Assembly (NCBI GenBank): GCA_021774735.1
Contig: JAJFIS010000047.1
Span: 62,001 to 126,000 of the forward strand
Direction: 5' to 3'
DNA: 64,000 bases
From: Alphaproteobacteria bacterium
GTDB lineage: Bacteria; Pseudomonadota; Alphaproteobacteria; Sphingomonadales; Kordiimonadaceae
The notes under the pieces are model-generated. The model had not been told where the DNA came from and ran no database searches. It worked only from the letters and a program-made list of their open reading frames with translations. Every line of letters begins with the position of its first letter. Position 1 is the stretch's first letter. Of the stretch, positions 1 through 64,000 are shown in pieces. A program made the translations under genes and the position numbers.

Positions 1-534
1 ATCCTTCAAGGCTGTAGAGACCGTGATCATATGGTCTGCATCCTTGGATGCTTGCACGATTGCCGCTCGTGGTTTTGTGAAATTGGGAAGGACATTTATG
101 TCACTGCCTCGGGCCGTTACAACACAAGGTAAGCCCAATGATTTGCCAATCCTCGTTGCTGCAACACCATCGGGGTAAAAATAATGCGCGTCAATTAAAT
201 CAAACTTTTCGCCCTTTCTTATTAGGCACTGAATGGCTTTTAACCCTACTTGCTTCAGGGTTAATGGACTAATAGACATACCTATTTTTGGCAAAACCAA
301 ATAGCGTGGGTGCAGAACTCTAATGCCAAAACGCAGCTCTTCTCGGTCAACACGGGCATAACTGCCATATTGACCAAAGAGCTTGGAGCGAAAAGGAAAC
401 CACGGCACTGGGGCAATGACTGTCACCGTCACATTTTCATCCAAAATCAATTGCCGCAGTCTATTTTCAACAAAAATGCCGTGCTGAGGGTTCTCTGCAT
501 TAGGATAAAGGCTGGAGAATAATATTATATTCAT
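1..534 (-). CDS. Glycosyltransferase family 4 protein, N-terminal part (cut by window edge)
   Basis: The 178 codons from an ATG at 534 to base 1 stay open and run off the left edge, so only the N-terminal domain is visible. The protein starts MNIILFSSLYPN and then has PQHGIFVENRLRQL, the usual opening of GT-B glycosyltransferases in exopolysaccharide and exosortase loci. Further on come the DAHYFYPDGVAA and VTARGSDIN motifs of the acceptor-side Rossmann domain. The start overlaps the stop of the upstream glycosyltransferase by four bases (ATGA), so the two are probably translationally coupled. The donor-binding C-terminal half lies outside the window. The likely role is sugar addition in the polysaccharide made with the XrtA/PEP-CTERM system; substrate unknown. 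Confidence 0.85.
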   Translation of the reverse strand, partial: MNIILFSSLYPNAENPQHGIFVENRLRQLILDENVTVTVIAPVPWFPFRSKLFGQYGSYARVDREELRFGIRVLHPRYLVLPKIGMSISPLTLKQVGLKAIQCLIRKGEKFDLIDAHYFYPDGVAATRIGKSLGLPCVVTARGSDINVLPNFTKPRAAIVQASKDADHMITVSTALKD

Positions 535-1640
535 CCCTCTTTTCCTTGATATAGGCGGTCATATTTAGCAAGCATCTCTTGCACACCATATTCCACCTGA
601 ACCTTTGCCAAATTATCTGCAGCAATCGACTGTCTTAACTTTTCGTCTTTGAGCATTAGACTGCAAGAAGAGCCAAATGCCTCCGGTCCATGCCAATCAA
701 CAATAAAGTCTCGATTGCTCGCTGCCACTATAGGCTTGATGTCCCCTACATTAGTGGAAACTACTGGCAAACTAGATGCCATAGCTTGCAATAAAGCATT
801 GGGCATTTGCTCGGTCGATGATGTCATGGCAAAAATATCGAACAGTGGATATATTTTTTCCGGTTCACTGGTGTGACCAAAAAATTTAATCCGGTCATGC
901 ACAGGCGATACAGCGGCGAATTTCTCTAATCTCTCACGCTCACTACCATCACCGACAATCACCAAATAGCTATTGTCTGGCAGATAATTTGCTGCCGCAA
1001 TGAGCTTGTCTAATGCTTTTTCTGGTCTGAGCGGTGCAATGGTACCAACAATATTTGCCCCTTCTGGTATGCACAACTTCGCGAATAATAAAGGATCACC
1101 CTGACCATTAAACCGCTGCAAATCTACGCCATTTGGGATGCGTATGACTTTGCTTTTCGATAGTTTCCAGTCACTAAATGCATAACCTTCAAGAACGTAG
1201 GACGGCACAATAACCTTTTCGCAGAATGGCAAAACCAGTCGCCTAGTCCATATACGCCGCGTTATCTGATTGGTGGCTTCTTCTGGGCCAAAACCACTTT
1301 CAAAATGCAATTGCCGCAATCTCGGCAGGCTAAGCCCCGCCATTGTCCATTCAATGGCACCCCAATTATATGTAATTAAAATATCTGGGGGGTGCTCCTT
1401 AATATAGGTGCGATAGTTTGAAACCCGGGACAAAAGTCCCCCCTTGGAAGCTGGCCAAATATTTGCTGTTGCGTTCAGTGTAGGATCTAGCATTTCTGCT
1501 GCATGAATGGAACTATCAAGGCTGATAAAGTGATGAGAATAGCTATCCCCAAGTGCATTTGCGACCGTAACAATCCTAAGCGGAACACCGCCTTGACCAA
1601 AGGACGCAAATATATGGAGTAATTTCAATGTTTTCTTCAT
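531..1640 (-). CDS. GT-B glycosyltransferase, PEP-CTERM/exosortase-type sugar transferase
   Basis: This 369-residue family 4 glycosyltransferase opens with a glycine-rich HIFASFGQGGVPLR loop. IPNGVDL (about residues 168-174) marks the start of the nucleotide-sugar-binding domain, and EQMPNALLQAMA (about 277-288) sits where the EX7E donor motif belongs. The second acidic residue of that motif is a Gln here, an oddity seen in some active members, so activity should not be assumed or excluded. It resembles the Stp2-type sugar transferases found with the EpsH/XrtA system, which fits its position next to prsT/prsR/prsK. It is co-transcribed with the following glycosyltransferase through an ATGA overlap. 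It probably acts at the cytoplasmic face on a lipid-linked oligosaccharide; sugar specificity cannot be read. Confidence 0.85.
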   Translation of the reverse strand: MKKTLKLLHIFASFGQGGVPLRIVTVANALGDSYSHHFISLDSSIHAAEMLDPTLNATANIWPASKGGLLSRVSNYRTYIKEHPPDILITYNWGAIEWTMAGLSLPRLRQLHFESGFGPEEATNQITRRIWTRRLVLPFCEKVIVPSYVLEGYAFSDWKLSKSKVIRIPNGVDLQRFNGQGDPLLFAKLCIPEGANIVGTIAPLRPEKALDKLIAAANYLPDNSYLVIVGDGSERERLEKFAAVSPVHDRIKFFGHTSEPEKIYPLFDIFAMTSSTEQMPNALLQAMASSLPVVSTNVGDIKPIVAASNRDFIVDWHGPEAFGSSCSLMLKDEKLRQSIAADNLAKVQVEYGVQEMLAKYDRLYQGKEG

Positions 1641-1790
1641 AATCCGCAGATGCTATATCCATAAGAAAGCAGTGACCGCTAAAGTCATAGCATGGCCTAG
1701 ATAGATGTAAATAGGAATTCCCTCATTGGTGAGAATTGTGTTTATATATAAGTGGTCTGATTACACGAGACATTTGCAAAGGAGTTCTGC

Positions 1791-3077
1791 ATGATACGAT
1801 TTATTTGGCAAATTTCATCAATCGCCTTAGCAATAGTTTCCTGTATGCTATTATACAGGTATTCTAACAGTGTCATCAATTTTCAAATTGGACCGATGTT
1901 TGATCTGCCCTATGCCAATATAATTTCTGCATCCCATAAATCGAACATTGGTCTTGCTGGGCTTCTACTTGGATTTGGTATCTTTTATGTTTTGGGAACA
2001 GCTATTGCCGACATCGTTCAAACTTCGGTCATTGTTGGCGATGTAAAAGAGATTGCAGCTCGGGATAGTGATATGGTTCTTACCCCTAGTGCCTTTTTAG
2101 CCAATTTCCCCACCCGTGGATTGTTGATGCGTGCAGCAAGGGATTATAGCAAATCTATAGTTTGGCAAGCACCAGACAAAAAGTCCAAAAACAGAACTGT
2201 TCAATTGCAAAGTGCGAAGGTTTATTTTCTCGATTCCAATTTGCTTGCTAGCATGAATGGTAACTGGCTTACGAAGTCTGCCATAGCAACAGGCCTTGCA
2301 TATGCAGGTTTCAAATTTCTTTTAGAATTAACAAATGGCCTTAGTAATGAAGCCGCGCCTTTATTATCAATCGGGTTTTTATTCTTTAGCTCTGTAACAC
2401 TATATTTTCTATCCCACGGGGCTGACCGTATGCGAATAATGATGATGACACGTCTAGCTCGCCATATTGATGCACTTTTTGGCTCTCCAACCAATTTGTT
2501 ACAAAACATTACTAAGAGCCCTGCTCCTGAGCATAAAGTAAATTCAAAGCTTAAATTAGATGATGAGAATATCGCCGTAATATCAGATCAGATTGATCAA
2601 CGCATCAGCATTCAAATGGATGAGATTTCTGCACTCGCAAAAAACATGGCGCAGGCTTCTGAAAAATCCATTGAAAAGTCTGGGCGCGCTATAGCTTCGG
2701 CCAAAAAAGTTTTAACAGCTGCCATAACTGAAACTTTAAATTCGCAGTTTGCTGCGGCTAGCAAGAAACAACAAAGTGCTCTGAAACGTATATCTGATGC
2801 ACAGCTGAAAGAGACCAAATCTTTAAAAACCTTGTTGAACGATTTAACCGTTCAAGGTGACGGCACTACAAAAACGCTTAAGGGTTCCTCAAAAGCCGCA
2901 AAGGCCACCGAATTAAAGAAAAACTCAAGTGCTAAAGCCACAACAAAAGCACCAGTTAATATAACATCTTCAGCTCCCAAGCCATCTTTAAGCCAAAAGG
3001 AAATTAAAGAATTGAAAGAAATGCTAGAAGCTAGTCAAACTAGTTTAGCCGACTTACCACATTATAAAATTAACTAG
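1791..3077 (+). CDS. Multi-spanning membrane protein of unknown function with long cytoplasmic-type tail
   Basis: I do not recognise this 428-residue protein. It has four likely membrane segments (about residues 4-23, 52-76, 160-182 and 188-206). These are followed by some 220 residues without membrane segments, rich in Lys, Ala and Ser and predicted helical (many Ala/Lys/Glu heptads around 270-350). The arrangement of two hydrophobic pairs separated by a soluble stretch superficially recalls MotA/ExbB-like proteins, but I see no conserved motif of that family. An ATG preceded by AAGGAG at good distance supports the start. It is the only plus-strand gene in the first 15 kb and sits between prsT and the glycosyltransferases, so it probably has its own promoter in the 150-base gap upstream. 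A role in polymer export or scaffolding is a guess from location only. Confidence 0.75.
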   Translation: MIRFIWQISSIALAIVSCMLLYRYSNSVINFQIGPMFDLPYANIISASHKSNIGLAGLLLGFGIFYVLGTAIADIVQTSVIVGDVKEIAARDSDMVLTPSAFLANFPTRGLLMRAARDYSKSIVWQAPDKKSKNRTVQLQSAKVYFLDSNLLASMNGNWLTKSAIATGLAYAGFKFLLELTNGLSNEAAPLLSIGFLFFSSVTLYFLSHGADRMRIMMMTRLARHIDALFGSPTNLLQNITKSPAPEHKVNSKLKLDDENIAVISDQIDQRISIQMDEISALAKNMAQASEKSIEKSGRAIASAKKVLTAAITETLNSQFAAASKKQQSALKRISDAQLKETKSLKTLLNDLTVQGDGTTKTLKGSSKAAKATELKKNSSAKATTKAPVNITSSAPKPSLSQKEIKELKEMLEASQTSLADLPHYKIN

Positions 3078-3090
3078 TAATTGCGCATGA

Positions 3091-5922
3091 TCACTCACTA
3101 GCTTTCATTTGTGTAATTCTAGAGCGTGCATCCTCATACCCATCAAATTTTTGCGATAGGTCAGTTGCTTTTACCAAAGCATTTAGGGCTTCTGCCGATT
3201 TATTATCGGCTAACAGTGCCAACCCTAGATGATAATGATAAATCGCTTTAAAGGGCTTTCCTTTAATAGCTTCTTGAAAAAGCGTAATGGCTCGGCTTGG
3301 GTTATTTTCCATTCTTAAGAGTATCCAACCTAGCGTATCAGCAAACTCGGGTAGCTTATGGCCAATGTTATAGGCACGCTCTGCTGTTTCTTTCGCCCGC
3401 CTATCGTCCACCTGCATATAGGCCCATGCTAAATTATTTAAAATGATTGGATTGTCATGGCCATCAGCCAAAATCCTTTCATACTGCGCAATTGCCGATA
3501 CGTTATCTCCTGAACCAAGATAAATATCACCCAAGGCCACACGGGCTAAAGCGTCTTCAGGATTATTAGCTATCCAATCTGCCAATGTTTTCTTTGCACT
3601 AATCGTATCGCCACTAAGATTCTGTGATGTAGCCAAGCCAATCCGTAATTTAGAACTGTCCATACCAGCATCTAGAGCAGTTCCATAGGCAGCAATAGCG
3701 TTTTCATATTGCTTGTTCGCCATATAAATTTCGCCCAAAACCACGCCAGATATTTCAGCATCTGGATATAGTTTTCTGATATCATGAGCATAGGTTAAGG
3801 CGGCCTCATAGTTGCCCAATGACTTCTCGATAGTGACTAGGTCCGCAAGAAAGCCTAATGTGGATAGGCCTTTTTCGGTTGCAATATCCCTGCCGCGCAG
3901 TAAAACAAGGCGAGACCTTTCTGAAAAGCCAGCCCTTAAAAGAGCATTACCATATTCACGGTATAAATCCGTATTATCTGGGTCATTATCAAGCAAACGC
4001 CCATAGGTTCCAATGGCACCGTCAAAATCCTTAGACAAAATCTGTATTTGACCCAATTTTCTACCAATCAGGCTAGAATTTGGAAAATCCCTTTCAGCCG
4101 CGAGCATTACTTTATGTGCTTCATCAATGTTATTGTTGGCCAGCAAGGCATCCGCGAGCAAAAAGCGTAATCTTTCCGCATCACTTTTAAGGTCCACAGC
4201 CTGACGGGCAAAGTCCACTGCAGCTTGAAAATTACTTTGCTTAACCTTCAATCGTGCTAAAGCAACAACAGCACGGATATCATCACGGCTATCGCCTAAA
4301 ACACGTCGTAGTTCGCGCTCTGCATCTGCTAATTTTCCTGCTGTTTCATAAATTTCCGCGAGATTTCGACGGGCAGCAAAATATTTAGGTTCAAGATCCA
4401 AGGCTTGTAGGAATTTTTCTTCTGCTTCCGCGTATTTTTTCTCGCTCAGATCAATTACACCCATAATATTATAGCCAACGGGATCTTCAGGGCGGCTCTC
4501 AATTAATATTCTTGCGGCTTTTCGCGCCGCCGCATAATTGCCGCGTCCACGCTCGATTAATGCCAAAAGTATAGCAGCGCGCATATTGCTTTCTTCCGCC
4601 ACGCCATTCGTTGCTATATTTTCAAGACCCGCAACCGCAGCATCATCTTCGCCAATGGCATGTTGCCCGAGTGCTAATCTGGTTAATACTTCTTCGTTTT
4701 CAGGCTGACTTTCGGCGGCTATTGTTAAATATTCCGTACCTTTAGCAGCATCACCTAAATTCATATAGATAGTCCCAAGTAAACCAGCCATTTTACCATC
4801 AAGCGGCTCATCGCCATTTTCAACTGGGGCCAGAGTAATAAGGGCATCTGCGGGTCGACCAGATTTAAGTTGAGCTGCGGCCAGCACCATCCGCACCTGA
4901 TTATGACCGGGTACTGCGTCAATCACCCGAGAAAGATATGTAACAGCTGTTGCATAATTCCCTAACTGATAGGCCACAAAACCTTTTGTTATTTGCGCAG
5001 GAAGAAAACCCTCAACAAGGTCGTGTGAGGATTGCAACATTTTTTCAGCGCCGGCAAAGTCACCTTGATGGCTTAAAATAACCGCTGAAATATAATTTGC
5101 CATCTGATTGCCCGGCAAATGACTATATATAACATCTAAGTCCTTTTGGGCCTCCTCATGCTTTTTCATATCTACCAAAAGGCTTGCCCGCTCTAACCGA
5201 GCAACAATATTTCGCCCATAAAGATCAATAGCAGTTGAAAAATAACCTAGAGCGTCATCACTTCTGCCAAAGGCCCTAGATATCAAGCCAGCAGTAAAAT
5301 GCACACCTGATTGGTCTGACCCAACTTCTAATGCCCTCGTTATGCTTTCAAGCGCCTGATCATGTTGGCGCATGCGTAAATAGGATTGTGCCATGCCCAA
5401 ATGGCCATTGAACCGTGTGGCATCAATAATGATAGCTTCAGAATATTGGACAACCGCCTCTTCATATAACTTTTGTCCCATCTTAGAATCACCACGGACA
5501 ATAAGGGCATCATAAAGTTGGTCAGCTGCAATAGTAACGCCGTCTAACTCTTTTTCGGCCTCAGAATATTTTTGTTGTCCCAAATAAGCTTTTGCTAACA
5601 AAACAGCGCTATCCGCGCTAGAAACGCCAAGACTTCGAGCTTTTTCAATGCTGGTTTGAGCAGCGATAGCCGCACCTGCTTCAAGATAAAATTCAGCAAT
5701 TCTATATTGAGCCACACCGTCATTTGAATTGGCCTCAATATATTTTAAATATACCTTTTGAGCTTCTTCAAGCTTATCAGCATCAATCAGTTTTTGCGCT
5801 TCTTGAACAACCGCTTTCAGCGCTGGACTGTCCAGTATTTCTGCATATGCTGGCTGGGCCATTACAACCCCACCTAACAATGCACCAATGAAGAGATGCT
5901 TTATAGAATGTTTAAATTTCAT
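3091..5922 (-). CDS. prsT: PrsT: XrtA/PEP-CTERM system TPR-repeat lipoprotein-like protein
   Basis: This is a roughly 943-residue periplasmic protein made almost wholly of tetratricopeptide repeats. A signal peptide (basic KFKHSIKH, hydrophobic FIGALLGGVVMA, cleavage after AYA) is followed by about two dozen TPR-like units with recurring A-x(2)-Y and AxxxLxxA patterns to the end. Length and position directly after prsR match PrsT, the TPR protein of XrtA loci, thought to act in export or assembly of the exopolysaccharide/PEP-CTERM envelope material. I chose the ATG at 5922 because AAAAGGA lies eight bases before it. An in-frame ATG at 5940 with a weaker GGA is the alternative and would add six residues. 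There is no lipobox Cys, so 'lipoprotein-like' refers only to some relatives. Confidence 0.9.
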   Translation of the reverse strand: MKFKHSIKHLFIGALLGGVVMAQPAYAEILDSPALKAVVQEAQKLIDADKLEEAQKVYLKYIEANSNDGVAQYRIAEFYLEAGAAIAAQTSIEKARSLGVSSADSAVLLAKAYLGQQKYSEAEKELDGVTIAADQLYDALIVRGDSKMGQKLYEEAVVQYSEAIIIDATRFNGHLGMAQSYLRMRQHDQALESITRALEVGSDQSGVHFTAGLISRAFGRSDDALGYFSTAIDLYGRNIVARLERASLLVDMKKHEEAQKDLDVIYSHLPGNQMANYISAVILSHQGDFAGAEKMLQSSHDLVEGFLPAQITKGFVAYQLGNYATAVTYLSRVIDAVPGHNQVRMVLAAAQLKSGRPADALITLAPVENGDEPLDGKMAGLLGTIYMNLGDAAKGTEYLTIAAESQPENEEVLTRLALGQHAIGEDDAAVAGLENIATNGVAEESNMRAAILLALIERGRGNYAAARKAARILIESRPEDPVGYNIMGVIDLSEKKYAEAEEKFLQALDLEPKYFAARRNLAEIYETAGKLADAERELRRVLGDSRDDIRAVVALARLKVKQSNFQAAVDFARQAVDLKSDAERLRFLLADALLANNNIDEAHKVMLAAERDFPNSSLIGRKLGQIQILSKDFDGAIGTYGRLLDNDPDNTDLYREYGNALLRAGFSERSRLVLLRGRDIATEKGLSTLGFLADLVTIEKSLGNYEAALTYAHDIRKLYPDAEISGVVLGEIYMANKQYENAIAAYGTALDAGMDSSKLRIGLATSQNLSGDTISAKKTLADWIANNPEDALARVALGDIYLGSGDNVSAIAQYERILADGHDNPIILNNLAWAYMQVDDRRAKETAERAYNIGHKLPEFADTLGWILLRMENNPSRAITLFQEAIKGKPFKAIYHYHLGLALLADNKSAEALNALVKATDLSQKFDGYEDARSRITQMKASE

Positions 5923-5999
5923 TATGTATATCCTTTTCATAAGCTATTCCAAATGCATGTGTCAGAATTATGCCACTAATATATTCAGAGTATTTAATC

Positions 6000-7358
6000 T
6001 CATGTTGGTGTCATGTCATATTGTTTTAACAAGCCATACAGTGTTGGTCTACTAACACCCAATAACTTGGCGGTTTTTGATATATTATTAGCGGATTCAG
6101 ACAATGCCTGCCGAAGAGCAGCTTTATCAGCCTCCTCCCTTACATGCTTCAAATTTAAAGCTGTTAGAGTATCATCTGATGTCACTAAGTCTAAATCATC
6201 AATGGCAACATAATCACCGTCCGCCATTATTGCTGCGCGCTTAATTTTATTTTCCAATTCACGCACATTTCCCGGCCAATCATGACCAGAAATGGCCCTA
6301 ACGGCATCAGGCGTGAAACCCTTAATGGTGCGTTTCATGTCGGCAGAAAAGCGGTTCAAAAATGAACGTGCTAATAAGACCGCGTCCCCTTCGCGGTCCT
6401 TCAAAGGTGGAATGTTAACAGATATTTCAGCCAGTCGATAAAAGAGATCTTCTCTAAATGACCCATCCTCAATCATTGTCGGTAAATTTTGATGTGTCGC
6501 ACAAATAATACGAACATCCACGGGGATTTCTTTCCTGCCACCAATGCGCTCGACCACTCTTTCTTGTAGGAAGCGTAACAATTTCACCTGCAACGGCAAT
6601 GGTATGTCGCCAACTTCATCTAAGAAAAGTGTACCGTTTTGAGCTAGCTCAATCTTGCCTAAAGTTTGTTTTACTGCCCCGGTAAAAGCACCCTTTTCAT
6701 AACCAAATAATTCAGATTCGAGCAAATTTTCTGGGATAGCTGCACAGTTAATAGCAACAAATGGGCCGTTACTACGGTCCGATAAGTCATGCAGGGCCCT
6801 CGCTAATAATTCCTTACCCGTACCACTTGCCCCCAGTAAAATAATACTCGCATCGGTCGGTGCTACACGCTCGATCATTCGGCATACTTTTAACATGGGC
6901 TCTGATGCTGTAATTAATCCGCCAAGGGCTGAATTTGATTCTAGCGCTTGATAACGTCTGTTTTCAGCCTCTAAATGCGCCACATGAAAGGCCCTATTGA
7001 CAATCAAATTTAATTCATCAGCGTCAATTGGCTTTTGGTAAAAATCCCACGCACCACCCGCAATCGCCTTCAGGGCACTATCACGGGCCTGATGACCAGA
7101 CGCTACAATTACTTTAGCATTGGGGGTTAAATTTAATATTTGCTCTAGCAGGGCAAATCCCTCGGATGTTCCATCAGGGTCAGGCGGCAGGCCAAGGTCC
7201 AGCGTAATGACTTTCGGCTCATGGAGACGAAGTGCCGCAATAGCTTCATCTCTATTACCTGCCAGCTCCACTTGTAAGTCTGAAAAGCTCCACTTCAACT
7301 GCCGTTGCAAGCCATGGTCATCTTCAACGACCAAAATGATGTCTTTTTTATCCGACAT
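6000..7358 (-). CDS. prsR: PrsR: sigma-54-dependent response regulator of the PEP-CTERM system
   Basis: This NtrC/AtoC-type activator has 452 residues. The receiver domain (about 6-125) carries acidic VEDD and phospho-acceptor Asp54 (TLDLGLP). The AAA+ domain has a Walker A GASGTGKE (about 176-183), the sigma-54 contact loop GAFTGA (about 223-228) and Walker B LFLDEV. A Fis-type helix-turn-helix (ISKTAKLLGVSRPTLY) closes the protein. The order prsK-prsR-prsT identifies it as the PEP-CTERM-box regulator, known in other bacteria to switch on PEP-CTERM genes with RpoN. Its natural target in view is the -24/-12 promoter at 15283. All residues needed for ATP hydrolysis and sigma-54 engagement are present. 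Confidence 0.95.
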   Translation of the reverse strand: MSDKKDIILVVEDDHGLQRQLKWSFSDLQVELAGNRDEAIAALRLHEPKVITLDLGLPPDPDGTSEGFALLEQILNLTPNAKVIVASGHQARDSALKAIAGGAWDFYQKPIDADELNLIVNRAFHVAHLEAENRRYQALESNSALGGLITASEPMLKVCRMIERVAPTDASIILLGASGTGKELLARALHDLSDRSNGPFVAINCAAIPENLLESELFGYEKGAFTGAVKQTLGKIELAQNGTLFLDEVGDIPLPLQVKLLRFLQERVVERIGGRKEIPVDVRIICATHQNLPTMIEDGSFREDLFYRLAEISVNIPPLKDREGDAVLLARSFLNRFSADMKRTIKGFTPDAVRAISGHDWPGNVRELENKIKRAAIMADGDYVAIDDLDLVTSDDTLTALNLKHVREEADKAALRQALSESANNISKTAKLLGVSRPTLYGLLKQYDMTPT

Positions 7359-7381
7359 GCAGTGTATCTTTCCTATGCGAT

Positions 7382-9544
7382 TTAACCAAGGTTAGGCTCG
7401 CTTTGATCCATGCTGCGCTGAGACAGCGGAATACGAACTTTTATACAAGTTCCAGTATCAATTTCGCTCACAATTTCCAAACCACCTTTGTGGGCGTTTA
7501 ATACCTTTCGGCACTCAGCCATACCAAGACCATATCCCGTTTCTTTTGTTGTTTGGAATGGCTCAAATAATTTATTCTCGATAAAATCTTGCTGCATGCC
7601 ACAACCATTATCCTTAATTTCGATATTGGCATATTCATTACCCTTTAAAATAACAACTTCCACTTTACCTGTATGATCAATTGCTTCAATAGCATTTTGG
7701 ATTAGATGCCCAAAAATATTGGCTAATTGGTCTATATGTCCCGTTATCCATAAGGTATGCACCTCTGGTTTAAAAAATATGGAAACATCATTTTCAGTGT
7801 ATTTACCAACCACTTGAGATAGAAGCTCATTCACTTCTATGTCTTCGGCATCCGTCAGTCCCAGTTCTGATTGAGAATTTAAGCGAGCAAGCAGCACATG
7901 CATTTTCTCAACAGACCCTTTTAGGGTTTCAAGCATGTCGATGCGAAAGTCGGGGTTATCTATATGGCGTTCTGCATTTTGAACAAGCAAATTTAGCTGA
8001 CTTGTCAGATTTTTAATATCATGTACAACAAAAGAAAAGCGCGCTGAAAACTCACGGAACTGCTTTGTCTCAGCTAGCATCTTCTCGCTGCGTTGTTCTG
8101 CAATATAACTTGCGGATTGAAGCGCAACAGTTTTCAAAATATCACGGTCTTCCCAATCAAGTGAGCGCTTTGCTCTCGGCTTCTCAATGATAAATATACC
8201 GTCGAGCTCCTCTTGGCGAATAACGGGGATAACAAACCACGCTAACGGAAATAAGCGCACCCATTTGGGAACAGCCAAGCCTTGATATATTGGGTCACCC
8301 GCACGCAAACCTTCGAGCTCAATGACCCAGCCTTTTTCTTGCAGAAAAATAGCAAATTCGCTATCTAGCGGTTCTACGCCGTCCACTCCGCCCGAAAAAT
8401 TCCACCGAGCATCCGGTCGCAGAACTGACTTGGTTTCATCGATCAACCATAATGCGCCGCCGGGGCTATCCACTATATCACAGAGCGCTTTGATGACTTT
8501 TGAGCGGAGATCAAGAGCACTATTTTCAGAGACAGTTTTTACAAATTGCAGCCACTCATCACGGTAATCGTAATTATAGGCAAAGAAATGCTTGGATAAA
8601 AATACTCTAACTGCAGCGCGGATACTACCTGAGGAGATCATAGCAATGAGGAAAATAATCGCCGCAAAAACAGCAATTATCTGAAATAAAGTACTATAGG
8701 ATCCGCCTACCTCCTTCAAAAGATATCCGGCTAATGCTGTTAAAGATAAATAGGACCCTACCCCTATTAAAGAGAGCGTATGAAATACACTCCGCCTAGA
8801 AACAAATACATTTAGCCTCCATCCGGGGTTTCGTGCCGCTGCTAATAACAGCAATGGAGCTATAACAATGGCTATACCGGGGCGAGCCAATAGTAATGTC
8901 GATTGGACCGAACCAAACAACAAAGCATCAGCATAAACAACTACATCAAATATATTTTGCCCGGCTAGAGCCAAAACAAGCATTCTAACGCCCCAGCGGA
9001 AATCTTCACCAGACCAACGATATATATTTTCTAGCAGCATTAAAATAAAGACCGCTATGAATAGCCGGACCACATAGTAATAAAGCGCATAATTTTCGAA
9101 AGAACTTCCAAAGTCTGCTTCAAAGGCCACTAAAACATAACCGTCAATGCTCATAAGAAAGAGATTTAATGCGATGATGGCCACAGTCATCGTCCGCGCG
9201 GTAGTACTTTCCGATATGGATTTTTTCTTGCTCTCGGGTAATGCTTCAATAAATTGCTGCTTACCGCGTTCAAAAATAGAAAAAATAAATGCGGCCCAAG
9301 CAATTGAGCGAATAGTTTCACCCATATTCCCTATTAAGATAATGTTATGTGATGAACTGGCATATTCCAAAGCAATAGCGCCCGCCCAAAAAGCCGTAGC
9401 AATGGAGGCGAATATGAGCCAATTCCCAGGGCCAGCTTTGCGCCAACTATAGGCAAGAAATACGGAAAGAAAAATATAGACCAATGCACAGATGCCGAAG
9501 AGAGCAATTTCTAAGCTCCCGCTAATATCTGCAATTAAATCCAT
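7382..9544 (-). CDS. prsK: PrsK: membrane histidine kinase of the PEP-CTERM system
   Basis: The 720-residue sensor kinase begins with about eight membrane segments in residues 10-310, the integral-membrane sensor typical of PrsK. A GAF-like domain follows (about 330-485), then the dimerisation helix with H-box HDIKN (phospho-acceptor His508). The ATPase domain has N-box NAIEAID, G1 DNGCGM and G2 GYGLGM. It ends 23 bases before prsR, its presumed partner, in the same operon. The input signal is unknown; the membrane sensor suggests an envelope or lipid-soluble cue. No missing catalytic residue is seen, so autophosphorylation should be possible. Confidence 0.95.
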   Translation of the reverse strand: MDLIADISGSLEIALFGICALVYIFLSVFLAYSWRKAGPGNWLIFASIATAFWAGAIALEYASSSHNIILIGNMGETIRSIAWAAFIFSIFERGKQQFIEALPESKKKSISESTTARTMTVAIIALNLFLMSIDGYVLVAFEADFGSSFENYALYYYVVRLFIAVFILMLLENIYRWSGEDFRWGVRMLVLALAGQNIFDVVVYADALLFGSVQSTLLLARPGIAIVIAPLLLLAAARNPGWRLNVFVSRRSVFHTLSLIGVGSYLSLTALAGYLLKEVGGSYSTLFQIIAVFAAIIFLIAMISSGSIRAAVRVFLSKHFFAYNYDYRDEWLQFVKTVSENSALDLRSKVIKALCDIVDSPGGALWLIDETKSVLRPDARWNFSGGVDGVEPLDSEFAIFLQEKGWVIELEGLRAGDPIYQGLAVPKWVRLFPLAWFVIPVIRQEELDGIFIIEKPRAKRSLDWEDRDILKTVALQSASYIAEQRSEKMLAETKQFREFSARFSFVVHDIKNLTSQLNLLVQNAERHIDNPDFRIDMLETLKGSVEKMHVLLARLNSQSELGLTDAEDIEVNELLSQVVGKYTENDVSIFFKPEVHTLWITGHIDQLANIFGHLIQNAIEAIDHTGKVEVVILKGNEYANIEIKDNGCGMQQDFIENKLFEPFQTTKETGYGLGMAECRKVLNAHKGGLEIVSEIDTGTCIKVRIPLSQRSMDQSEPNLG

Positions 9545-9552
9545 AATGTCCT

Positions 9553-10941
9553 CTATCTGGCCCCATCAGGAAATAGAACCACCCGAACAGTTTGTATGAC
9601 GACAAGAAAATCCAAAAACATTGAATAATTCTTTATGTAATATAGGTCATATTCCAATTTACGACGGGCATCTTCAACCGATGCCCCGTAAGGATAATTC
9701 AATTGAGCCCAACCCGTAATCCCAGGTTTCACACAGTGCCGGTCTTTATAATATGAAATTTCTTTTGACAGCTCATCAACGAAAAAGGGCCGCTCAGGCC
9801 TTGGTCCAACAAAGCTCATATCACCCATCAACACATTCAAAACCTGTGGCATTTCATCAAGTCGGCTTTTGCGAATAAATTTCCCAATAGGCGTGACCCT
9901 TGGGTCATCTTTTTGCGCCCACTGCGGCGTACCGTCAGCCTCGGCATCAATCTTCATCGAACGGAATTTTTTAAGGAAAATAGATTTACCCTCGCGCCCA
10001 ACACGTTCCTGTTTGTAAAATATAGGGCCCCGACTGGTTAACTTCACAGCAAGCGCTGTTGCAAGCATAATCGGTGCACTTATAATAAGAAAAACAATGC
10101 TAACCGTTATATCAAATATACGTTTAAGCATCAGTTCATATATTTTACCGCCTGAGAAGCCTTCTGAATAAATAAGCCAACTGGGTTGAACAGATTTCAA
10201 GTCCACATACCCACGCTCACGCTCATATAAATGAACAGGATCGCTGATACGGATCCCTTGCATCTTACAAGACACAAGGTCTTCCATCGGTAAACCCCCT
10301 CGCCTTTCATCTGGCACCACAATTATCTCTTCAACTTTCAATTGCTCCGCATAGACAAGTAAATTGTCAATATCATCATACGGCACCGCACCTTCAACCG
10401 CCTCTGGGTCGTTCGGCATTAAAATAAAAGCTACAAATTCTAGTGCTGAGCCTTTTTCATTTTTGGCATAATCTAAAATTTTCTGTGCCTGTTTCCCTGC
10501 TCCAAGGACCAGAACCCTCATGCGGAAATCTTCAGCTGACAATAGCTTTTTAAAGAATAGGCGCCCAATTATTATGAACAATGAAGCACCGAAATAACCA
10601 GCGAGCAAATTTGAACGCCAAAATTCGATACCTGGCAAAAAGAAAGAAAGTGTTACAACCATCATGAGAGAGGTAATAAGCGCCATCATCAGGCGAATGA
10701 TATATAGTCTGTTATCCCGCAACACTTGGGGCTGATAAATACCTAAAGCGATTGTGGTCACCGCCTGAAGTGAACTTGCTATTAAAATAATCAGCCATAC
10801 ATCCAGATAGATAATGTCAAAATTTATAGAGTACATCCGCAAAAGGCCACCAGACCAAAAGCCCAGAATGAACAATACATAGTCAAGTAATATCCAAACC
10901 AACGTTAATGATGAAATATAATGTCGAAATAATCGAATCAT
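9553..10941 (-). CDS. Polyprenyl glycosylphosphotransferase of the XrtA/EPS system (EpsB-like)
   Basis: This 462-residue bacterial sugar transferase (WcaJ/PssY superfamily) primes repeat-unit synthesis by moving a sugar-1-phosphate from a UDP-sugar to undecaprenyl phosphate. Four N-terminal membrane segments (to about residue 130) lead into a CoA-binding-like Rossmann domain (VLVLGAGKQAQKIL). The catalytic domain starts at KRIFDI and carries SRLDEMPQ, GDMSFVGPRPERP and KPGITGWAQ. The signature and the position immediately upstream of prsK match the TIGR03013-type enzymes of exosortase-associated exopolysaccharide clusters. The gap to prsK is eight bases, so the two are co-transcribed. Sugar specificity (Glc, Gal or an amino sugar) is not readable. 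Confidence 0.92.
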   Translation of the reverse strand: MIRLFRHYISSLTLVWILLDYVLFILGFWSGGLLRMYSINFDIIYLDVWLIILIASSLQAVTTIALGIYQPQVLRDNRLYIIRLMMALITSLMMVVTLSFFLPGIEFWRSNLLAGYFGASLFIIIGRLFFKKLLSAEDFRMRVLVLGAGKQAQKILDYAKNEKGSALEFVAFILMPNDPEAVEGAVPYDDIDNLLVYAEQLKVEEIIVVPDERRGGLPMEDLVSCKMQGIRISDPVHLYERERGYVDLKSVQPSWLIYSEGFSGGKIYELMLKRIFDITVSIVFLIISAPIMLATALAVKLTSRGPIFYKQERVGREGKSIFLKKFRSMKIDAEADGTPQWAQKDDPRVTPIGKFIRKSRLDEMPQVLNVLMGDMSFVGPRPERPFFVDELSKEISYYKDRHCVKPGITGWAQLNYPYGASVEDARRKLEYDLYYIKNYSMFLDFLVVIQTVRVVLFPDGAR

Positions 10942-11082
10942 ACTAAAAGCTTACAACCCCTGAAGACCCACATAAGTCAGTGAACAATTATAAATATAGC
11001 CCATTTATTAGACACTAACATAGTTAACAGGCTAAGAAATTAGAAATTTTAACTCTAAAGAAGTTTTCTCAAATATAAAGCC

Positions 11083-13128
11083 TTAATCGATCATAAGGTC
11101 TTCTAAGTCTTGGCGAATTGACCTTGCCCCGCCTGATGCGGATTTACTGTGCCCAATACGCCCAAAAAACAATGGCGTGTTACCTTCAAACATTTCATCA
11201 ACCCTATTCGAAACAATGGAAGCTTGTTTCATAGCCGTCTTATTTTCTGTGAAAGCTACACCACGCCGTGCATGGTCGCTAAAGCAAAGTGGCGCTAAAT
11301 TGGGCTGCATTTTCATTTGCATTTCGGTGGCTTTCAACCAAAAGCGCTGAATGCGGCGACCTGCCTGCAAAAGCGTATCTTGTCTATGACAAATCGTTAA
11401 ATCTTCGGGCGGGTCATTTTTCCAATAAATAGAAAAATGTGCTGCACAGCCCCTCGCGGGCATAATATCCATTTCCAGCTGAGCTAAATAAATTCCACCC
11501 ATCCAACGCAACATCACCTGCATTCTATTCTGTGATTGCATTAACCAACGCATCAAAGCTGCGACAATCGGATCTAGGCCTAAAGCGCTAGACGGCATAC
11601 CTGTTTTAGAAAATTTATGCCCAAAATCTATAACACGCTCATGCACAGGATGTGTCTCACCGATTAAAAGCCTAATGCGGGTGCCAAGTGCATTCATCAA
11701 ACCCGCCCGTCTTTTTACTGATGCGCTTTCATGCCAAATAATACCAAGCTCATCCCCAAGTTCTTCTGCAAGCAACTTTTTTTGAATATTTGTAAGTTTG
11801 GTCTGTTTGTATGGTCGCCGGTCAACAGAACGTATAGGAATTTGGCGGCTCAACATATCTTGCATGGCCATATCTGAAGGCAGCATCTTTGCGGTAAATA
11901 CAGCGCTATTTTCTGATATATTTTGCTCCCAAGATAAGCTGTAGCCCTCTTCACCCGCAGCTAAATCAGCCGTTTCCTGCAGCATGCCTAGGGCCAGCCA
12001 TGTTGGCTCTCCATCGCCATAATTATAAACACTAAGTCCAGTATCTAATTGGGCATGAATTTCAAAACAATCATCAGAAATGATTTTAAAACGCCAAGGT
12101 TGGCTATTATCGCCGCTTGGAGCCCAACGGGCCATGTTTAAAATACGCTCGATTGGTCGTTTAAATTCATCGGGACCAATTTCTTTCGGCTTGGCATTTT
12201 TCGACATTTTTCCGAAAAGCCGATAGCCAGCCAGGCGTTTAATGGTCTGCCATGGGTTTCGGTGTCCCCACCATATTTTTCGAATAACATAACGGTTAAG
12301 ATAAGGATCAAAATGGTGAAAATATGGTGCGGGCAATATTTCACCCCTGCCAAGCAAAAGTTTCACCGCTTGAATGCCGGCCACTCCTGCGCAAAGCTGA
12401 CAGGCCATTCCGGTGGATGGCCCCCGCTGACCCGTTAAGTCAATTCGTGATTCGTCTGCAATATAGGGCCGTTGGATCATATAAGGGCTAAGGCCCACAA
12501 GGAAATTAACATATTTAACAACCCGGTCTTGCCCGCTTAGATGATCAAAGCCGAAATAATCAAGAAAACTCATACCGTCAGGCACAAAGATTAAATAGCC
12601 AGCCCCCATTCCCATTGGGCCAGCCGTAACACAAGGAATGCCTAACTCTCGACAGCGCTGAAAACACATTGCGCGAATTTCCAAGACAAAAAAATCAAAG
12701 CCATCAACAAACAAATCTACATCTGTAAGAAATGCCTCTAAATTTTCGTCTTTAATACCGCTCTTGAATGATTTTATCTCAATCTCAGGGTTAATATCCC
12801 GCGCCATCTTTTCAAGTGTTTCGACTTTACTTTTTCCCACCGTCGAGCTCATAGCGCCTATTTGACGGTTGAAATTTGCTAGCTCAAAGTCATCCATATC
12901 TGAAATATGAAACTTACAAAATCCCATCCTCACCAATGTTAATAGGTGCACACCGCCAACGCCGCCCATGCCAGCAATCGCGATACGTTTTGTGCGAAGT
13001 ATTTGCTGTTCAGCGTCGCTTACCCAGCCAATATTGCGAGAAAAGGCCTCTTCATAATTAAAATAGGGACCATTACCTTCTTTTCTGGGAATATCCTGCG
13101 CGCATGAGTGTGGCGAATGCTCTGTCAT
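11083..13128 (-). CDS. E1-like (ThiF/MoeB) adenylyltransferase fused to a nitroreductase-family domain (MoeY/Rv1355c-like)
   Basis: This 681-residue protein joins two enzymes. The N-terminal half (about 25-290) is an E1/ThiF fold: nucleotide loop GMGGVGG (53-59), DMDDFELANFNRQ (about 77-89), and one CxxC (243-246) instead of the two zinc-binding pairs of MoeB. The second half (about 320-640) is a nitroreductase-type flavin fold: RWAPSGDNSQPWRF (about 334-347), then GDGEPTWLALGM and a late CAAHFSIYW. The same architecture occurs in the mycobacterial MoeY/Rv1355c family, whose reaction is not established. Known E1 chemistry is adenylation of a C-terminal carboxylate; known nitroreductase-fold chemistry is flavin-dependent redox. 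The start ATG has AAGGG upstream. It lies 49 bases downstream of the acyltransferase gene on the same strand. Confidence 0.88.
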   Translation of the reverse strand: MTEHSPHSCAQDIPRKEGNGPYFNYEEAFSRNIGWVSDAEQQILRTKRIAIAGMGGVGGVHLLTLVRMGFCKFHISDMDDFELANFNRQIGAMSSTVGKSKVETLEKMARDINPEIEIKSFKSGIKDENLEAFLTDVDLFVDGFDFFVLEIRAMCFQRCRELGIPCVTAGPMGMGAGYLIFVPDGMSFLDYFGFDHLSGQDRVVKYVNFLVGLSPYMIQRPYIADESRIDLTGQRGPSTGMACQLCAGVAGIQAVKLLLGRGEILPAPYFHHFDPYLNRYVIRKIWWGHRNPWQTIKRLAGYRLFGKMSKNAKPKEIGPDEFKRPIERILNMARWAPSGDNSQPWRFKIISDDCFEIHAQLDTGLSVYNYGDGEPTWLALGMLQETADLAAGEEGYSLSWEQNISENSAVFTAKMLPSDMAMQDMLSRQIPIRSVDRRPYKQTKLTNIQKKLLAEELGDELGIIWHESASVKRRAGLMNALGTRIRLLIGETHPVHERVIDFGHKFSKTGMPSSALGLDPIVAALMRWLMQSQNRMQVMLRWMGGIYLAQLEMDIMPARGCAAHFSIYWKNDPPEDLTICHRQDTLLQAGRRIQRFWLKATEMQMKMQPNLAPLCFSDHARRGVAFTENKTAMKQASIVSNRVDEMFEGNTPLFFGRIGHSKSASGGARSIRQDLEDLMID

Positions 13129-13177
13129 AAAGACCCTTAAGAGTAATTTTCTGCAAACTAGCTAATAGATACAATAC

Positions 13178-13954
13178 TTACTCTGCTAAATTAGCAGAAT
13201 CAGTGATTATTTCCCACACATCGGGTTTTTCAATACGCGTGCGGCGCAACATTTCATCAAGGTTACAGTAAATGGGTTGGCGTTTACCATGAAACTCTAT
13301 TGGTTCTCCCACCGACTTAAAGTGTAAACCAAGGCGGCGAAGAACTCTTAAAAGTATTGGATCCACAACTGCACATAGATGGGTCAATTTATGTTTCTGC
13401 GTCATAACAAAAACTGCCTGCATAAGGCCTAAGGTAATATGGGGAATGATCCGTTTAAATCTCTGACTTTCATCCATGTCAGGTATGCCTTGAACCTGTG
13501 GGTATAAGTGGTCCCCCACACGCTTGCGAAATAGCTTAGAAATTGAAAGCCTTGATATTTCTCCCGTGGTTTCAATTGGCATTTGTGAACCCAGTTCCTG
13601 CAAGGCAGTTGATGCAAGCCTTGCTGGTAAGCCGCCAAATGGCTGTTGCATATCAGGCAATACTACCCGCACGGTTCCTGCCGAAGCACCAGTTTGACGA
13701 TGCACAAGTAAGGCCTGCTCAGAATGGATGTCGTGAATGTCGGTTTCCAGCCCTCCAGGGTTTTCTGATTTAGGCAAGAAACCTGTTTCGGTGCAATATA
13801 CTTGATATCTTATTGCATGGCACTCTTGAATGTCTTCAGGAGACTGCGCAATGCGCACCTCGAATAGATTATAATATATGTTCATGAGTTCGCTGTGCTC
13901 CGACCCCAAAGATGGTGTCGGATTAGACATATCGGTTGTCCTTATAAGGCCCAT
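13178..13954 (-). CDS. PEP-CTERM/exosortase-associated acyltransferase (autoinducer-synthase-like GNAT fold)
   Basis: The protein (about 258 residues) matches the TIGR03694-type acyltransferase found only with exosortase systems, a distant relative of LuxI-type acyl-homoserine-lactone synthases. Landmarks are the RYQVYCTETGFLP segment, the acidic DxHDxHS stretch, GTVRVVLP and GEISRLSISKLFRKR, plus a C-terminal segment with PIYCNLDEMLRR. Its product is unknown; by homology it should move an acyl group from acyl-ACP or acyl-CoA to a small amine or lipid. The reading frame is open to a GTG at 13975. ATG 13954 has GGAG six bases away and ATG 13930 has AAGGA eight bases away, so either is plausible. 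A perfect 8-bp inverted repeat lies about 60-85 bases upstream. Confidence 0.88.
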   Translation of the reverse strand: MGLIRTTDMSNPTPSLGSEHSELMNIYYNLFEVRIAQSPEDIQECHAIRYQVYCTETGFLPKSENPGGLETDIHDIHSEQALLVHRQTGASAGTVRVVLPDMQQPFGGLPARLASTALQELGSQMPIETTGEISRLSISKLFRKRVGDHLYPQVQGIPDMDESQRFKRIIPHITLGLMQAVFVMTQKHKLTHLCAVVDPILLRVLRRLGLHFKSVGEPIEFHGKRQPIYCNLDEMLRRTRIEKPDVWEIITDSANLAE

Positions 13955-14012
13955 AACCTTCTCCGCCTGATGCACTACTGTTATAACGCAAGTTGCAAAT
14001 CCTGAACATTAC

Positions 14013-14037
14013 GACAAAGTATTAAGCTCACTTTGTC
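14013..14037. repeat. Perfect 8-bp inverted repeat upstream of the acyltransferase gene
   Basis: GACAAAGT (14013-14020) and ACTTTGTC (14030-14037) are exact inverted copies separated by nine bases. They sit between the stop of the CobT-like gene and the acyltransferase start. No T-run follows on the minus strand, so it is not a standard terminator for the CobT-like gene. It could be an operator for the acyltransferase operon or an mRNA hairpin. Confidence 0.55.
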
Positions 14038-14116
14038 TTTAATTAACAGTATAGTCTTATGTCTAAGTTACTATTCCATTAATCATATGTAAAATATTAT
14101 CTAAAATGGATATAAT

Positions 14117-15088
14117 TCATCTTTGTACTTCACATATTGCTTCTTTAATGGCTCTAACTGCTGCTGGCACATAAAGCCCTGATTGTATTTCTTGGTTAAT
14201 ACCCATAATCGGCTCCATACCGATAGACCGCCAACAAATTTGTTGTGCCTCATTACATGAAGAAGCAGCCATAGAATGCATTAAAATACTGTCCGCATTA
14301 TCATCGCGGGGCAACGCTACCAAAACATGCGCCGCTGCCAATGCAGACCAGCCATCCAACAACAAAGCTATTGATTGGCTTGCACCCGCAACAATAGCAC
14401 CACAAAGCGCTGCCATCTCACGCCCCCCTAAGCGCCGGACCGCCTCAAGCGGTCGTTGGTCTTTCGCAATATGCTCAAGGTAACATCCATGTTTGCGCAA
14501 TAAATCATCTACAAGCACGATACTATTAGCATCCAAGAGCTCAGATTCTATCAATTTTTGCCAGCAGGCTGGGCTCACAGCTGCAATCACGCTTAATGCA
14601 GCTGTGTAATTGTTAGGTGCCATATCACATAAAGCAACAATATCGCCCCCACTTGCTGTAGCTTCCATACCAAAAGCTATGCCTGCCATTGTCGCAGCCT
14701 CGCTTGACACTGGTTCTGGCGCTCCGGCAAAATGAGGCAACTCTAATGCCATATCCAACACACGCAGGCCAAGGCCATCGGGCACACATAAATGGTTCAA
14801 AGGGTCACTACCGCAAGACAGTGCCTGAAAACGTTTTTTTATGTCTGAGACATCTAAAGCCTCATAACTGGATGCAATCATGCACAGATGTACATCCTCT
14901 ACTTTTGGTGACTTACTATCTTGCATTTGGCTAAGCCACCCAAGAATGGCAGCATACGTAACTGAGCTTTCCAAACCTTCGGGTAGTAGCTCTGCATAGT
15001 AAGCCGTAGCATCGCAGCGAGCAGCTTTTGTCAATAAAGATATTTTATTAAATACGTCGGTGAAGTCTTTAAACGGATTATCATTCAC
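14117..15088 (-). CDS. Degenerate CobT-like protein (nicotinate-nucleotide:dimethylbenzimidazole phosphoribosyltransferase family)
   Basis: The 323-residue protein follows the CobT layout. RPLEAVRRLGGREMAALCGAI (about 212-232) and LLLDGWSALAAA (about 242-253) match the conserved core, as does HSMAASSCNEAQQ (about 271-283). The active-site parts are changed. The GEMGIGNTT loop of CobT reads CDMAPNNYT (about 154-162), the early DHG motif reads ASSYEA (about 72-77), and the late GEGTGA segment with the catalytic Glu reads EIQSGL (about 300-305). CobT normally activates the lower base of cobalamin; this copy probably does something else or binds without catalysis. There are no other cobalamin genes in the window. 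The start is a GTG at 15088. It is transcribed toward the acyltransferase and diverges from the PEP-CTERM gene. Confidence 0.72.
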   Translation of the reverse strand: MNDNPFKDFTDVFNKISLLTKAARCDATAYYAELLPEGLESSVTYAAILGWLSQMQDSKSPKVEDVHLCMIASSYEALDVSDIKKRFQALSCGSDPLNHLCVPDGLGLRVLDMALELPHFAGAPEPVSSEAATMAGIAFGMEATASGGDIVALCDMAPNNYTAALSVIAAVSPACWQKLIESELLDANSIVLVDDLLRKHGCYLEHIAKDQRPLEAVRRLGGREMAALCGAIVAGASQSIALLLDGWSALAAAHVLVALPRDDNADSILMHSMAASSCNEAQQICWRSIGMEPIMGINQEIQSGLYVPAAVRAIKEAICEVQR

Positions 15089-15251
15089 TTAATTCTGTCC
15101 ATCCAATATTATACTGCGTTATTTGTGCCACTAAATTGCCTGATTACTGTGTGAGCTTATTATATTCTAGCTGAATAGCTTTTCAGTAAGCCAACAAAAT
15201 GTAAAAATATTTAGATAAAATTGCATCTAATTTAAATCCTTTTATTAAGAA

Positions 15252-15271
15252 ATCTGTTTTATATTGCAGAT
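15252..15271. repeat. Inverted repeat just upstream of the sigma-54 promoter (candidate PrsR site)
   Basis: ATCTG (15252-15256) and CAGAT (15267-15271) face each other across ten bases, ending 11 bases before the -24 element. A second, wider pair, TTACTG (15144-15149) and CAGTAA (15184-15189), lies about 95-140 bases upstream of the promoter, the usual distance for NtrC-type enhancers. Either could bind PrsR; assignment is inference. Confidence 0.35.
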
Positions 15272-15282
15272 ACGGGACAAGT

Positions 15283-15297
15283 TGGCATGACCATTGC
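15283..15297 (+). promoter_or_regulatory. Sigma-54 (-24/-12) promoter of the PEP-CTERM repeat-protein gene
   Basis: TGGCAT-gacca-TTGC has the invariant GG (15284-15285) and GC (15296-15297) exactly ten bases apart, as sigma-54 requires. Transcription should begin near 15309, leaving a leader of about 95 bases. PEP-CTERM genes in other bacteria are known to depend on RpoN with PrsK/PrsR, and both regulators are encoded 6-8 kb away here. Confidence 0.8.
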
Positions 15298-15321
15298 TAA
15301 GTAATATATATTGGAATTAAA

Positions 15322-15339
15322 GATACATATATCTGTATC
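15322..15339. repeat. Perfect 6-bp inverted repeat in the PEP-CTERM gene leader
   Basis: GATACA (15322-15327) and TGTATC (15334-15339) are exact inverted copies with a six-base spacer. The element begins about 13 bases after the expected start site, a position suited to a repressor or to an mRNA hairpin. Function is unknown. Confidence 0.45.
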
Positions 15340-15405
15340 AAAGTGGGACAAGGTGTCAAAGAAAATGACAAAATGGACCGCAAGAGAAAGTTTCAGGACT
15401 AGGAT

Positions 15406-18400
15406 ATGACGAATAAGCGTAGAATTTTGTTAGCATCAACGGCGGTAATAGCACTTACCGTTACGTTTGGTACGGCATATTTAATCGAGCGTAATTATCT
15501 ATTTCCTGACCCATCGGCCGGTGCAAACCCGCAGGACAGTCAACAAACGCTTGCTGAGGGTATTTTACCTGCTGATGACATGCAATTATTACCCCCACAA
15601 CAAGAAGTAACGGTCGAGGACCTTAAGGAACGGGCAAATATCCGCGTTGGTAAGCTGGCAATTGAACGGCCCGACATAGATAATTCAACAGGTGGGGCTG
15701 GCCAAAATGACGCCCCTAATGTTCGAAGCGTTTCAAGCAAGAGCCAAAGTGGCCGCATAATTAATACGCCAGTCCAGCCTGATGTTATTGAATTTGAAAC
15801 AGTTTCTGCTGAATCAGCACTTAATGCGGCTCTTGCAGTTGATAAAGAGGGCTTTGAGCTCCTTTTATCCTATATGTATCAATCAATGGGTGATCACAAT
15901 CTGCTTGGCGAAATGACCAAAGATTTATTTGACCGATTGCAAGCACAAGCCGCTAACCATGACCTAGCAACTGTTTCTGATGCTGCTAATTTAATAATCG
16001 AGGCAGCGGCTCGGGCCTATTATACTGCTTATATTTCTCCTGTGATTTTAGATAGAAACTTTGCTCTAGTCGATTCTGCCCTTGGCTGGGATCTCGGTCC
16101 GAAAAGTCTAAAGCCATATGTGGGTTTTGATAAAATTGAATCACTAAGCATATATATTAATGGCGAGAAAACAGGCGACGTTGATGGTGGGTTTGGACCT
16201 ACACTTCTAAGCGATGGCATCGAAGGGCTTTCTGAGTTTAAAGTCAGCGGCATTCCTGAAGGCAATTATCGGTTATACGCATTAACGGCTGAACATCCTG
16301 ACAGCGGTGAGCTGTTATACCCATTTGGCTCTGAACTTCGGACCAATCAGGCTACGATGAACCTTGTTGATACACGCACTGTGGAAGATATGATCCCCAC
16401 CATGCGCTTATCCTCGAAGGGCGCAGGACGATTAAAAGATGCCATCCAACTCGCTAGCGATAATGAATTACCGCTAACAGGCTTTATGCTGATGGCGCGG
16501 GCTAAAATTGAAGATGGCCGGATATTGATCGAGTTTGATGCTGAAGCGGGACATAACACTTATGTAACCGCCATCATTTTAATGAATGAAGACGCAATTG
16601 ACCTTCAAGCACTATTAAATCAAGAAGTTGCCTCTTTAATTGATGCGATTGCACCTGCCGCAGGTAGCCCTGCTGCTGGTAATCTGCAAATAATGAATCC
16701 CATCATTGCTTTTGCTACCGCCTCAACTGGCTTACCTGGGCAGCCCAGAGGTTTAACTACTTTTGCAACAGGCGGTGTTGGTCCTGGTCTTGGTGGACCA
16801 ACTAATTTTGCCGGTGGCTCGACGACGACATCCGGTGGCTCAACGACTACTTCTGGTGGCTCGACGACAAGCGGTTCAACAACGACATCCGGTGGCTCGA
16901 CCACAACAGGTGGCAGTACGACAACATCAGGTGGTTCGACCACAACAGGTGGCAGTACGACGACATCCGGTGGTTCGACCACAACAGGTGGCAGCACGAC
17001 CACTTCTGGCGGGTCCACAACTAGCGGCTCAACTACTTCTGGCGGTTCGACGACAAGCGGCAGCACGACGACATCCGGTGGTTCGACCACAACAGGCGGC
17101 AGCACGACTGGCGGATCAACGACTAGCGGAAGCACGACCACTTCTGGTGGTTCAACGACCACTTCCGGCGGGTCCACGACTAGCGGCAGCACCACTTCTG
17201 GCTCAACTACTACTTCTGGCGGTTCGACGACTAGCGGCTCAACTACGACATCTGGCGGCTCGACAACAACAGGTGGCAGTACGACGACATCCGGTGGCTC
17301 GACGACTACTTCTGGCGGTTCAACGACTAGCGGAAGCACGACCACTTCTGGTGGTTCAACGACCACTTCCGGCGGGTCCACGACTAGCGGCAGCACGACT
17401 AGTGGCTCAACGACCACTTCTGGCGGGTCCACAACTAGCGGCTCAACTACGACATCAGGTGGTTCGACCACAACAGGTGGCAGTACGACGACATCAGGTG
17501 GCTCAACGACCACTTCCGGCGGGTCCACGACAAGCGGCTCAACTACGACATCTGGCGGCTCGACAACAACAGGTGGCAGTACGACGACATCCGGTGGTTC
17601 GACCACAACAGGCGGCAGCACGACTAGCGGCTCTACAACGACATCCGGTGGTTCGACAACGACATCCGGTGGCTCAACGACGACATCCGGTGGTTCGACG
17701 ACAAGCGGAAGTACGACCACTTCTGGTGGTTCAACGACCACTTCCGGCGGGTCCACGACTAGCGGCAGCACGACGACATCCGGTGGTTCGACAACGACTT
17801 CTGGCGGCTCGACGACTACTTCTGGCGGTTCGACCACAACAGGCGGCAGCACGACGACTTCCGGTGGCTCAACGACCACTTCCGGCGGGTCCACAACTAG
17901 CGGCTCAACTACGACATCTGGCGGGTCCACGACTAGTGGTTCAACGACGACTTCCGGTGGTTCGACGACAAGCGGAAGCACGACCACTTCTGGTGGCTCG
18001 ACGACTAGTGGCTCTACCACGACATCCGGTGGCTCGACCACGACATCCGGTGGTTCGACCACAACAGGCGGCAGCACGACTAGCGGAAGCACGACGACAT
18101 CCGGTGGTTCAACAACGACATCCGGGGGCTCTACAACGACTTCTGGCGGTTCGACCACAACAGGTGGCAGCACGACTAGCGGCTCAACGACCACTTCTGG
18201 CGGTTCAACGACAAGCGGCAGCACGACGACATCCGGTGGTTCGACGACTACTTCTGGCGGTTCAACAACATCTGGTGGGTCCACGACTTCTGGCGGCAGC
18301 AGTTCCGGCGGCGACATCCAACGCAACCTTATTGCCGAGGCTGGTGAATATAGTCCAGTCATGCTCGGTGATACCTTCTTTATAAGTGCATGCGATTCCC

Positions 18401-18759
18401 AATTTGGTGAGGCTGCCTTAGGCGATGAACTTACTATGGTTGCCATGTGCACTATTCAAGATACCAGCCGCTTTACGATCGATTGGTTCCTTGGGGATTC
18501 ACTGATAGGCTCTGGCCTAGATATCTCTGTGCTCACCGGCTCTGGCCAAACTCTGCCAACCGTTGGCGATTATGAAGTTAAGCTTAATATTGAGTATCTC
18601 GCCTTAACCGAAGCCGGTGCGGTTGACTTCTCCAACCCTATATTGGCCTCAATGGATACGACTATACTTCGGGTGTTTGATGTACCCGTCCCTGCATCGC
18701 TGTTATTGATGTTACCCGGCTTTGTCTGGATTAGGCGAAAATATTTCCCTAAAAATTAA
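15406..18759 (+). CDS. Large PEP-CTERM surface protein with Gly/Ser/Thr repeat domain
   Basis: This 1117-residue secreted protein starts with a signal/anchor segment (about 5-24). A non-repetitive N-terminal domain of about 440 residues follows. A low-complexity domain (about 471-969) is built only of G, S and T in units such as GGSTTTS and GGSTTSGSTTTS. Then comes a 120-residue, possibly Ig/PKD-like region. The C-terminal sorting tail has VPVPAS, a hydrophobic stretch LLLMLPGFVWI and the basic RRK. That tail is a variant of the PEP-CTERM signal recognised by exosortase A, which cleaves it before export. The Ser/Thr run is a plausible substrate for dense O-glycosylation, as expected for floc- or biofilm-forming PEP-CTERM proteins. 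AGGA seven bases before the ATG supports the start. A hairpin terminator follows the stop. Confidence 0.92.
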   Translation: MTNKRRILLASTAVIALTVTFGTAYLIERNYLFPDPSAGANPQDSQQTLAEGILPADDMQLLPPQQEVTVEDLKERANIRVGKLAIERPDIDNSTGGAGQNDAPNVRSVSSKSQSGRIINTPVQPDVIEFETVSAESALNAALAVDKEGFELLLSYMYQSMGDHNLLGEMTKDLFDRLQAQAANHDLATVSDAANLIIEAAARAYYTAYISPVILDRNFALVDSALGWDLGPKSLKPYVGFDKIESLSIYINGEKTGDVDGGFGPTLLSDGIEGLSEFKVSGIPEGNYRLYALTAEHPDSGELLYPFGSELRTNQATMNLVDTRTVEDMIPTMRLSSKGAGRLKDAIQLASDNELPLTGFMLMARAKIEDGRILIEFDAEAGHNTYVTAIILMNEDAIDLQALLNQEVASLIDAIAPAAGSPAAGNLQIMNPIIAFATASTGLPGQPRGLTTFATGGVGPGLGGPTNFAGGSTTTSGGSTTTSGGSTTSGSTTTSGGSTTTGGSTTTSGGSTTTGGSTTTSGGSTTTGGSTTTSGGSTTSGSTTSGGSTTSGSTTTSGGSTTTGGSTTGGSTTSGSTTTSGGSTTTSGGSTTSGSTTSGSTTTSGGSTTSGSTTTSGGSTTTGGSTTTSGGSTTTSGGSTTSGSTTTSGGSTTTSGGSTTSGSTTSGSTTTSGGSTTSGSTTTSGGSTTTGGSTTTSGGSTTTSGGSTTSGSTTTSGGSTTTGGSTTTSGGSTTTGGSTTSGSTTTSGGSTTTSGGSTTTSGGSTTSGSTTTSGGSTTTSGGSTTSGSTTTSGGSTTTSGGSTTTSGGSTTTGGSTTTSGGSTTTSGGSTTSGSTTTSGGSTTSGSTTTSGGSTTSGSTTTSGGSTTSGSTTTSGGSTTTSGGSTTTGGSTTSGSTTTSGGSTTTSGGSTTTSGGSTTTGGSTTSGSTTTSGGSTTSGSTTTSGGSTTTSGGSTTSGGSTTSGGSSSGGDIQRNLIAEAGEYSPVMLGDTFFISACDSQFGEAALGDELTMVAMCTIQDTSRFTIDWFLGDSLIGSGLDISVLTGSGQTLPTVGDYEVKLNIEYLALTEAGAVDFSNPILASMDTTILRVFDVPVPASLLLMLPGFVWIRRKYFPKN
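16816..18312. repeat. Tandem-repeat tract encoding GGSTTTS-type units
   Basis: About 1.5 kb of degenerate tandem repeat with a basic 21-base unit (GGSTTTS) and 18-, 33- and 36-base variants. Neighbouring units differ mainly at third codon positions (ggtggctcgacgacgacatc against ggcggttcaacaacaacttc), yet some longer blocks recur almost unchanged. This points to expansion by slippage or recombination under selection for the peptide. Length is likely to vary between strains. The complementary strand is open over the same stretch, only because the repeat lacks stop-generating bases. Confidence 0.95.
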
Positions 18760-18767
18760 CTGACTAT

Positions 18768-18797
18768 AAAGGCTGGCTATATGTCAGCCTTTTATTT
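18768..18797 (+). terminator. Rho-independent terminator after the PEP-CTERM gene
   Basis: A 7-bp stem (AAGGCTG and CAGCCTT) with a nine-base loop is followed by a T-rich run (TTATTTT). It begins nine bases after the stop codon of the repeat protein. Confidence 0.8.
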
Positions 18798-18811
18798 TGT
18801 CGGCATTTGAC

Positions 18812-18849
18812 CATAAGAAAAGGCGCCACCCCATGCAGAGCAGCGCCTT
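18812..18849 (-). terminator. Rho-independent terminator after the XRE regulator gene
   Basis: Read on the minus strand, AAGGCGC pairs with GCGCCTT across 16 bases and is followed by TTTTCTT. It lies just past the XRE gene and faces the terminator of the convergent PEP-CTERM gene. Confidence 0.7.
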
Positions 18850-18872
18850 AATCTTTAACTTTAAGTTATTGC

Positions 18873-19271
18873 CTATAAGTCCATATCGTCATGGCCGGTC
18901 GCGAGTAGACGCGCAAGACCAAGTACTTTCTTGCGAATTCTAGGATCGACAATTCGGTAATAAGCTTCAACTAGTTCTTGGGTCTCTTCCTTTTCAAAAG
19001 CATCACCGTCAAGACCTTCCATAGGATTATATCCTGGAAGTTTGGTTTCAGCTCCCTCAAAGAAATATGACACAGGTACATCAAGAGCATTGGATACACG
19101 GAATAATCGGCTCGACCCAATCCGGTTCGTTCCGCGCTCATACTTTTGAACCTGTTGAAAAGTTACACCAAGCTCTTTACCCAGTAATGTTTGTGACAGA
19201 CCCAACATCTTCCGACGTGCTCTAACACGCTGGCCAACGTGAACGTCGACCGGATCTGGAATTTTGATCAT
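18873..19271 (-). CDS. XRE-family helix-turn-helix transcriptional regulator
   Basis: The 132-residue protein has a Cro/C1-type helix-turn-helix at about residues 12-66 (RVRARRKMLGLSQ, LGKELGVTFQQVQKYERG), then FFEG and an acidic linker. The C-terminal helix ends in RKKVLGLARLLA. This length and tail are typical of chromosomal regulators common in alphaproteobacteria, some of which tune motility or stress genes. Target genes are not evident. It is not linked to an antitoxin partner: no toxin-like gene adjoins it. The 250-base AT-rich region upstream (19272-19525) probably holds its promoter; nothing else is recognisable there. Confidence 0.88.
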   Translation of the reverse strand: MIKIPDPVDVHVGQRVRARRKMLGLSQTLLGKELGVTFQQVQKYERGTNRIGSSRLFRVSNALDVPVSYFFEGAETKLPGYNPMEGLDGDAFEKEETQELVEAYYRIVDPRIRKKVLGLARLLATGHDDMDL

Positions 19272-19525
19272 TTTTAGACCTTTCTATACACCCCCACAAA
19301 GAATTATAGCGTGTAATTTATGGAATATCTACGGTTATTTTTAATTTACTCAATAACTAAATTTCTTTTAAAATAAGTGACAAATCATCGTAAATGTAAA
19401 AGCAAGAAAAATGATGAGTTTTAAAATATAGATTTAAGCTTTATCGACAATATATACAAAATATAGTCAAGATTAAATATATTTAACGTATTATAAACAT
19501 TGACTAATTTTATATTGCTAGTTCA

Positions 19526-22210
19526 CTAGTCTTGTTTTGATCCTTGTATGGATAAATTAACCAGTTCTTTCACATCAGCAGAAATTTGGTCATTTTCAAG
19601 AATTGAAGCAAGCGCAGTTTTCATTTTGCTCGCCCTTATATCATCATACTTGCGCCAACCACCTAAGGGCGAAACTAACCGCGCAGCGAGTTGTGGATTA
19701 AACCGATCTACTTTAACAATCATTGTGGCCAGAAAATTATAGCCAGCGCCACTAATATCATGAAAATGAGATAAATTCCCTGCGGCAAAACTAGCAACCA
19801 ATGACCTTACCCGATTTGGATTCATCAAACTGAAAGCCGTATGATCAGCCAGCTTAATAACATCTGCTAGAGCATCTGGATATTCTGCCAAAGCTTGAAC
19901 AGTGAACCATTTGTCTATTACTAGCGGATCATTTTGCCATTCACTAAAAAAGTTTTCTAGCAAAATATGCCGTATATCGTTCTTTGAATTCATGAAACAA
20001 CCTAGTGCAGCCAAACGATCCGTTAGGTTAGTGGCACCGTAATATTGCTTTTCTGCTATTTGCTGCCATTGGGTATTTTCTGATGCTGCCAAATAACAAA
20101 GCGCCGTATTTTTAAGTGCCCTATCCCCCCTTGAAGTGGATAGATCAGATATTTTTTCATGAGCCGCAAAATGCTGATATGCGTCAAGCCACGATTGGTG
20201 CAATTCCTGCCCTAGCTTTTCACGCAAGAAATTCCTAGAGGCGATGAGTGCATCTATATCAACTATGTCCCGTAGCTGAATTAAATAGGCCATAGGAGGC
20301 AGAGTTAACAATTCGGACCTAAGTGCAGCGTCTGTATCTTCATCAAGCAATACGGCCCGCATAGCTTCAATATAGCCCTGGTCTACATGCGGGGGGTCTC
20401 CTTTGGTGAATTTCTCTGTGTTACCAAGAATAATTTCAGCCGCTATTGCCTGCCCTACATCCCAACGGGCAAAAGCATCATCATCGCACGCAAGCAGTGC
20501 TAACTCATCTCCGCGAGTGCGGTCCGTTGTCATAATGACAGGGGCTGTAAAACCCCGCAGAACGCTCACTAATGGCTTTTCTTTTATCCCATGAAATATA
20601 AAGGTTTCACTATATGATTTTAACTCCAATACTGTACCTTCTGCCCGAACTGCATAATCATCCGTGCCATTATTTAATCTTAACCTATTTCCCATCTGAT
20701 CAAAAAGAGCAACCATCACCGGTATATGAAAAGGGTGCTTTTCTAGCTGATTAGGGGTCGCTGCCGTTAATTGAGACAAAGTAATGCTTAAGCTTGATGA
20801 AAGTGCATCATAATCGCTATTAACCGTTAGTTGCGGCGTACCGGCTTGACTGTACCACAGCCTGAACTGCTGCAAATTAACTTCACTTACAGCTTCCATG
20901 GCACAGACAAAATCTTCACAAGTAACCGCCTGCCCGTCATGGCGCTCAATATAAACATCAAGCCCCTTTCTGAAAGCTGCCTTGCCGATTAAACATTGCA
21001 TCATTCGTATGACTTCAGCGCCTTTATTATAAATGGTGGCAGTATAGAAATTATTGATCTCTACATAGCTTTCTGGGCGAACCGGATGGGCCATTGGTCC
21101 GGCATCTTCCGGGAACTGCACGCTCCGGAGCAGTCGAACATCATCAATACGTTTAACCCCCCGCGAGCCCATATCACTGGAAAACTCTTGGTCGCGAAAA
21201 ACAGTCAGCCCTTCTTTTAAACTAAGCTGGAACCAATCACGGCAGGTGACCCTATTGCCGGTCCAATTATGGAAATATTCATGGCCTACAACCCGTTCAA
21301 CTGTACTAAAATCCATGTCAGTCGCGCTATCATCGCTCGCTAAAATGCATTTTGTATTGAAAATATTCAGGCCCTTATTTTCCATGGCCCCCATATTAAA
21401 GTCACTAACCGCGACAATATTATAAATATCCAGATCATACTCAAGTCCCCATGTCTGCTCATCCCAAAGCATACTATTTTTCAAGGCCTGCATTGCATGG
21501 GCGCATTTACTTAAATCTTGTTCTTCAACCCAAATATTTAACGCCACATTACGACCAGACTGCGTATTAAACTCACCTCTAAAGGGCTTTAAATTTCCCG
21601 CTACCAAAGCAAACAAATAAGATGGCTTGGGAAAAGGGTCATCCCAAACAGCGAAATGGCGCCCCCCTTCCAAGGAGCCAGTTTGTACCGGATTGCCATT
21701 TGATAATAATATTGGGTAGAGCTCTTGCTCAGCTTCTATTCTAACCTTAAAGCGCGCCATCACGTCCGGGCGATCAGGGTAAAATGTTATGTGACGAAAG
21801 CCTTCTGCTTCACACTGGGTACAAAATTTACCGCTAGATTTATACAAACCTTCAAGACGGGTGTTTAATTGCGGCTTTATATGGGTGACGACAGTCAGCA
21901 CAAACGTACTTGGCAAATCGTTGATGGTCAGACTTTCAGCTGCGCGACAAAAACTATCAGAACTCAGCTCTGCCCCATCAAGCTTCAAGGCTACCAATTC
22001 TACATCGGCACCACCGTCAAGTGTCAAACTATGCCCATCTCGCTCGTCAGTACGCCCCAAAAGGCGCACAGAAAGCTTACTTGTCACCTCTGTTATATCT
22101 TCACCAAAATTGAAACAGAACTCAACCTTATCTATGGCTAAAGGAGGAGATGTATAATCTTTTAGATATTTAGGTGCTGAAGTCGCCGCACCGCCTGAAA
22201 GCACGTCCAA
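19526..22210 (-). CDS. pepN: Aminopeptidase N (M1 family, PepN type)
   Basis: This cytosolic zinc aminopeptidase of about 894 residues removes N-terminal residues from peptides. The GAMENKG substrate motif and the zinc site HEYFHNWTGNR with downstream LKEGLT (the third zinc ligand Glu) are intact. The length and the C-terminal half (PepN-type Ig-like plus helical domain) match the E. coli PepN subgroup rather than eukaryotic-type M1 enzymes. The likely start is TTG at 22210, preceded by AAGGGA at six to seven bases; a GTG two codons later is an alternative. It sits in the same reading frame as the upstream lrp-like gene, with the TGA of that gene and one codon (GCC) before the TTG, so translation is probably by re-initiation. 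Confidence 0.95.
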   Translation of the reverse strand: MDVLSGGAATSAPKYLKDYTSPPLAIDKVEFCFNFGEDITEVTSKLSVRLLGRTDERDGHSLTLDGGADVELVALKLDGAELSSDSFCRAAESLTINDLPSTFVLTVVTHIKPQLNTRLEGLYKSSGKFCTQCEAEGFRHITFYPDRPDVMARFKVRIEAEQELYPILLSNGNPVQTGSLEGGRHFAVWDDPFPKPSYLFALVAGNLKPFRGEFNTQSGRNVALNIWVEEQDLSKCAHAMQALKNSMLWDEQTWGLEYDLDIYNIVAVSDFNMGAMENKGLNIFNTKCILASDDSATDMDFSTVERVVGHEYFHNWTGNRVTCRDWFQLSLKEGLTVFRDQEFSSDMGSRGVKRIDDVRLLRSVQFPEDAGPMAHPVRPESYVEINNFYTATIYNKGAEVIRMMQCLIGKAAFRKGLDVYIERHDGQAVTCEDFVCAMEAVSEVNLQQFRLWYSQAGTPQLTVNSDYDALSSSLSITLSQLTAATPNQLEKHPFHIPVMVALFDQMGNRLRLNNGTDDYAVRAEGTVLELKSYSETFIFHGIKEKPLVSVLRGFTAPVIMTTDRTRGDELALLACDDDAFARWDVGQAIAAEIILGNTEKFTKGDPPHVDQGYIEAMRAVLLDEDTDAALRSELLTLPPMAYLIQLRDIVDIDALIASRNFLREKLGQELHQSWLDAYQHFAAHEKISDLSTSRGDRALKNTALCYLAASENTQWQQIAEKQYYGATNLTDRLAALGCFMNSKNDIRHILLENFFSEWQNDPLVIDKWFTVQALAEYPDALADVIKLADHTAFSLMNPNRVRSLVASFAAGNLSHFHDISGAGYNFLATMIVKVDRFNPQLAARLVSPLGGWRKYDDIRASKMKTALASILENDQISADVKELVNLSIQGSKQD

Positions 22211-22213
22211 GGC

Positions 22214-22702
22214 TCATCCCTTCTTATAGGATACGGCGGGTTGGTTGGCATAATCCAGAGGAACCGCTGTGGTATATTTCAGCCGCTCCATGGCGAACGA
22301 ACTGCTGACATCCGATAGCTTAATTTTTTGGATGAGACCTTTGTAAAAAGTGTCATATGCGTTCATATCAGGGACAACAACTCGCATCAAATAATCGATC
22401 TCACCGCTCATGCGGTAAAATTCAACCACTTCAGGCATATCATCAATAATTTTGGCAAAGTCCTCAAGCCATTTCCAATTATGTTCAGCGGTTTTAATCG
22501 CCACGAAAACATCCATTGGTACATTGACCTTATCCCGGTCAACTAAAGCTACGCGAGCTTTTATATAGCCATTTTTTTCTAAATTTTGAATGCGCCGCCA
22601 ACAAGGCGTAGTCGAAAGTCCAACCTTTACAGCTATGTCAGCAGTGTTTAGCGTTGCATTTTCCTGCAAAAGCGCCAATATTTTACGGTCTATCGTATCC
22701 AT
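22214..22702 (-). CDS. Lrp/AsnC-family transcriptional regulator
   Basis: The protein of about 162 residues starts MDTIDRKILALLQ and carries the Lrp winged helix-turn-helix (ADIAVKVGLSTTPCWRRIQNLEKNGYI) and a C-terminal RAM ligand-binding domain (about 65-150). The open frame extends to a TTG at 22717, but the Lrp family begins at the ATG at 22702. It is probably an amino-acid-responsive regulator. Its end abuts pepN, so it may tie peptidase expression to amino acid supply. A 9-bp inverted repeat about 30-85 bases upstream is a candidate autoregulatory site. Confidence 0.92.
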   Translation of the reverse strand: MDTIDRKILALLQENATLNTADIAVKVGLSTTPCWRRIQNLEKNGYIKARVALVDRDKVNVPMDVFVAIKTAEHNWKWLEDFAKIIDDMPEVVEFYRMSGEIDYLMRVVVPDMNAYDTFYKGLIQKIKLSDVSSSFAMERLKYTTAVPLDYANQPAVSYKKG

Positions 22703-22732
22703 GTAAAAAAAATCCAATTTAACTCAATACAA

Positions 22733-22788
22733 AGAAATGAAATTCCTGAATTGCACATAAAATAGCCCAAATCAAGAAATTCATTTCT
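22733..22788. repeat. 9-bp inverted repeat upstream of the Lrp-type gene
   Basis: AGAAATGAA (22733-22741) recurs as its exact complement TTCATTTCT (22780-22788) with 38 bases between. The arms lie 31-86 bases upstream of the regulator's ATG in AT-rich DNA, where Lrp proteins commonly bind their own promoter. Binding is inferred. Confidence 0.4.
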
Positions 22789-22850
22789 AAAGTAATGTAA
22801 ATAGCAGTCAATTTATTATTTATTCAACTTGCTTGATATTAGTGCATCTA

Positions 22851-23006
22851 ATGATAAGCACCCAGCACCCAGCACCCCGCAACACCAGTAAAGACAGCAT
22901 GGTTGCCCAGCCTCTTTTTCAAACCTTTGATACTTTAATGTCGAAATGGCAGCAAAAGCACGGCCATCTATTCATGCCTACAATAGCACGATGGTATAAT
23001 CCCTAA
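22851..23006 (+). CDS. Small open reading frame (51 codons), possible protein of unknown function
   Basis: Within the 377-base gap 22718-23094, an ATG frame of 51 residues runs to a TAA at 23004. The peptide has an ordinary composition with a helix-like middle (PLFQTFDTLMSKWQQ) and ends FMPTIARWYNP, unlike random AT-rich translation. There is no convincing Shine-Dalgarno sequence before the ATG, and a short cacccag repeat overlaps the first codons. It may be a small protein, a remnant of a longer gene, or chance. I do not recognise it. The rest of the gap (23007-23094) shows nothing. Confidence 0.3.
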   Translation: MISTQHPAPRNTSKDSMVAQPLFQTFDTLMSKWQQKHGHLFMPTIARWYNP

Positions 23007-23094
23007 TTTTGGTTAAAGTGTTAAGTCATTTAGTTATCACATTTTAGTGAAGTAATAACGAAATTTAAACGCTCGGAATTTAAGAGCTAAAAAA

Positions 23095-26000
23095 CTAACT
23101 TGCTTCACCCTGAAAATCATCTTGATAGTCAGTAATAAAGGATTGCAGCCTAGCAATACTTGCAATTTCAGCGACTACATCGCCAATCTCGCTTATGGAT
23201 AAATCGGCTTGGGTTGTTAACAAATCAAAAGAATTGGCAAACTGGCCAGTACGCATTAAAGCGCCATATTGGCGGCGCAATGTTGTTAACCCTTGGTTGT
23301 CTTCTAAAAAGTTCATGGCTACTGCTGTACGAATTAACAGCAAACGATCTGGTCCATCTAGGTTATTTAGGGTGCTAGGGTCGGCACTTAATAAATTTTC
23401 ATTAACAGTGACAAGACGCGGCCAATCCCTGCCGCCAAAATAAACATCAGAACGCAGCCTGTCAGCAATTTCACTTCGGTCGCGCTCCAACAAAATTTCT
23501 GCTTCTTCATATTTTTCAAGCAAGATCAGCGCGCGAGCTTCAACATGATTTCGGGCATTTTCAATATCAGCAGGTAAATCACCAAAGCGCGTAGAGCGAA
23601 TGATCTCAATGGCATGATCATATTTGGCATCCATAATGAATATCTTGGCAAGCCGGGTTGCCACTTGCGCTTGGGCAATTGGCTGGTCTTTATATCTAAC
23701 TCTAACTTGATAATTTAAAAGTTCCGCCGCTTTTTCAAGCAATTCTAGAGCCACAAGCCGCCGCGACAAATTCCGGATCATTAAATCCCCTTCTGCTCCT
23801 GAAGGGGTCAGCAGACGAAATTTATAAAACAAACCGATTGCAGTTATAGGCGAGAGTTTATCAGCAACGCCTTCCAAATATAACTCTTTAAAGACTTGGC
23901 TCATTTGTCCACGCATCTGTTTGGCTTTAAGTGTGTCGCTAAAATATGCAACACCAATCCAAAGCGATGATAGTCCTTTTTCATAATTCTCTTGCGCAAA
24001 ATATAATGTGCCTAAATCTTCCAGCAACTGAAGTTCAAATTCTCCTCCGCGCCATGCATATCGCAAACGCTCCAAGCTCTCGATGGCATTCTCAGGCGTA
24101 ATATTACCCAATTTCAAATCCGCTTTGACCCGCGCATAGCGTGCTCGGGTTGCCAACCATCTCTCAGGCGCAGTAATTAGATCATCATATATTGTAAGGG
24201 CTTCATCTTCATTGCCGCGTAGCTCAGCGAGACGAGCACGTTGAAAAGAGACTTCCGATATCTGCTTTGCTGTAAGCTCTTGCCCAGATAGAAAATCAAG
24301 TTCCTGCTGTGCATTATCAATATCTTGCAATTCGAGAGCCGCTCGCACAGCAGCCAATTGGAAATCGGCCCTTAATTTTGGTTCATAGCTTCCTAAAACG
24401 TCTCGACCGTCCCAAAAATGCTTTAGCGTTTCATCATATTGACCGAGCTCTTCGAAAACAACAGAGCGCCATAATCCTGCATAGTCTTCCAAATCCAATT
24501 CGCGGATCATTAAATCAGCCAGAGCTTCCCGGTTTCGCCGCATTTTATGGGATGCAATGCCGCGAACAGCACGGTATGATGGGTTACTTTCCAACGTTGG
24601 ATTTTCTTCCAGCATCAATCCCAGATAACCCAAGCTTTCCGCTGCCCGTTCATGGGCTACATAAAATCGCGCCAGATCCCATCTTGCCGGGTTGCGCTCC
24701 TCAGGATCAGCCGCTGATATGTTGGCCAATAGTTGCGCCTCATGGCGCTTATATTCGTAGTTGGGGCCGAGCTTCCATGCATTGATATCTATCAGCCGTG
24801 CAGGTGCTGTCACCTCCTGTGCCTGAGGGGGATCTTCAGACACTTCATCAACAAATGCACCCCCAAGCATGGCTTGCCCAAGTGCAGAGCGTGAAAGGGA
24901 CATTCCCTCCCGAGAACTAATTGAAAGGCCACCGGTAAAGCGTTCAATGATTAATGTGTCAATCACAGGAACCACAGCAATGCCTTGAGCTGTCTCCAAT
25001 AAACTGGCTTCAGCATATTGAAATTTTTGTGCAAGCCCAGTACTTTCCTCTGGCAAGGTAACAATAAAAATTGTATCTCCAACCACAGGGTCTTCCAGCT
25101 CAATAACAGGACCCGCATCAGAAACAGGTACCGATATACGCCCACCCACATTACCAACCATCTCGCGGATTGGATCAAGTGGACGGCGTGGCTTTGCTAA
25201 TGTATCAATCAAACTAACGGACCAGCTATTACCTGCTTTAGAAACTCTAACGCTTTGATTTTCCCGCACCGCATAGCGCATAACCAAAGAATTCTCACTG
25301 TCCATAATTTCAGGCACTGCAATTCTAGCCGCCTGTTCACCCGCAAGTCGGGCAATGGCAGTATTATCCACATCTAACGAGCGGTCAAAGGCTACCCATA
25401 AATATCCACCTCGCTCGAATGCAGCCAATTTCACATCGTCTAGCCAAGGATATGTTAAATTAATACCATCAGTTATGGACGCAACAGATACCACCAAAGC
25501 ACCTTCAGTTTGTGTGGCTTGGGACTGCTGCCTAGGGGCAACTATTGCGGGTTGGAGGACAGCGGTAGGCGTCTGGCCCACAGCACCACTATCTTCTGTG
25601 GTCGACGCTGACGCATTTTCTTGCTCATCATTGTGAGAAGATGTTGTACCGACAACATCCGCAACAACCTGTGCGGGGGGCTGTCCGGCCAAAATATCCA
25701 CCACCAACGAATTGCCAGACATGAAATGCCTAGAACTGCTATTCGCTGCTAACTGTAAAGTAATTGTAGTTTGCCCGCCGTTTGTGCTGGATTGCGGTGC
25801 GCTTACTTCTGCCAGCGGCGTTGCAGCTAAGCCACCCCACGCAAAATTCACCGCTTGCGGCAAGGTGATAACAAGACTTAAATCATTTTGAACAAGGTCA
25901 TAAGTAATTGGGCCAGTAAAATCAAATACCACCCGTGAAAAACCAGCATGTTGCCCACTGCGCACAGGTATAACTTGGGTAGCCCCATCCTGCGATGCTA

Positions 26001-26103
26001 CTTGCGGCGTGAATGTCGCAGTGAAAAACATACAGATAAGCAATAACGAGAATGCTCGAAGTGACTTATATAAACCGCCTGATTTATAGTTAGAAAACAT
26101 CAT
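23095..26103 (-). CDS. Large exported protein with AMIN-like N-terminus and TPR-rich C-terminus
   Basis: The 1002-residue protein has an N-terminal signal peptide (about 14-38, SLRAFSLLLICMFFTATFTP). A beta-rich segment (about 43-100, RVVFDFTG and LVITLPQAVNFAW) resembles AMIN domains, which bind peptidoglycan. A Gln/Ala-rich linker follows, then a second beta region. From about residue 455 onward it is a helical-repeat region with TPR character. It is the last gene of the fliL-fliM-motor operon and overlaps the upstream MotB-like gene by 14 bases. A role in envelope anchoring or stabilising the flagellar motor, comparable to MotC of rhizobia (which needs MotE), is plausible but not shown. 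I cannot assign a gene name. Confidence 0.82.
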   Translation of the reverse strand: MMFSNYKSGGLYKSLRAFSLLLICMFFTATFTPQVASQDGATQVIPVRSGQHAGFSRVVFDFTGPITYDLVQNDLSLVITLPQAVNFAWGGLAATPLAEVSAPQSSTNGGQTTITLQLAANSSSRHFMSGNSLVVDILAGQPPAQVVADVVGTTSSHNDEQENASASTTEDSGAVGQTPTAVLQPAIVAPRQQSQATQTEGALVVSVASITDGINLTYPWLDDVKLAAFERGGYLWVAFDRSLDVDNTAIARLAGEQAARIAVPEIMDSENSLVMRYAVRENQSVRVSKAGNSWSVSLIDTLAKPRRPLDPIREMVGNVGGRISVPVSDAGPVIELEDPVVGDTIFIVTLPEESTGLAQKFQYAEASLLETAQGIAVVPVIDTLIIERFTGGLSISSREGMSLSRSALGQAMLGGAFVDEVSEDPPQAQEVTAPARLIDINAWKLGPNYEYKRHEAQLLANISAADPEERNPARWDLARFYVAHERAAESLGYLGLMLEENPTLESNPSYRAVRGIASHKMRRNREALADLMIRELDLEDYAGLWRSVVFEELGQYDETLKHFWDGRDVLGSYEPKLRADFQLAAVRAALELQDIDNAQQELDFLSGQELTAKQISEVSFQRARLAELRGNEDEALTIYDDLITAPERWLATRARYARVKADLKLGNITPENAIESLERLRYAWRGGEFELQLLEDLGTLYFAQENYEKGLSSLWIGVAYFSDTLKAKQMRGQMSQVFKELYLEGVADKLSPITAIGLFYKFRLLTPSGAEGDLMIRNLSRRLVALELLEKAAELLNYQVRVRYKDQPIAQAQVATRLAKIFIMDAKYDHAIEIIRSTRFGDLPADIENARNHVEARALILLEKYEEAEILLERDRSEIADRLRSDVYFGGRDWPRLVTVNENLLSADPSTLNNLDGPDRLLLIRTAVAMNFLEDNQGLTTLRRQYGALMRTGQFANSFDLLTTQADLSISEIGDVVAEIASIARLQSFITDYQDDFQGEAS

Positions 26104-26824
26104 ATTGGCCCCGGTCCTTTGCCGTATCCAAAATTATGATATCAACACGCTCCGCTAAATCATAGCGTTGATTCAAAGGAATATTTTCATCCAGTTCGTT
26201 AAACCGCGTGTCAGCGAATGAGATAACCGCAATGGGCCGCCCATAACCAGCAACGGTGATCAGTCCGGCCACTTCGCGAGCGCGGGTAAGGGCCAATTCC
26301 CAATTTGATGTATAAGCACCGCCGGTGGGTATTTTCTCTCGGTTCGTATGCCCCGCCACCATAACCTTATTGCTGATTTGGGAAAAAAGAGATGCAAGCT
26401 GTCCGATATGCGCCTGTGCTTCATCGCCAAGCCCGTGGCTTTTATAAGGATAACCCAATGAGGCGGGGATTGAGATAACAACGCGGTCTCGCAGGGTTGT
26501 AACCTTTACATTTGTGAGTAAATCATCTTCGTTTATTCGGTCTCGCAGCAAGCTCGAAAGGAAATTTAAATTCCCCCCTATTACTTTATTTTCCCCCAGT
26601 GCTTCACCTTCTTTCAACTCCTGCACTATTATCTTGGGCCTAGCAGGGTTCAATTCTCGAGAAAGGGTCTGCACAACCGATTCCCAATCCTTATATTGGA
26701 CCGCATTCATCGAAAATAGCAGAACAAAAAAGGTCAGCAAAAGAGAAAGTAAATCCGCGAGAGTTAGCAACCAACTTGGTTCACTACCATCTTCAGCATT
26801 TCCCCATGGTAAAAGACCTTTCAC
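26090..26824 (-). CDS. MotB-like protein with OmpA-type domain (stator-type membrane segment)
   Basis: The 244-residue protein has one membrane segment near its start, SWLLTLADLLSLLLTFFVLLFSM (about residues 17-39). This carries the buried Asp at the place MotB uses for ion transfer. An OmpA/Pal-like peptidoglycan-binding domain follows (about 135-240), with VMVAGHTNREKIP and NWELALTRAREV. It looks like the B subunit of a stator. No motA homologue is present in the window. The start is a GTG at 26824 that overlaps the upstream gene's stop (GTGA). It could drive flagellar rotation with a MotA encoded elsewhere. Confidence 0.85.
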   Translation of the reverse strand: MKGLLPWGNAEDGSEPSWLLTLADLLSLLLTFFVLLFSMNAVQYKDWESVVQTLSRELNPARPKIIVQELKEGEALGENKVIGGNLNFLSSLLRDRINEDDLLTNVKVTTLRDRVVISIPASLGYPYKSHGLGDEAQAHIGQLASLFSQISNKVMVAGHTNREKIPTGGAYTSNWELALTRAREVAGLITVAGYGRPIAVISFADTRFNELDENIPLNQRYDLAERVDIIILDTAKDRGQYDVF

Positions 26825-27528
26825 CCTGCCCCCCTATTGTTTGTAATAAGGTGGCCATTATGGCTGAGCGTAATACGCGCTTTAACTTCTGGGACTGTTC
26901 GAAAAAGAACAATAATATTTTTCCGGTCTGCGGGTATAAAACCCGTGGCAAATGTACCATCTGGAAAACCCCGCAGGGTAAGCAGGCGCGCTAAAGCACC
27001 CGCACGTCGATTGGAAAGCACTTGGCCTCTTAAAAATCCTGGGTCGACAGTATTACGGCCAGATCCAAACATAAAAGCAACCTCACGGCGGTAACCTTTT
27101 GGTGCCGAAGTAACAAGCGTTGCTATATCATCCAAAAGAACATTTTTATTCGCCCGCACACGGACATTATCGGATGCAAAAAACATTTCCACCGGCACTT
27201 CAAAACTAACAACATTGCCCCCTTGGGCACTGAAGCGACCCTTGATCTCTATTTCAGCGGTGAAAAGACCTTTCAGTGATGAAACAAAATCATTATGTGA
27301 ACCCGTTTTGCCGGCAGCATCTAAATCAATTTGGTCAGAGAAATCAGGAAAAGGTTTTTTGAAAGTACTGCTGACACTTTCCAGTGCAGCACTTGTGCGT
27401 GACGACACCTGATTTGAGATGACATTCATTACCACAAAAAAAGCTAACAAAATCAGATATAGCGATACAAATATTCGCGTTGTATCGCCGTGTTGCACGG
27501 GTTTTGCCTGCTGAAATTGCTGTGCCAT
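26821..27528 (-). CDS. Second MotB-like/OmpA-domain membrane protein lacking the stator Asp
   Basis: The 235-residue protein has one membrane segment (about 18-38, FVSLYLILLAFFVVMNVI) and a C-terminal OmpA-like fold (about 120-230, MFGSGRNT and NRRAGALARLLTLRGFP). Unlike its neighbour, the membrane helix has no acidic residue, so it cannot act as a conventional ion-conducting MotB. It is directly coupled to the downstream MotB-like gene. A role as a partner that pairs with the other protein or anchors the motor to the wall is inference. Confidence 0.8.
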   Translation of the reverse strand: MAQQFQQAKPVQHGDTTRIFVSLYLILLAFFVVMNVISNQVSSRTSAALESVSSTFKKPFPDFSDQIDLDAAGKTGSHNDFVSSLKGLFTAEIEIKGRFSAQGGNVVSFEVPVEMFFASDNVRVRANKNVLLDDIATLVTSAPKGYRREVAFMFGSGRNTVDPGFLRGQVLSNRRAGALARLLTLRGFPDGTFATGFIPADRKNIIVLFRTVPEVKARITLSHNGHLITNNRGAG

Positions 27529-27545
27529 AGATCAGAGCCTATTTA

Positions 27546-28184
27546 TCAAAAACTATCAAACAGTGCATCAATCTCTGCCTGACTGTTACCAACATCTTCA
27601 TCCGATGGACCACTTAATAATGCATCTTCATCCACAACATTGCCTGCGTCATCCATCGCTTGAACCTCATCGGGCTTACTATCATCGCCAATAGCTGCCG
27701 CCAGAGCACCTAGGCGTTCCTCAAGATGGATAATAGTGCCCGATACTTTGTTTATCCGCTGGCCTGTAATATCCTGAAAGCTAGATGCTTCAAATAACAG
27801 GGTCGAAAATTCACCTAGTTTTTCAGCATTTACCTCATCAGGTGCCATAGAGAGTTCACCCAATTGATCCGCAACATCCATTATAGTACCAGCAGCTTTT
27901 TCCGTTGCTACAACAACAGCATCCAATTCCATAGATGCATTGGGAAGGTCGTGATCGGCCATTGCTTTTGGGCGTATAGCTGCCAGCTCAGCTTTGGCAA
28001 CACTTACGAATGCCAAAATATCATTTAGCTCAGCGGAGATAGACGTAATATCAATATCTGCACCCCCGTGCACTAAACTTTCAACCACACTTGTGATCTC
28101 TTCAACCGCAATGCTATCACCGCTATGCTTGCGCAGTGCATCCGCTCTTTCGCTTAAGCTGACAGGTGAAACTTGCGTCACCAT
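27546..28184 (-). CDS. cheZ: CheZ-like CheY-P phosphatase
   Basis: The 212-residue acidic helical protein carries the CheZ active-site helix ASSFQDITGQRINKV (about 138-152), with the Gln that positions the attacking water. At the very end lies SQAEIDALFDSF, the CheY-binding tail that in CheZ proteins lies C-terminal. The region between is a flexible acidic linker. It ends 17 bases before the MotB-like gene and has GGAG six bases before its ATG. Together with FliM in the same operon it sets switch-bound CheY-P levels. Confidence 0.87.
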   Translation of the reverse strand: MVTQVSPVSLSERADALRKHSGDSIAVEEITSVVESLVHGGADIDITSISAELNDILAFVSVAKAELAAIRPKAMADHDLPNASMELDAVVVATEKAAGTIMDVADQLGELSMAPDEVNAEKLGEFSTLLFEASSFQDITGQRINKVSGTIIHLEERLGALAAAIGDDSKPDEVQAMDDAGNVVDEDALLSGPSDEDVGNSQAEIDALFDSF

Positions 28185-28258
28185 AATTATCTCCTACTTC
28201 CCAAGTTAGGCAATCATAAGGGGCCATAGTTAAGGGGCCGTTAAAGGTCATATAATTA

Positions 28259-28939
28259 TTAACCTCTTTGCCTTTCAACTTCACAAGGAATTACGGGTTC
28301 TTTTCCCAATTCAGGCGCTTGAGCAACTTGTGCTAAAGTCGTTGTTAGAACTCTTGCTTTTTCAATATTCATTCTTGCCATCATGGCAGAAACTTTAGTT
28401 GGGTTCATTTCTTTCACCATCGCAACTTGATAACACAGCCCTAGGCTCTCAAAAATTGGGGCAGACTTTTTTGGGTCCATTTTCTCATACACACCAACCA
28501 AGCTTTCAAGCTTGCGTTTTTCTTCAGCTGTAAAAGCATCCAGCATTTTTTGGATATTACTTTCCATCTCGCTTAATTGTGTAATTTTCACATTTATACG
28601 ATTTTCAGTGGTTTCAAGCACCGTTTCTTTCAGCTTGATCGCATTTTCACGCGCATCAAGCTCTTCCCGTCTGCGACGAAGACCAATAAGCAACTCAATA
28701 TCTTCTTGATTGTTCAACTCCGGTGCTGAGGGTGGCGCTGTGCTTGGCTTATTGTCATCATCAGCGTCGTCTTGCGGCTTATCATTCTCACCGGCATCTG
28801 CATCTTGAGCTATAACACTGCTTTCACTAAATATGTCTTGCAGGCCTGTTGAAATACTAACAACCTTCAGCATTAAAGCCCCAACTAGGACAATGATTAA
28901 CCCTGGGAACAGGCGAAAATTTTTGCGGATTTCAGACAT
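28259..28939 (-). CDS. motE: MotE-like flagellar protein
   Basis: The 226-residue protein has an N-terminal membrane or signal segment (about 11-28, LFPGLIIVLVGALMLKVV), an acidic linker (about 45-75) and a coiled coil (about 80-140). It ends in a MgtE_N-like helical domain: LVGVYEKMDPKKSAPIFESL, then MNPTKVSAMMARM and EKARVLTTTL. This is the MotE layout. In Sinorhizobium MotE is the chaperone of the periplasmic motor protein MotC, and here a large exported TPR protein is encoded downstream. The ATG is preceded by AGGAAGATGAAAA. No MotC-like gene by sequence is seen. Confidence 0.82.
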   Translation of the reverse strand: MSEIRKNFRLFPGLIIVLVGALMLKVVSISTGLQDIFSESSVIAQDADAGENDKPQDDADDDNKPSTAPPSAPELNNQEDIELLIGLRRRREELDARENAIKLKETVLETTENRINVKITQLSEMESNIQKMLDAFTAEEKRKLESLVGVYEKMDPKKSAPIFESLGLCYQVAMVKEMNPTKVSAMMARMNIEKARVLTTTLAQVAQAPELGKEPVIPCEVERQRG

Positions 28940-28968
28940 TTTTCATCTTCCTCATCGTCTTTCTTTTC

Positions 28969-29373
28969 TTACCTAGCTTCTTTTAGGGCGTCATATATTT
29001 CTTGTTGTTCTTCAACATCCTTTGGAGATGGCGGCTTAAGCGTTTGCCCCTTACCCGCAACACTAGCCTCCAAGCGGTTGGCTAAATTATCAGCTGATGC
29101 TGTCATTAATGACAATTCATCGCTTAATCCACGCGCTCTTTGCATCTGGAAATCTAAGTCTTGGGACGCCTTATGCGCCGCATCATTCATGATTTCTACG
29201 CTGCCTTCAGCGCCGACAACAGCCTGGTTTAAAGCATCAACTAATTCATGCAGGTCTTTCTGACCTTCTCGAATGATCGTTAATCGCCGGGAAACAATCC
29301 AACAAGCAGCGATGGCTCCAACCAGCAGTAAAGCCAGAATACTATCCACCATTAATTCTAACGATTCAGTCAT
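28969..29373 (-). CDS. DUF6468-type flagellar-operon membrane protein
   Basis: The 134-residue protein has one N-terminal membrane segment (about 9-30, DSILALLLVGAIAACWIV) and then a helical cytoplasmic tail (EGQKDLHELVDALNQAV, LSDELSLMT). It fits the DUF6468 family found between fliM and motE/cheZ genes in alphaproteobacteria; its role in the motor is not known. It follows fliM by eight bases and has no strong Shine-Dalgarno, so it probably depends on translational coupling. Confidence 0.78.
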   Translation of the reverse strand: MTESLELMVDSILALLLVGAIAACWIVSRRLTIIREGQKDLHELVDALNQAVVGAEGSVEIMNDAAHKASQDLDFQMQRARGLSDELSLMTASADNLANRLEASVAGKGQTLKPPSPKDVEEQQEIYDALKEAR

Positions 29374-29381
29374 TATTCACA

Positions 29382-30536
29382 TCACTCATCTGGTTTCAAC
29401 TTATGAAGGCGCTGCGCTTTTTGCGATATTTGGACCGCCATAAACTGACCAGACCGTCCCAAAGCACCTGCCAACATTGGCACCTCACCACACTTCAATA
29501 CTATATCATCTTGCGGCGTTTTATTCAAAATTACCGTTTGACCAACCTCAAAATTCATCGCTTGCGATAGTGGCATCGTTTGCTCATCTAACACTGCGTT
29601 CAGTTGAACCTCGGTCTGCCAAAGCTCGGTCGCCAAGTGACTTTCCCAGATTGAATCACGACCAAACTTCTCCCCCATAAAGCGTTGAAGCAGTAATTCG
29701 CGGATGGGTTCCAGCGTGGCATACGGAAATAAAAGCTCAAGCCTGCCACCACGATCTTCCATATCCACCCGAAGCTTAATAAGAACCGCCGCATTCGGCG
29801 GCCTAGCGATTGTGGCAAAACGTGGGTTTGTCTCCAACCTGTCAAAGGTGAAATTGACAGGGCTTAAAGGTTCAAAAGCTGTGCACATATCTTTCAGAAC
29901 AACTGCCGTCATACGCTCAACAAGTGTCTGCTCGATAGTGGTATAGGGTCGGCCCTCAATGCGCATCGCAGCGGTACCACGCCGCCCGCCAAGCAACACA
30001 TCAACGATAGAATAAATCAAACTACTATCAATGGTCATCAGCCCGTAGTTATCCCATTCTTCGGCCCTAAATACAGCCAGCATTGCCGGCAAAGGTATAG
30101 AGTTTAGGTAATCCCCAAACCGTACTGATGTGATATTATCCAGTGACACTTCGATGTTATCAGAGGTGAAATTACGCAAGCTTGTCGACATCATCCGCAC
30201 CATCCGATCAAAGATAACATCCAGCATCGGTAAGCGGTCATATGAGACAAGGGCGCTGTTTATAAGTGCTTGAATGCCGTGAATATCACCAGCATCATCG
30301 TCGTCATCGAAGCCAAGTAAACTATCAATTTCAGTCTGGTCTAAAACCCGACCCGGAACCCCGTCATCATCGTCCCCACCACCTTCAGCATCATCACCGC
30401 CAGCCATAGACTCCCATTCGGCCGCCATCGCGTCTTGATCAGCGCCCTCATCGTCGTCACCGGCTTCGGCAGCCATGGAGGCTTCCCATTCAGCCGCTAC
30501 GGCTTCGTCGTCTATTTCTTCGTCATCTGAGATCAT
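29382..30536 (-). CDS. fliM: Flagellar motor switch protein FliM with acidic N-terminal extension
   Basis: The 384-residue C-ring protein has the CheY-P-binding motif VLDQTEIDSLLGF at about residues 64-76 instead of the extreme N-terminus. It is preceded by an Asp/Glu-rich extension with two copies of AAEWEA(S)MA (about 14-22 and 38-45). The middle FliM domain (about 90-270; DRMVRMMSTSLRNF, VSLDNITSVRFGDY) and the C-terminal SpoA domain (about 300-375) are complete. It binds FliG and FliN and, through CheY-P, sets rotation direction. Acidic FliM extensions are known in alphaproteobacteria, but the duplicated motif stands out. Confidence 0.95.
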   Translation of the reverse strand: MISDDEEIDDEAVAAEWEASMAAEAGDDDEGADQDAMAAEWESMAGGDDAEGGGDDDDGVPGRVLDQTEIDSLLGFDDDDDAGDIHGIQALINSALVSYDRLPMLDVIFDRMVRMMSTSLRNFTSDNIEVSLDNITSVRFGDYLNSIPLPAMLAVFRAEEWDNYGLMTIDSSLIYSIVDVLLGGRRGTAAMRIEGRPYTTIEQTLVERMTAVVLKDMCTAFEPLSPVNFTFDRLETNPRFATIARPPNAAVLIKLRVDMEDRGGRLELLFPYATLEPIRELLLQRFMGEKFGRDSIWESHLATELWQTEVQLNAVLDEQTMPLSQAMNFEVGQTVILNKTPQDDIVLKCGEVPMLAGALGRSGQFMAVQISQKAQRLHKLKPDE

Positions 30537-30586
30537 TAATCTTTATCCAACATCTCTACATTTCAAGTATTTTACATCAAAATAGT

Positions 30587-31129
30587 CTAGCGCTCTGAGA
30601 CATAAAATTTTTGGAAATGAATATCTTTTACGACCGCAGGTGCCACGGCCTGATTCACCCGCATTAGCAGTTCTTCTTTTAAGCGAATCATACCTGCTGA
30701 GCCCTCGGTGTCTTCGGGGCGCAGTTCACGCATAAAAATTAAAAATTGGTCGCGCACGGCAGGTATTTTCAAGGCGACCTCATCACGGAAACTAATGCGG
30801 TCAAATTCCAATTGCACTTGAACATTGAGCAAAACCTGCCTACCACCGCTGGTGTTCAGGTCTGTCGTCAATTCAATTTCGTCCGAATAGACAAGGGCTT
30901 TGTCTTCTTCAGGGACTTCTTCTTCAACGACAGCGCTCTCTTCTGTGCCATCTTCGCCAGCGTCCTCACCCTCCGGCTCGTCACCGCCCATGAACATCAT
31001 GACAACCACGACAATGATGATGATTAAGACCAAACCGCCGCCACCAAAAATGATCATTTTTTTGCCGCTAAGCTTTTTCTTCTCTAAGCCTTCGGTTAAG
31101 TCGTCTTCAATTGCTTCTTCTTCGGCCAT
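30587..31129 (-). CDS. fliL: Flagellar basal body-associated protein FliL
   Basis: The 180-residue inner-membrane protein has an acidic cytoplasmic N-terminus (about 1-22) and a single membrane helix (about 24-48, MIIFGGGGLVLIIIIVVVVMMF). A Glu/Asp-rich periplasmic linker and the FliL domain follow (VQLEFDRISF, RELRPEDTEGSAG, IHFQKFYVSER). FliL rings the stator and stabilises it under load. It begins the minus-strand motor operon and diverges from flgF; the intergenic region carries sigma-54-type elements for flgF and perhaps a weak one for fliL. The Shine-Dalgarno is poor (AGG eleven bases away). Confidence 0.93.
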   Translation of the reverse strand: MAEEEAIEDDLTEGLEKKKLSGKKMIIFGGGGLVLIIIIVVVVMMFMGGDEPEGEDAGEDGTEESAVVEEEVPEEDKALVYSDEIELTTDLNTSGGRQVLLNVQVQLEFDRISFRDEVALKIPAVRDQFLIFMRELRPEDTEGSAGMIRLKEELLMRVNQAVAPAVVKDIHFQKFYVSER

Positions 31130-31297
31130 ATATAATTCTGCCTGAATAAATTTGTGGCGATCAACGCCGGTGCCTGCACTGAATGTCTAGTATAGCAACT
31201 ATTATGCCGATACACAGCTTCTTCAGCTTTTAAAGGACCTTAACGTTAATCGCTATGGGTTAACAAGCCGTGAAATCATCAAATCTTGTTGGAAAGC

Positions 31298-31354
31298 GGA
31301 AATATTGGGCTATTTTTTCCCATTCTCGGCAATTTAAGCTGGGAAAAAGCTGCC
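31298..31354. promoter_or_regulatory. ftr-like activator boxes upstream of flgF
   Basis: Three 13-base elements approach the GGCA-N5-TGCC pattern: 31298-31310 (GGAAATATTGGGC), 31328-31340 (GGCAATTTAAGCT) and 31342-31354 (GGAAAAAGCTGCC). They lie about 63-120 bases upstream of the -24 element. In Caulobacter such ftr sites bind FlbD, the sigma-54 activator of class III flagellar genes. The remainder of the 341-base gap between fliL and flgF shows no gene. Confidence 0.5.
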
Positions 31355-31416
31355 CTATTGACTAGAGCATGTCTCATTTGTCCTAAAAAAACCATAAAAA
31401 TCAATCTCTTAAATTC

Positions 31417-31431
31417 TGGCACGGCCCATGC
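31417..31431 (+). promoter_or_regulatory. Sigma-54 (-24/-12) promoter of flgF operon
   Basis: TGGCAC-ggccc-ATGC has GG at 31418-31419 and GC at 31430-31431, ten bases apart. The start site should be near 31443, 28 bases before flgF. Confidence 0.75.
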
Positions 31432-31470
31432 AAAGGGTTAGGCAATCACTGCCATAAAAGGAGCAGAGTT

Positions 31471-32238
31471 ATGGATACCACAATCTATATTGGCTTAGCA
31501 CATCAGATGGCAATGCGCCGTCGAATGGATATTATTGCTCACAATGTTGCGAATATGAACACTACTGCCTTCAATAAAGAGCGGGTTGCCTTTCGCCAAT
31601 TTTTGATGGATGCAGGCGGGTCAGACGCTTCATCCGGTGGCAAAGTCTCATCTGTTCTAGACTATGGCATCATCCGTAATTTGAGCCAAGGGACCTTTGT
31701 TCCAACCGGTAATGACCTTGATATTGCCATTTCAGGCCGAGGTTATTTATCCGTAGAACTGCCCGACGGCGACACTGGTTACACGCGCAATGGCCGCATG
31801 AAAGTAGATAAAGACCTCAATCTGGCCCTTTTATCAGGTGAAAAAATATTAGATGACACGGGTAAAACTATTACTATAACGCCAGAAGATCTCAACTTAC
31901 ATATTGCCAACGATGGAACTTTATCCTCCAGTGCTGGGGAATTAGGCAAGATTGGCGTTTATTCGTTTGAAAACGAACAGGCCATGGAGCGCATTGGCAC
32001 CTCGCTTTATATCACGGATGAAGATCCCCTTTATTCCTTCGAGCCTGCCTATATAGAAGAGAGCGGCAACAAAGTTGAGATATTAAGTGGCAACGTTGAA
32101 AACTCCAACGTTAACGCCCTTCAAAGCATGACCGAAATGATCAAGGTCCAACGGGCCTACCAGTCTTTTTCCCGGTCGTTAGACACATACCAAAAGATGC
32201 GAAGTGACAGTCTTGACCGGCTTGCCCGCGTCCAATAA
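31471..32238 (+). CDS. flgF: Flagellar proximal rod protein FlgF
   Basis: The 255-residue protein follows the rod/hook family. The N-terminal motif AMRRRMDIIAHNVANMNTTAF (about 12-32) and the C-terminal SNVNALQSMTEMIKVQRAYQS region form the coiled-coil D0 domain. The middle carries the beta D1 domain (GNDLDIAISGRGYLSV). It is the proximal rod subunit between FlgB/C and FlgG. AAGGAG seven bases before the ATG and the -24/-12 promoter upstream support the start. flgG follows after 37 bases, so flgF-flgG-flgA-flgH form one operon. All conserved regions are present. Confidence 0.95.
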   Translation: MDTTIYIGLAHQMAMRRRMDIIAHNVANMNTTAFNKERVAFRQFLMDAGGSDASSGGKVSSVLDYGIIRNLSQGTFVPTGNDLDIAISGRGYLSVELPDGDTGYTRNGRMKVDKDLNLALLSGEKILDDTGKTITITPEDLNLHIANDGTLSSSAGELGKIGVYSFENEQAMERIGTSLYITDEDPLYSFEPAYIEESGNKVEILSGNVENSNVNALQSMTEMIKVQRAYQSFSRSLDTYQKMRSDSLDRLARVQ

Positions 32239-32275
32239 CGCGCCGCAGCGTCAAGTTTAATAAAGGATTGAACTA

Positions 32276-33061
32276 ATGAAAGCCCTCAGTACCGCAGCAA
32301 CAGGAATGTTAGCCCAGCAATTAAACGTTGAGGTTATCTCCAACAATATCGCCAATATGAATACGACGGGATATAAGCGTCGCCGCGCGGAATTCCAGGA
32401 TCTGTTATACCAAAATATTGAACGTGTCGGGGCTAACACCTCTGATTCTGGCTCCGTGAGCCCATCGGGCATTCAAGTGGGTGTTGGGGTTCGGGCGTCT
32501 GGCGTATACCGGATATCAGAGCAAGGTGCGCTGCAAAGCACCGGCAATAAATTTGACATCGCTATCAATGGGAATGGGTATTTTCATGTTCAACTTCCCG
32601 ATGGCTCTGATGCCTATACCCGAGCTGGATCATTCCAGATTGATCAAACAGGTCAGTTGGTAACACCAGAAGGCTTTGTGGTTCAGCCCGCCGTTACGAT
32701 CCCACAAGAAGCCCTTGATGTAACCATCAATGAACAAGGCGAGGTCCAATATAACCTTACCGGCCAAACAACACCATCGGTCGCAGGCCAATTAAACCTT
32801 GCTATATTCCCTAATGAAATAGGCCTTGAGGCCATTGGTTCAAACCTAATGGTAGAAAGCCAAGCATCGGGCTCAGCAGCATTAGCGGCACCTGGCCAAG
32901 CTGGGTACGGAACAGTTTTCCAAGGGTTTTTAGAGAATTCAAACGTGAATGCAGTTTCCGAGATCACTAACCTGATTACGGCACAACGGGGCTATGAGAT
33001 GAACAGTAAGGTCATTCAAGCTGCTGATGAAATGCTGCAAGCCGCTAACCAGCTAAGATAA
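32276..33061 (+). CDS. flgG: Flagellar distal rod protein FlgG
   Basis: The 261-residue distal rod subunit has the FlgG signature MKALSTAATGMLAQQ, the conserved NNIANMNTTGYKR (about 21-33) and FDIAINGNGYFHVQLPDG. The C-terminus ends SNVNAVSEITNLITAQRGYEMNSKVIQAADEML. FlgG forms the rod portion through the P- and L-rings encoded next to it (flgI, flgH). AAGGA lies before the start at a workable distance. No truncation or frameshift is seen. Confidence 0.96.
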   Translation: MKALSTAATGMLAQQLNVEVISNNIANMNTTGYKRRRAEFQDLLYQNIERVGANTSDSGSVSPSGIQVGVGVRASGVYRISEQGALQSTGNKFDIAINGNGYFHVQLPDGSDAYTRAGSFQIDQTGQLVTPEGFVVQPAVTIPQEALDVTINEQGEVQYNLTGQTTPSVAGQLNLAIFPNEIGLEAIGSNLMVESQASGSAALAAPGQAGYGTVFQGFLENSNVNAVSEITNLITAQRGYEMNSKVIQAADEMLQAANQLR

Positions 33062-33085
33062 AGAATTAAGTGCAAGGATTTGATA

Positions 33086-34069
33086 ATGTTAAAGTTTAAA
33101 CATATTGCCAAGATACTATTGATACCCTTATTGCTGGTCACCACCTTCAGCTTTATGGCTGCCGCAGATATAACTTTGCGCAGTGACATCCGGGTAGCGG
33201 GTCCTATCCTAACGTTAGGTGATCTATTCTCTGGCGCTGGTGAGGCCGCAGATACAGCAGTCGCTGAAACGCCTGAGCCCGGCAAATCTCGGTCCATCAT
33301 TGTTAAAAACATAGTGAATGCCGTGAATAAAGCTGGTCTCACTTGGGAAAAACCAGCCTTTTTACGCGCCGTTCGCATCACTCGAGAAGGCCAAGAACTA
33401 ACCCAAGCCGACCTAGGCCGGATAGTCCGCAATATGCTCGCGAGTTCCTTAACGAATGAGCGATTTAATGTGAAATTCTATGGTTCCAGAACGCTTTATA
33501 TTCCACTCGACAATGATTTTAGCGACATTGAAGTCTCCGAATTGGCCTTCAACGCGCAATCAGGGCGCTTTACCGCCCGTTTAGCGCTGCCCATTGGGAT
33601 GGGTGAATATAAGGAGTTATCTTTAAGCGGTAATATTGAGGCCGTTCGTGCCCTACCCGTATTAAACCGCGCTGTGGCACCGGGTGAAATTATTACACGT
33701 ACTGATATCGCCATGAAAGATGTTGCTGTACGCAAGATAAGCCGCAATTTTGTCAGTACTGTTGCTGAGATGATTGGCAAAACTGTTCGCAACGGCCAGC
33801 GAGCCGGAGCGCCACTACGCACCAGCGATCTCATATCACCTGTGACCGTTAAGCGTAATAAAACCATCGGCATCAGCTTCAGCCAAGGGGCCATTAGCTT
33901 GATGACAATTGGCAAAGCGCTTGAGAACGGCGGTACTGGCGACATAATTCGTGTGCTAAATATTGCATCCAATAAAACGGTCCATGCCCGGATTATAGGG
34001 CCAGATATGGCTGAGATCATCACACCACAAATGCTGGCCCGCCAACTGGCCGAAAACCAATATCAATAA
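33086..34069 (+). CDS. flgA: Flagellar P-ring chaperone FlgA
   Basis: The protein (about 327 residues) has a signal peptide (about 8-28, KILLIPLLLVTTFSFMAAA) and the SAF-type C-terminal domain (VLNRAVAPGEIITRTDIA; GKTVRNGQRAGAPLRTSDL). It ends GDIIRVLNIASNKTVHARIIG, the FlgA C-terminal pattern. It chaperones FlgI in the periplasm for P-ring assembly. The ATG at 33086 has AAGGA at seven bases; a TTG two codons earlier (33080) is also open but less likely. Its length is greater than that of E. coli FlgA, as usual in alphaproteobacteria. Confidence 0.9.
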   Translation: MLKFKHIAKILLIPLLLVTTFSFMAAADITLRSDIRVAGPILTLGDLFSGAGEAADTAVAETPEPGKSRSIIVKNIVNAVNKAGLTWEKPAFLRAVRITREGQELTQADLGRIVRNMLASSLTNERFNVKFYGSRTLYIPLDNDFSDIEVSELAFNAQSGRFTARLALPIGMGEYKELSLSGNIEAVRALPVLNRAVAPGEIITRTDIAMKDVAVRKISRNFVSTVAEMIGKTVRNGQRAGAPLRTSDLISPVTVKRNKTIGISFSQGAISLMTIGKALENGGTGDIIRVLNIASNKTVHARIIGPDMAEIITPQMLARQLAENQYQ

Positions 34070-34095
34070 ACTGCTCTGCTGAATAGGAGACCAAA

Positions 34096-34869
34096 ATGTT
34101 CGTCACATTAATTAAGAGATCAGCCCTTTTAAGCGCGGTAATAGCGCTGAGCGCGTGCGGGGCCATGGACCGGATAAAAAATATCGGTAAGGCACCAGAA
34201 CTGACCCCTATTCAGAATGTTCAGGCCCCACCTGTTGAACGCTCAATCAGCTATCCTGTTGCCTCCGCCGAGGTGATTGAAACCACCCCAAATAGCTTAT
34301 GGCGAACGGGTGCACGAGCCTTCTTTAAAGACCAACGGGCGGCCCGCATTGGTGATATTTTAACCGTGGAAATTAATATTACTGACAATGCAAGCGTGGC
34401 TAACAGCACCGCGCGGGCCAGAACATCGGCGGATGATAGCAGTATAACGAACTTCTTTGGCCTTGAGGCTGCTATACCAAAAATTTTACCCGGTGGCAGC
34501 AATGGCACCGTGGGACAAGCTTTTGATCCTGCTGCATTAACTGCCCTTGGATCTACCAGTAGCTACACCGGTAATGGCACGGTCGATCGCAGTGAAAACA
34601 TTGAGCTGCAACTAGCTGCTATAATTACTGATATCCTTCCTAATGGCAATTTGGTCATCCAAGGTCGCCAAGAAGTACGGGTGAACTTTGAAAAACGTGA
34701 GCTGCTACTAGCTGGTATTGTTCGGCCAGAAGACATTAGTTCATCCAATATCGTCCAACATACTAAGATTGCTGAAGCCCGTATTTCCTATGGCGGCAAA
34801 GGTCAGCTGACCGATGTACAACAGCCACGATACGGCACTCAGCTATATGATATTATCTTCCCCTTCTAA
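34096..34869 (+). CDS. flgH: Flagellar L-ring lipoprotein FlgH
   Basis: The 257-residue lipoprotein has the lipobox LSAC (Cys at about 21), cleaved and acylated for outer-membrane insertion. The FlgH core follows (SLWRTGARAFFKDQRAARIGDILTVEI, about 62-90; LPNGNLVIQGRQEVRVNFEKREL, about 180-203). It forms the L-ring around the rod. AGGAGA precedes the ATG. It is the last gene of the operon, followed at 34935 by a strong rho-independent terminator. Confidence 0.96.
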   Translation: MFVTLIKRSALLSAVIALSACGAMDRIKNIGKAPELTPIQNVQAPPVERSISYPVASAEVIETTPNSLWRTGARAFFKDQRAARIGDILTVEINITDNASVANSTARARTSADDSSITNFFGLEAAIPKILPGGSNGTVGQAFDPAALTALGSTSSYTGNGTVDRSENIELQLAAIITDILPNGNLVIQGRQEVRVNFEKRELLLAGIVRPEDISSSNIVQHTKIAEARISYGGKGQLTDVQQPRYGTQLYDIIFPF

Positions 34870-34934
34870 ATATTGAGGTGAAGACACAAGAGTTTGTTCT
34901 GAGTAACGCTTACCGAAGCGAGCCAATAACTCAA

Positions 34935-34965
34935 GCCGCGTGGGAAACCACGCGGCCTTTTTCTT
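34935..34965 (+). terminator. Rho-independent terminator after flgH
   Basis: A perfect 9-bp GC-rich stem, GCCGCGTGG and CCACGCGGC, with a GAAA loop is followed by CTTTTTCTT. It ends the flgF-flgG-flgA-flgH transcript and insulates it from the convergent dksA-like gene. Confidence 0.92.
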
Positions 34966-34997
34966 CATGTAATGATATAAAGCTCAAACTGCGTTAT

Positions 34998-35426
34998 TCA
35001 GTCGTCGCGGTGTACTTTTTCTGACCGCTCATGCATTTCTTGGGCTTCAATGGTCATGGTCGCAATGGGGCGCGCTGCCAAGCGCCTAAGGCTTATAGGC
35101 TCGCCAGAAACTTCACAATAACCATATTCGCCTTCTTCAAGACGTGCGAGTGCGGAATCTATTTTTGAAGCGAGCTTACGTTGGCGATCACGGGTGCGCA
35201 GTTCAACAGACCAATCGGTTTCAGATGATGCACGATCAGCAATATCGGGCTCACGCAGGTTATCTTCCTGCAGATTATTCAGCGTTTCTTGACTTTCACG
35301 TTGAATACTGTTTTTCCATTCAAGCAGCTTCCTGCGGAAAAATTCCTGTTGAAGAGGATTCATAAATTCTTCATCAGCTTTGGGCTCATAATCATCAGGT
35401 AGATTTACTCGAACCAAATGTTCCAT
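34998..35426 (-). CDS. DksA/TraR-family regulator with degenerate zinc finger
   Basis: The protein of about 142 residues matches DksA: a coiled-coil N-terminal part (NPLQQEFFRRKLLEWKNSI), then the globular part with GEYGYCEVSGEPISLRRLAARP and a C-terminal helix. The four zinc-binding cysteines are reduced to one: CEVS in place of CxxC, and TMTIEA in place of the second pair. Zinc-free relatives are known in alphaproteobacteria and keep their fold. DksA binds RNA polymerase and, with ppGpp, changes promoter choice. The ATG at 35426 is chosen over a TTG 21 bases earlier. It lies between flagellar operons on the opposite strand, so it may influence flagellar transcription, though this is positional inference. 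Confidence 0.88.
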   Translation of the reverse strand: MEHLVRVNLPDDYEPKADEEFMNPLQQEFFRRKLLEWKNSIQRESQETLNNLQEDNLREPDIADRASSETDWSVELRTRDRQRKLASKIDSALARLEEGEYGYCEVSGEPISLRRLAARPIATMTIEAQEMHERSEKVHRDD

Positions 35427-35572
35427 ACGGCAATTTCCCAACCACAAGATATGCTATTTCATTAAACTACTCAGAAAAACTCGCGCCCTATATAATGATT
35501 AGGCGGCATCTAGACAAGCTGAAAAACCACAGAATGGAAAGAAGCTGGATAAAAAATAAAAGGAGAAAGACC

Positions 35573-35995
35573 TTAAAAGCCTAATTTTGCCAATTCAACT
35601 TCCGCCCGAAGTTCAATTTCCTCAAGAATTTCAACGAGCTTTGGATCTTCAGCATTTTCACGTTGTGCGCGAGTTAGGCCTGCTAAAACTTTCAATCGTG
35701 CCGCTGGAATAGCGCCTAAAAGTAAACCACGGCGTACTTCTTCTAGCAAATCAAGCATATCATCAGCCCTTTGCAGGCCCTTTGAGGGCCCTTGGGTAGA
35801 ATCAGGTACTTCTTGAATTGACAACAATGAATTAAGAGGTGCAAGCGGTGCTGCGCCCCCAACAGTTGCGGCTGTACCCGTGGAACCACTTTCAGGCGAA
35901 AGTTCAGCGGCAAAGGCTTTGCCGCCAGCCCCGCTTTTCGCTTTGGTCTTTTTCACCGACTTATTTTGTATTTGGCCACTGCCTGAAATCTTCAT
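35573..35995 (-). CDS. fliX: Flagellar assembly regulator FliX
   Basis: The 140-residue protein starts MKISGSGQIQ and has a flexible N-terminus. The conserved C-terminal half reads ADDMLDLLEEVRRGLLLGAIPAARL and LTRAQRENAEDPKLVEILEEIELRAEVELAKLG, both typical of FliX. FliX is specific to alphaproteobacteria and links basal-body assembly to the activity of FlbD, the sigma-54 activator. It is transcribed away from flgI, and the two promoters share the region 35996-36240, which carries ftr-like boxes. Confidence 0.93.
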   Translation of the reverse strand: MKISGSGQIQNKSVKKTKAKSGAGGKAFAAELSPESGSTGTAATVGGAAPLAPLNSLLSIQEVPDSTQGPSKGLQRADDMLDLLEEVRRGLLLGAIPAARLKVLAGLTRAQRENAEDPKLVEILEEIELRAEVELAKLGF

Positions 35996-36027
35996 GAGAT
36001 ATAGACTACTCCGTCTTTGCCTATTGG

Positions 36028-36064
36028 GGCAAGTATCGCCGTGTCTTATTGGGCACTTTCTGCC
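36028..36064. promoter_or_regulatory. Two ftr-like boxes between fliX and flgI
   Basis: GGCAAGTATCGCC (36028-36040) and GGCACTTTCTGCC (36052-36064) fit GGCA-N5-TGCC with at most one mismatch and are 24 bases apart. They lie about 73-109 bases before the flgI -24 element, at a typical enhancer distance, and can also serve fliX. Confidence 0.65.
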
Positions 36065-36135
36065 CTATTGTCCAGCAAAATAGAAAAAAATCAATTAATA
36101 CAGCATGTTAGTATAATAATGCACACCTTAATAAC

Positions 36136-36150
36136 TGGCATGAATATGGC
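36136..36150 (+). promoter_or_regulatory. Sigma-54 (-24/-12) promoter of flgI operon
   Basis: TGGCAT-gaata-TGGC has GG at 36137-36138 and GC at 36149-36150, ten bases apart. The first -12 position differs slightly from consensus (TGGC for TTGC). The transcript should start near 36162. Confidence 0.65.
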
Positions 36151-36240
36151 ATATGAATTCTAGTAAGTCGTGGATCAAAATCTGACTGAGCGGAAAAGCC
36201 GAGCCTTGGCATAAGGCTAAACCAATAAACGAGATACAAT

Positions 36241-37389
36241 ATGATGAATTCTGCTGAACGCTACTCACTTCGCCATATCACCCTGCTCGGCCTATGTATT
36301 TGTACGGCCTTTTTTATGGTTGCTTATAGCGTAAGTGCTCAGGGTACACGCATCAAGGATATAGTTTCCATTGAGACCATCAGGGACAACCAATTGGTCG
36401 GATTGGGGTTAGTCGTGGGCTTAGACGGCACCGGCGATACCCTGCGCAATGTTCCTTATACCACGCAGCAAATTGCGGCAATGTTGGAGCGCCTTGGCAC
36501 TAACATCAAAGGCGTTGATATGAAGCCTGAGAATATCGCCACTGTTATGGTCACCGCAACTTTACCCGCTTTTGCCCGCTCTGGCACTCGCATTGATGTG
36601 AATGTGGCTTCAGCCGGGGATGCAGAAGACCTCCGGGGTGGTGTATTATTGGTAACACCCCTGACCGGTGCAGACGGCGAAATTTATGCTGTTGCCCAAG
36701 GCTCAGTCGCCATTGCAGGCTTTTCAGCTGGCGGTGATGCCAGTGGCACCCAACAGGGTGTACCAACAAGCGGGCGCATCTCTAATGGCGCCATCATTGA
36801 GCGCGAAATAGGCTTTGAGTTAAATGAATTGAATGCTGTAAAGCTAAGCCTGCATAACCCAGACCTGACTACCGCATCACGAGTTGCCATGGCTATTAAT
36901 GCTTTTAAGGGCATGCCTGTTGCTGAGGCCCTAGACCCCAGTACAGTGCAGATAATTCGCCCAGCTGGAGTTGATGGCACCATGGTGTCATTATTAACTG
37001 ATATTGAGCAATTAGAGATTAGACCTGACCAATATGCCAAGGTTATCATTGATGAACGCACAGGCATAATTGTGATGGGTAATAATGTTACAATAAGCCC
37101 GCTGGCAGTCGCCCACGGCAATCTAACAATTACGATTACCGAGATGGCTGAAGTTTCCCAGCCAGGTGCCCTTTCCCGGGGTGGTAATACAGAAGTTGTT
37201 CCCAGAACTTTGGTGGACGTAGATGACGGTGCCAAAAAACGTCGCTTAGCAATGCTAAACAGGGCGACGACGCTTCAAGAATTGGTTGACGGTTTAAATG
37301 CCTTAGGCTTTGGCCCGCGTGACATGATTACCATATTGCAAGCCATCAAGGCCGCAGGTGCCATGCAAGCCGAATTGCAGGTGTTATGA
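36241..37389 (+). CDS. flgI: Flagellar P-ring protein FlgI
   Basis: The 382-residue precursor has a signal peptide (about 14-33, HITLLGLCICTAFFMVAYS, then VSAQG). The mature FlgI begins with RIKDIVSIETIRDNQLVGLGLVVGLDGTGD. The family core MLERLGTNIKG, PAFARSGTRIDVNVASAGDAEDLRGG and LNALGFGPRDMITILQAIKAAGAMQAEL are all present. FlgI assembles the periplasmic P-ring, aided by FlgA. The gene heads an operon with flgJ and the FlgN-like gene; its stop overlaps flgJ by four bases. Confidence 0.96.
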   Translation: MMNSAERYSLRHITLLGLCICTAFFMVAYSVSAQGTRIKDIVSIETIRDNQLVGLGLVVGLDGTGDTLRNVPYTTQQIAAMLERLGTNIKGVDMKPENIATVMVTATLPAFARSGTRIDVNVASAGDAEDLRGGVLLVTPLTGADGEIYAVAQGSVAIAGFSAGGDASGTQQGVPTSGRISNGAIIEREIGFELNELNAVKLSLHNPDLTTASRVAMAINAFKGMPVAEALDPSTVQIIRPAGVDGTMVSLLTDIEQLEIRPDQYAKVIIDERTGIIVMGNNVTISPLAVAHGNLTITITEMAEVSQPGALSRGGNTEVVPRTLVDVDDGAKKRRLAMLNRATTLQELVDGLNALGFGPRDMITILQAIKAAGAMQAELQVL

Positions 37390-37718
37390 TGGATATAAAC
37401 TTCATAAATACCGCTAAAATGCAAGTTGGCAATGCTCAGATGGATGCGGTTAAGCAAGCCGCTCTTATAGCACCCAAAAATGAAAAAGCATTACGAGAGG
37501 CTGCCGAGAGTTTCGAGGCAGTATTTATCTCGCAAATGTTGGGTCCAATGTTTGAAACCGTACCAATCGATGGTCCTTTTGGCGGCGGTAACTCTGAAGG
37601 TATTTATCGCTCCATGATGATGGAACATGTGGGAAAAGGGATCGCAGGCAGCGGCGGCATTGGCATAGCTGATCAAGTTTACAACATATTACTACAATAT
37701 CAGGAGGCTTCATCATGA
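37386..37718 (+). CDS. flgJ: Rod-binding protein FlgJ (rod domain only)
   Basis: The 110-residue protein corresponds to the N-terminal rod-binding domain of FlgJ. Landmarks are AAESFEAVFISQMLGPMFETV (about 37-58) and GIYRSMMMEHVGKGIAGSGGIGIADQVY. The C-terminal muramidase of enterobacterial FlgJ is absent, as is normal in alphaproteobacteria, where a separate lytic enzyme does that work. The start (ATG ATG) overlaps the flgI stop. Confidence 0.92.
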   Translation: MMDINFINTAKMQVGNAQMDAVKQAALIAPKNEKALREAAESFEAVFISQMLGPMFETVPIDGPFGGGNSEGIYRSMMMEHVGKGIAGSGGIGIADQVYNILLQYQEASS

Positions 37719-38179
37719 CCCATATAAATCCTCAGCATCCAGATCAGGTTATGCCTGGCGCTGGTAGTAAGCTCATTGAGTTAAGTAAGCAGCTGTCCCG
37801 CTTACTGCGCAAAGAAAATAAATTACTCGAGCGCAAACAAACAAAAGAGGCGCAAAAAAATAGTGGCGAAAAGGTTCGCTTAACAGCCGAATATCGTAAA
37901 GCCATGAATTATTTGCAAGTGAATGAGAACTTATTAGGCTCAAAAGATTCTGCCAACCGGGTATTGATAAAAGAAGCAACCGATGGCCTGCGTGAAGCAT
38001 TAGCAGAGCATGCGCGTGTCGTGTTGCGCATGAAAGCTGTTGCCGAAGGATTAGTGAATAAAATAAGTGAAGAAGTTGACAAGAAAAATCGCCGGGTTCC
38101 AACCTACGCACCTTCAGCAGCTATAATACAAAGCCGCCAAACGCGCCCAACGAGTATTGCCCTTAATGAAGTTGTTTAA
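37715..38179 (+). CDS. FlgN-like flagellar chaperone
   Basis: The 154-residue, mostly helical basic protein has long alpha-helical heptads (SKLIELSKQLSRLLRKENKLLERKQ, shortened here to its first and last parts) and a mid-region EYRKAMNYLQVNENLL. The length, helical content and position directly after flgJ fit FlgN, the chaperone for hook-associated proteins FlgK and FlgL. It has AGGAGG about eight bases before the ATG and overlaps flgJ by four bases. Sequence similarity is weak, as is typical of FlgN. Confidence 0.72.
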   Translation: MTHINPQHPDQVMPGAGSKLIELSKQLSRLLRKENKLLERKQTKEAQKNSGEKVRLTAEYRKAMNYLQVNENLLGSKDSANRVLIKEATDGLREALAEHARVVLRMKAVAEGLVNKISEEVDKKNRRVPTYAPSAAIIQSRQTRPTSIALNEVV

Positions 38180-38203
38180 GTTGACTTATTGGAGGGATAC
38201 AAA

Positions 38204-38557
38204 ATGTCGATTTTATTCAGCTTTGCCCCCAGTCAGGCTCCGTCACAATTTTTAATGAATGTTTCGCTAGTACATTCACCAAGCACAGCGACATCTGCAA
38301 ACACTGCATCCCCGTCAAGCCTATTTCACCAAAATTTACAATTGCAATTCCAGTCCGTGGGCCAACCAATTTTTAATTATAAATCTCTGGTGCAATCTGC
38401 ACGACCAAGAGAGATGGTATATGTTTTGCCGAGCAGTTTAAGTGCCACTATATTTTCTACTATAGCTTCGCATAGTCCAATCACAAAACCCGTATCAAAA
38501 CGGTCTAAAAAAGCAACATCTAGCGGTGTAAAAACAGTTACCTCTCGCCGCAAATAA
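38204..38557 (+). CDS. Small Ser/Thr-rich protein of unknown function in the flgI operon
   Basis: The protein (about 117 residues) has no recognisable domain. It is rich in Ser, Thr, Pro and Gln, with a possible beta stretch (REMVYVLPSSLSATIF) and a basic end (KRSKKATSS, then SRRK). It is preceded by GGAGGG at seven to eight bases, so translation is well supported; an earlier in-frame TTG at 38189 is less likely. It lies 24 bases after the FlgN-like gene and upstream of flagellin 1, so it is probably part of the same transcript. It may be a flagellar export-related or regulatory protein; nothing supports a specific role. Confidence 0.65.
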   Translation: MSILFSFAPSQAPSQFLMNVSLVHSPSTATSANTASPSSLFHQNLQLQFQSVGQPIFNYKSLVQSARPREMVYVLPSSLSATIFSTIASHSPITKPVSKRSKKATSSGVKTVTSRRK

Positions 38558-38602
38558 TTTCTCTGCCTTCGCCCCCACTTCACCCGTTATATTACCAACA
38601 AA

Positions 38603-38659
38603 CGGCAGTATTTTCTTTACTCAAACTAACATACAGTATCCTCATAGGTACTTCTTGCC
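38603..38659. promoter_or_regulatory. ftr-like boxes upstream of flagellin 1
   Basis: GGTACTTCTTGCC (38647-38659) matches GGCA-N5-TGCC with one mismatch, and GGCAGTATTTTCT (38603-38615) matches half of it. They are about 63-118 bases before the -24 element. These are weaker than the boxes of flagellins 2 and 3. Confidence 0.45.
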
Positions 38660-38720
38660 TACATATGTAAAAAAACATAATAAATTTATATATTTCATAT
38701 ACTTATAATACTTTTAAAAC

Positions 38721-38735
38721 TGGCATGGCATTTGC
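38721..38735 (+). promoter_or_regulatory. Sigma-54 (-24/-12) promoter of flagellin 1
   Basis: TGGCAT-ggcat-TTGC has GG at 38722-38723 and GC at 38734-38735, ten bases apart. The expected start near 38747 leaves a leader of about 50 bases. This also argues against the open-frame start at 38725. Confidence 0.8.
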
Positions 38736-38796
38736 AAATCATCCATTAGGCCGAAAGGTTGGTCTATATATTAAAGCCATGAAATGGAGGGAAGCT

Positions 38797-39627
38797 ATGA
38801 GTTTCTCAGTAAATGTAAATGCTGCCGCGCTATCAGCGCTGCGCAATTTGAACAACACAAGTAGAGACCTGAATCAGACCCAAACTAGAGTCAATACAGG
38901 TCTTAAAATTTCGTCTGCTAAAGATAATGCAGCCATCTTCTCAATCGCTCAAAAGTTGCGGGCTGATCTCCGTGGTTTTAATGCGGTTAAACAAAGCCTC
39001 GACCGTGGTATTTCAACCACAGACGTTGCGCTAGCGGCCGCTGGTTCCATCTCTGATCTATTGATTGAGATGAAAGAAAAAGCTGTTGCCGCAGCTGATC
39101 AAGGCCTTGATTCCAACAGCCGGTCAGCTCTGTCTCAAGACTTTGTAACACTACGAAATCAGATAAGCACTATCATTGCTAACGCTGAGTTTAACGGCAC
39201 TAATCTTATTGATAGTGGCACCGATGCTATTGTTGCCATTACCAACCCAGATGCCACCCAAACACTGAGCATTGCGCATGAGAATCTAACTCTCGGTGGA
39301 ACAAATGTTACCATCTCGGCTGGCCAGACCATTAACACACAAACAACTGCAGCGGCTGTTGTTACAGCGCTTATCGCATCGCTGGATAATGTGAACTCTG
39401 CCCTTACACGGTTAGGCTCCGGTGCCACAGCCCTTGAACAGAACCGCGTATTTGCAGACAAACTATCCGACGTTATTGAGATAGGCATTGGTAACTTGGT
39501 TGATGCTGATCTAGCCAAAGAAAGCGCCAACTTACAAGCGCTGCAAGTTAAACAGCAGCTTGGAATTCAGGCTCTTGGTATCGCCAACCAATCACCGCAG
39601 TCAATTCTCTCCCTTTTCCAAGGGTAA
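38797..39627 (+). CDS. Flagellin 1 (short, D0/D1-only)
   Basis: The 276-residue flagellin starts MSFSVNVNAAALSALRNLN, with GGAGGG a few bases before the ATG. The N-terminal D0/D1 helices (VNTGLKISSAKDNAAIFSIAQKL) and the C-terminal ones (LSDVIEIGIGNLVDADLAKESANLQALQVKQQLGIQAL) are standard; the outer D2/D3 domains are absent. It is the most divergent of the three flagellins in the window and has a different central region (ITNPDATQTLS). It is likely to form part of a multi-flagellin filament and to be glycosylated by the adjacent island. The open frame extends to 38725, but those codons overlap the promoter. Confidence 0.95.
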   Translation: MSFSVNVNAAALSALRNLNNTSRDLNQTQTRVNTGLKISSAKDNAAIFSIAQKLRADLRGFNAVKQSLDRGISTTDVALAAAGSISDLLIEMKEKAVAAADQGLDSNSRSALSQDFVTLRNQISTIIANAEFNGTNLIDSGTDAIVAITNPDATQTLSIAHENLTLGGTNVTISAGQTINTQTTAAAVVTALIASLDNVNSALTRLGSGATALEQNRVFADKLSDVIEIGIGNLVDADLAKESANLQALQVKQQLGIQALGIANQSPQSILSLFQG

Positions 39628-39804
39628 ATTGATAAGCGTCATGGCTTTGATACAGGTATTTTTCCGGCGGCAGCAAAGGGTTGCCCCGGAAAGATATGCT
39701 TGGCATTTAAATATCCCTGACCATGCAAACCGGTGAACGGGCCCTCCCCTTAGTCTTTTTTTGATATTGAATATGAATTAGCACCGCTAGCATTTTTGTG
39801 AGGA

Positions 39805-40992
39805 TTATAGTATTTCCCGCAGTGCCCTAACGACCTTGCCAACATCTTTCTCTTCCATCGCAGGGTAAATGGGTAAGCTGAGAACACGCTGATAGTATCT
39901 ATCCACACCAGGCAGCTTTTGCACACCGTATAAATCACGATAATAAGGTTGATGTGACACAGGAACATAATGAACTTGAGTGCCGACGCATCGACCTGCA
40001 AGGTTTTTCATTAATTCGGTTCGCGTGGTTCTTAAAGCATCATAATCGATTAAAACAGGGTATAAATGCCAAGCCGATTGACAGTCCACACTGCGCCGAA
40101 CAGGAGACAGTGGTAGATTGCTGTCGGCAAAATACTGGTCATATATTTCAGCTATTTTCCTGCGCCTCGCGACAAACCTGTCTAATTTTTTCAACTGACT
40201 TTGCCCAAGGGCACACTGGAAATCCGTAGCTCGGTAATTATAGCCCAGCTCATGCATTTCATAATAACCAAGATTAGCATTGCCATTTTTATCAAAGGCT
40301 AAATCTTTATTTTTCCATGTCCTTGCATCTCGCTGAATATCATGACTACGCAGAGAACGTAACCGTTCAGCGAGTGCAGCATTCGTCGTTGTCACCATAC
40401 CACCCTCACCCATGGCAATGGATTTCACGGGGTGCAGGGAAAAGGTGGCTATATCTTCATACATTCCATCACCGGGCTTGCCGCCGCTAATATAATCCGC
40501 GCCAAGCGCATGGGCACAGTCGGTAATGACTTTTAGGCCATATTCATGAGCGATTTTATATATTTCTGCGGCATGCTCCGCTTGCCCATTTAACCAAACA
40601 GGCAAAACCACCTTTACACGCGCCATATCAGCCCTTGAGAGCGCCTCTAAAAAGGTCGCCGGTGTCAATAAGCCCGTATCCGGATCAACATCAGCGAAAA
40701 TGACATCAGCCCCTGCCATGCGCACCACATTTGCTGTTGAAAGAAATGTAATTGCCGGAACAATGGCTTGATCGCCAGTCGTAACACCTGCAGCGATGAT
40801 CGCCAAATGCAATGCCGTTGTGCCATTCGAGCAAACAACGGCTTCCTTCACTTCCAGAACCGACGCGAAATCATGCTCAAACTCAGCCGCTTTCGGGCCG
40901 CCCGTGAGTATGCCATTCCGCAGAACATCAACTACGGCCTTGATGTCATCTTCATCCAGTTGATGGCGGCCATATGGTAAAAAATCTGACAT
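39805..40992 (-). CDS. pseC: Pseudaminic-acid pathway aminotransferase PseC-like
   Basis: The 395-residue PLP-dependent DegT/DnrJ/EryC1/StrS enzyme has its Schiff-base Lys in the motif SLHPVKSIAMGEGG (about 183-196) and the cofactor-phosphate contacts CSNGTTALHLA (about 53-63). The family role is transfer of an amino group to C4 of UDP-2-acetamido-2,6-dideoxy-beta-L-arabino-hexos-4-ulose, the product of PseB encoded immediately upstream. The two genes are nine bases apart. This is the last gene of the island on the minus strand, 177 bases from the flagellin 1 stop in convergent orientation. A relative making a different 4-amino sugar cannot be excluded. Confidence 0.9.
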   Translation of the reverse strand: MSDFLPYGRHQLDEDDIKAVVDVLRNGILTGGPKAAEFEHDFASVLEVKEAVVCSNGTTALHLAIIAAGVTTGDQAIVPAITFLSTANVVRMAGADVIFADVDPDTGLLTPATFLEALSRADMARVKVVLPVWLNGQAEHAAEIYKIAHEYGLKVITDCAHALGADYISGGKPGDGMYEDIATFSLHPVKSIAMGEGGMVTTTNAALAERLRSLRSHDIQRDARTWKNKDLAFDKNGNANLGYYEMHELGYNYRATDFQCALGQSQLKKLDRFVARRRKIAEIYDQYFADSNLPLSPVRRSVDCQSAWHLYPVLIDYDALRTTRTELMKNLAGRCVGTQVHYVPVSHQPYYRDLYGVQKLPGVDRYYQRVLSLPIYPAMEEKDVGKVVRALREIL

Positions 40993-41000
40993 ATACGGGC

Positions 41001-42035
41001 TTACGTTTCTTCGATAAGGTTTTTTAAAATTATTCCCAGTTCATCCGGGGTTAGCCACCAATCATTTTTGTCACTGGAATATTCAAAACCTTCTGGCATG
41101 CAAGGTTTTCCTAAATCTTTATAATCGGTTCGCTCCCAAAAAGACCATTCCGTATCAATTACAAATCGGTCGCCCAAATCAAAAGTCGTATGGGCATTAT
41201 GCTCAGTGATCATAATTTCATGAAGTTTCTCACCAGGCCGAATGCCAATCTCTTTAGTTGGTATCCCAGGCGCCATAGCCTCAATAAGATCCATAATTTG
41301 CATCGAAGGGATTTTGGGGACAAAAATTTCACCGCCTTGCATGCTGTTGACGCAGCTGAGCGTAAATTCAACAGCCTGCTCCAGCGTTATCCAAAAACGG
41401 GTCATGCGCTTGTCAGTAACTGGCAGCTCCGTGGCACCATCAGCCAGAAGCTTGCGGAAGAAAGGAATGACACTGCCGCGCGAACCAAGTACATTACCAT
41501 AGCGCACGACAGAAAAATGCGTTGAAGTACCGGCCCCAAGCGCGTTCGCCGCCACAAATATTTTATCAGATGCCAGCTTACTAGCACCGTAGAGATTAAT
41601 TGGGTTAACGGCTTTGTCGGTAGACAGTGCAATGACCTGTTTAACGCCCGATCGTATAGCTGCTTCAACCACATTTTCCGCGCCGATAACATTGGTGCGA
41701 ATACATTCAAAAGGGTTATATTCCGCAAGGGGTACCTGCTTTTGCGCCGCCGCATGCACCACAAGATCAACCCCGCGCATTGCCATAACTAGCCGCTCTA
41801 AGTCGCGCACATCACCGATGAAAAAGCGTACCTTTTTCACCTCTTCAGCGCTTAAACTATTTTGAAGCTCGAAATGATTAAGCTCACCGCGCGCAAAAAC
41901 AATAACCTTACGAGGGTTATGCGCCATCAATAAACGCTTTAATAGTGTTTTACCGAAGGAGCCTGTACCCCCGGTGATTAGGATCGATTTGCCGTCAAGA
42001 CCAGCATCACTACCTGAAAATTTCGTCAGACCCAT
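41001..42035 (-). CDS. pseB: UDP-N-acetylglucosamine 4,6-dehydratase (inverting), PseB
   Basis: The protein of about 344 residues belongs to the extended SDR family of 4,6-dehydratases. The cofactor-binding loop ITGGTGSFGKTLLKRLL (about 22-38) and ARGELNHFELQ are diagnostic of PseB. The catalytic YGASKLASDKI (Y-x3-K) is intact. It converts UDP-GlcNAc to the 4-keto-6-deoxy product with C5 inversion, the first step toward pseudaminic acid. ATG 42035 has AAGGGG seven bases away; the GTG at 42041 is an alternative. It is followed immediately by pseC. Confidence 0.94.
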   Translation of the reverse strand: MGLTKFSGSDAGLDGKSILITGGTGSFGKTLLKRLLMAHNPRKVIVFARGELNHFELQNSLSAEEVKKVRFFIGDVRDLERLVMAMRGVDLVVHAAAQKQVPLAEYNPFECIRTNVIGAENVVEAAIRSGVKQVIALSTDKAVNPINLYGASKLASDKIFVAANALGAGTSTHFSVVRYGNVLGSRGSVIPFFRKLLADGATELPVTDKRMTRFWITLEQAVEFTLSCVNSMQGGEIFVPKIPSMQIMDLIEAMAPGIPTKEIGIRPGEKLHEIMITEHNAHTTFDLGDRFVIDTEWSFWERTDYKDLGKPCMPEGFEYSSDKNDWWLTPDELGIILKNLIEET

Positions 42036-42129
42036 ATGCACACCCCTTCAAAGCATGAATTTAGATAAATATATGATTCATAGGTAAATTTTTCGTTTCA
42101 TTTCCCAGTAAACCATAAGTTTCCCCGTT

Positions 42130-44106
42130 CTAACGCCTGCTAATTGTGATGCTGTACTTTAAGCGAATATCGCTAAAGTTATCAAGCACACTCTTAGCAG
42201 GCTTTTGGGCGGTCTCATCCATTTCTCTTGCCGTTAAAATGGCGCGGCAAAAATATTTCTCGCGCACGGGCGCACATTCTATCAAAGCTAAGCTAGCTAC
42301 ATCACTGCGTTCTACCCGAACAACCACACTATGTTTATCCGTGATGAATTTCACCGATCCATCGGTCATTCCAAGTCCAGTGTTCGCCGAAACCACACCC
42401 GAAATTGCTGAACCATGATTAACTGTCATCACTTTCTCTACATCATACAGAGCATGTCGCTGCAACTCCGCTCCGCCGTTATGGCTTTCAAAAGCGAGTG
42501 ATTTCGGATCAAAAATATCAGGGTTGAGCGTTATATGACCAAACCGCAACGTCCCGGAAACTAGCCTTTCAAGTACCCCATCATAGAAAATTTCCACGCG
42601 TCCCTCTTTGGGATAAAAAGCGATGGTTTTTTCTATATTTCCCAGTTTAGTGGTAATAGTTGCCTTAACCTCAAGGCACTCAGCAGCACTGTTCCATCCT
42701 GCATTCGGCGACACTTTCACCAAATCAGTTATTTTACTGGCAGCTGTTGGCTCATGAACAAAATGGCCCGTATAAAAATCAGCACCGTAAGCAATGTCAT
42801 CATAAAACCCATGGGGCAGAGTGCCCACTAGCCAATCATTATCATGGCTGCTTAAAAAACCAAATGCTGCAATCGCAAGACCTCGATAGCGATTAAGGCT
42901 CAAGCTATAGCCGTTTGACTTAATATGAATATACCGTCCGGTATCTTCCACCAACACATGGGCTGGAAGGGTCACTTCTAATGCAATTGATGGCCCCACT
43001 CTTTCATTGCGTGCCTTTAATAAAGCAGGCAAAGACCGGCCTAACTCTTCCCAGCGATTTTCCGTTATATGCGTCCGGTAGTCGCTAGCCCAAAGCGCCA
43101 GCAAATGTCGCCAGTTGTCTTCATTGATCGTCTCTTGCACCGATAAATGCTCAAAATAGCGCCAACAGAGCGTATTTAATTTTGTATCATGGCGTCCCGT
43201 AACACCCCAGCGTAAGACATTGTATTTACGTTGCTTTTTAACAGGAATAGGCGCCGCAGCACTTTCCAGTTGGAGCGGGGTATCAGTCTCTCTGCTCTGG
43301 CTTAAAGCTTGTTTAGGCAAACAGATATCCACAGCATCCATACCCAATAAACTCTTAAATAGCAGCTCGATGCGTTGCCATTCCATAGCACCTGTAGGAG
43401 CAGATTCGCTATCGAACCTACCCGGGCGATAATCAAAGGTTTCTGCGTCACTGGTGTAAAGCGGGAAGGATACCATTTCACCGGCAAACTGAAGCGCTAA
43501 AAATTCGCTATATTCCTCGACCGATATTTCCCCGTGGGCATAACGCTGAAACTTTTGAAAGCTCATCGCATCCGACCATAAAATGGCGATCTCTTCGCCC
43601 TCGCCCACAACCCTTTGCGGGCGCTTCATCAAATCGGGGTGCCAATCTGCGTGATGGCTCGCGGGTTCCGCCCAATCCATCATAATGGCATTGAAACCAG
43701 CATGTTTATATATGGGCACTAAACCCGGGCTATATGCCTGCTCATTAATCAACGCAATATCAGGAACGCAGTCCAGTAGCTTTTTATATATCTTCTGGCC
43801 TAAGGCTAAATTCTCGGCTGTCACTTCTGGCGGCACCAAGGGGCCAATAAGCTGGACATAACCACTGGCGACCAGTTCAACCTTGCCCGATGCTATCAAG
43901 CTTTTGAAGGCAGATACCCATGCCGGATCAAGCTCCTCCACAGCCTCTAGGCTATATCCACTGATCTCTAACCCCAAAGGGATGCCCTGCTCTGCCATAT
44001 TTAACAACGGCCAATAACAGCGCTTAATAACTTCTGCCCTGTCTTCTTTCTCAATCGAGGAAAAAGCCAAATTCAGGTGAAAACATGTATAAAGCTTAAT
44101 TGCCAT
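42130..44106 (-). CDS. GH57-like glycosidase/transferase of the glycan island
   Basis: The 658-residue protein resembles glycoside hydrolase family 57 and related amylase-type folds. FHLNLAFSS occupies the place of the N-terminal HQPxxP-like motif, and LINEQAYSPGLVPIYKHAGF (about 121-140) the place of the conserved nucleophile-bearing motif. The WAEPASHHADWHPD stretch follows. The C-terminal half (about 350-658) is beta-rich, as in GH57 accessory domains. GH57 enzymes act on alpha-glucans; in glycan islands the substrate is unknown, and a role in trimming or glycosidic transfer on the flagellin sugar is inference. The ATG at 44106 is nine bases past the ATP-grasp stop, so the two are co-transcribed. 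Confidence 0.7.
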   Translation of the reverse strand: MAIKLYTCFHLNLAFSSIEKEDRAEVIKRCYWPLLNMAEQGIPLGLEISGYSLEAVEELDPAWVSAFKSLIASGKVELVASGYVQLIGPLVPPEVTAENLALGQKIYKKLLDCVPDIALINEQAYSPGLVPIYKHAGFNAIMMDWAEPASHHADWHPDLMKRPQRVVGEGEEIAILWSDAMSFQKFQRYAHGEISVEEYSEFLALQFAGEMVSFPLYTSDAETFDYRPGRFDSESAPTGAMEWQRIELLFKSLLGMDAVDICLPKQALSQSRETDTPLQLESAAAPIPVKKQRKYNVLRWGVTGRHDTKLNTLCWRYFEHLSVQETINEDNWRHLLALWASDYRTHITENRWEELGRSLPALLKARNERVGPSIALEVTLPAHVLVEDTGRYIHIKSNGYSLSLNRYRGLAIAAFGFLSSHDNDWLVGTLPHGFYDDIAYGADFYTGHFVHEPTAASKITDLVKVSPNAGWNSAAECLEVKATITTKLGNIEKTIAFYPKEGRVEIFYDGVLERLVSGTLRFGHITLNPDIFDPKSLAFESHNGGAELQRHALYDVEKVMTVNHGSAISGVVSANTGLGMTDGSVKFITDKHSVVVRVERSDVASLALIECAPVREKYFCRAILTAREMDETAQKPAKSVLDNFSDIRLKYSITISRR

Positions 44107-44114
44107 AATCTTTG

Positions 44115-45344
44115 TTACTTCGTTTCCACTTTGAAAGCCAATAATGCGGCTTCAGCATTTTTCGTTGCCGCTTTTTGGCTGTCCCCAGTTGCCTGCACCA
44201 TGGCTACCGAAGCCGCAGCATTTTGGGCTTCACCAATTTCATCTCCAAGCTTGCACCAATGTTCAAACGCCAATACGCCATCACAGTTCAGAACATCTTC
44301 AGCTTTGCCCATATGGGTAATGGTGCCGCTACCGGGAATTAACCACCGGGTGGACACTGGTCGTATGTTTTTTGCATGCCAATCATTAGCGTCCAAAATT
44401 TCTCCCACGGCAAGTTTCGCCGCAGCTTCAACCAACTTAACACCGACGGAAAAAGGTATTTGATGCGTGCAAAAATACCCGCCCGATAGTCTCGCTGCCA
44501 GCTCAATGATATAGGGTTTGCCATCATGCAGCACCACATCGCCTTTAACAATACCATTTTCAACGCCCAAACTTGCAGCTGCTCGGCTGATGGTGTCTTT
44601 TGTCGCTGCTTCTATATCAGCATCAAGCTTTGCGGGCATATCGCCGCCATTCTCCACAATGAAAGGTGCAAAGCGCTCTAGAAACTCATAAGACCTAAGG
44701 GACAATGCCGGGGTCACGGCATGCCCGTCAATGATGATAGATTCGCTCGATATTTGCGGGCCGGACAAGTATTTCTCGGCCATCACACGCCCACTTGGAG
44801 AACTTTCAAGGGCATAGCCAAAGGCCCATGCTATCTGGGCAGGGTCGGATATAAGGCTAACACCTTTCGAGCCACGGCTATCCACCGGTTTAACAACAAT
44901 GTCGCACCATTTGGCCTGTAGTTCACGCAGTTCATCCACATCCGCAACACAAGCATATGGAGGCACCAAAACACCATCTGCTTCAAACTTCTGTTTCATG
45001 GCGAGCTTATCGACAGCACGGTCCGCCGCTTCAATTGATATGGAAGGCAAACTGAGTTTATCAGCAATGCGCGCAACAACATGGGGTACGTCGCAAGCTA
45101 GGCACATAACACCGTCGATGGGGTGCTCGGCGTGAAAAGCTTCAATAGCAGGCAAGCAATCGTCCAGATGATAAACACTGCCATGAATGCGCTGGTCTGC
45201 AATTTCAAAGCCGGGCGCCTGTTCGTCATAGTCACAAACGGCAAGCCGAAAGCCCAGCGCCTTAATTTGACGCAGGCCCTCAAGCGCTTGGCGAGAGCCA
45301 CCAAGCACGAGCAAAAACTTATTGTTAACGGAGCCCTGCTGCAC
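44115..45344 (-). CDS. ATP-grasp ligase
   Basis: The 409-residue ATP-grasp enzyme has an N-terminal pre-ATP-grasp domain (about 9-110, LLVLGGSRQALEGLRQIKALG). The ATP-binding lobe carries DIVVKPVDSRGSKGVSLI (about 147-165), and IIELAARLSGGYFCTHQIPFSVG (about 272-295) holds the metal-binding E and the RLSGG loop. Such enzymes join a carboxylate to an amine or similar nucleophile through an acyl-phosphate. In a pathway that lacks a visible PseH acetyltransferase, this protein could acylate the 4-amino sugar with an amino acid or another acid. GTG start at 45344 with AAGGA upstream. Its substrate is unknown. Confidence 0.85.
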   Translation of the reverse strand: MQQGSVNNKFLLVLGGSRQALEGLRQIKALGFRLAVCDYDEQAPGFEIADQRIHGSVYHLDDCLPAIEAFHAEHPIDGVMCLACDVPHVVARIADKLSLPSISIEAADRAVDKLAMKQKFEADGVLVPPYACVADVDELRELQAKWCDIVVKPVDSRGSKGVSLISDPAQIAWAFGYALESSPSGRVMAEKYLSGPQISSESIIIDGHAVTPALSLRSYEFLERFAPFIVENGGDMPAKLDADIEAATKDTISRAAASLGVENGIVKGDVVLHDGKPYIIELAARLSGGYFCTHQIPFSVGVKLVEAAAKLAVGEILDANDWHAKNIRPVSTRWLIPGSGTITHMGKAEDVLNCDGVLAFEHWCKLGDEIGEAQNAAASVAMVQATGDSQKAATKNAEAALLAFKVETK

Positions 45345-45370
45345 GGCTGCTATCCTTCAAAAATCTATCT

Positions 45371-46111
45371 TTAAAAATAGAGACCGCCGTTCACATTGAT
45401 CGTCTGTGCGGTAATATAGGATGATCGCTCAGACGCCAGAAATACTGCCGTTTCAGCAACCTCATTTCTATCCCCCATCCGCTTCATCATAACGCTGTCC
45501 GCTGCCGCCTTCACCGCAGGGTTTGCCATGCCTGCTGCTGCCATTTCGGAAGCCACCAAGCCAGCTGCCAGTGTATTGCAACGCCCGCCACTTTCCGCTA
45601 AAAAGCGCGCGATAACTTGACCGAGTGAAATAAGCCCCGCTTTGCTGGCAGCATAATGGGCGGTGCGCGGCCCGCCATATTGGCCCGAGACCGAGCCAAT
45701 CATGATAACACTGGCAGACCCTGATACTTTAAGCAGAGTAAGCGCTTCCTGTGTCACCACATAGGGCCCCTTCAGGTTCACCGCCATAATCTCATCCCAG
45801 TCGTCATCGGCTATTTTATCAAAATCCTCAGGTTTGTTAATCCCGGCATTATTAACTAGAATATCCAAGGCCCCATGGTTTTGCGCGATTATTTCCATCA
45901 AGGCTTTCAAGGCCACACGGTCGCAAACATCAGCTCTTATGGCCCGTTCAACAGGTAATTGTAAGCTGCTAACAACCTCCTGCGCGGCATCATCGTTACT
46001 GGCATAGGTGAAATAAACCGTAGCCCCCTCACGCACATATGCTTCCACAATCGCGCGGCCAATACCCCGGCTGCCGCCAGTTACCAGTGCTATTTTACCT
46101 TTGAGTTCCAT
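45371..46111 (-). CDS. SDR-family oxidoreductase (FabG-like)
   Basis: The protein of about 246 residues is a classical short-chain dehydrogenase: TGxxxGIG cofactor loop (VTGGSRGIGRAIVE), NNAG motif (DILVNNAGI), catalytic Ser (IGSVSG), YAASK and an ASERSSYITAQTINVNGG tail. FabG-like enzymes reduce 3-oxoacyl groups or sugar ketones. Three ATGs in a row begin the frame (46117, 46114, 46111); GAGGA is best spaced for the last. The start overlaps the stop of the transketolase subunit (46114), so the two are coupled. In this island a reduction or oxidation of a nucleotide sugar is likely. Confidence 0.85.
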   Translation of the reverse strand: MELKGKIALVTGGSRGIGRAIVEAYVREGATVYFTYASNDDAAQEVVSSLQLPVERAIRADVCDRVALKALMEIIAQNHGALDILVNNAGINKPEDFDKIADDDWDEIMAVNLKGPYVVTQEALTLLKVSGSASVIMIGSVSGQYGGPRTAHYAASKAGLISLGQVIARFLAESGGRCNTLAAGLVASEMAAAGMANPAVKAAADSVMMKRMGDRNEVAETAVFLASERSSYITAQTINVNGGLYF

Positions 46112-46113
46112 CA

Positions 46114-47079
46114 TCATTTCCTCGCGATTGCGCGTTTGCAGGCCGCCACAACGCCAGCTGCATCAATGCCAAATAACGCTGGCAATTCATCATGCTCGCC
46201 TGATTTGCCAAATTCATCCTTAATGCCAACAAACTCAACCAGCGCAGGTTGGTGCGCTGCCAAACATTCCGCCACTGCCCCGCCGAGACCACCAATAATA
46301 CTGTGATCTTCCGCTGTGACTATTGCACCAGTTTCCCGTGCTGCCGCAATAACCTCCGCGTTATCTAGCGGCTTGATGGTCGCCATATTCACTACACGCG
46401 CGTTAATGCCCTCAGCTTTTAGCGTCTCTGCGGCTTGAAGCGAGCGCGCCACCATAACGCCGGTAGCAATGATGGTTACATCGTCGCCTTCGCGCAAGCG
46501 GTCTGCCTTGCCAATGGTAAAACTGGTCGGGCCGTCATAAAGAACTGGGGTGGCACTGCGGCCAATGCGCATATAAACCGGGCCAATATGGTCCAGAACA
46601 GCATGGAAAGCCGCCATAAACTCATTAGCGTCAGCTGGGGAAATAACCGTTACGTCCGGTATAGCTCGCATGGTGGCGAGATCTTCCAGCGCCTGCGCCG
46701 TGGCACCGTCTGGCCCAACGTCTAGCCCGTGATGCGAACAGCAAAGCTTAACATTCCGCTGGCCGTAACAAACGGCGGTGCGAAATTGTTCGTGCGCCCG
46801 CATGGTGCCAAAGGCTGCGAAGGTGGAAACTACCGGTATCAAACCGCTATCGGCGACCCCCGATGCGGCCGCCATCATATTTTGCTCAGCAATACCAAAT
46901 TGCATCACCCGCTCTGGCATATCCTGTGTAAAGGGTTTGGCACCTGTGCCACCCGCGACATCAGCGTCTAATAACACCCAGTCATCCCGCATGGCACCCG
47001 CATGCAATAAAACGCGGCCAAAAGCATCGCGCAGTGAAACATCTTCGCCCTTAGCCCAATATTCTAATTCTTCCGCCAT
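46114..47079 (-). CDS. Transketolase C-terminal subunit (TktB-type half enzyme)
   Basis: About 321 residues correspond to the C-terminal two domains of transketolase: the pyrimidine-binding domain (RVMQFGIAEQNMMAAASGVADSG; HHGLDVGPDGATAQALEDL) and the C-terminal domain (RVVNMATIKPLD). The N-terminal half is encoded immediately upstream as a separate gene. ATG 47079 with GGGAG six bases away follows the TGA of that gene with one base between (TGATATG), so the two subunits are made together. The open frame begins earlier (47112) but in a non-homologous stretch. In sugar islands such split transketolases move a two-carbon ketol unit, probably into an unusual sugar. Confidence 0.9.
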   Translation of the reverse strand: MAEELEYWAKGEDVSLRDAFGRVLLHAGAMRDDWVLLDADVAGGTGAKPFTQDMPERVMQFGIAEQNMMAAASGVADSGLIPVVSTFAAFGTMRAHEQFRTAVCYGQRNVKLCCSHHGLDVGPDGATAQALEDLATMRAIPDVTVISPADANEFMAAFHAVLDHIGPVYMRIGRSATPVLYDGPTSFTIGKADRLREGDDVTIIATGVMVARSLQAAETLKAEGINARVVNMATIKPLDNAEVIAAARETGAIVTAEDHSIIGGLGGAVAECLAAHQPALVEFVGIKDEFGKSGEHDELPALFGIDAAGVVAACKRAIARK

Positions 47080-47080
47080 A

Positions 47081-47893
47081 TCACGCTCCCAATTCTGACA
47101 TTGCGCCCGCAAGCTCTTCGTCTTTTATGGCAACGCTGCCATGCCAATAGAGCACATTTTCCATGAAACTGACGCCTTTGCCTTTGATAGTGTCGGCGTG
47201 GATAAAGGTAGGCTGGCCCTTGGTGTTGCGGGCTTGCGTAAGTGCTTCCTTGATACTGGCAATATCATGACCATCAATATCAATCACATTCCAACCAAAA
47301 GCCCGCGCCCTTTCACTTACATCGCCCATATCCAGCTGTTCGCTAACCGGGGCGTCACCCTGCAGCTTATTGGCATCATAAATGACGACAATATTGTCTA
47401 GCTTCTGGAAAGGAGCCAGCATCATGCCTTCCCAAGTATTGCCTTCTTGCAAGTCACCATCGCCGACCAGCACATAGCTGCGGTAATTAAGCCCTTGATG
47501 CCGCGCACCGAGCGCCATGCCAATGCCTTGCGACAGGCCCATCCCAAGCGAACCAGAGACGGCGTCAACGCCGGGAATACGCACATCCGGGTGGCCCTCT
47601 AAGTAGCCATTCAGTTTTCGCAGGGAATAAGCGTCTTCCATCGGGAAAAAGCCCCGCATGGCCAAGGCGACATAAAGCGCCGGGCATGCATGACCCTTGG
47701 AGAGCACAAAACGGTCACGCTCGCGGCCACTGGGCTCAGCGGGGTCAAGTGTCATCTCATCAAAATAAAGCACGGCCAAAATATCCGCTATCGACATACA
47801 GCCACCCGGATGGCCGGAGGTGGCATTGTAAATGGCTTTTATGGTATGCATACGCAAAAGCCGTGCTTGTTCAATCAGTTGATCGTTATCCAC
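47081..47893 (-). CDS. Transketolase N-terminal subunit (TktA-type half enzyme)
   Basis: The 270-residue protein is the thiamine-diphosphate-binding N-terminal half of transketolase: SGHPGGCMSIADILAVLYFDEM, HACPALYVALAMRG, and the GDGDLQEGNTWEGMM motif (about 145-160) with the G-D-G start of the ThDP/Mg site. With the following gene it makes a two-subunit enzyme. It begins with GTG at 47893, preceded by GAGGAGAA. It is 36 bases from the next upstream methyltransferase gene. Confidence 0.92.
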   Translation of the reverse strand: MDNDQLIEQARLLRMHTIKAIYNATSGHPGGCMSIADILAVLYFDEMTLDPAEPSGRERDRFVLSKGHACPALYVALAMRGFFPMEDAYSLRKLNGYLEGHPDVRIPGVDAVSGSLGMGLSQGIGMALGARHQGLNYRSYVLVGDGDLQEGNTWEGMMLAPFQKLDNIVVIYDANKLQGDAPVSEQLDMGDVSERARAFGWNVIDIDGHDIASIKEALTQARNTKGQPTFIHADTIKGKGVSFMENVLYWHGSVAIKDEELAGAMSELGA

Positions 47894-47929
47894 TTAATTC
47901 TCCTCATCACACCAATTGGCGCTTATCAC

Positions 47930-49144
47930 TTATGCAACATAGCTAAAGATGTCATCATAAAGGGTAATTATTTTATCTATACTCAAGCCTTGGCCGAGCA
48001 GTTCTTGTTCAATCTCACCCTGAAAAGCATAGCTAGACACCAGAACCGCGTCATAATCCGCTATAGTCACCGCATCCATGCTGAGAATTGCATGAGGCCC
48101 TAACTTCGTGTTTTCCAGACTTCGGTCACAAATATCAAAGGTCAGCTGCGGCGCATGTGCCTCTAATATTTTCAGCACGGACACCGTATGGGCACCGCCG
48201 CAACGAATGAGGATGTTTTTGGCATGCAAGGCTTCCAGCTTATCCAATAGTCGGGTCTTTGCTGCATCCCGTGCATCCTGCCAGTTATGGATGGCGGACA
48301 GGCCGCAAGCCGCCATATAGGGTTGCGGGGGCAAGCTTTCAGCCTTTTCACCCTTGCCAGCGATAATTCGAATACCTGGGTAATTATCAATGGTGCGAAC
48401 ACCCTCAACGGTAAAGCCCATGTCATCCAGCAACCATGTCAGCGTAAGGACGGTATAATTGACGATATGAAAATAACCGAGAGGCACCGCGAGGGAGCGG
48501 TCCCAACGTTCGCCGTCGGGCACTTCGATATAAAGCTTTCCGTCGGCGGCCAAGCGGTGATGCAAAATGCGCAGAACCCCGCGCGGGTCGGTCATATGTT
48601 CAAAACTATGGGACGATACAATGAGATCAAACTCACCCGTGAGATCAGCATCTTCAACCCTGTCACTATGGATAGTGACGCCCTCTAAGCTCTCAAGCGG
48701 CAAACAAGCGCCCGTTGGCTCAACGAGTGACGCGGATATCTCTTTGCCGGAAGCCTTTTGGTCAAACATCCTGAACAGCGTTCCATCAGAAGCGCCAATT
48801 TCGAGGTATCTAACTTCATCTTTATCTTTAACTATATTAATTAATTCTTTGATTTGTCTTGATTTATTACGCAGATTCCAAACATTTCCACTCAAAGGGG
48901 CTAACCCACGGCTTTGGTTGCCATACATATCCTCAAGGTCAAGCTCTGGGGTATAGCAGGCACTATCGCATGATCGCTCAGCGCTATAGACCGCCCCGCA
49001 ATTCCCGCAGTGGTCTAAGCTATAGGTAAATAACTGCGCGCCAATTTGCAGGTAACTATTGTCAATATTTTGGCGTAAAGCCTCTGCTGCATCACAGACA
49101 GGGCAACAAGTCATGATGTCTAGGTCTTTATCCATGGGCGTCAC
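47930..49144 (-). CDS. Zn-binding C-methyltransferase-type SAM methyltransferase
   Basis: The 404-residue protein shows three parts. A zinc-ribbon N-terminus has CPVC and CGNC pairs (about 14-17 and 46-49). A SAM-binding class I methyltransferase follows (EIGASDGTLFRMF, about 95-108; FDLIVSSHSFEHM, about 154-166). A C-terminal Rossmann-like domain (NILIRCGGAHTVSVLKILEAH) completes it. This is the layout of sugar C-methyltransferases such as TylCIII/NovU. It may add a methyl group to the nonulosonate or its precursor. The GTG start overlaps the radical SAM stop (GTGA); an ATG three codons later is the alternative. It lies in the glycan island between transketolase and radical SAM genes. Confidence 0.85.
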   Translation of the reverse strand: MTPMDKDLDIMTCCPVCDAAEALRQNIDNSYLQIGAQLFTYSLDHCGNCGAVYSAERSCDSACYTPELDLEDMYGNQSRGLAPLSGNVWNLRNKSRQIKELINIVKDKDEVRYLEIGASDGTLFRMFDQKASGKEISASLVEPTGACLPLESLEGVTIHSDRVEDADLTGEFDLIVSSHSFEHMTDPRGVLRILHHRLAADGKLYIEVPDGERWDRSLAVPLGYFHIVNYTVLTLTWLLDDMGFTVEGVRTIDNYPGIRIIAGKGEKAESLPPQPYMAACGLSAIHNWQDARDAAKTRLLDKLEALHAKNILIRCGGAHTVSVLKILEAHAPQLTFDICDRSLENTKLGPHAILSMDAVTIADYDAVLVSSYAFQGEIEQELLGQGLSIDKIITLYDDIFSYVA

Positions 49145-50205
49145 TTGCCTAGAACAAGATCTTGCACCTGCCCTTTTTCTAATGTTGGTCGCTCATCAAC
49201 GCGGCCACTCCAATCCCAATCGATGCATTTACTGCAAACACAGCTTGGATCGATTTTATTGACCAAATGTTGCGCGCGCAGGTCGGCCATTTTGTCACCC
49301 TGCCAAGCTTCGGCGATGGTCATGTCTTTGATATTGCCAATGGAAAGCTCACCGTCAATATTTTGGCTGCATGGCACCAGTTCACCATTAGACAGAACCA
49401 CAAGGCGCAACCATAATTGGCGGCAAGGTAAGCGCTCAGTCAAGTCTCGGTCCATTATTTGGCCCGAATTCGGATCATCTTGACTTTGGCGAATGGGTGC
49501 CCGGCCAATATAGTCAAACTGTGGGCTGATATGAAAATGGTTGACCCTGTCGCGCCACATATCCATATAGTCTTCGATCTGCTCATCCGTTTCACTTGTG
49601 CGCACATATGTCATTGAAATCCATGGGCTTTCAGACCCATGCTTGGCTTTATATTCGCGCAGCTTATCAAGGTTACGAATAACCTTATTATAACTATCCG
49701 TGCCCCGAATAGCGCGGTAGCTCTCTCGGTCCCGGCCTTCAAAAGAAATATGGATGCTGTCAAGACCAGAGGTAACCAGCGCTTCGATCTCGGATGATTT
49801 GATCGTCGTGAAATTAGTGGTGACGGAAACCAGAGGTATGCCGCGTTCCTTGGCATGCTTGATGTAATCCACCGTGCGGCGGTTCATGAAGGGTTCGCCG
49901 AAGAAAAAGAAATGCACCGCGTAAATGCCGAAATCGGCGCATTCATTGATCGCCTTCATGGCGACATCACCGTCAATATTTTGGGCTGTTCGCTTCATAT
50001 CCGGATGCACACACATGACGCAGGTTTGATTGCAGTCATTGGTTGGCTCAATATGAACCGTGGTCGGCAAGGCTGTATTCAGCTTCAAATTATAAGCAAG
50101 CTGATTATATTTTTGATATTCTTCACGGGTGCCGGGGACGAACTTCGCCAGCGCTTTGACCTCTTCTGCGGTCATAAACCCATTTATATTGGTCGGTCCA
50201 GCCAC
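49141..50205 (-). CDS. Radical SAM/SPASM-domain protein
   Basis: The 354-residue protein has the radical SAM cluster motif CNQTCVMC (CxxxCxxC, about 59-66) and a C-terminal SPASM-type region with CRQLW, VPCSQNIDG and DPSCVCSKC that can bind auxiliary iron-sulfur clusters. SPASM enzymes act on peptides, lipids or sugars; in glycan islands they may oxidise or rearrange a sugar. GTG start at 50205 preceded by GGATAACA. It overlaps the next methyltransferase gene by four bases. Substrate unknown. Confidence 0.9.
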   Translation of the reverse strand: MAGPTNINGFMTAEEVKALAKFVPGTREEYQKYNQLAYNLKLNTALPTTVHIEPTNDCNQTCVMCVHPDMKRTAQNIDGDVAMKAINECADFGIYAVHFFFFGEPFMNRRTVDYIKHAKERGIPLVSVTTNFTTIKSSEIEALVTSGLDSIHISFEGRDRESYRAIRGTDSYNKVIRNLDKLREYKAKHGSESPWISMTYVRTSETDEQIEDYMDMWRDRVNHFHISPQFDYIGRAPIRQSQDDPNSGQIMDRDLTERLPCRQLWLRLVVLSNGELVPCSQNIDGELSIGNIKDMTIAEAWQGDKMADLRAQHLVNKIDPSCVCSKCIDWDWSGRVDERPTLEKGQVQDLVLGK

Positions 50206-50287
50206 TGTTATCCTATTAGTATATTTAATAAATTTGCAGTTTCTCTCTGTTATAATGCAATTAACAGACCAAAATAATAATAATTAC

Positions 50288-51220
50288 TTATTTTTGGGCG
50301 AATATGATGGCCAACCGCCCAAGACCCGCCTGAGCCAAGGCTTTATAGAGATTAATGCGCGCTTCTGCGTCATTTTCCGCCAAGGTCAGATCAAAGCTTT
50401 TTCGCTTATTATGGCATATTTTACCCAGTTTGGGGTCTGCGGTATAATCATCCCCCATCAGCAGGAACATTTCCATCGGGAAATTGGTAAGACGCTCGAA
50501 ACACACAAGCCCTTGAGCCGTGACTATTTTCTCTAAACTTTCAAAATTGAAATAATTCACATGGTGGTCGGGCACAACCCACCAAGGGGCATCGCTCCTG
50601 CCCTTCACGACCGCCTGCTGCAGGGGGTTGAAGTCATTAGGAACCGAGATTGCTAACACGCCGCCATCAGCGAGTAAGGTCATTGCTATAACAAGTGTTT
50701 CGATAGGATTTTCAATATGTTCAAGGACTTCGCTCAAGTGAATAAAGTCATATTTATCCATTGTAGCAGCAAGTTCACTTGTGAAAAAATCATTGATGAC
50801 ATGTACGCCCCTGCTGGCAGCGTGGGATGCGGCTATGGGTGATGGTTCCACCCCTGTCACGGTCCAACCGTTGTCTTTTGCCGCGACAAGGAAATCCCCT
50901 GGCCCGCACCCAATATCCAGCACCCGCTTCTGACTATCCGCTGGCAGCGCCTTTTCTGCGATGTTTAACCGGTCGGTAAAGCCCAATGCCAACCACTGGC
51001 TATCTTCAGTTGATGCCTCAATATAACTAGTGCGTTCTTTTTGGTAAAATTCTTCGGCGTAGAATTTCCGCTGGTCCGCCTTGCTGGGCAGTGGGACAAT
51101 ATGACTAAAGCCGCAGCGTTCGCAATTAATAACATGGCCACCATCATAAGCCGTGAGCGCATGACCTTCATGCTCACCATGCTCCGCGTTGCTCCACTTT
51201 ACTTTCTCGTCAAAGGACAT
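50288..51220 (-). CDS. Class I SAM-dependent methyltransferase
   Basis: The protein of about 310 residues has one Cys pair (INCERCGF, about 32-39). A class I SAM fold follows: VLDIGCGPGDFLVAAKDNG (about 97-115), YDFIHLSEVLEHIENP (about 155-170) and PNDFNPLQQAVVKG. It belongs with the group that methylates sugars or lipid-linked intermediates. Two starts are possible: GTG 51232 or ATG 51220, neither with a clear Shine-Dalgarno; both overlap the upstream gene. Together with the other methyltransferase it suggests a doubly methylated sugar. Confidence 0.85.
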   Translation of the reverse strand: MSFDEKVKWSNAEHGEHEGHALTAYDGGHVINCERCGFSHIVPLPSKADQRKFYAEEFYQKERTSYIEASTEDSQWLALGFTDRLNIAEKALPADSQKRVLDIGCGPGDFLVAAKDNGWTVTGVEPSPIAASHAASRGVHVINDFFTSELAATMDKYDFIHLSEVLEHIENPIETLVIAMTLLADGGVLAISVPNDFNPLQQAVVKGRSDAPWWVVPDHHVNYFNFESLEKIVTAQGLVCFERLTNFPMEMFLLMGDDYTADPKLGKICHNKRKSFDLTLAENDAEARINLYKALAQAGLGRLAIIFAQK

Positions 51221-52964
51221 GAGCAGCATCACTTTCTAATAAATGGCTAATGGCAGCAGCAAATTTTTTCGAACCCTTATGTAAGTCCATTGATATTTGA
51301 TCAAGCATTTTCATGTTTTCATTTTTCTCCAGCAAACTCAATGCTTTATCTGCTGCAGCTTCAATGGTCGGCGCAGTAAATTCTGGCAATGTTGCCTCCA
51401 GCATTAACCATTCCACTATGCCCACACTACTATCTGGGTCAACCGCGATAACCGGCAGTTTTGCTTTTAAACATTCAAAAAAGGAGACACCATAGAGACA
51501 AATTGCAGCGTCATAGTTTTTGTATAGGCTGGCTAAATCGTCTGGCGAATGAAGAGTTTGCCAATTACTCGCTCCATGCGACGGCAATTTAGGCTCCTTG
51601 GCGAAAGGGCCTTGCACCCAGTGGATACCCACAGTTTCAGGCAAGCCCGACAGTAAAATCTCGGGCCAAGACTGACTATAGCCCTGCGGGTCGCTGCCCC
51701 CAGTTAAAATAAGGACTTTTTTGGGCTTAGAGGTCTCGCTCAAAGGTATTTGAATAACAGGCTTGAGCAAATAATTTTGCCAACCAAAATCTACCCCGCT
51801 CTCATCTGCCCCTTTTACGCCCTTAAAATAAAAGGATGGTATCCACGCCAGATCAACCTTTTCCAAATTACTTTCAGAATTGTCGATCAGTACTATTTTA
51901 CCCTGGTAGCCATTGAGCAGCGCTAACAGTGGGTCGCCAACGTCTTTAACATCAATGATAACGACCGCAGTTTTTTCTAATTTATCCTGTAAGTGTTCAA
52001 GATTATCACCTGAAAGCCATGTATGCTTTAAGACGGAAAGTGGTGCATAATCAACAGTTTCCCCCATAATCATAATCTCAACGCCCATAGCATTGAGCTC
52101 TTGCAGAGCGTTTGCTACCACACAGGCGCGGGCCAAATGACCAAGACCAGCATCAGCAGATGCTTCACAAATAATTAAAGCTTTTGCTGCCACTTCGGTT
52201 GCTGTTTTTTGGTGCACATGAGCATTCAGTTGAGCAAGCTTAGGGTCCGCCTTCACCGTAGCTATCACCCATTTCAAATCGACAACTGACTGCGGGGAAT
52301 GATCCGCATACCAGCACTCATAAAGTGCTTTCATGAAGTTATAATCAGCTGGCGTATCTACTGACACACGCTGGGTTATGGAAGCAAACACAGGATCATC
52401 ATCAACCGCTATGGCTTTAACTGGTTTTACTTTGCCGCTGCTATGCCACACCGCGCCCACATGCTCGCGCTCAAAGGGCTCAGTGGCAGCCGCCATCATT
52501 TGCTTCCAAAATGATCGGGTGTAAACATCAAAGCCCTCATGGATAAATTTTCCGCCAACAGAGGGAGGTGCAAGACTTACATAATCCGCCGCTTCATCGG
52601 ATGCTATAGCCTTAACCATGCGGTCGATGGTCTGCACTTCTATCAGTGGGCTATCGCCGCATATATATACTATAGTGTCGGCTTGGTATTTTTGAGCGAC
52701 CGCATCCACGCGGCCCATCAGGTCGTTGACGTCACCGCCATGAGCATAAACGTCAGTGCCAGCTTCTTTGACAAGTTTGACCAAGTCATCGTTATAAACA
52801 TCATCAGTTGTTGCAACGACAAAATCAGTAATTTCTGTTGATTGTTTCAAGCGATCTATGAGACGCAGTATCAAAGGTTTGCCAGCTAAGTCCAGCAAAT
52901 GTTTGCGGGGCAATCGGCTGCTGTTAAGGCGCGCACCAATGATTGCTACTGTTTTGGCTGCCAT
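51210..52964 (-). CDS. Fused cytidylyltransferase-PseG protein
   Basis: The 584-residue protein joins two activities. Residues 1-240 are a CMP-sugar cytidylyltransferase of the SpsF/NeuA/PseF type (IGARLNSSRLPRKHLLDLAGKPLI, shortened; VYICGDSPLIEV). Residues 265-570 resemble PseG, a GT-B-type UDP-sugar hydrolase (ASADAGLGHLARACVVANAL; LILTGGSDPQGYS). In the pathway PseG removes UDP from the diacetamido sugar and the PseF activity makes CMP-pseudaminate, so one protein covers steps before and after PseI. The stop overlaps the downstream gene. ATG start at 52964. Confidence 0.87.
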   Translation of the reverse strand: MAAKTVAIIGARLNSSRLPRKHLLDLAGKPLILRLIDRLKQSTEITDFVVATTDDVYNDDLVKLVKEAGTDVYAHGGDVNDLMGRVDAVAQKYQADTIVYICGDSPLIEVQTIDRMVKAIASDEAADYVSLAPPSVGGKFIHEGFDVYTRSFWKQMMAAATEPFEREHVGAVWHSSGKVKPVKAIAVDDDPVFASITQRVSVDTPADYNFMKALYECWYADHSPQSVVDLKWVIATVKADPKLAQLNAHVHQKTATEVAAKALIICEASADAGLGHLARACVVANALQELNAMGVEIMIMGETVDYAPLSVLKHTWLSGDNLEHLQDKLEKTAVVIIDVKDVGDPLLALLNGYQGKIVLIDNSESNLEKVDLAWIPSFYFKGVKGADESGVDFGWQNYLLKPVIQIPLSETSKPKKVLILTGGSDPQGYSQSWPEILLSGLPETVGIHWVQGPFAKEPKLPSHGASNWQTLHSPDDLASLYKNYDAAICLYGVSFFECLKAKLPVIAVDPDSSVGIVEWLMLEATLPEFTAPTIEAAADKALSLLEKNENMKMLDQISMDLHKGSKKFAAAISHLLESDAAHVL

Positions 52965-53815
52965 GACTGCCTCAGTTTTTTTAATGGTCTAAGTCCATCT
53001 GATGGGTCTGCTCGCCATTCCAGATCATGAACTTCAGCTTTTGTTGGCGCTTTAATGCCAGTTCCATCCGTTACAGCAAGCCTCTTCTGCTCGGCAATTA
53101 CAGCCTTCATTTCATCCGGCAACCAGCAGTGACCTGCATTATATTCAGCGCCGTCCTCGTCTAGGTCTAAATGAAACTCAATTATAGGCGCATGGTACCT
53201 TCCAACAGCACGGGCAATAACGCCAGCGTCACGGCTATGATCCGACCAGCCAACATCAACGCCGAAGGCTTTTCGCATCGTATCAATAGCGGCCAAATTA
53301 CAATCCGCAACGGGTGTTGGGTATCCAGAAATACAGTGCAGCAAAGATAAATCCGTGCCCCCTGCCCGATAAAATACATCTACCGCATGGCACACTTCAT
53401 CTAGCGTAGCCATGCCCGTTGACAACACAAGGGGCTTTTCTGTTTCGGCACAAGCTATAATCAGATCATCCCAGAGCAGCTCATAAGATGCAATTTTATA
53501 AAAATCCACATATGGCTCAAGTATATCCACGGCTTCCATATAAAAGGGTGTGCAAGAAAACTGTAATCCTTGGCGGTGACTCTCTGCTTTCAATTCAGGC
53601 AAAAACGCAACGGGTAATTCCCACTCTGAACGAGCACGGTGATCCGCGCTTTTAGCTAATATTTCGCTGGCGAAAAGCTTATCAATCTGAAATAGCTGGA
53701 ATTTAACCGCATCGCAGCCAATGTCCGCAGCTTCCCGAATGAAGGCAAGACAGCGATCCAGATCACGGGCGTGATTGCTCGATACTTCAGCTATAAAATA
53801 AGGCGAAGCTCGCAT
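52946..53815 (-). CDS. pseI: PseI/NeuB-type nonulosonate synthase lacking the SAF domain
   Basis: The 289-residue enzyme has the NeuB-family barrel: PYFIAEVSSNHARDLD, DAVKFQLFQ, YKIASYEL, LVLSTGMATLDEV, CISGYPTPVADCNL and GWSDHSRDAGV. Family members condense a sugar with phosphoenolpyruvate to a nine-carbon acid; PseI uses 2,4-diacetamido-2,4,6-trideoxyaltrose. Usual PseI/NeuB proteins have about 340-350 residues with a C-terminal SAF/antifreeze-like domain that caps the active site. Here the protein ends just after the barrel, so this domain is missing or encoded elsewhere. The start ATG overlaps the upstream TAA (TAATG). Confidence 0.88.
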   Translation of the reverse strand: MRASPYFIAEVSSNHARDLDRCLAFIREAADIGCDAVKFQLFQIDKLFASEILAKSADHRARSEWELPVAFLPELKAESHRQGLQFSCTPFYMEAVDILEPYVDFYKIASYELLWDDLIIACAETEKPLVLSTGMATLDEVCHAVDVFYRAGGTDLSLLHCISGYPTPVADCNLAAIDTMRKAFGVDVGWSDHSRDAGVIARAVGRYHAPIIEFHLDLDEDGAEYNAGHCWLPDEMKAVIAEQKRLAVTDGTGIKAPTKAEVHDLEWRADPSDGLRPLKKLRQSWQPKQ

Positions 53816-55563
53816 TACGCCAGCCCTAATTGTTGCTTGGTCATAGTAGCGGCTTCCAAACTCGCTTCATTCCACGGTGTGTTATAATCGGCAAGCACGG
53901 CTTCTGCCTGCATTGCCCACGGTATTTTCCCATTATGGCCAAAGGTCCACCAAGGCATGCCCCAAGACATGAAAATGGTCGGGCACCCAGAAACGGCCGC
54001 GAACATACCCGGTGCGGAACAAGAGGAGATCACCATATCGCAGTTCTGCATGATCGCTAAGTTACCTTCAATATCCTGCCTTAGATCAATGCCATCTATT
54101 TGATGAAGGTCAATGCCTTTTGTTTCCTTCAGGTCGGCAATTTCTTCCCGACAGTCACCATATTGCAGGTTAATAAAATCTACCTGCGGCGCTAAAGCCC
54201 ATATAGCATCCATGCTTTCAAAACTATTATATAGATAACGGCGGTTAGGGTCCATCAAGCCACTGCGCCACGCCAGCCCAATTTTAGGTTTATCACTAAT
54301 GGCATTCAACCGTTCTTTCATAGCAGAAGATAACTTAGGGGCCGACGTGAAAGTGGCTGCTTTTGGCGTTATAATATCTTGGCCAGTTTTACAAAAATAT
54401 TTTGGGGTTGATGCACAGGGTAAATAACAATCCACCTTTAATGAACCCTCTGCCATTTGCTTTTCAATGGCGGGGAAAATTCGGTAACGGTAGCCATCTC
54501 GGATCCTATCATCATGTCCATCAACAATGGCATCAGGATAAGCTCTTTGAAATATAGTAACCAACCTTGGATCACAGCCGATGACAATTTTTGCAGCTTT
54601 TTCTGCTATGAAATGAAGAAAGCTGGCGAACATAACTTCGTCACCAATACCCTGCTCTGCTGCTATTAAAATAGTCTTGCCCGTAAGATCATCGCCCTGC
54701 CATATGGGCAGCCCGTGCGTATAATGTTGAGTTTGTGAAACTTTCCGCCCCATATCGAACCGGAAATCATAATTGGTGTAAGCTTCAGCCAACTCACCTT
54801 TCATAAATTGTAGAACCGAGGCTCCAACCCTAGGCTCGGGTGAGCTTGGGTTGGCGGCAATAGAGCGCAAATCTAGAGCCAAAGCTTCGTCAAATTTTAG
54901 CTGCATCACTTTAGACTGCCCAAAATTACTAAGTGTTTTAAAGTCATTAGGGTCTAGTTTTAAAGCTTCTTCGAAAAATATATCCGCTGCATCGACCCCA
55001 TCCCTAGACCTAACAGTTGTTCCCAGAACATTCCATAAGCCTGCATCTGTTGCAAAGATCGGCAACACTTCTTGCAAAATTGATATCGCATCATCAAATT
55101 TCTCTTGAGCAGCCAAAGCCGTGGCATAATTGATATAATGCTCCGCCGAAGTGGGCTGCATGGCAATTAATTGCTGGCCAATTTTCTCTGCGACGTCAAA
55201 TATCTCCATACCAAAGGCAAGCGACTGTATAATTATACAAAGGTCGGCTGTTGGCGAATGAACAGATAAGGCCCGCTCAATAACGGCAATGGCTTTATCT
55301 CGCACTCCCAATTGGGTAAGTGCATGAGCTAATGTGGTCAAAATAGATAGGTCATCAGGCATGGCATCCCATGCCACAAGTAAATGTTTTGCCGCGACTG
55401 GCCAATCGCCCTTACGGGCTGCAGCTTTACCCTTTTTAAGGCTTTTTCGAACATCACTTGGCTTTAAGCTTGTTTGGCGGGTTATCCGATCTGTCGCAGG
55501 CTGGCTTTGAAACTGAGGCTGCGACATAGCAGCATCTTTGCCATAATTTAATTTCCTCACCAT
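53815..55563 (-). CDS. TPR-domain glycosyltransferase, probable flagellin glycosyltransferase
   Basis: The 582-residue protein has about six TPR units in residues 30-260 (AVIERALSVHSPTADL, ILQEVLPIFATDAGLWNVLG). A GT-B-type domain follows (about 290-580), with KPKIGLAWRSGLMDPNRRYLY, DIEGNLAIMQNCDMVISSCSA and PTIFMSWGMPWW. TPR-glycosyltransferases of this type attach pseudaminate-like sugars to flagellin. GGAG six bases before the ATG at 55563 supports the start. It is the first gene of the minus-strand island. The gap upstream (55564-55862) holds the flbT promoter in the opposite direction, and probably one for this gene that I cannot define. Confidence 0.82.
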   Translation of the reverse strand: MVRKLNYGKDAAMSQPQFQSQPATDRITRQTSLKPSDVRKSLKKGKAAARKGDWPVAAKHLLVAWDAMPDDLSILTTLAHALTQLGVRDKAIAVIERALSVHSPTADLCIIIQSLAFGMEIFDVAEKIGQQLIAMQPTSAEHYINYATALAAQEKFDDAISILQEVLPIFATDAGLWNVLGTTVRSRDGVDAADIFFEEALKLDPNDFKTLSNFGQSKVMQLKFDEALALDLRSIAANPSSPEPRVGASVLQFMKGELAEAYTNYDFRFDMGRKVSQTQHYTHGLPIWQGDDLTGKTILIAAEQGIGDEVMFASFLHFIAEKAAKIVIGCDPRLVTIFQRAYPDAIVDGHDDRIRDGYRYRIFPAIEKQMAEGSLKVDCYLPCASTPKYFCKTGQDIITPKAATFTSAPKLSSAMKERLNAISDKPKIGLAWRSGLMDPNRRYLYNSFESMDAIWALAPQVDFINLQYGDCREEIADLKETKGIDLHQIDGIDLRQDIEGNLAIMQNCDMVISSCSAPGMFAAVSGCPTIFMSWGMPWWTFGHNGKIPWAMQAEAVLADYNTPWNEASLEAATMTKQQLGLA

Positions 55564-55695
55564 AAAACACTCCGCCTAAAGATTGAGCTAAATCCAAAAA
55601 GGATAACAAACTGGTCTGGACTTACCTTTATTTACATATCAGCTATGCAAACCCAATGCCAACAAGACCAAGAAAAATAAGCTATCTGGCATATT

Positions 55696-55710
55696 TGGCC
55701 TAGCATTTGC
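55696..55710 (+). promoter_or_regulatory. Sigma-54 (-24/-12) promoter candidate for flbT-flaF
   Basis: TGGCCT-agcat-TTGC has GG at 55697-55698 and GC at 55709-55710, ten bases apart. The leader to flbT would be about 140 bases. No clear GGCA-N5-TGCC box is seen upstream, unlike at the flagellin promoters, so confidence is moderate. Confidence 0.55.
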
Positions 55711-55862
55711 ATATAATATTTCAGATCATGCAGGATACTTGTTATTACTGTTGATCTAAAACTACCATGACTAAGTGAAGCACATTATGGTATGGTCAAC
55801 TAAGATTAACTGCGCAGAATGCGGCCCTATCTTCAGGGCATTAAAGAGATCAGAGAATATTT

Positions 55863-56255
55863 ATGGCACTGAAACTTTCCCTTAAACCAGATGAAAAACT
55901 GGTTCTTAACGGCGCTGTTATTGCCAATGGTAATCGCAGGGCTACTTTGGTTATCCATAACAAAGCGTCTATATTGCGTGAAAAAGACATCATGCAGGAA
56001 GAAGATGTTAAATCGCCAGCTACACGCATCTATTTTCCGGTGATGCTGATGTATATGGACCAGACTAATGAAGACAAATACCATGATGAATTTGTTTTGC
56101 GTATGACAGAGTTCATGAATGTTATTTCAAATGCAGAAGCCATCAACACCTGCGTGAAGGTCAGCAAAGATGTCATGAACCGTAATTATTATCGTGCCTT
56201 AATGAACTGCAAAAAATTACTGAAGTTCGAAGCTAACTTGCTTCCAACTGTATAA
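55863..56255 (+). CDS. flbT: Flagellin post-transcriptional regulator FlbT
   Basis: The 130-residue protein matches FlbT: MALKLSLKPDEKLVLNGAVI, RRATLVIHNKASILREKDIM, IYFPVMLMYMD and NYYRALMNCKKLLKFEANL. In Caulobacter FlbT binds the 5' leader of flagellin mRNA and destabilises it until assembly proceeds. It is followed after 26 bases by flaF, its known counterpart, and then by two flagellin genes whose leaders contain twin hairpins. The start ATG at 55863 gives the family N-terminus exactly. Confidence 0.95.
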   Translation: MALKLSLKPDEKLVLNGAVIANGNRRATLVIHNKASILREKDIMQEEDVKSPATRIYFPVMLMYMDQTNEDKYHDEFVLRMTEFMNVISNAEAINTCVKVSKDVMNRNYYRALMNCKKLLKFEANLLPTV

Positions 56256-56281
56256 TAACAAGGTCACTATAGAGATATCAT

Positions 56282-56704
56282 ATGTCATACCAAGCTTACC
56301 AGACAGCGCAGAAATCGGCGGAAACACCAAGGCAAATGGAATACCGTTTGTTTGCGCAGGTTACCCATGCCCTTCTTGAGGCAGAAAAACGAACATCTAT
56401 ATTAGATAAAATTCGTATTGATGCACTTGACTGGAACCGACGTGTTTGGTCCACCCTATCTACTGACTGTGGAGCAGAAGGTAATCAGTTACCAGATGAA
56501 TTAAGGGCTGGTATTGTTTCGCTATCCATTTGGGTATCTAAACACACCTCCGCAGTTATGCGCGGCGAGGAAGAAATAATCGACCTGATTCAAATAAACC
56601 GCACCATCATGGAAGGCTTGGCAACGGACCCATCGGTAAATAGCCAGCCAGAAGATTTTGTTGAGCCTGATGCACCCAACTCCCCCACTGATGCATCTGT
56701 ATGA
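56282..56704 (+). CDS. flaF: Flagellin biosynthesis regulator FlaF
   Basis: The 140-residue protein carries the FlaF pattern: [27 protein letters not shown] (shortened), [34 protein letters not shown] and [14 protein letters not shown]. FlaF is needed for flagellin synthesis and secretion and acts opposite FlbT. The C-terminal 25 residues are acidic and probably disordered. It lies in an operon with flbT and ends 309 bases before flagellin 2. Confidence 0.93.
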
Positions 56705-56778
56705 GCTATATAGGTATTTTTTAGCCAATAAAAGCACTTCTCAACCCATGCCCGCAGTCATCATCCACTATCCCACTA

Positions 56779-56832
56779 GGCAATAATTGCTATAAACTTT
56801 AGGCAAATTTTACCAATGCGGTAATTTTTGCC
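56779..56832. promoter_or_regulatory. Three ftr-like boxes upstream of flagellin 2
   Basis: GGCAATAATTGC (56779-56790), GGCAAATTTTACC (56802-56814) and GGTAATTTTTGCC (56820-56832) lie about 90-143 bases before the -24 element. The last two form a 15-bp near-perfect inverted repeat (13 of 15 matches, 56800-56834). The pattern is that of FlbD ftr enhancers. The rest of the 308-base gap holds the promoter and leader; no gene is seen. Confidence 0.7.
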
Positions 56833-56920
56833 TAGACAGCCAAAGCATCAAAAAAAACCTTTAATTTGAAAACAATATTAACATATTGATTTAACTAAAT
56901 TAATTTCAAAAGTTAATTTT

Positions 56921-56935
56921 TGGCACGGTGATTGC
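56921..56935 (+). promoter_or_regulatory. Sigma-54 (-24/-12) promoter of flagellin 2
   Basis: TGGCAC-ggtga-TTGC is a full consensus match, with GG at 56922-56923 and GC at 56934-56935. The start is expected near 56947, immediately before the twin-hairpin leader. Confidence 0.88.
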
Positions 56936-56948
56936 TTGTTATCAGCCA

Positions 56949-56981
56949 GAAGCAAAACGCTTCCCTGAGAAAAAGTCTCAG
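56949..56981 (+). ncRNA. Twin-hairpin leader of flagellin 2 mRNA (candidate FlbT target)
   Basis: Two adjacent stems are predicted at the 5' end of the mRNA: GAAGC-aaaac-GCTTC (56949-56963) and CTGAG-aaaaagt-CTCAG (56965-56981). The flagellin 3 leader carries two stems at the same place with different but still complementary arms. It is a cis-acting RNA structure rather than a separate gene. Confidence 0.55.
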
Positions 56982-57012
56982 CTACATAACTTCAAAACGA
57001 AGGAGCCAAGAA

Positions 57013-57840
57013 ATGGCATTTTCAGTAAATACTAATGCTGGCGCACTCGTCGCTTTGCAAAACCTCAATAAAACAACCAGTTCCTTAGAAAAAATTCAAG
57101 CTCAAGTTAATACTGGCTTGAAAATTGGATCGGCTAAAGACAATTCAGCTGTTTTTGCTATCGCGCAAAAACTCCGTGCTGACGTGTCTGGCTTAAACGC
57201 TGTTAAATCATCCATCGACCGTTCAACATCAACGCTTGATGTTGCATTGGCTGCTGGTGAGGCTGTATCTGACCTGCTTATTCAAATGAAAGAAAAAGCA
57301 GTGGCAGCAGCAGATAGCGGTCTTGATGCAACAAGCCGTACGGCGCTGAACGACGAATTTGTTCAGCTTCGTGATCAGATTACAACCATCGTTGATAACG
57401 CTGAATTTAACGGCATTAATGCTGTTAAAAACGCCGGTAATGCGATTGTAGCAATTGTCAATAATGATGCTACCAAGACCATCACTGTTGGCGCACAGGA
57501 CCTTTCACTAACAGGTACAAATGTAACATTAGCTACGACAAGTACGGTTAGCACTCAAACTCTTGCTGCGGCTGCAGTTACTGCCATTGATACATCCATC
57601 ACCAATGTGAACACTTCACTGTCGAAGCTTGGTGCGGGTGCGCGTCGTCTTTCCCTACAGAAAGAGTTTGTAGGTAAATTGTCTGACGTGATTGAAATTG
57701 GTATCGGCAACCTAGTCGACGCTGATCTGGCTAAAGTATCAGCGACCTTGCAATCCTTGCAGGTTAAGCAACAGTTGGGTCTTCAGGCCTTATCCATTGC
57801 CAACCAAGCTCCAAGTTCGGCGCTTTCACTCTTCCGGTAA
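57013..57840 (+). CDS. Flagellin 2 (short, D0/D1-only)
   Basis: The 275-residue flagellin starts MAFSVNTNAGALVALQNLN, with AGGAG eight bases or so before the ATG. The D0/D1 N-terminal (GLKIGSAKDNSAVFAIAQKL) and C-terminal helices (LSDVIEIGIGNLVDADLAKVSATLQSLQVKQQLG) are complete; no D2/D3. It differs from flagellin 3 at few positions after codon 45, while the first about 100 bases diverge. The open frame extends upstream to 56932, but that would put the start inside the sigma-54 promoter. It is a likely substrate for the glycosylation island. Confidence 0.96.
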   Translation: MAFSVNTNAGALVALQNLNKTTSSLEKIQAQVNTGLKIGSAKDNSAVFAIAQKLRADVSGLNAVKSSIDRSTSTLDVALAAGEAVSDLLIQMKEKAVAAADSGLDATSRTALNDEFVQLRDQITTIVDNAEFNGINAVKNAGNAIVAIVNNDATKTITVGAQDLSLTGTNVTLATTSTVSTQTLAAAAVTAIDTSITNVNTSLSKLGAGARRLSLQKEFVGKLSDVIEIGIGNLVDADLAKVSATLQSLQVKQQLGLQALSIANQAPSSALSLFR

Positions 57841-57868
57841 GCGTTACTCAACGAAGTATCGCGAAGAG

Positions 57869-57897
57869 AATGGGGTTCCCTTTACGGGGGCCCCATT
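57869..57897 (+). terminator. Hairpin after flagellin 2, likely terminator
   Basis: AATGGGG pairs with CCCCATT around an inner stem (TTCCC/GGGGG region). There is only a weak T-run directly after it (TTTAG), although a T-rich stretch follows at about 57937. It begins 29 bases past the stop. Confidence 0.5.
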
Positions 57898-57958
57898 TAG
57901 ATTTGCCATGGAAGTGGCTTCTTCTAAGATCAAGTCTTTCTTTTTTTATCAACAAACA

Positions 57959-58022
57959 GGCAAATTATGCCTATTCGCGAGGCAATTCCTGCCACAGTAT
58001 ATTTAATTCGGCAAATATTGCC
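57959..58022. promoter_or_regulatory. Three ftr-like boxes upstream of flagellin 3
   Basis: GGCAAATTATGCC (57959-57971), GGCAATTCCTGCC (57981-57993) and GGCAAATATTGCC (58010-58022) all fit GGCA-N5-TGCC exactly. They lie about 90-152 bases before the -24 element. This is the clearest array in the window. Together with the promoter and leader it fills the 359-base gap 57841-58199; no gene is seen. Confidence 0.8.
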
Positions 58023-58110
58023 TAGACCTCCAACAGTATGAAATTTCCAAAAATCCTAATATAAGCATTAAAAACATACCATTAGCCGAAAGGCACCATT
58101 GCAACTAATC

Positions 58111-58125
58111 TGGTATATTTCTTGC
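58111..58125 (+). promoter_or_regulatory. Sigma-54 (-24/-12) promoter of flagellin 3
   Basis: TGGTAT-atttc-TTGC has GG at 58112-58113 and GC at 58124-58125, ten bases apart. The start near 58137 coincides with the first base of the twin-hairpin leader. Confidence 0.8.
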
Positions 58126-58138
58126 TTATATATCTGGT

Positions 58139-58168
58139 GGAGCAAAAAGCTCCGAGAGCAAAATGCTC
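58139..58168 (+). ncRNA. Twin-hairpin leader of flagellin 3 mRNA (candidate FlbT target)
   Basis: Stems GGAGC-aaaaa-GCTCC (58139-58153) and GAGC-aaaat-GCTC (58156-58168) lie at the very 5' end of the expected mRNA. Compared with the first stem of flagellin 2 (GAAGC/GCTTC), the middle pair changes from A-T to G-C on both sides: a compensatory change that argues for RNA structure. Confidence 0.55.
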
Positions 58169-58199
58169 ATATAACTCCGAAGAATAAGGAGACCATAAA

Positions 58200-59027
58200 A
58201 TGGCTTTTTCGGTAAATACAAATGCAGGCGCACTCGTCGCACTGCAAAATCTGAACAAAACTACTTCACAACTTAACAGAGTCCAAGGCGCAATTAATAC
58301 TGGCCTGAAGATTGGCTCTGCTAAAGACAATTCAGCTGTTTTTGCCATTGCGCAAAAACTCCGTGCTGACGTGTCTGGCTTAAACGCTGTTAAATCATCC
58401 ATCGACCGTTCGACATCAACGCTTGATGTTGCATTGGCTGCTGGTGAGGCTGTATCTGACCTGCTTATTCAAATGAAAGAAAAAGCAGTGGCAGCAGCAG
58501 ATAGTGGTCTTGATGCAACAAGCCGTACGGCGCTGAACGACGAATTTGTTCAACTTCGTGATCAGATTACAACCATCGTTGATAACGCTGAATTTAACGG
58601 CATTAATGCTGTTAAAAATGGTGGTAATGCGATTGTTGCGATCGTTAGTGATGATGCTACTAAGACCATCACAATTGGTGCGCAGGACCTTTCACTAACA
58701 GGTACAAATGTAACATTAGCTACTACAAGTACGGTTAGTACTCAAACTCTTGCTGCGGCTGCAGTTACTGCCATTGATGCCTCTATCACCAATGTAAACA
58801 CTTCGCTGTCGAAGCTTGGTGCTGGTTCACGTCGTCTTTCCCTACAGAAAGAGTTTGTAGGTAAATTGTCTGATGTGATTGAGGTTGGTATTGGTAACCT
58901 AGTCGATGCTGACTTGGCTAAAGAAAGTGCGAACTTGCAGTCCTTGCAAGTGAAGCAACAACTTGGCCTTCAAGCTCTTAGTATTGCAAATCAAGCACCT
59001 TCAACGGTGTTGGGTCTCTTCCGTTAA
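58200..59027 (+). CDS. Flagellin 3 (short, D0/D1-only)
   Basis: The 275-residue flagellin MAFSVNTNAGALVALQNLN has AAGGAG about eight bases before the ATG. It is nearly identical to flagellin 2 after codon 45, down to synonymous sites over stretches of about 95 bases, but carries LNRVQGAINTGLK where flagellin 2 has LEKIQAQVNTGLK. The C-terminus ends APSTVLGLFR. The outer domain is absent, as in Caulobacter-type flagellins. A hairpin terminator follows. Confidence 0.96.
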   Translation: MAFSVNTNAGALVALQNLNKTTSQLNRVQGAINTGLKIGSAKDNSAVFAIAQKLRADVSGLNAVKSSIDRSTSTLDVALAAGEAVSDLLIQMKEKAVAAADSGLDATSRTALNDEFVQLRDQITTIVDNAEFNGINAVKNGGNAIVAIVSDDATKTITIGAQDLSLTGTNVTLATTSTVSTQTLAAAAVTAIDASITNVNTSLSKLGAGSRRLSLQKEFVGKLSDVIEVGIGNLVDADLAKESANLQSLQVKQQLGLQALSIANQAPSTVLGLFR

Positions 59028-59039
59028 GGATATTAGCGC

Positions 59040-59066
59040 CGGGCTGAAATTCTTAGCCCGGTCTTT
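59040..59066 (+). terminator. Terminator hairpin after flagellin 3
   Basis: CCGGGCT pairs with AGCCCGG (59040-59046 and 59056-59062) across nine bases, followed by TCTTTCG. It lies 12 bases after the stop codon. Confidence 0.65.
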
Positions 59067-59153
59067 CGCTAAAACCTTAACTGCAACGATGGCAGCATAC
59101 TGGCTTTCATTTTTGTAGGAAGACAAGACGCTTTGAGCGTCAGGAGCAATATA

Positions 59154-59573
59154 ATGAGTGAGATTGGAACAGCTAACAATGGTGTCGCACTGAGCACCCC
59201 TAGCCGGCAAACTAAGCCGACACGGGAAACTCAGGGTACTGACGCGCGGGAAGTAAATCTCTCGCACGACACCGCCAGTGACGCCGTTACCAAAACAGCA
59301 AAACCTGATACAGACCTTTCTATTGCTGCTCTTGCTAAAAAAGATCCGTTTGAAAAAGCGGCAGAGGCACTAAAATCCTTTATTCCGGATACAAGTGTGC
59401 TGCCAAATACCAAACTTAGGATTGATAAGGATGAATCATCCGGGCTATTTGTCTATCAAAGTGTAGACAATGTATCCGGGGAGGTTGTCAGACAATTTCC
59501 GCCTGAAGACCTTTTAGAATTCCTCGCTTTTTATGAAGAGTTGCGCGGGAAGATCGTTGACGATGAGGTTTAA
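59154..59573 (+). CDS. flaG: FlaG-family flagellar protein
   Basis: The protein of about 139 residues has a Ser/Thr-rich disordered N-terminus and a conserved C-terminal FlaG segment: LRIDKDESSGLFVYQSVDNVSGEVVRQFPPEDLLEFLAFY (quoted in part). FlaG affects flagellar filament length in other bacteria. ATG 59154 is preceded by AGGAG; a TTG at 59133 is open but unlikely. It is the last gene of the flagellin cluster. The 253-base gap after it (59574-59826) holds a strong hairpin and probably the promoter of the MoxR gene. Confidence 0.85.
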   Translation: MSEIGTANNGVALSTPSRQTKPTRETQGTDAREVNLSHDTASDAVTKTAKPDTDLSIAALAKKDPFEKAAEALKSFIPDTSVLPNTKLRIDKDESSGLFVYQSVDNVSGEVVRQFPPEDLLEFLAFYEELRGKIVDDEV

Positions 59574-59639
59574 TGTCACCGCTCATATTGTGTTAAGGAG
59601 CACATATATCTGAGGTGTTTCAAGTATTCCTCAGCACCG

Positions 59640-59662
59640 CCGTGCCCCTACTGGGGGCACGG
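59640..59662. repeat. Strong GC-rich hairpin downstream of flaG
   Basis: CCGTGCCCC (59640-59648) pairs perfectly with GGGGCACGG (59654-59662) across five bases. No T-run follows on either strand, so it may be a transcript-end stabiliser or a rho-assisted terminator rather than a classical one. Confidence 0.5.
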
Positions 59663-59826
59663 ACCGGGATATACAAAGATTTTATTCTATAGAAGAGAAT
59701 ATCCACCTATTCCCCTCCAATCCTCTCTTTTTAAATTTAGACGTAGGTTTTCAGCGCATTTTTGTTGCGCCGCGCTTTCCCTCAACATACTCTAGGTTCA
59801 AATTATCCATTAACTAGAGAAAAATA

Positions 59827-60672
59827 ATGAAATTTACTGGTACCGATACCTATGTCGCCACTGACGACTTAAAAATAGCGGTGAATGCTGCTGCAACGCT
59901 CCGCCGACCTTTATTGATCAAAGGCGAACCTGGCACCGGCAAAACTGTGCTGGCGCAAGAAGTTGCGAATGCTCTGGGGAGAAACCTCATCGAATGGCAT
60001 ATAAAATCCACCACCAAAGCCCAGCAAGGTCTTTATGAATATGATGCTGTTTCACGCCTTAGAGATAGCCAGTTGGGTGACGAAAAAGTGCATGATATCC
60101 GCAATTACATCAAAAAAGGCAAGCTCTGGGAGGCCTTTACCGCTGATAACACCCCTATTCTGCTCATTGATGAAATTGATAAAGCTGATATTGAGTTTCC
60201 CAACGATTTACTACTTGAGCTCGACCGCATGGAGTTCCATGTCTATGAAACGGGTGAAACAGTTAAGGCTGAAAATCGGCCTATCGTCATCATCACATCG
60301 AACAATGAAAAAGAACTGCCTGATGCCTTTTTGCGCCGTTGTTTTTTTCATTATATCAAATTCCCTGACGCTGATACCATGCAAGAAATTGTCGATGTCC
60401 ATTATCCTGACATTCAGCATGATCTGGTTAAAGAAGCGCTAAATGTTTTCTTCGAAATTCGCGATGTGCCAGGCCTGAAGAAAAAACCCTCCACCAGCGA
60501 GCTGCTTGATTGGTTAAAGCTATTGATGGCAGAAGAGTTACCGCTGGAAGTTCTTAAGTCTAAAGACCCGAATTCTCTCATCCCTCCGCTACATGGTGCC
60601 CTGCTCAAAAACGAGCAAGATGTGCATCTGTTTGAGCGCCTCGCCTTCATGAACCGTCGCGGCCAAGGATAG
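59827..60672 (+). CDS. MoxR-family AAA+ ATPase
   Basis: The 281-residue AAA+ protein has Walker A GEPGTGKTVLAQE (about 37-49), Walker B ILLIDEIDKADIE (about 116-128) and a sensor segment IVIITSNNEKELPDAFLRRC. MoxR ATPases act with von Willebrand A-domain proteins in maturing or inserting metal centres. The partner VWA gene follows after 12 bases. The pair sits next to the flagellar region without an evident functional link. Confidence 0.92.
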   Translation: MKFTGTDTYVATDDLKIAVNAAATLRRPLLIKGEPGTGKTVLAQEVANALGRNLIEWHIKSTTKAQQGLYEYDAVSRLRDSQLGDEKVHDIRNYIKKGKLWEAFTADNTPILLIDEIDKADIEFPNDLLLELDRMEFHVYETGETVKAENRPIVIITSNNEKELPDAFLRRCFFHYIKFPDADTMQEIVDVHYPDIQHDLVKEALNVFFEIRDVPGLKKKPSTSELLDWLKLLMAEELPLEVLKSKDPNSLIPPLHGALLKNEQDVHLFERLAFMNRRGQG

Positions 60673-60684
60673 AGGCAAGGCCCC

Positions 60685-61854
60685 ATGTTCATTCAGTTTT
60701 TCTTCGCCCTTAAAGACCACGGCATTCCCGTCAGTATCAAGGAATATTTGATGCTGATGGAGGCGCTGAAGCAAGGCGTTTGCGGCTACGGCGTTGATGA
60801 CTTTTATTATCTTTCGCGTGCAACTTTCGTCAAGGATGAGAAAAACTTAGACAAATTTGATCGCGTCTTTGGTTCCGTCTTTGACGGCATCGAATTTATC
60901 GGTGATGAACCCCATGACATCCCAGAAGAATGGCTGCGACAAATGGCCGAACTGATCCTGAGCGAGGAAGAAAAAGCCGCGCTCGATGAAAAGGGCTGGG
61001 AAGAGATTATGGAGACGCTCAAAAAACGTCTTGAGGAGCAAGAAAAGCGCCATGAGGGCGGCAGCAAATGGATCGGCACCGCTGGCCGCAGTCCCTTCGG
61101 CGCTTATGGCTATAACCCCGCGGGTGTTCGCATTGGCCAAGCCGAGGGCCGCCACGGTAAAGCCGTCAAAGTTTGGGACAAACGCGAATATAAAAACCTT
61201 GATGACAGCGTTGAGCTTGGCACCCGCAACATCAAAATTGCGCTCAGAAAATTGCGCAAATTTGCCCGCCAAGGTGAGGCCAGCGAACTGGATATGGACG
61301 ATACAATACGCTCCACCGCTCACCAAGGCTGGTTAGACATAAAAATGGTACCTGAGCGCCATAACACAGTGAAAATACTCCTGTTTTTAGATGTTGGTGG
61401 ATCAATGGACCCGCACATCCGTGTCTGTGAAGAGCTATTTTCCGCAGCGCGCTCTGAGTTTAAGCATCTTGAGTTTTTCTACTTTCACAATTGTCTTTAC
61501 GAGAAGGTATGGAAGGATAATGTCCGCCGTCACAGCGACTTCCTCAACACCATTGATGTGCTGCACACCTACCCCCATGACTATAAAATCATCTTCATTG
61601 GTGACGCTTCCATGAGCCCCTATGAGATAACCTACCCCGGTGGATCGGTGGAGCATTGGAACGAGGAAGCGGGTGAAACCTGGATGAAACGCATCAATGA
61701 CGTTTACAGCAAAGCGGTCTGGCTCAATCCAATTCCAGATACGCACTGGAATTATAGCCATTCGATCCAGCTGATGAAAAGTTTAATGGAAGACCGCATG
61801 TATCCGCTCACCCTCTCAGGCATCGACGATGCCATGAAAGAGCTAAAGCGGTAA
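60685..61854 (+). CDS. VWA-domain CoxE-like protein
   Basis: The 389-residue protein has a charged N-terminal region with a coiled-coil-like segment (about 95-135). A C-terminal VWA domain follows, with its metal-ion site start FLDVGGSMD (about 235-243); the usual DxSxS is DxGxS here. CoxE-like proteins work with MoxR ATPases (CoxD) in metalloenzyme maturation. AGGCAAGG precedes the ATG. Its target enzyme is not in the window. Confidence 0.88.
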   Translation: MFIQFFFALKDHGIPVSIKEYLMLMEALKQGVCGYGVDDFYYLSRATFVKDEKNLDKFDRVFGSVFDGIEFIGDEPHDIPEEWLRQMAELILSEEEKAALDEKGWEEIMETLKKRLEEQEKRHEGGSKWIGTAGRSPFGAYGYNPAGVRIGQAEGRHGKAVKVWDKREYKNLDDSVELGTRNIKIALRKLRKFARQGEASELDMDDTIRSTAHQGWLDIKMVPERHNTVKILLFLDVGGSMDPHIRVCEELFSAARSEFKHLEFFYFHNCLYEKVWKDNVRRHSDFLNTIDVLHTYPHDYKIIFIGDASMSPYEITYPGGSVEHWNEEAGETWMKRINDVYSKAVWLNPIPDTHWNYSHSIQLMKSLMEDRMYPLTLSGIDDAMKELKR

Positions 61855-61991
61855 GAAATACAAGAAACAACTATAAAAAACCTATCGTCGCTCTCACCGC
61901 CCTTATGCGTAAAATGATTGTAATTCTAAATGCAAAAGTGCGAGACCTATTCAAGAATTATCAAATGAGTTGATGACAATTTGGGCTAAAA

Positions 61992-62642
61992 TCACTTAGT
62001 CGCAGCTTCAGCCTTAAGAATGCCGCTAACCTGGTCAATGACCTGCACCAGCAGTTTTGCTTCCTGCGCGCCTGCCACCGGGCCTTGGCCATTAAAATAA
62101 AAGCAGGGCACACCGGTGACCCCTAAACCACGGGCTTTATTCACCGCAGTTTTCACATTTTCAACATCGCGGTCGCTGTCCAATAGCTCCTGCACCAAGT
62201 CGGCGTCCATGCCCGCCGTGCGCGCCACGTCAACGAGCAAATCCCAATCACCTAGAAATTCACCGTGGGTGAAATAGCGCAGCATCAGATCTTCGGTCAC
62301 AGCGTCACCACAGCCTGCCCCTTGGGCCCAACTGATAAGCCTGTGGGCATCCAGCGTATTGGGGATGAGGGCATCACGGTCCCAGTCAAAGACAATGCCG
62401 AGCTCTTCGCCCACAGTGCTCATATGTTCCCGCGCGGCTTTAAACTGCGGTGTATCGCCAAATTTTTGTTTGTAATAAAGCTTGCGGTCGATGCCTTCCG
62501 CGGGCGTATCGGGGCCCAATTGATAAGGCCGGTAGATAACCTCCCTGACATCATCTGGCCGCTGGGCGACAGCAAGGTCCAGCTGTTTTTTGCCAATATA
62601 GCACCAAGGACAGACCACATCGATTATGGTATCTATTCTCAT
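61992..62642 (-). CDS. DsbA-family oxidoreductase (FrnE-like)
   Basis: The 216-residue protein has DVVCPWCYIGKKQLDLA (about 8-24) with the CPWC redox motif. A thioredoxin-fold helical insertion and the cis-Pro segment GVTGVPCFYFNG (about 174-185) follow. No signal peptide is present, so it is cytosolic, as FrnE proteins are. The start overlaps the stop of the EAL gene by four bases (ATGA), so it is co-transcribed with that gene. Confidence 0.9.
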   Translation of the reverse strand: MRIDTIIDVVCPWCYIGKKQLDLAVAQRPDDVREVIYRPYQLGPDTPAEGIDRKLYYKQKFGDTPQFKAAREHMSTVGEELGIVFDWDRDALIPNTLDAHRLISWAQGAGCGDAVTEDLMLRYFTHGEFLGDWDLLVDVARTAGMDADLVQELLDSDRDVENVKTAVNKARGLGVTGVPCFYFNGQGPVAGAQEAKLLVQVIDQVSGILKAEAATK

Positions 62643-64000
62643 ATTTTCTCTGCCCCTTTAGAATATTCGTTATTTCTCACAAAATTGGCAAAAGCCTCGC
62701 CGGGTAGCGCTTTTGAGCATAAATAACCTTGGAAGCAATCACAACCTTCCTGTGAAAGCCAATTGAGTTCAGCCTCAGTTTCCACCCCTTCGCAAACCAC
62801 AGACATGCTAAGGGTTCTACCCATCGAGATGATAGCCTCAATCATTCCCCTGTCAGAATTATTATGCAGTAAGCCTTGGGTGAAGCCCTTATCTATCTTT
62901 AAATAATTAAAAGGCAGCGACTTTAAATAGCCAAGGGAGCTATAGCCGACACCAAAATCATCAAGTGCTAGAAAAACCCCCATGGCCTGGAGCTGAGTGA
63001 TGACTTTCAAAACTGCCTCCGGGTCATCCATCACCATGCTTTCGGTGATTTCTAAAGTCAGACGCTTTGGATCTAGCCCCGTCTCCGCCAAAATAGATCG
63101 CACTAGCCCAACCACATCCCCTGACTGCAAAGTCTGGGGGTTCATATTCACTGATAATTTCAAAGCATCGAGCTTTTCATTATCCCATGTGGCTACTTCA
63201 CGAACCGCGCGGCGCAATACATATTCACCGAGGGCATCAGACAGGCCAGATTCTTCTAATAATGGAATAAAACTATCAGGCTCTATAATGCCTTCTTCAG
63301 GGTGATGCCAACGGGCTAACGCTTCCATGCCAACCACTTCATTGCTCACAATATCTACTTGTGGCTGGTAATATATCTGGATTTCATTATCCCTGAGGGC
63401 ACGCCGAATACGATTTTCGCGTTCAATTATTTCTGCACGACCTTCAGATTTACCCAAAGTGTATATTTGATAACAATTTCCGCCACTTTCTTTTGCGTCT
63501 AATGCTGCCGCATTGGCCCCGCGCACCAATTCATCCGCACTTGAAACATGGTCGCCGCCTGCGGCAATACCAATGGAAACAGAAAGTTGAATATCTTGGC
63601 GTTGAATTCTGAAGGGCTGCTTAAATTGACTTAGAAATAATTCTGCGAGCACAACACAGTCCTGCGCTCGTTTTATGTGGGGAACAATGACGATAAAATC
63701 ATTCGCCTGCATCCGTCCTAACATGGGCCTATGTTCTATTTCATTGAAAGTGGCTTGCTCTAATAGTGGCAAACGGCGCCCTAACTCCCGCAAGGCGATA
63801 CGAAGGCGCGATGCAATATCGCTCAGGACACTTTCACATTCCTGAAGGCCATAAGCTGCGGTTAACCGCCGAAATCGATCAACCGTTATCAAAATGGCTG
63901 AATGGCTGCCCCCCTGTGTAGCCAAATTATCTGACCGACTTTCTCTTAATAATAATGATAGGCGATCTTTAACTACATCCCATGTCGGCAGGCCTGTAAC
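62639..64000 (-). CDS. GGDEF-EAL protein with degenerate GGDEF, c-di-GMP phosphodiesterase-type (cut by window edge)
   Basis: The reading frame continues through base 64000, so the N-terminus lies outside. The visible part begins VTGLPTWDVVKDRL, the first motif of a GGDEF domain, and continues to the signature position where GGDEF is replaced by QANDF; diguanylate cyclase activity is unlikely. The EAL domain keeps EALARW, the NMN and ITESM segments and DDFGVGYSSLGYLKSL, so it can hydrolyse c-di-GMP. The first methionine-like codon (TTG 63925) is an internal artefact. Breakdown of c-di-GMP favours swimming over the sessile EPS state; its location beside both programmes is suggestive but not proof. 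It is co-transcribed with the DsbA-like gene. Confidence 0.9.
   Translation of the reverse strand, partial: VTGLPTWDVVKDRLSLLLRESRSDNLATQGGSHSAILITVDRFRRLTAAYGLQECESVLSDIASRLRIALRELGRRLPLLEQATFNEIEHRPMLGRMQANDFIVIVPHIKRAQDCVVLAELFLSQFKQPFRIQRQDIQLSVSIGIAAGGDHVSSADELVRGANAAALDAKESGGNCYQIYTLGKSEGRAEIIERENRIRRALRDNEIQIYYQPQVDIVSNEVVGMEALARWHHPEEGIIEPDSFIPLLEESGLSDALGEYVLRRAVREVATWDNEKLDALKLSVNMNPQTLQSGDVVGLVRSILAETGLDPKRLTLEITESMVMDDPEAVLKVITQLQAMGVFLALDDFGVGYSSLGYLKSLPFNYLKIDKGFTQGLLHNNSDRGMIEAIISMGRTLSMSVVCEGVETEAELNWLSQEGCDCFQGYLCSKALPGEAFANFVRNNEYSKGAEKI

Follow-up and report, generated by a model that had tools for sequence, protein, structure and literature searches.

Closest described systems

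OxzA/OxzB, TyzACB, and TrzAS turn aromatic amino acids and acyl donors into N-acyl oxazolones (PMC10404671, PMC12856293), the chemistry of TyzABC and OxzAB being given in PMC10404671 and that of TrzAS, Rv1355c included, in PMC12856293. NasY/ThiF/nitroreductase clusters are described in PMC12479983, where related clusters of Stieleria, Thalassotalea, and Massilia led to N-acyl dehydrotyrosines and an oxazolone was not observed. According to PMC12856293, oxazolones are broken down by acid and by alcohol, and what these compounds do for the bacteria that make them has yet to be settled. A further point of reference is the PEP-CTERM/EpsH system (Haft 2006, PMC1569441), whose PrsK had no known stimulus when described in 2006. 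A search of that paper for the terms acyltransferase, ThiF, nitroreductase, and phosphoribosyltransferase found none of them, and the literature searched contained no mention of a ThiF-flavin partner in exosortase loci.

Organization of the gene row

The window, the whole 64,000-nucleotide stretch of Kordiimonadaceae DNA that was analysed, carries three minus-strand open reading frames in line at 14117-15088 (323 aa), 13178-13975 (265 aa), and 11083-13128 (681 aa), just as the initial annotation had placed them, and profile searches bore out the families it had read (DBI_PRT for the first, TIGR03694 for the second, and ThiF plus nitroreductase for the third). The row continues on the minus strand with an EpsB2-type XrtA/PEP-CTERM system glycosyltransferase (9553..10941; TIGR03013), which is a conserved neighbour across loci, the sensor kinase PrsK (7382..9544; TIGR02916, 627 bits), the sigma-54 response regulator PrsR (6000..7358; TIGR02915, 701 bits), and, at the end of the row, a TPR protein (3091..5940). 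On the plus strand, a PEP-CTERM surface protein (15406..18759), recognized by profile matches and neighbourhood comparison, is the divergent neighbour of the CobT-like gene and comprises a conserved N-terminal region with no Pfam or NCBIfam match followed by STTTSGG repeats. Upstream of it lies a sigma-54-like -24/-12 element, TGGCATGACCATTGC (15283..15297, plus strand), with one mismatch, a kind of single site that also arises by chance. XrtA was located in the host genome at G000:C42:47993.

The three genes are two things side by side, an oxazolone-type pair and a CobT-like gene, and not one module. Co-occurrence was counted over 149 related genomes, which are not independent of one another, and these counts ruled out the trio as a single module. 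The impression of a conserved trio therefore holds for the acyltransferase and the fusion, which neighbourhood and co-occurrence comparison found to be the only two conserved together, whereas the CobT-like gene tracks a different partner. The co-occurrence of all three families in exosortase genomes, on which the initial annotation had staked its idea, was largely absent: apart from the window genome, G036 alone carries all of them.

A probable oxazolone-type pair of acyltransferase and fusion protein

The protein at 13178..13975 (minus strand) was assigned as an OxzA/TrzA-type N-acyl amino acid synthase by profile matches and invariant columns. It matches TIGR03694 exosort_acyl, the PEP-CTERM/exosortase system-associated acyltransferase, above the cut-off (211 vs 112 bits) and in an exosortase genome, has Pfam matches to FeeM and autoinducer-synthase, and shares E139-x-S-R and other invariant columns with 13 aligned relatives. 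A PDB sequence search gave no match, plasmid matches in Alteromonas and Aromatoleum had no ThiF-flavin neighbour, and the viral contigs searched yielded two weak matches only.

The adjacent protein (11083..13128, minus strand) was assigned by profile matches, alignment, and a structure model as an OxzB/TrzS-type fusion of a putative ThiF adenylating cyclase and a putative flavin-dependent desaturase. It matches ThiF (E 4e-41) and nitroreductase (E 3.5e-7) and, below cut-off, the Rv1355c family (123 bits where 476 are required) and that of the Acg-type FMN oxidoreductases. In the ThiF domain (residues 22-291; 12256..13065, minus strand), which has the expected fold, the ATP-site residues GxGGVG, D77, D79, N87-R88-Q89, K101, and D142/D145 are invariant across 15 relatives; the domain was also aligned to TcdA. 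The nitroreductase-fold, Acg-like FMN domain (residues 322-681; 11086..12165, minus strand) keeps the RWxPSxDNxQPW motif conserved among relatives and matches the NCBIfam Rv3131 family below cut-off (E 6e-19). The structure model shows ThiF/MoeB and Acg folds (Z 24-26), and the flavin domain takes the fold of Acg (2ymv; Z 26.1 over 294 residues), the structure that also served as template for TrzS in PMC12856293. A profile search with the fusion gave no match to BluB, and the flavin domain is, as modelled, of the Acg/TrzS desaturase type and not BluB.

Among the 149 genomes, all 19 that bear the fusion also have TIGR03694 over cut-off, 8 have the acyltransferase without the fusion, and 122 have neither gene (Fisher p 5e-18, with relatives not independent). 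The two genes adjoin or stand one gene apart in 16/16 loci read, and PrsK lies near the pair in 8 other loci. In another phylum, a plasmid of N. vulgaris DP4 (Nitratidesulfovibrio) joins FeeM, ThiF, and nitroreductase in a single 989-aa protein, which adjoins TIGR03013, TPR, and PEP-CTERM genes and has XrtA/PEP-CTERM flanks. The pair is thus marked by its families and folds, by intact residues in the ATP and FMN motifs, by strict co-occurrence, and by a natural three-domain fusion in another exosortase locus.

The reaction and product of the window pair are inferred from characterised relatives. The acyltransferase would acylate an amino acid, probably an aromatic one, with a fatty acyl chain; the ThiF domain would adenylate the carboxylate and then close the oxazolone ring; and the flavin domain would desaturate the oxazolone using O2. 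The amino acid and the acyl chain cannot be named because similarity to the characterised oxazolone enzymes is low (the 123 bits noted above), and the released product may be an open form rather than the oxazolone, since the Stieleria, Thalassotalea, and Massilia clusters give N-acyl dehydrotyrosines (PMC12479983). What the evidence supports is that genes next to PrsK/PrsR encode the making of a small acylated metabolite, which would be an oxazolone derived from an amino acid. The acylated small molecule proposed earlier accordingly keeps a plausible source in the acyltransferase and flavin enzyme, but not the flavin- or nucleotide-derived base from which it was to be built. That PrsK senses such a product, or that it acts at the surface, is speculative.

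A CobT descendant with its active site lost

CobTL (14117..15088, minus strand), a CobT-derived protein recognized by Pfam, alignment, fold, dN/dS, and tree, is the sole CobT homologue found in the host genome. It matches Pfam DBI_PRT (E 1.1e-16) and falls far short of both NCBIfam thresholds for CobT (53 bits where the cut-off is 306, and 47 where it is 319), and its structure model confidently has the CobT fold (Z 29-32 vs CobT/ArsAB). The CobT fold in this model and the nitroreductase fold in that of the fusion agree with what had been read from the letters. In alignments, the window protein and most relatives lack counterparts of both catalytic glutamates of CobT (Glu174 and Glu317 as numbered in Salmonella), which upholds the description of a degenerate CobT. 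The nucleotide-binding segment is also gone, the Kordiimonadaceae proteins are without the piece that bears GRGTG and Lys213, and the GEG motif is retained in a few members (L049, L057, L058). In a tree that leaves out three misframed rows, the CobT-like proteins form a clade apart from resident CobT (96/87), with the window protein on a long branch. CobTL is therefore a descendant of CobT with the fold kept and the base-transfer residues and nucleotide-binding segment lost.

Across Kordiimonadaceae, the CobT-like gene is conserved beside the divergent PEP-CTERM gene, mostly without the acyltransferase, fusion, or cobalamin synthase, and in most of them it adjoins a sugar transferase gene. It is retained in G003, G005, and G010, which have neither this PEP-CTERM gene nor XrtA above cut-off. 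SUMT and a uracil-DNA glycosylase-like gene lie around it, both of which are seen near CobT genes elsewhere too. A degenerate CobS was considered as a general partner and rejected, as among Kordiimonadaceae it accompanies the CobT-like gene in the window genome only.

Taken together, these observations make it likely that the acyltransferase and fusion are an OxzAB/TrzAS-type oxazolone biosynthesis pair standing beside a fold-keeping CobT descendant that lies outside both the oxazolone and the B12 pathways. From the residues, we deduce that CobT catalysis was lost, while others could form a new active site. CobTL would most likely be a non-catalytic small-molecule-binding protein, and most likely has a part in neither oxazolone nor B12 synthesis.

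The alternative that survives best, although we regard it as rather unlikely, is a live enzyme of changed specificity, with a different acceptor (a surface-glycan precursor, for instance) for the sugar-phosphate that it transfers. The intact fold, purifying selection, the family's own conserved residues (APGN, GPGCG, SSY, EGW), and the adjoining sugar transferase gene are in keeping with it, but the newly conserved positions are mainly Gly, Pro, and Ser, no acid consistently replaces Glu174 or Glu317, and the GRGTG and Lys213 segment is missing. A decaying relic, kept by chance beside a conserved locus, is improbable: the gene does evolve faster than its neighbours, with long branches, and SUMT and the uracil-DNA glycosylase-like gene linger around it, yet dN/dS is 0.08-0.28 in pairs of relatives, frames are open in 28 family genomes, and invariant columns are conserved.

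It is very improbable that CobTL supplies alpha-ribazole phosphate for B12 salvage. A set of btuBFCD-like genes and their cobalamin riboswitch are present in the host genome, as is a CobS homologue, and there is no other CobT, but this CobS homologue is without the DGLADVADG motif, CobU was not found in the genome, both CobT glutamates are lost, and CobS is missing from 27/33 CobT-like carriers; no cobalamin riboswitch was found near the trio. Least credible of all is the proposal of the initial annotation, in which a base, dimethylbenzimidazole-like or nucleotide-linked, is made by the flavin-fold domain, activated by the CobT relative, and acylated by the acyltransferase to give a non-cobalamin signal, for although the three genes are adjacent on one strand in the window and close together in G036 (L053), the flavin domain is of Acg/TrzS type, neither CobU nor a BluB above cut-off occurs in the host genome (best BluB match 45 vs 150 bits, outside the trio), the active site of the CobT-like protein is lost, this gene and the fusion occur together in 2 genomes against 4.2 expected among the 149, and 27/33 CobT-like genomes lack an acyltransferase over cut-off. 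With two of the genes looking like an oxazolone-type pair and the third an unconnected CobT relative whose active site is lost, the vitamin- or flavin-like pathway that had been guessed at probably does not exist.

Implications and comparison with known systems

Since an oxazolone-type pair directly adjoins PrsK/PrsR in a conserved gene row, and since another phylum has all three domains fused into one protein within an exosortase locus, the stimulus of PrsK and the role of bacterial oxazolones become testable via the same deletions. A CobT-derived protein under selection with its active site lost points to a vitamin-B12 enzyme turned to another use. In a wider and improbable picture, the N-acyl oxazolone would be a product of exosortase/PrsK systems in general, reporting on the cell surface or modifying it, with the membrane-embedded kinase PrsK as its reader and the CobT-derived protein being a dead-enzyme sensor or carrier that binds a related ligand.

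Compared with known proteins, CobTL shares its fold with CobT of the Hyphomicrobiales type (and ArsAB), and with that CobT it also shares the PFDD N-terminus, the AFGMEA and REIAA motifs, and a tree branch. Unlike CobT, it is without the Glu174/Glu317 equivalents and the FAGNHG, VTxQM, and GRGTG...K segments, and has no link to cobalamin nucleotide-loop genes. The window row shares PrsK, PrsR, TPR, and glycosyltransferase genes with the PEP-CTERM/EpsH system with PrsK, PrsR, and PrsT (Haft 2006, PMC1569441), and its acyltransferase belongs with the exosortase-associated acyltransferases of the TIGR03694 kind, likewise in an exosortase locus. As in OxzA/OxzB of Pseudoalteromonas rubra, TrzA/TrzS (Rv1356c/Rv1355c), and TyzACB of M. 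tuberculosis, an N-acyl amino acid synthase stands beside a ThiF-flavin oxidase, whose two parts are separate proteins in Tyz and fused in the OxzB/TrzS kind and in the window. Folds and cofactor motifs are the same as in these systems, while the window pair differs from them in its low sequence similarity and in its place inside an XrtA/PrsK/PrsR polysaccharide locus.

Gene content of the locus

The three minus-strand open reading frames named in the initial annotation were confirmed with correct coordinates and families: Pfam and NCBIfam searches matched the CobT-like protein (14117-15088) to DBI_PRT, the acyltransferase (13178-13975) to TIGR03694 and the fusion (11083-13128) to ThiF plus nitroreductase. 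This trio is bounded by the XrtA-type glycosyltransferase gene (TIGR03013, 9553-10941, minus strand) on one side and the divergent PEP-CTERM gene (15406-18759, plus strand) on the other, and the same row continues with the TIGR03013, PrsK and PrsR genes. No Pfam or NCBIfam family matched the N-terminal region of the PEP-CTERM protein (15406-16700), which is shared by 49 of the 149 related genomes. Elsewhere in the window, a cluster with PseB, PseC and NeuB/PseI-like genes (39805-55563) probably concerns a surface sugar of the nonulosonic-acid type, and sigma-54-like TGGCAC-N5-TTGC sites, one mismatch allowed, number 16 against 7 expected, with the sole perfect site at 56921-56935.

Co-occurrence and gene order

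The proposal that the trio forms one unit, its families co-occurring elsewhere, was not borne out. Among the 149 related genomes the CobT-like gene was present in 33 and the fusion in 19, the two together in just 2 against 4.2 expected, with p-values serving as a guide only given that the genomes are related to one another. CobT-like carriers were counted by hand, keeping distinct-subfamily matches and leaving out canonical CobT; one genome (G049) entered the count after its locus was read. The acyltransferase exceeded its cut-off in all 19 fusion genomes and was adjacent to the fusion or one gene apart in 16/16 loci read, with PrsK in the same stretch in nine of these, window included. In most Kordiimonadaceae the CobT-like gene lies between the glycosyltransferase and PEP-CTERM genes without acyltransferase and fusion.

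In the related families f4 and f8 the CobT-like gene lies beside SUMT and near the acyltransferase, joined in two loci by a gene without NCBIfam match that we would read as uracil-DNA glycosylase-like. The fullest layout holds all these genes in a single row, and lineages appear to differ in which of them were lost, any order of events being conjectural. In one Kordiimonadaceae genome (G001; L230:6585-7154) a glycosylase-like gene stands where the CobT-like gene would be, in a second (L052) the two are side by side, and in many Hyphomicrobiales a gene of this kind lies no more than several kb away from CobT. Directly before the acyltransferase gene, five loci carry opposite-strand proteins with a C-terminal hydrophobic stretch and basic tail (L049:11314-12480, L053:7586-8395, L108:14288-14956, L109:7489-8244, L057:8010-9077); the three tested had no Pfam match.

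A degenerate CobT lineage

The CobT-like structure model (mean pLDDT 89.5) matched CobT and ArsAB (Z 29-32). When members were aligned to canonical CobT, both from Hyphomicrobiales and from the window's own order, GEMGIGNTT had become xxMAPGN-like and RLGEGTGA GPGCG-like in most of them, so that the equivalents of the catalytic Glu174 and Glu317 are gone in these; the PDB holds entries of E174A and E317A. Neither the VTxQM region nor the GRGTG...K segment survives in Kordiimonadaceae members. The L053 protein retains a canonical N-terminal part and those of L049 and L057 retain GEG, as intermediates would.

All 31 CobT-like rows of the tree fell in a single clade (support 96/87) beside Hyphomicrobiales-type CobT and apart from those genomes' resident CobT. 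The gene is under purifying selection, weaker than that on its neighbours, and a CobS homologue was present in 6 of 33 carriers, no more than chance. Because three genomes retain the gene without this PEP-CTERM gene and without XrtA above cut-off, it probably serves a role independent of the exosortase. A CobS homologue in the window's own genome (G000:C15, L103:9900-10736) no longer has the DGLADVADGFGGG motif (TGLANAVNAFNNG); btuBFCD-like genes stand next to it, together with a cobalamin riboswitch (L103:4986-5206). A degenerate CobT with no PEP-CTERM genes seen nearby occurs in Tepidicaulis and a Rhodobiaceae bacterium (L157:8872-10837, L177:2214-4374), where its neighbours are SUMT and a divergently oriented, degenerate CobS-like membrane protein.

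The pair as putative oxazolone enzymes

The fusion model (mean pLDDT 81) matched ThiF/MoeB over residues 22-291 (Z 24) and Acg (2ymv) over residues 322-681 (Z 26), and 15 relatives share both its ATP-site residues and its RWxPSxDNxQPW motif. Evidence from the pair and the CobT-like protein together makes unlikely the chemistry first envisaged, a flavin-derived molecule activated by a CobT relative: both predicted folds were recovered, but the CobT active-site glutamates are gone, the flavin domain is Acg-like and the CobT-like gene meets the fusion no more often than by chance. What remains, in a changed form, is the accompanying notion of an acylated metabolite made next to PrsK.

The strongest argument for a shared pathway, and for a real link of the three domains to exosortase loci, comes from another phylum: Nitratidesulfovibrio vulgaris DP4 carries FeeM, ThiF and nitroreductase domains within a single 989-aa protein flanked by TIGR03013, TPR and three PEP-CTERM genes. 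Methylomonas LW13 disruption mutants, that of the exosortase-linked N-acyl amino acid synthase among them, are reported to lack the normal polysaccharide band (PMC11072679). No report joining oxazolone enzymes with exosortase loci was found in the open-licence literature, the one paper using both words being a coincidence; as the search was limited to such papers, the novelty of the link is uncertain.

OxzAB, TyzACB and TrzAS, described in 2023 and 2025, produce N-acyl oxazolones by acylation of the nitrogen, ATP-dependent ring closure of the ThiF type and desaturation with O2 by a flavin enzyme (PMC10404671, PMC12856293). Judged by its domains, the pair would perform N-acylation, ring closure and desaturation as these relatives do, yielding a putative N-acyl oxazolone with a speculative signalling role. 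The window pair has the same set of domains as OxzAB, TyzACB and TrzAS, and TrzS is Rv1355c, namesake of the family that the window fusion matches weakly.
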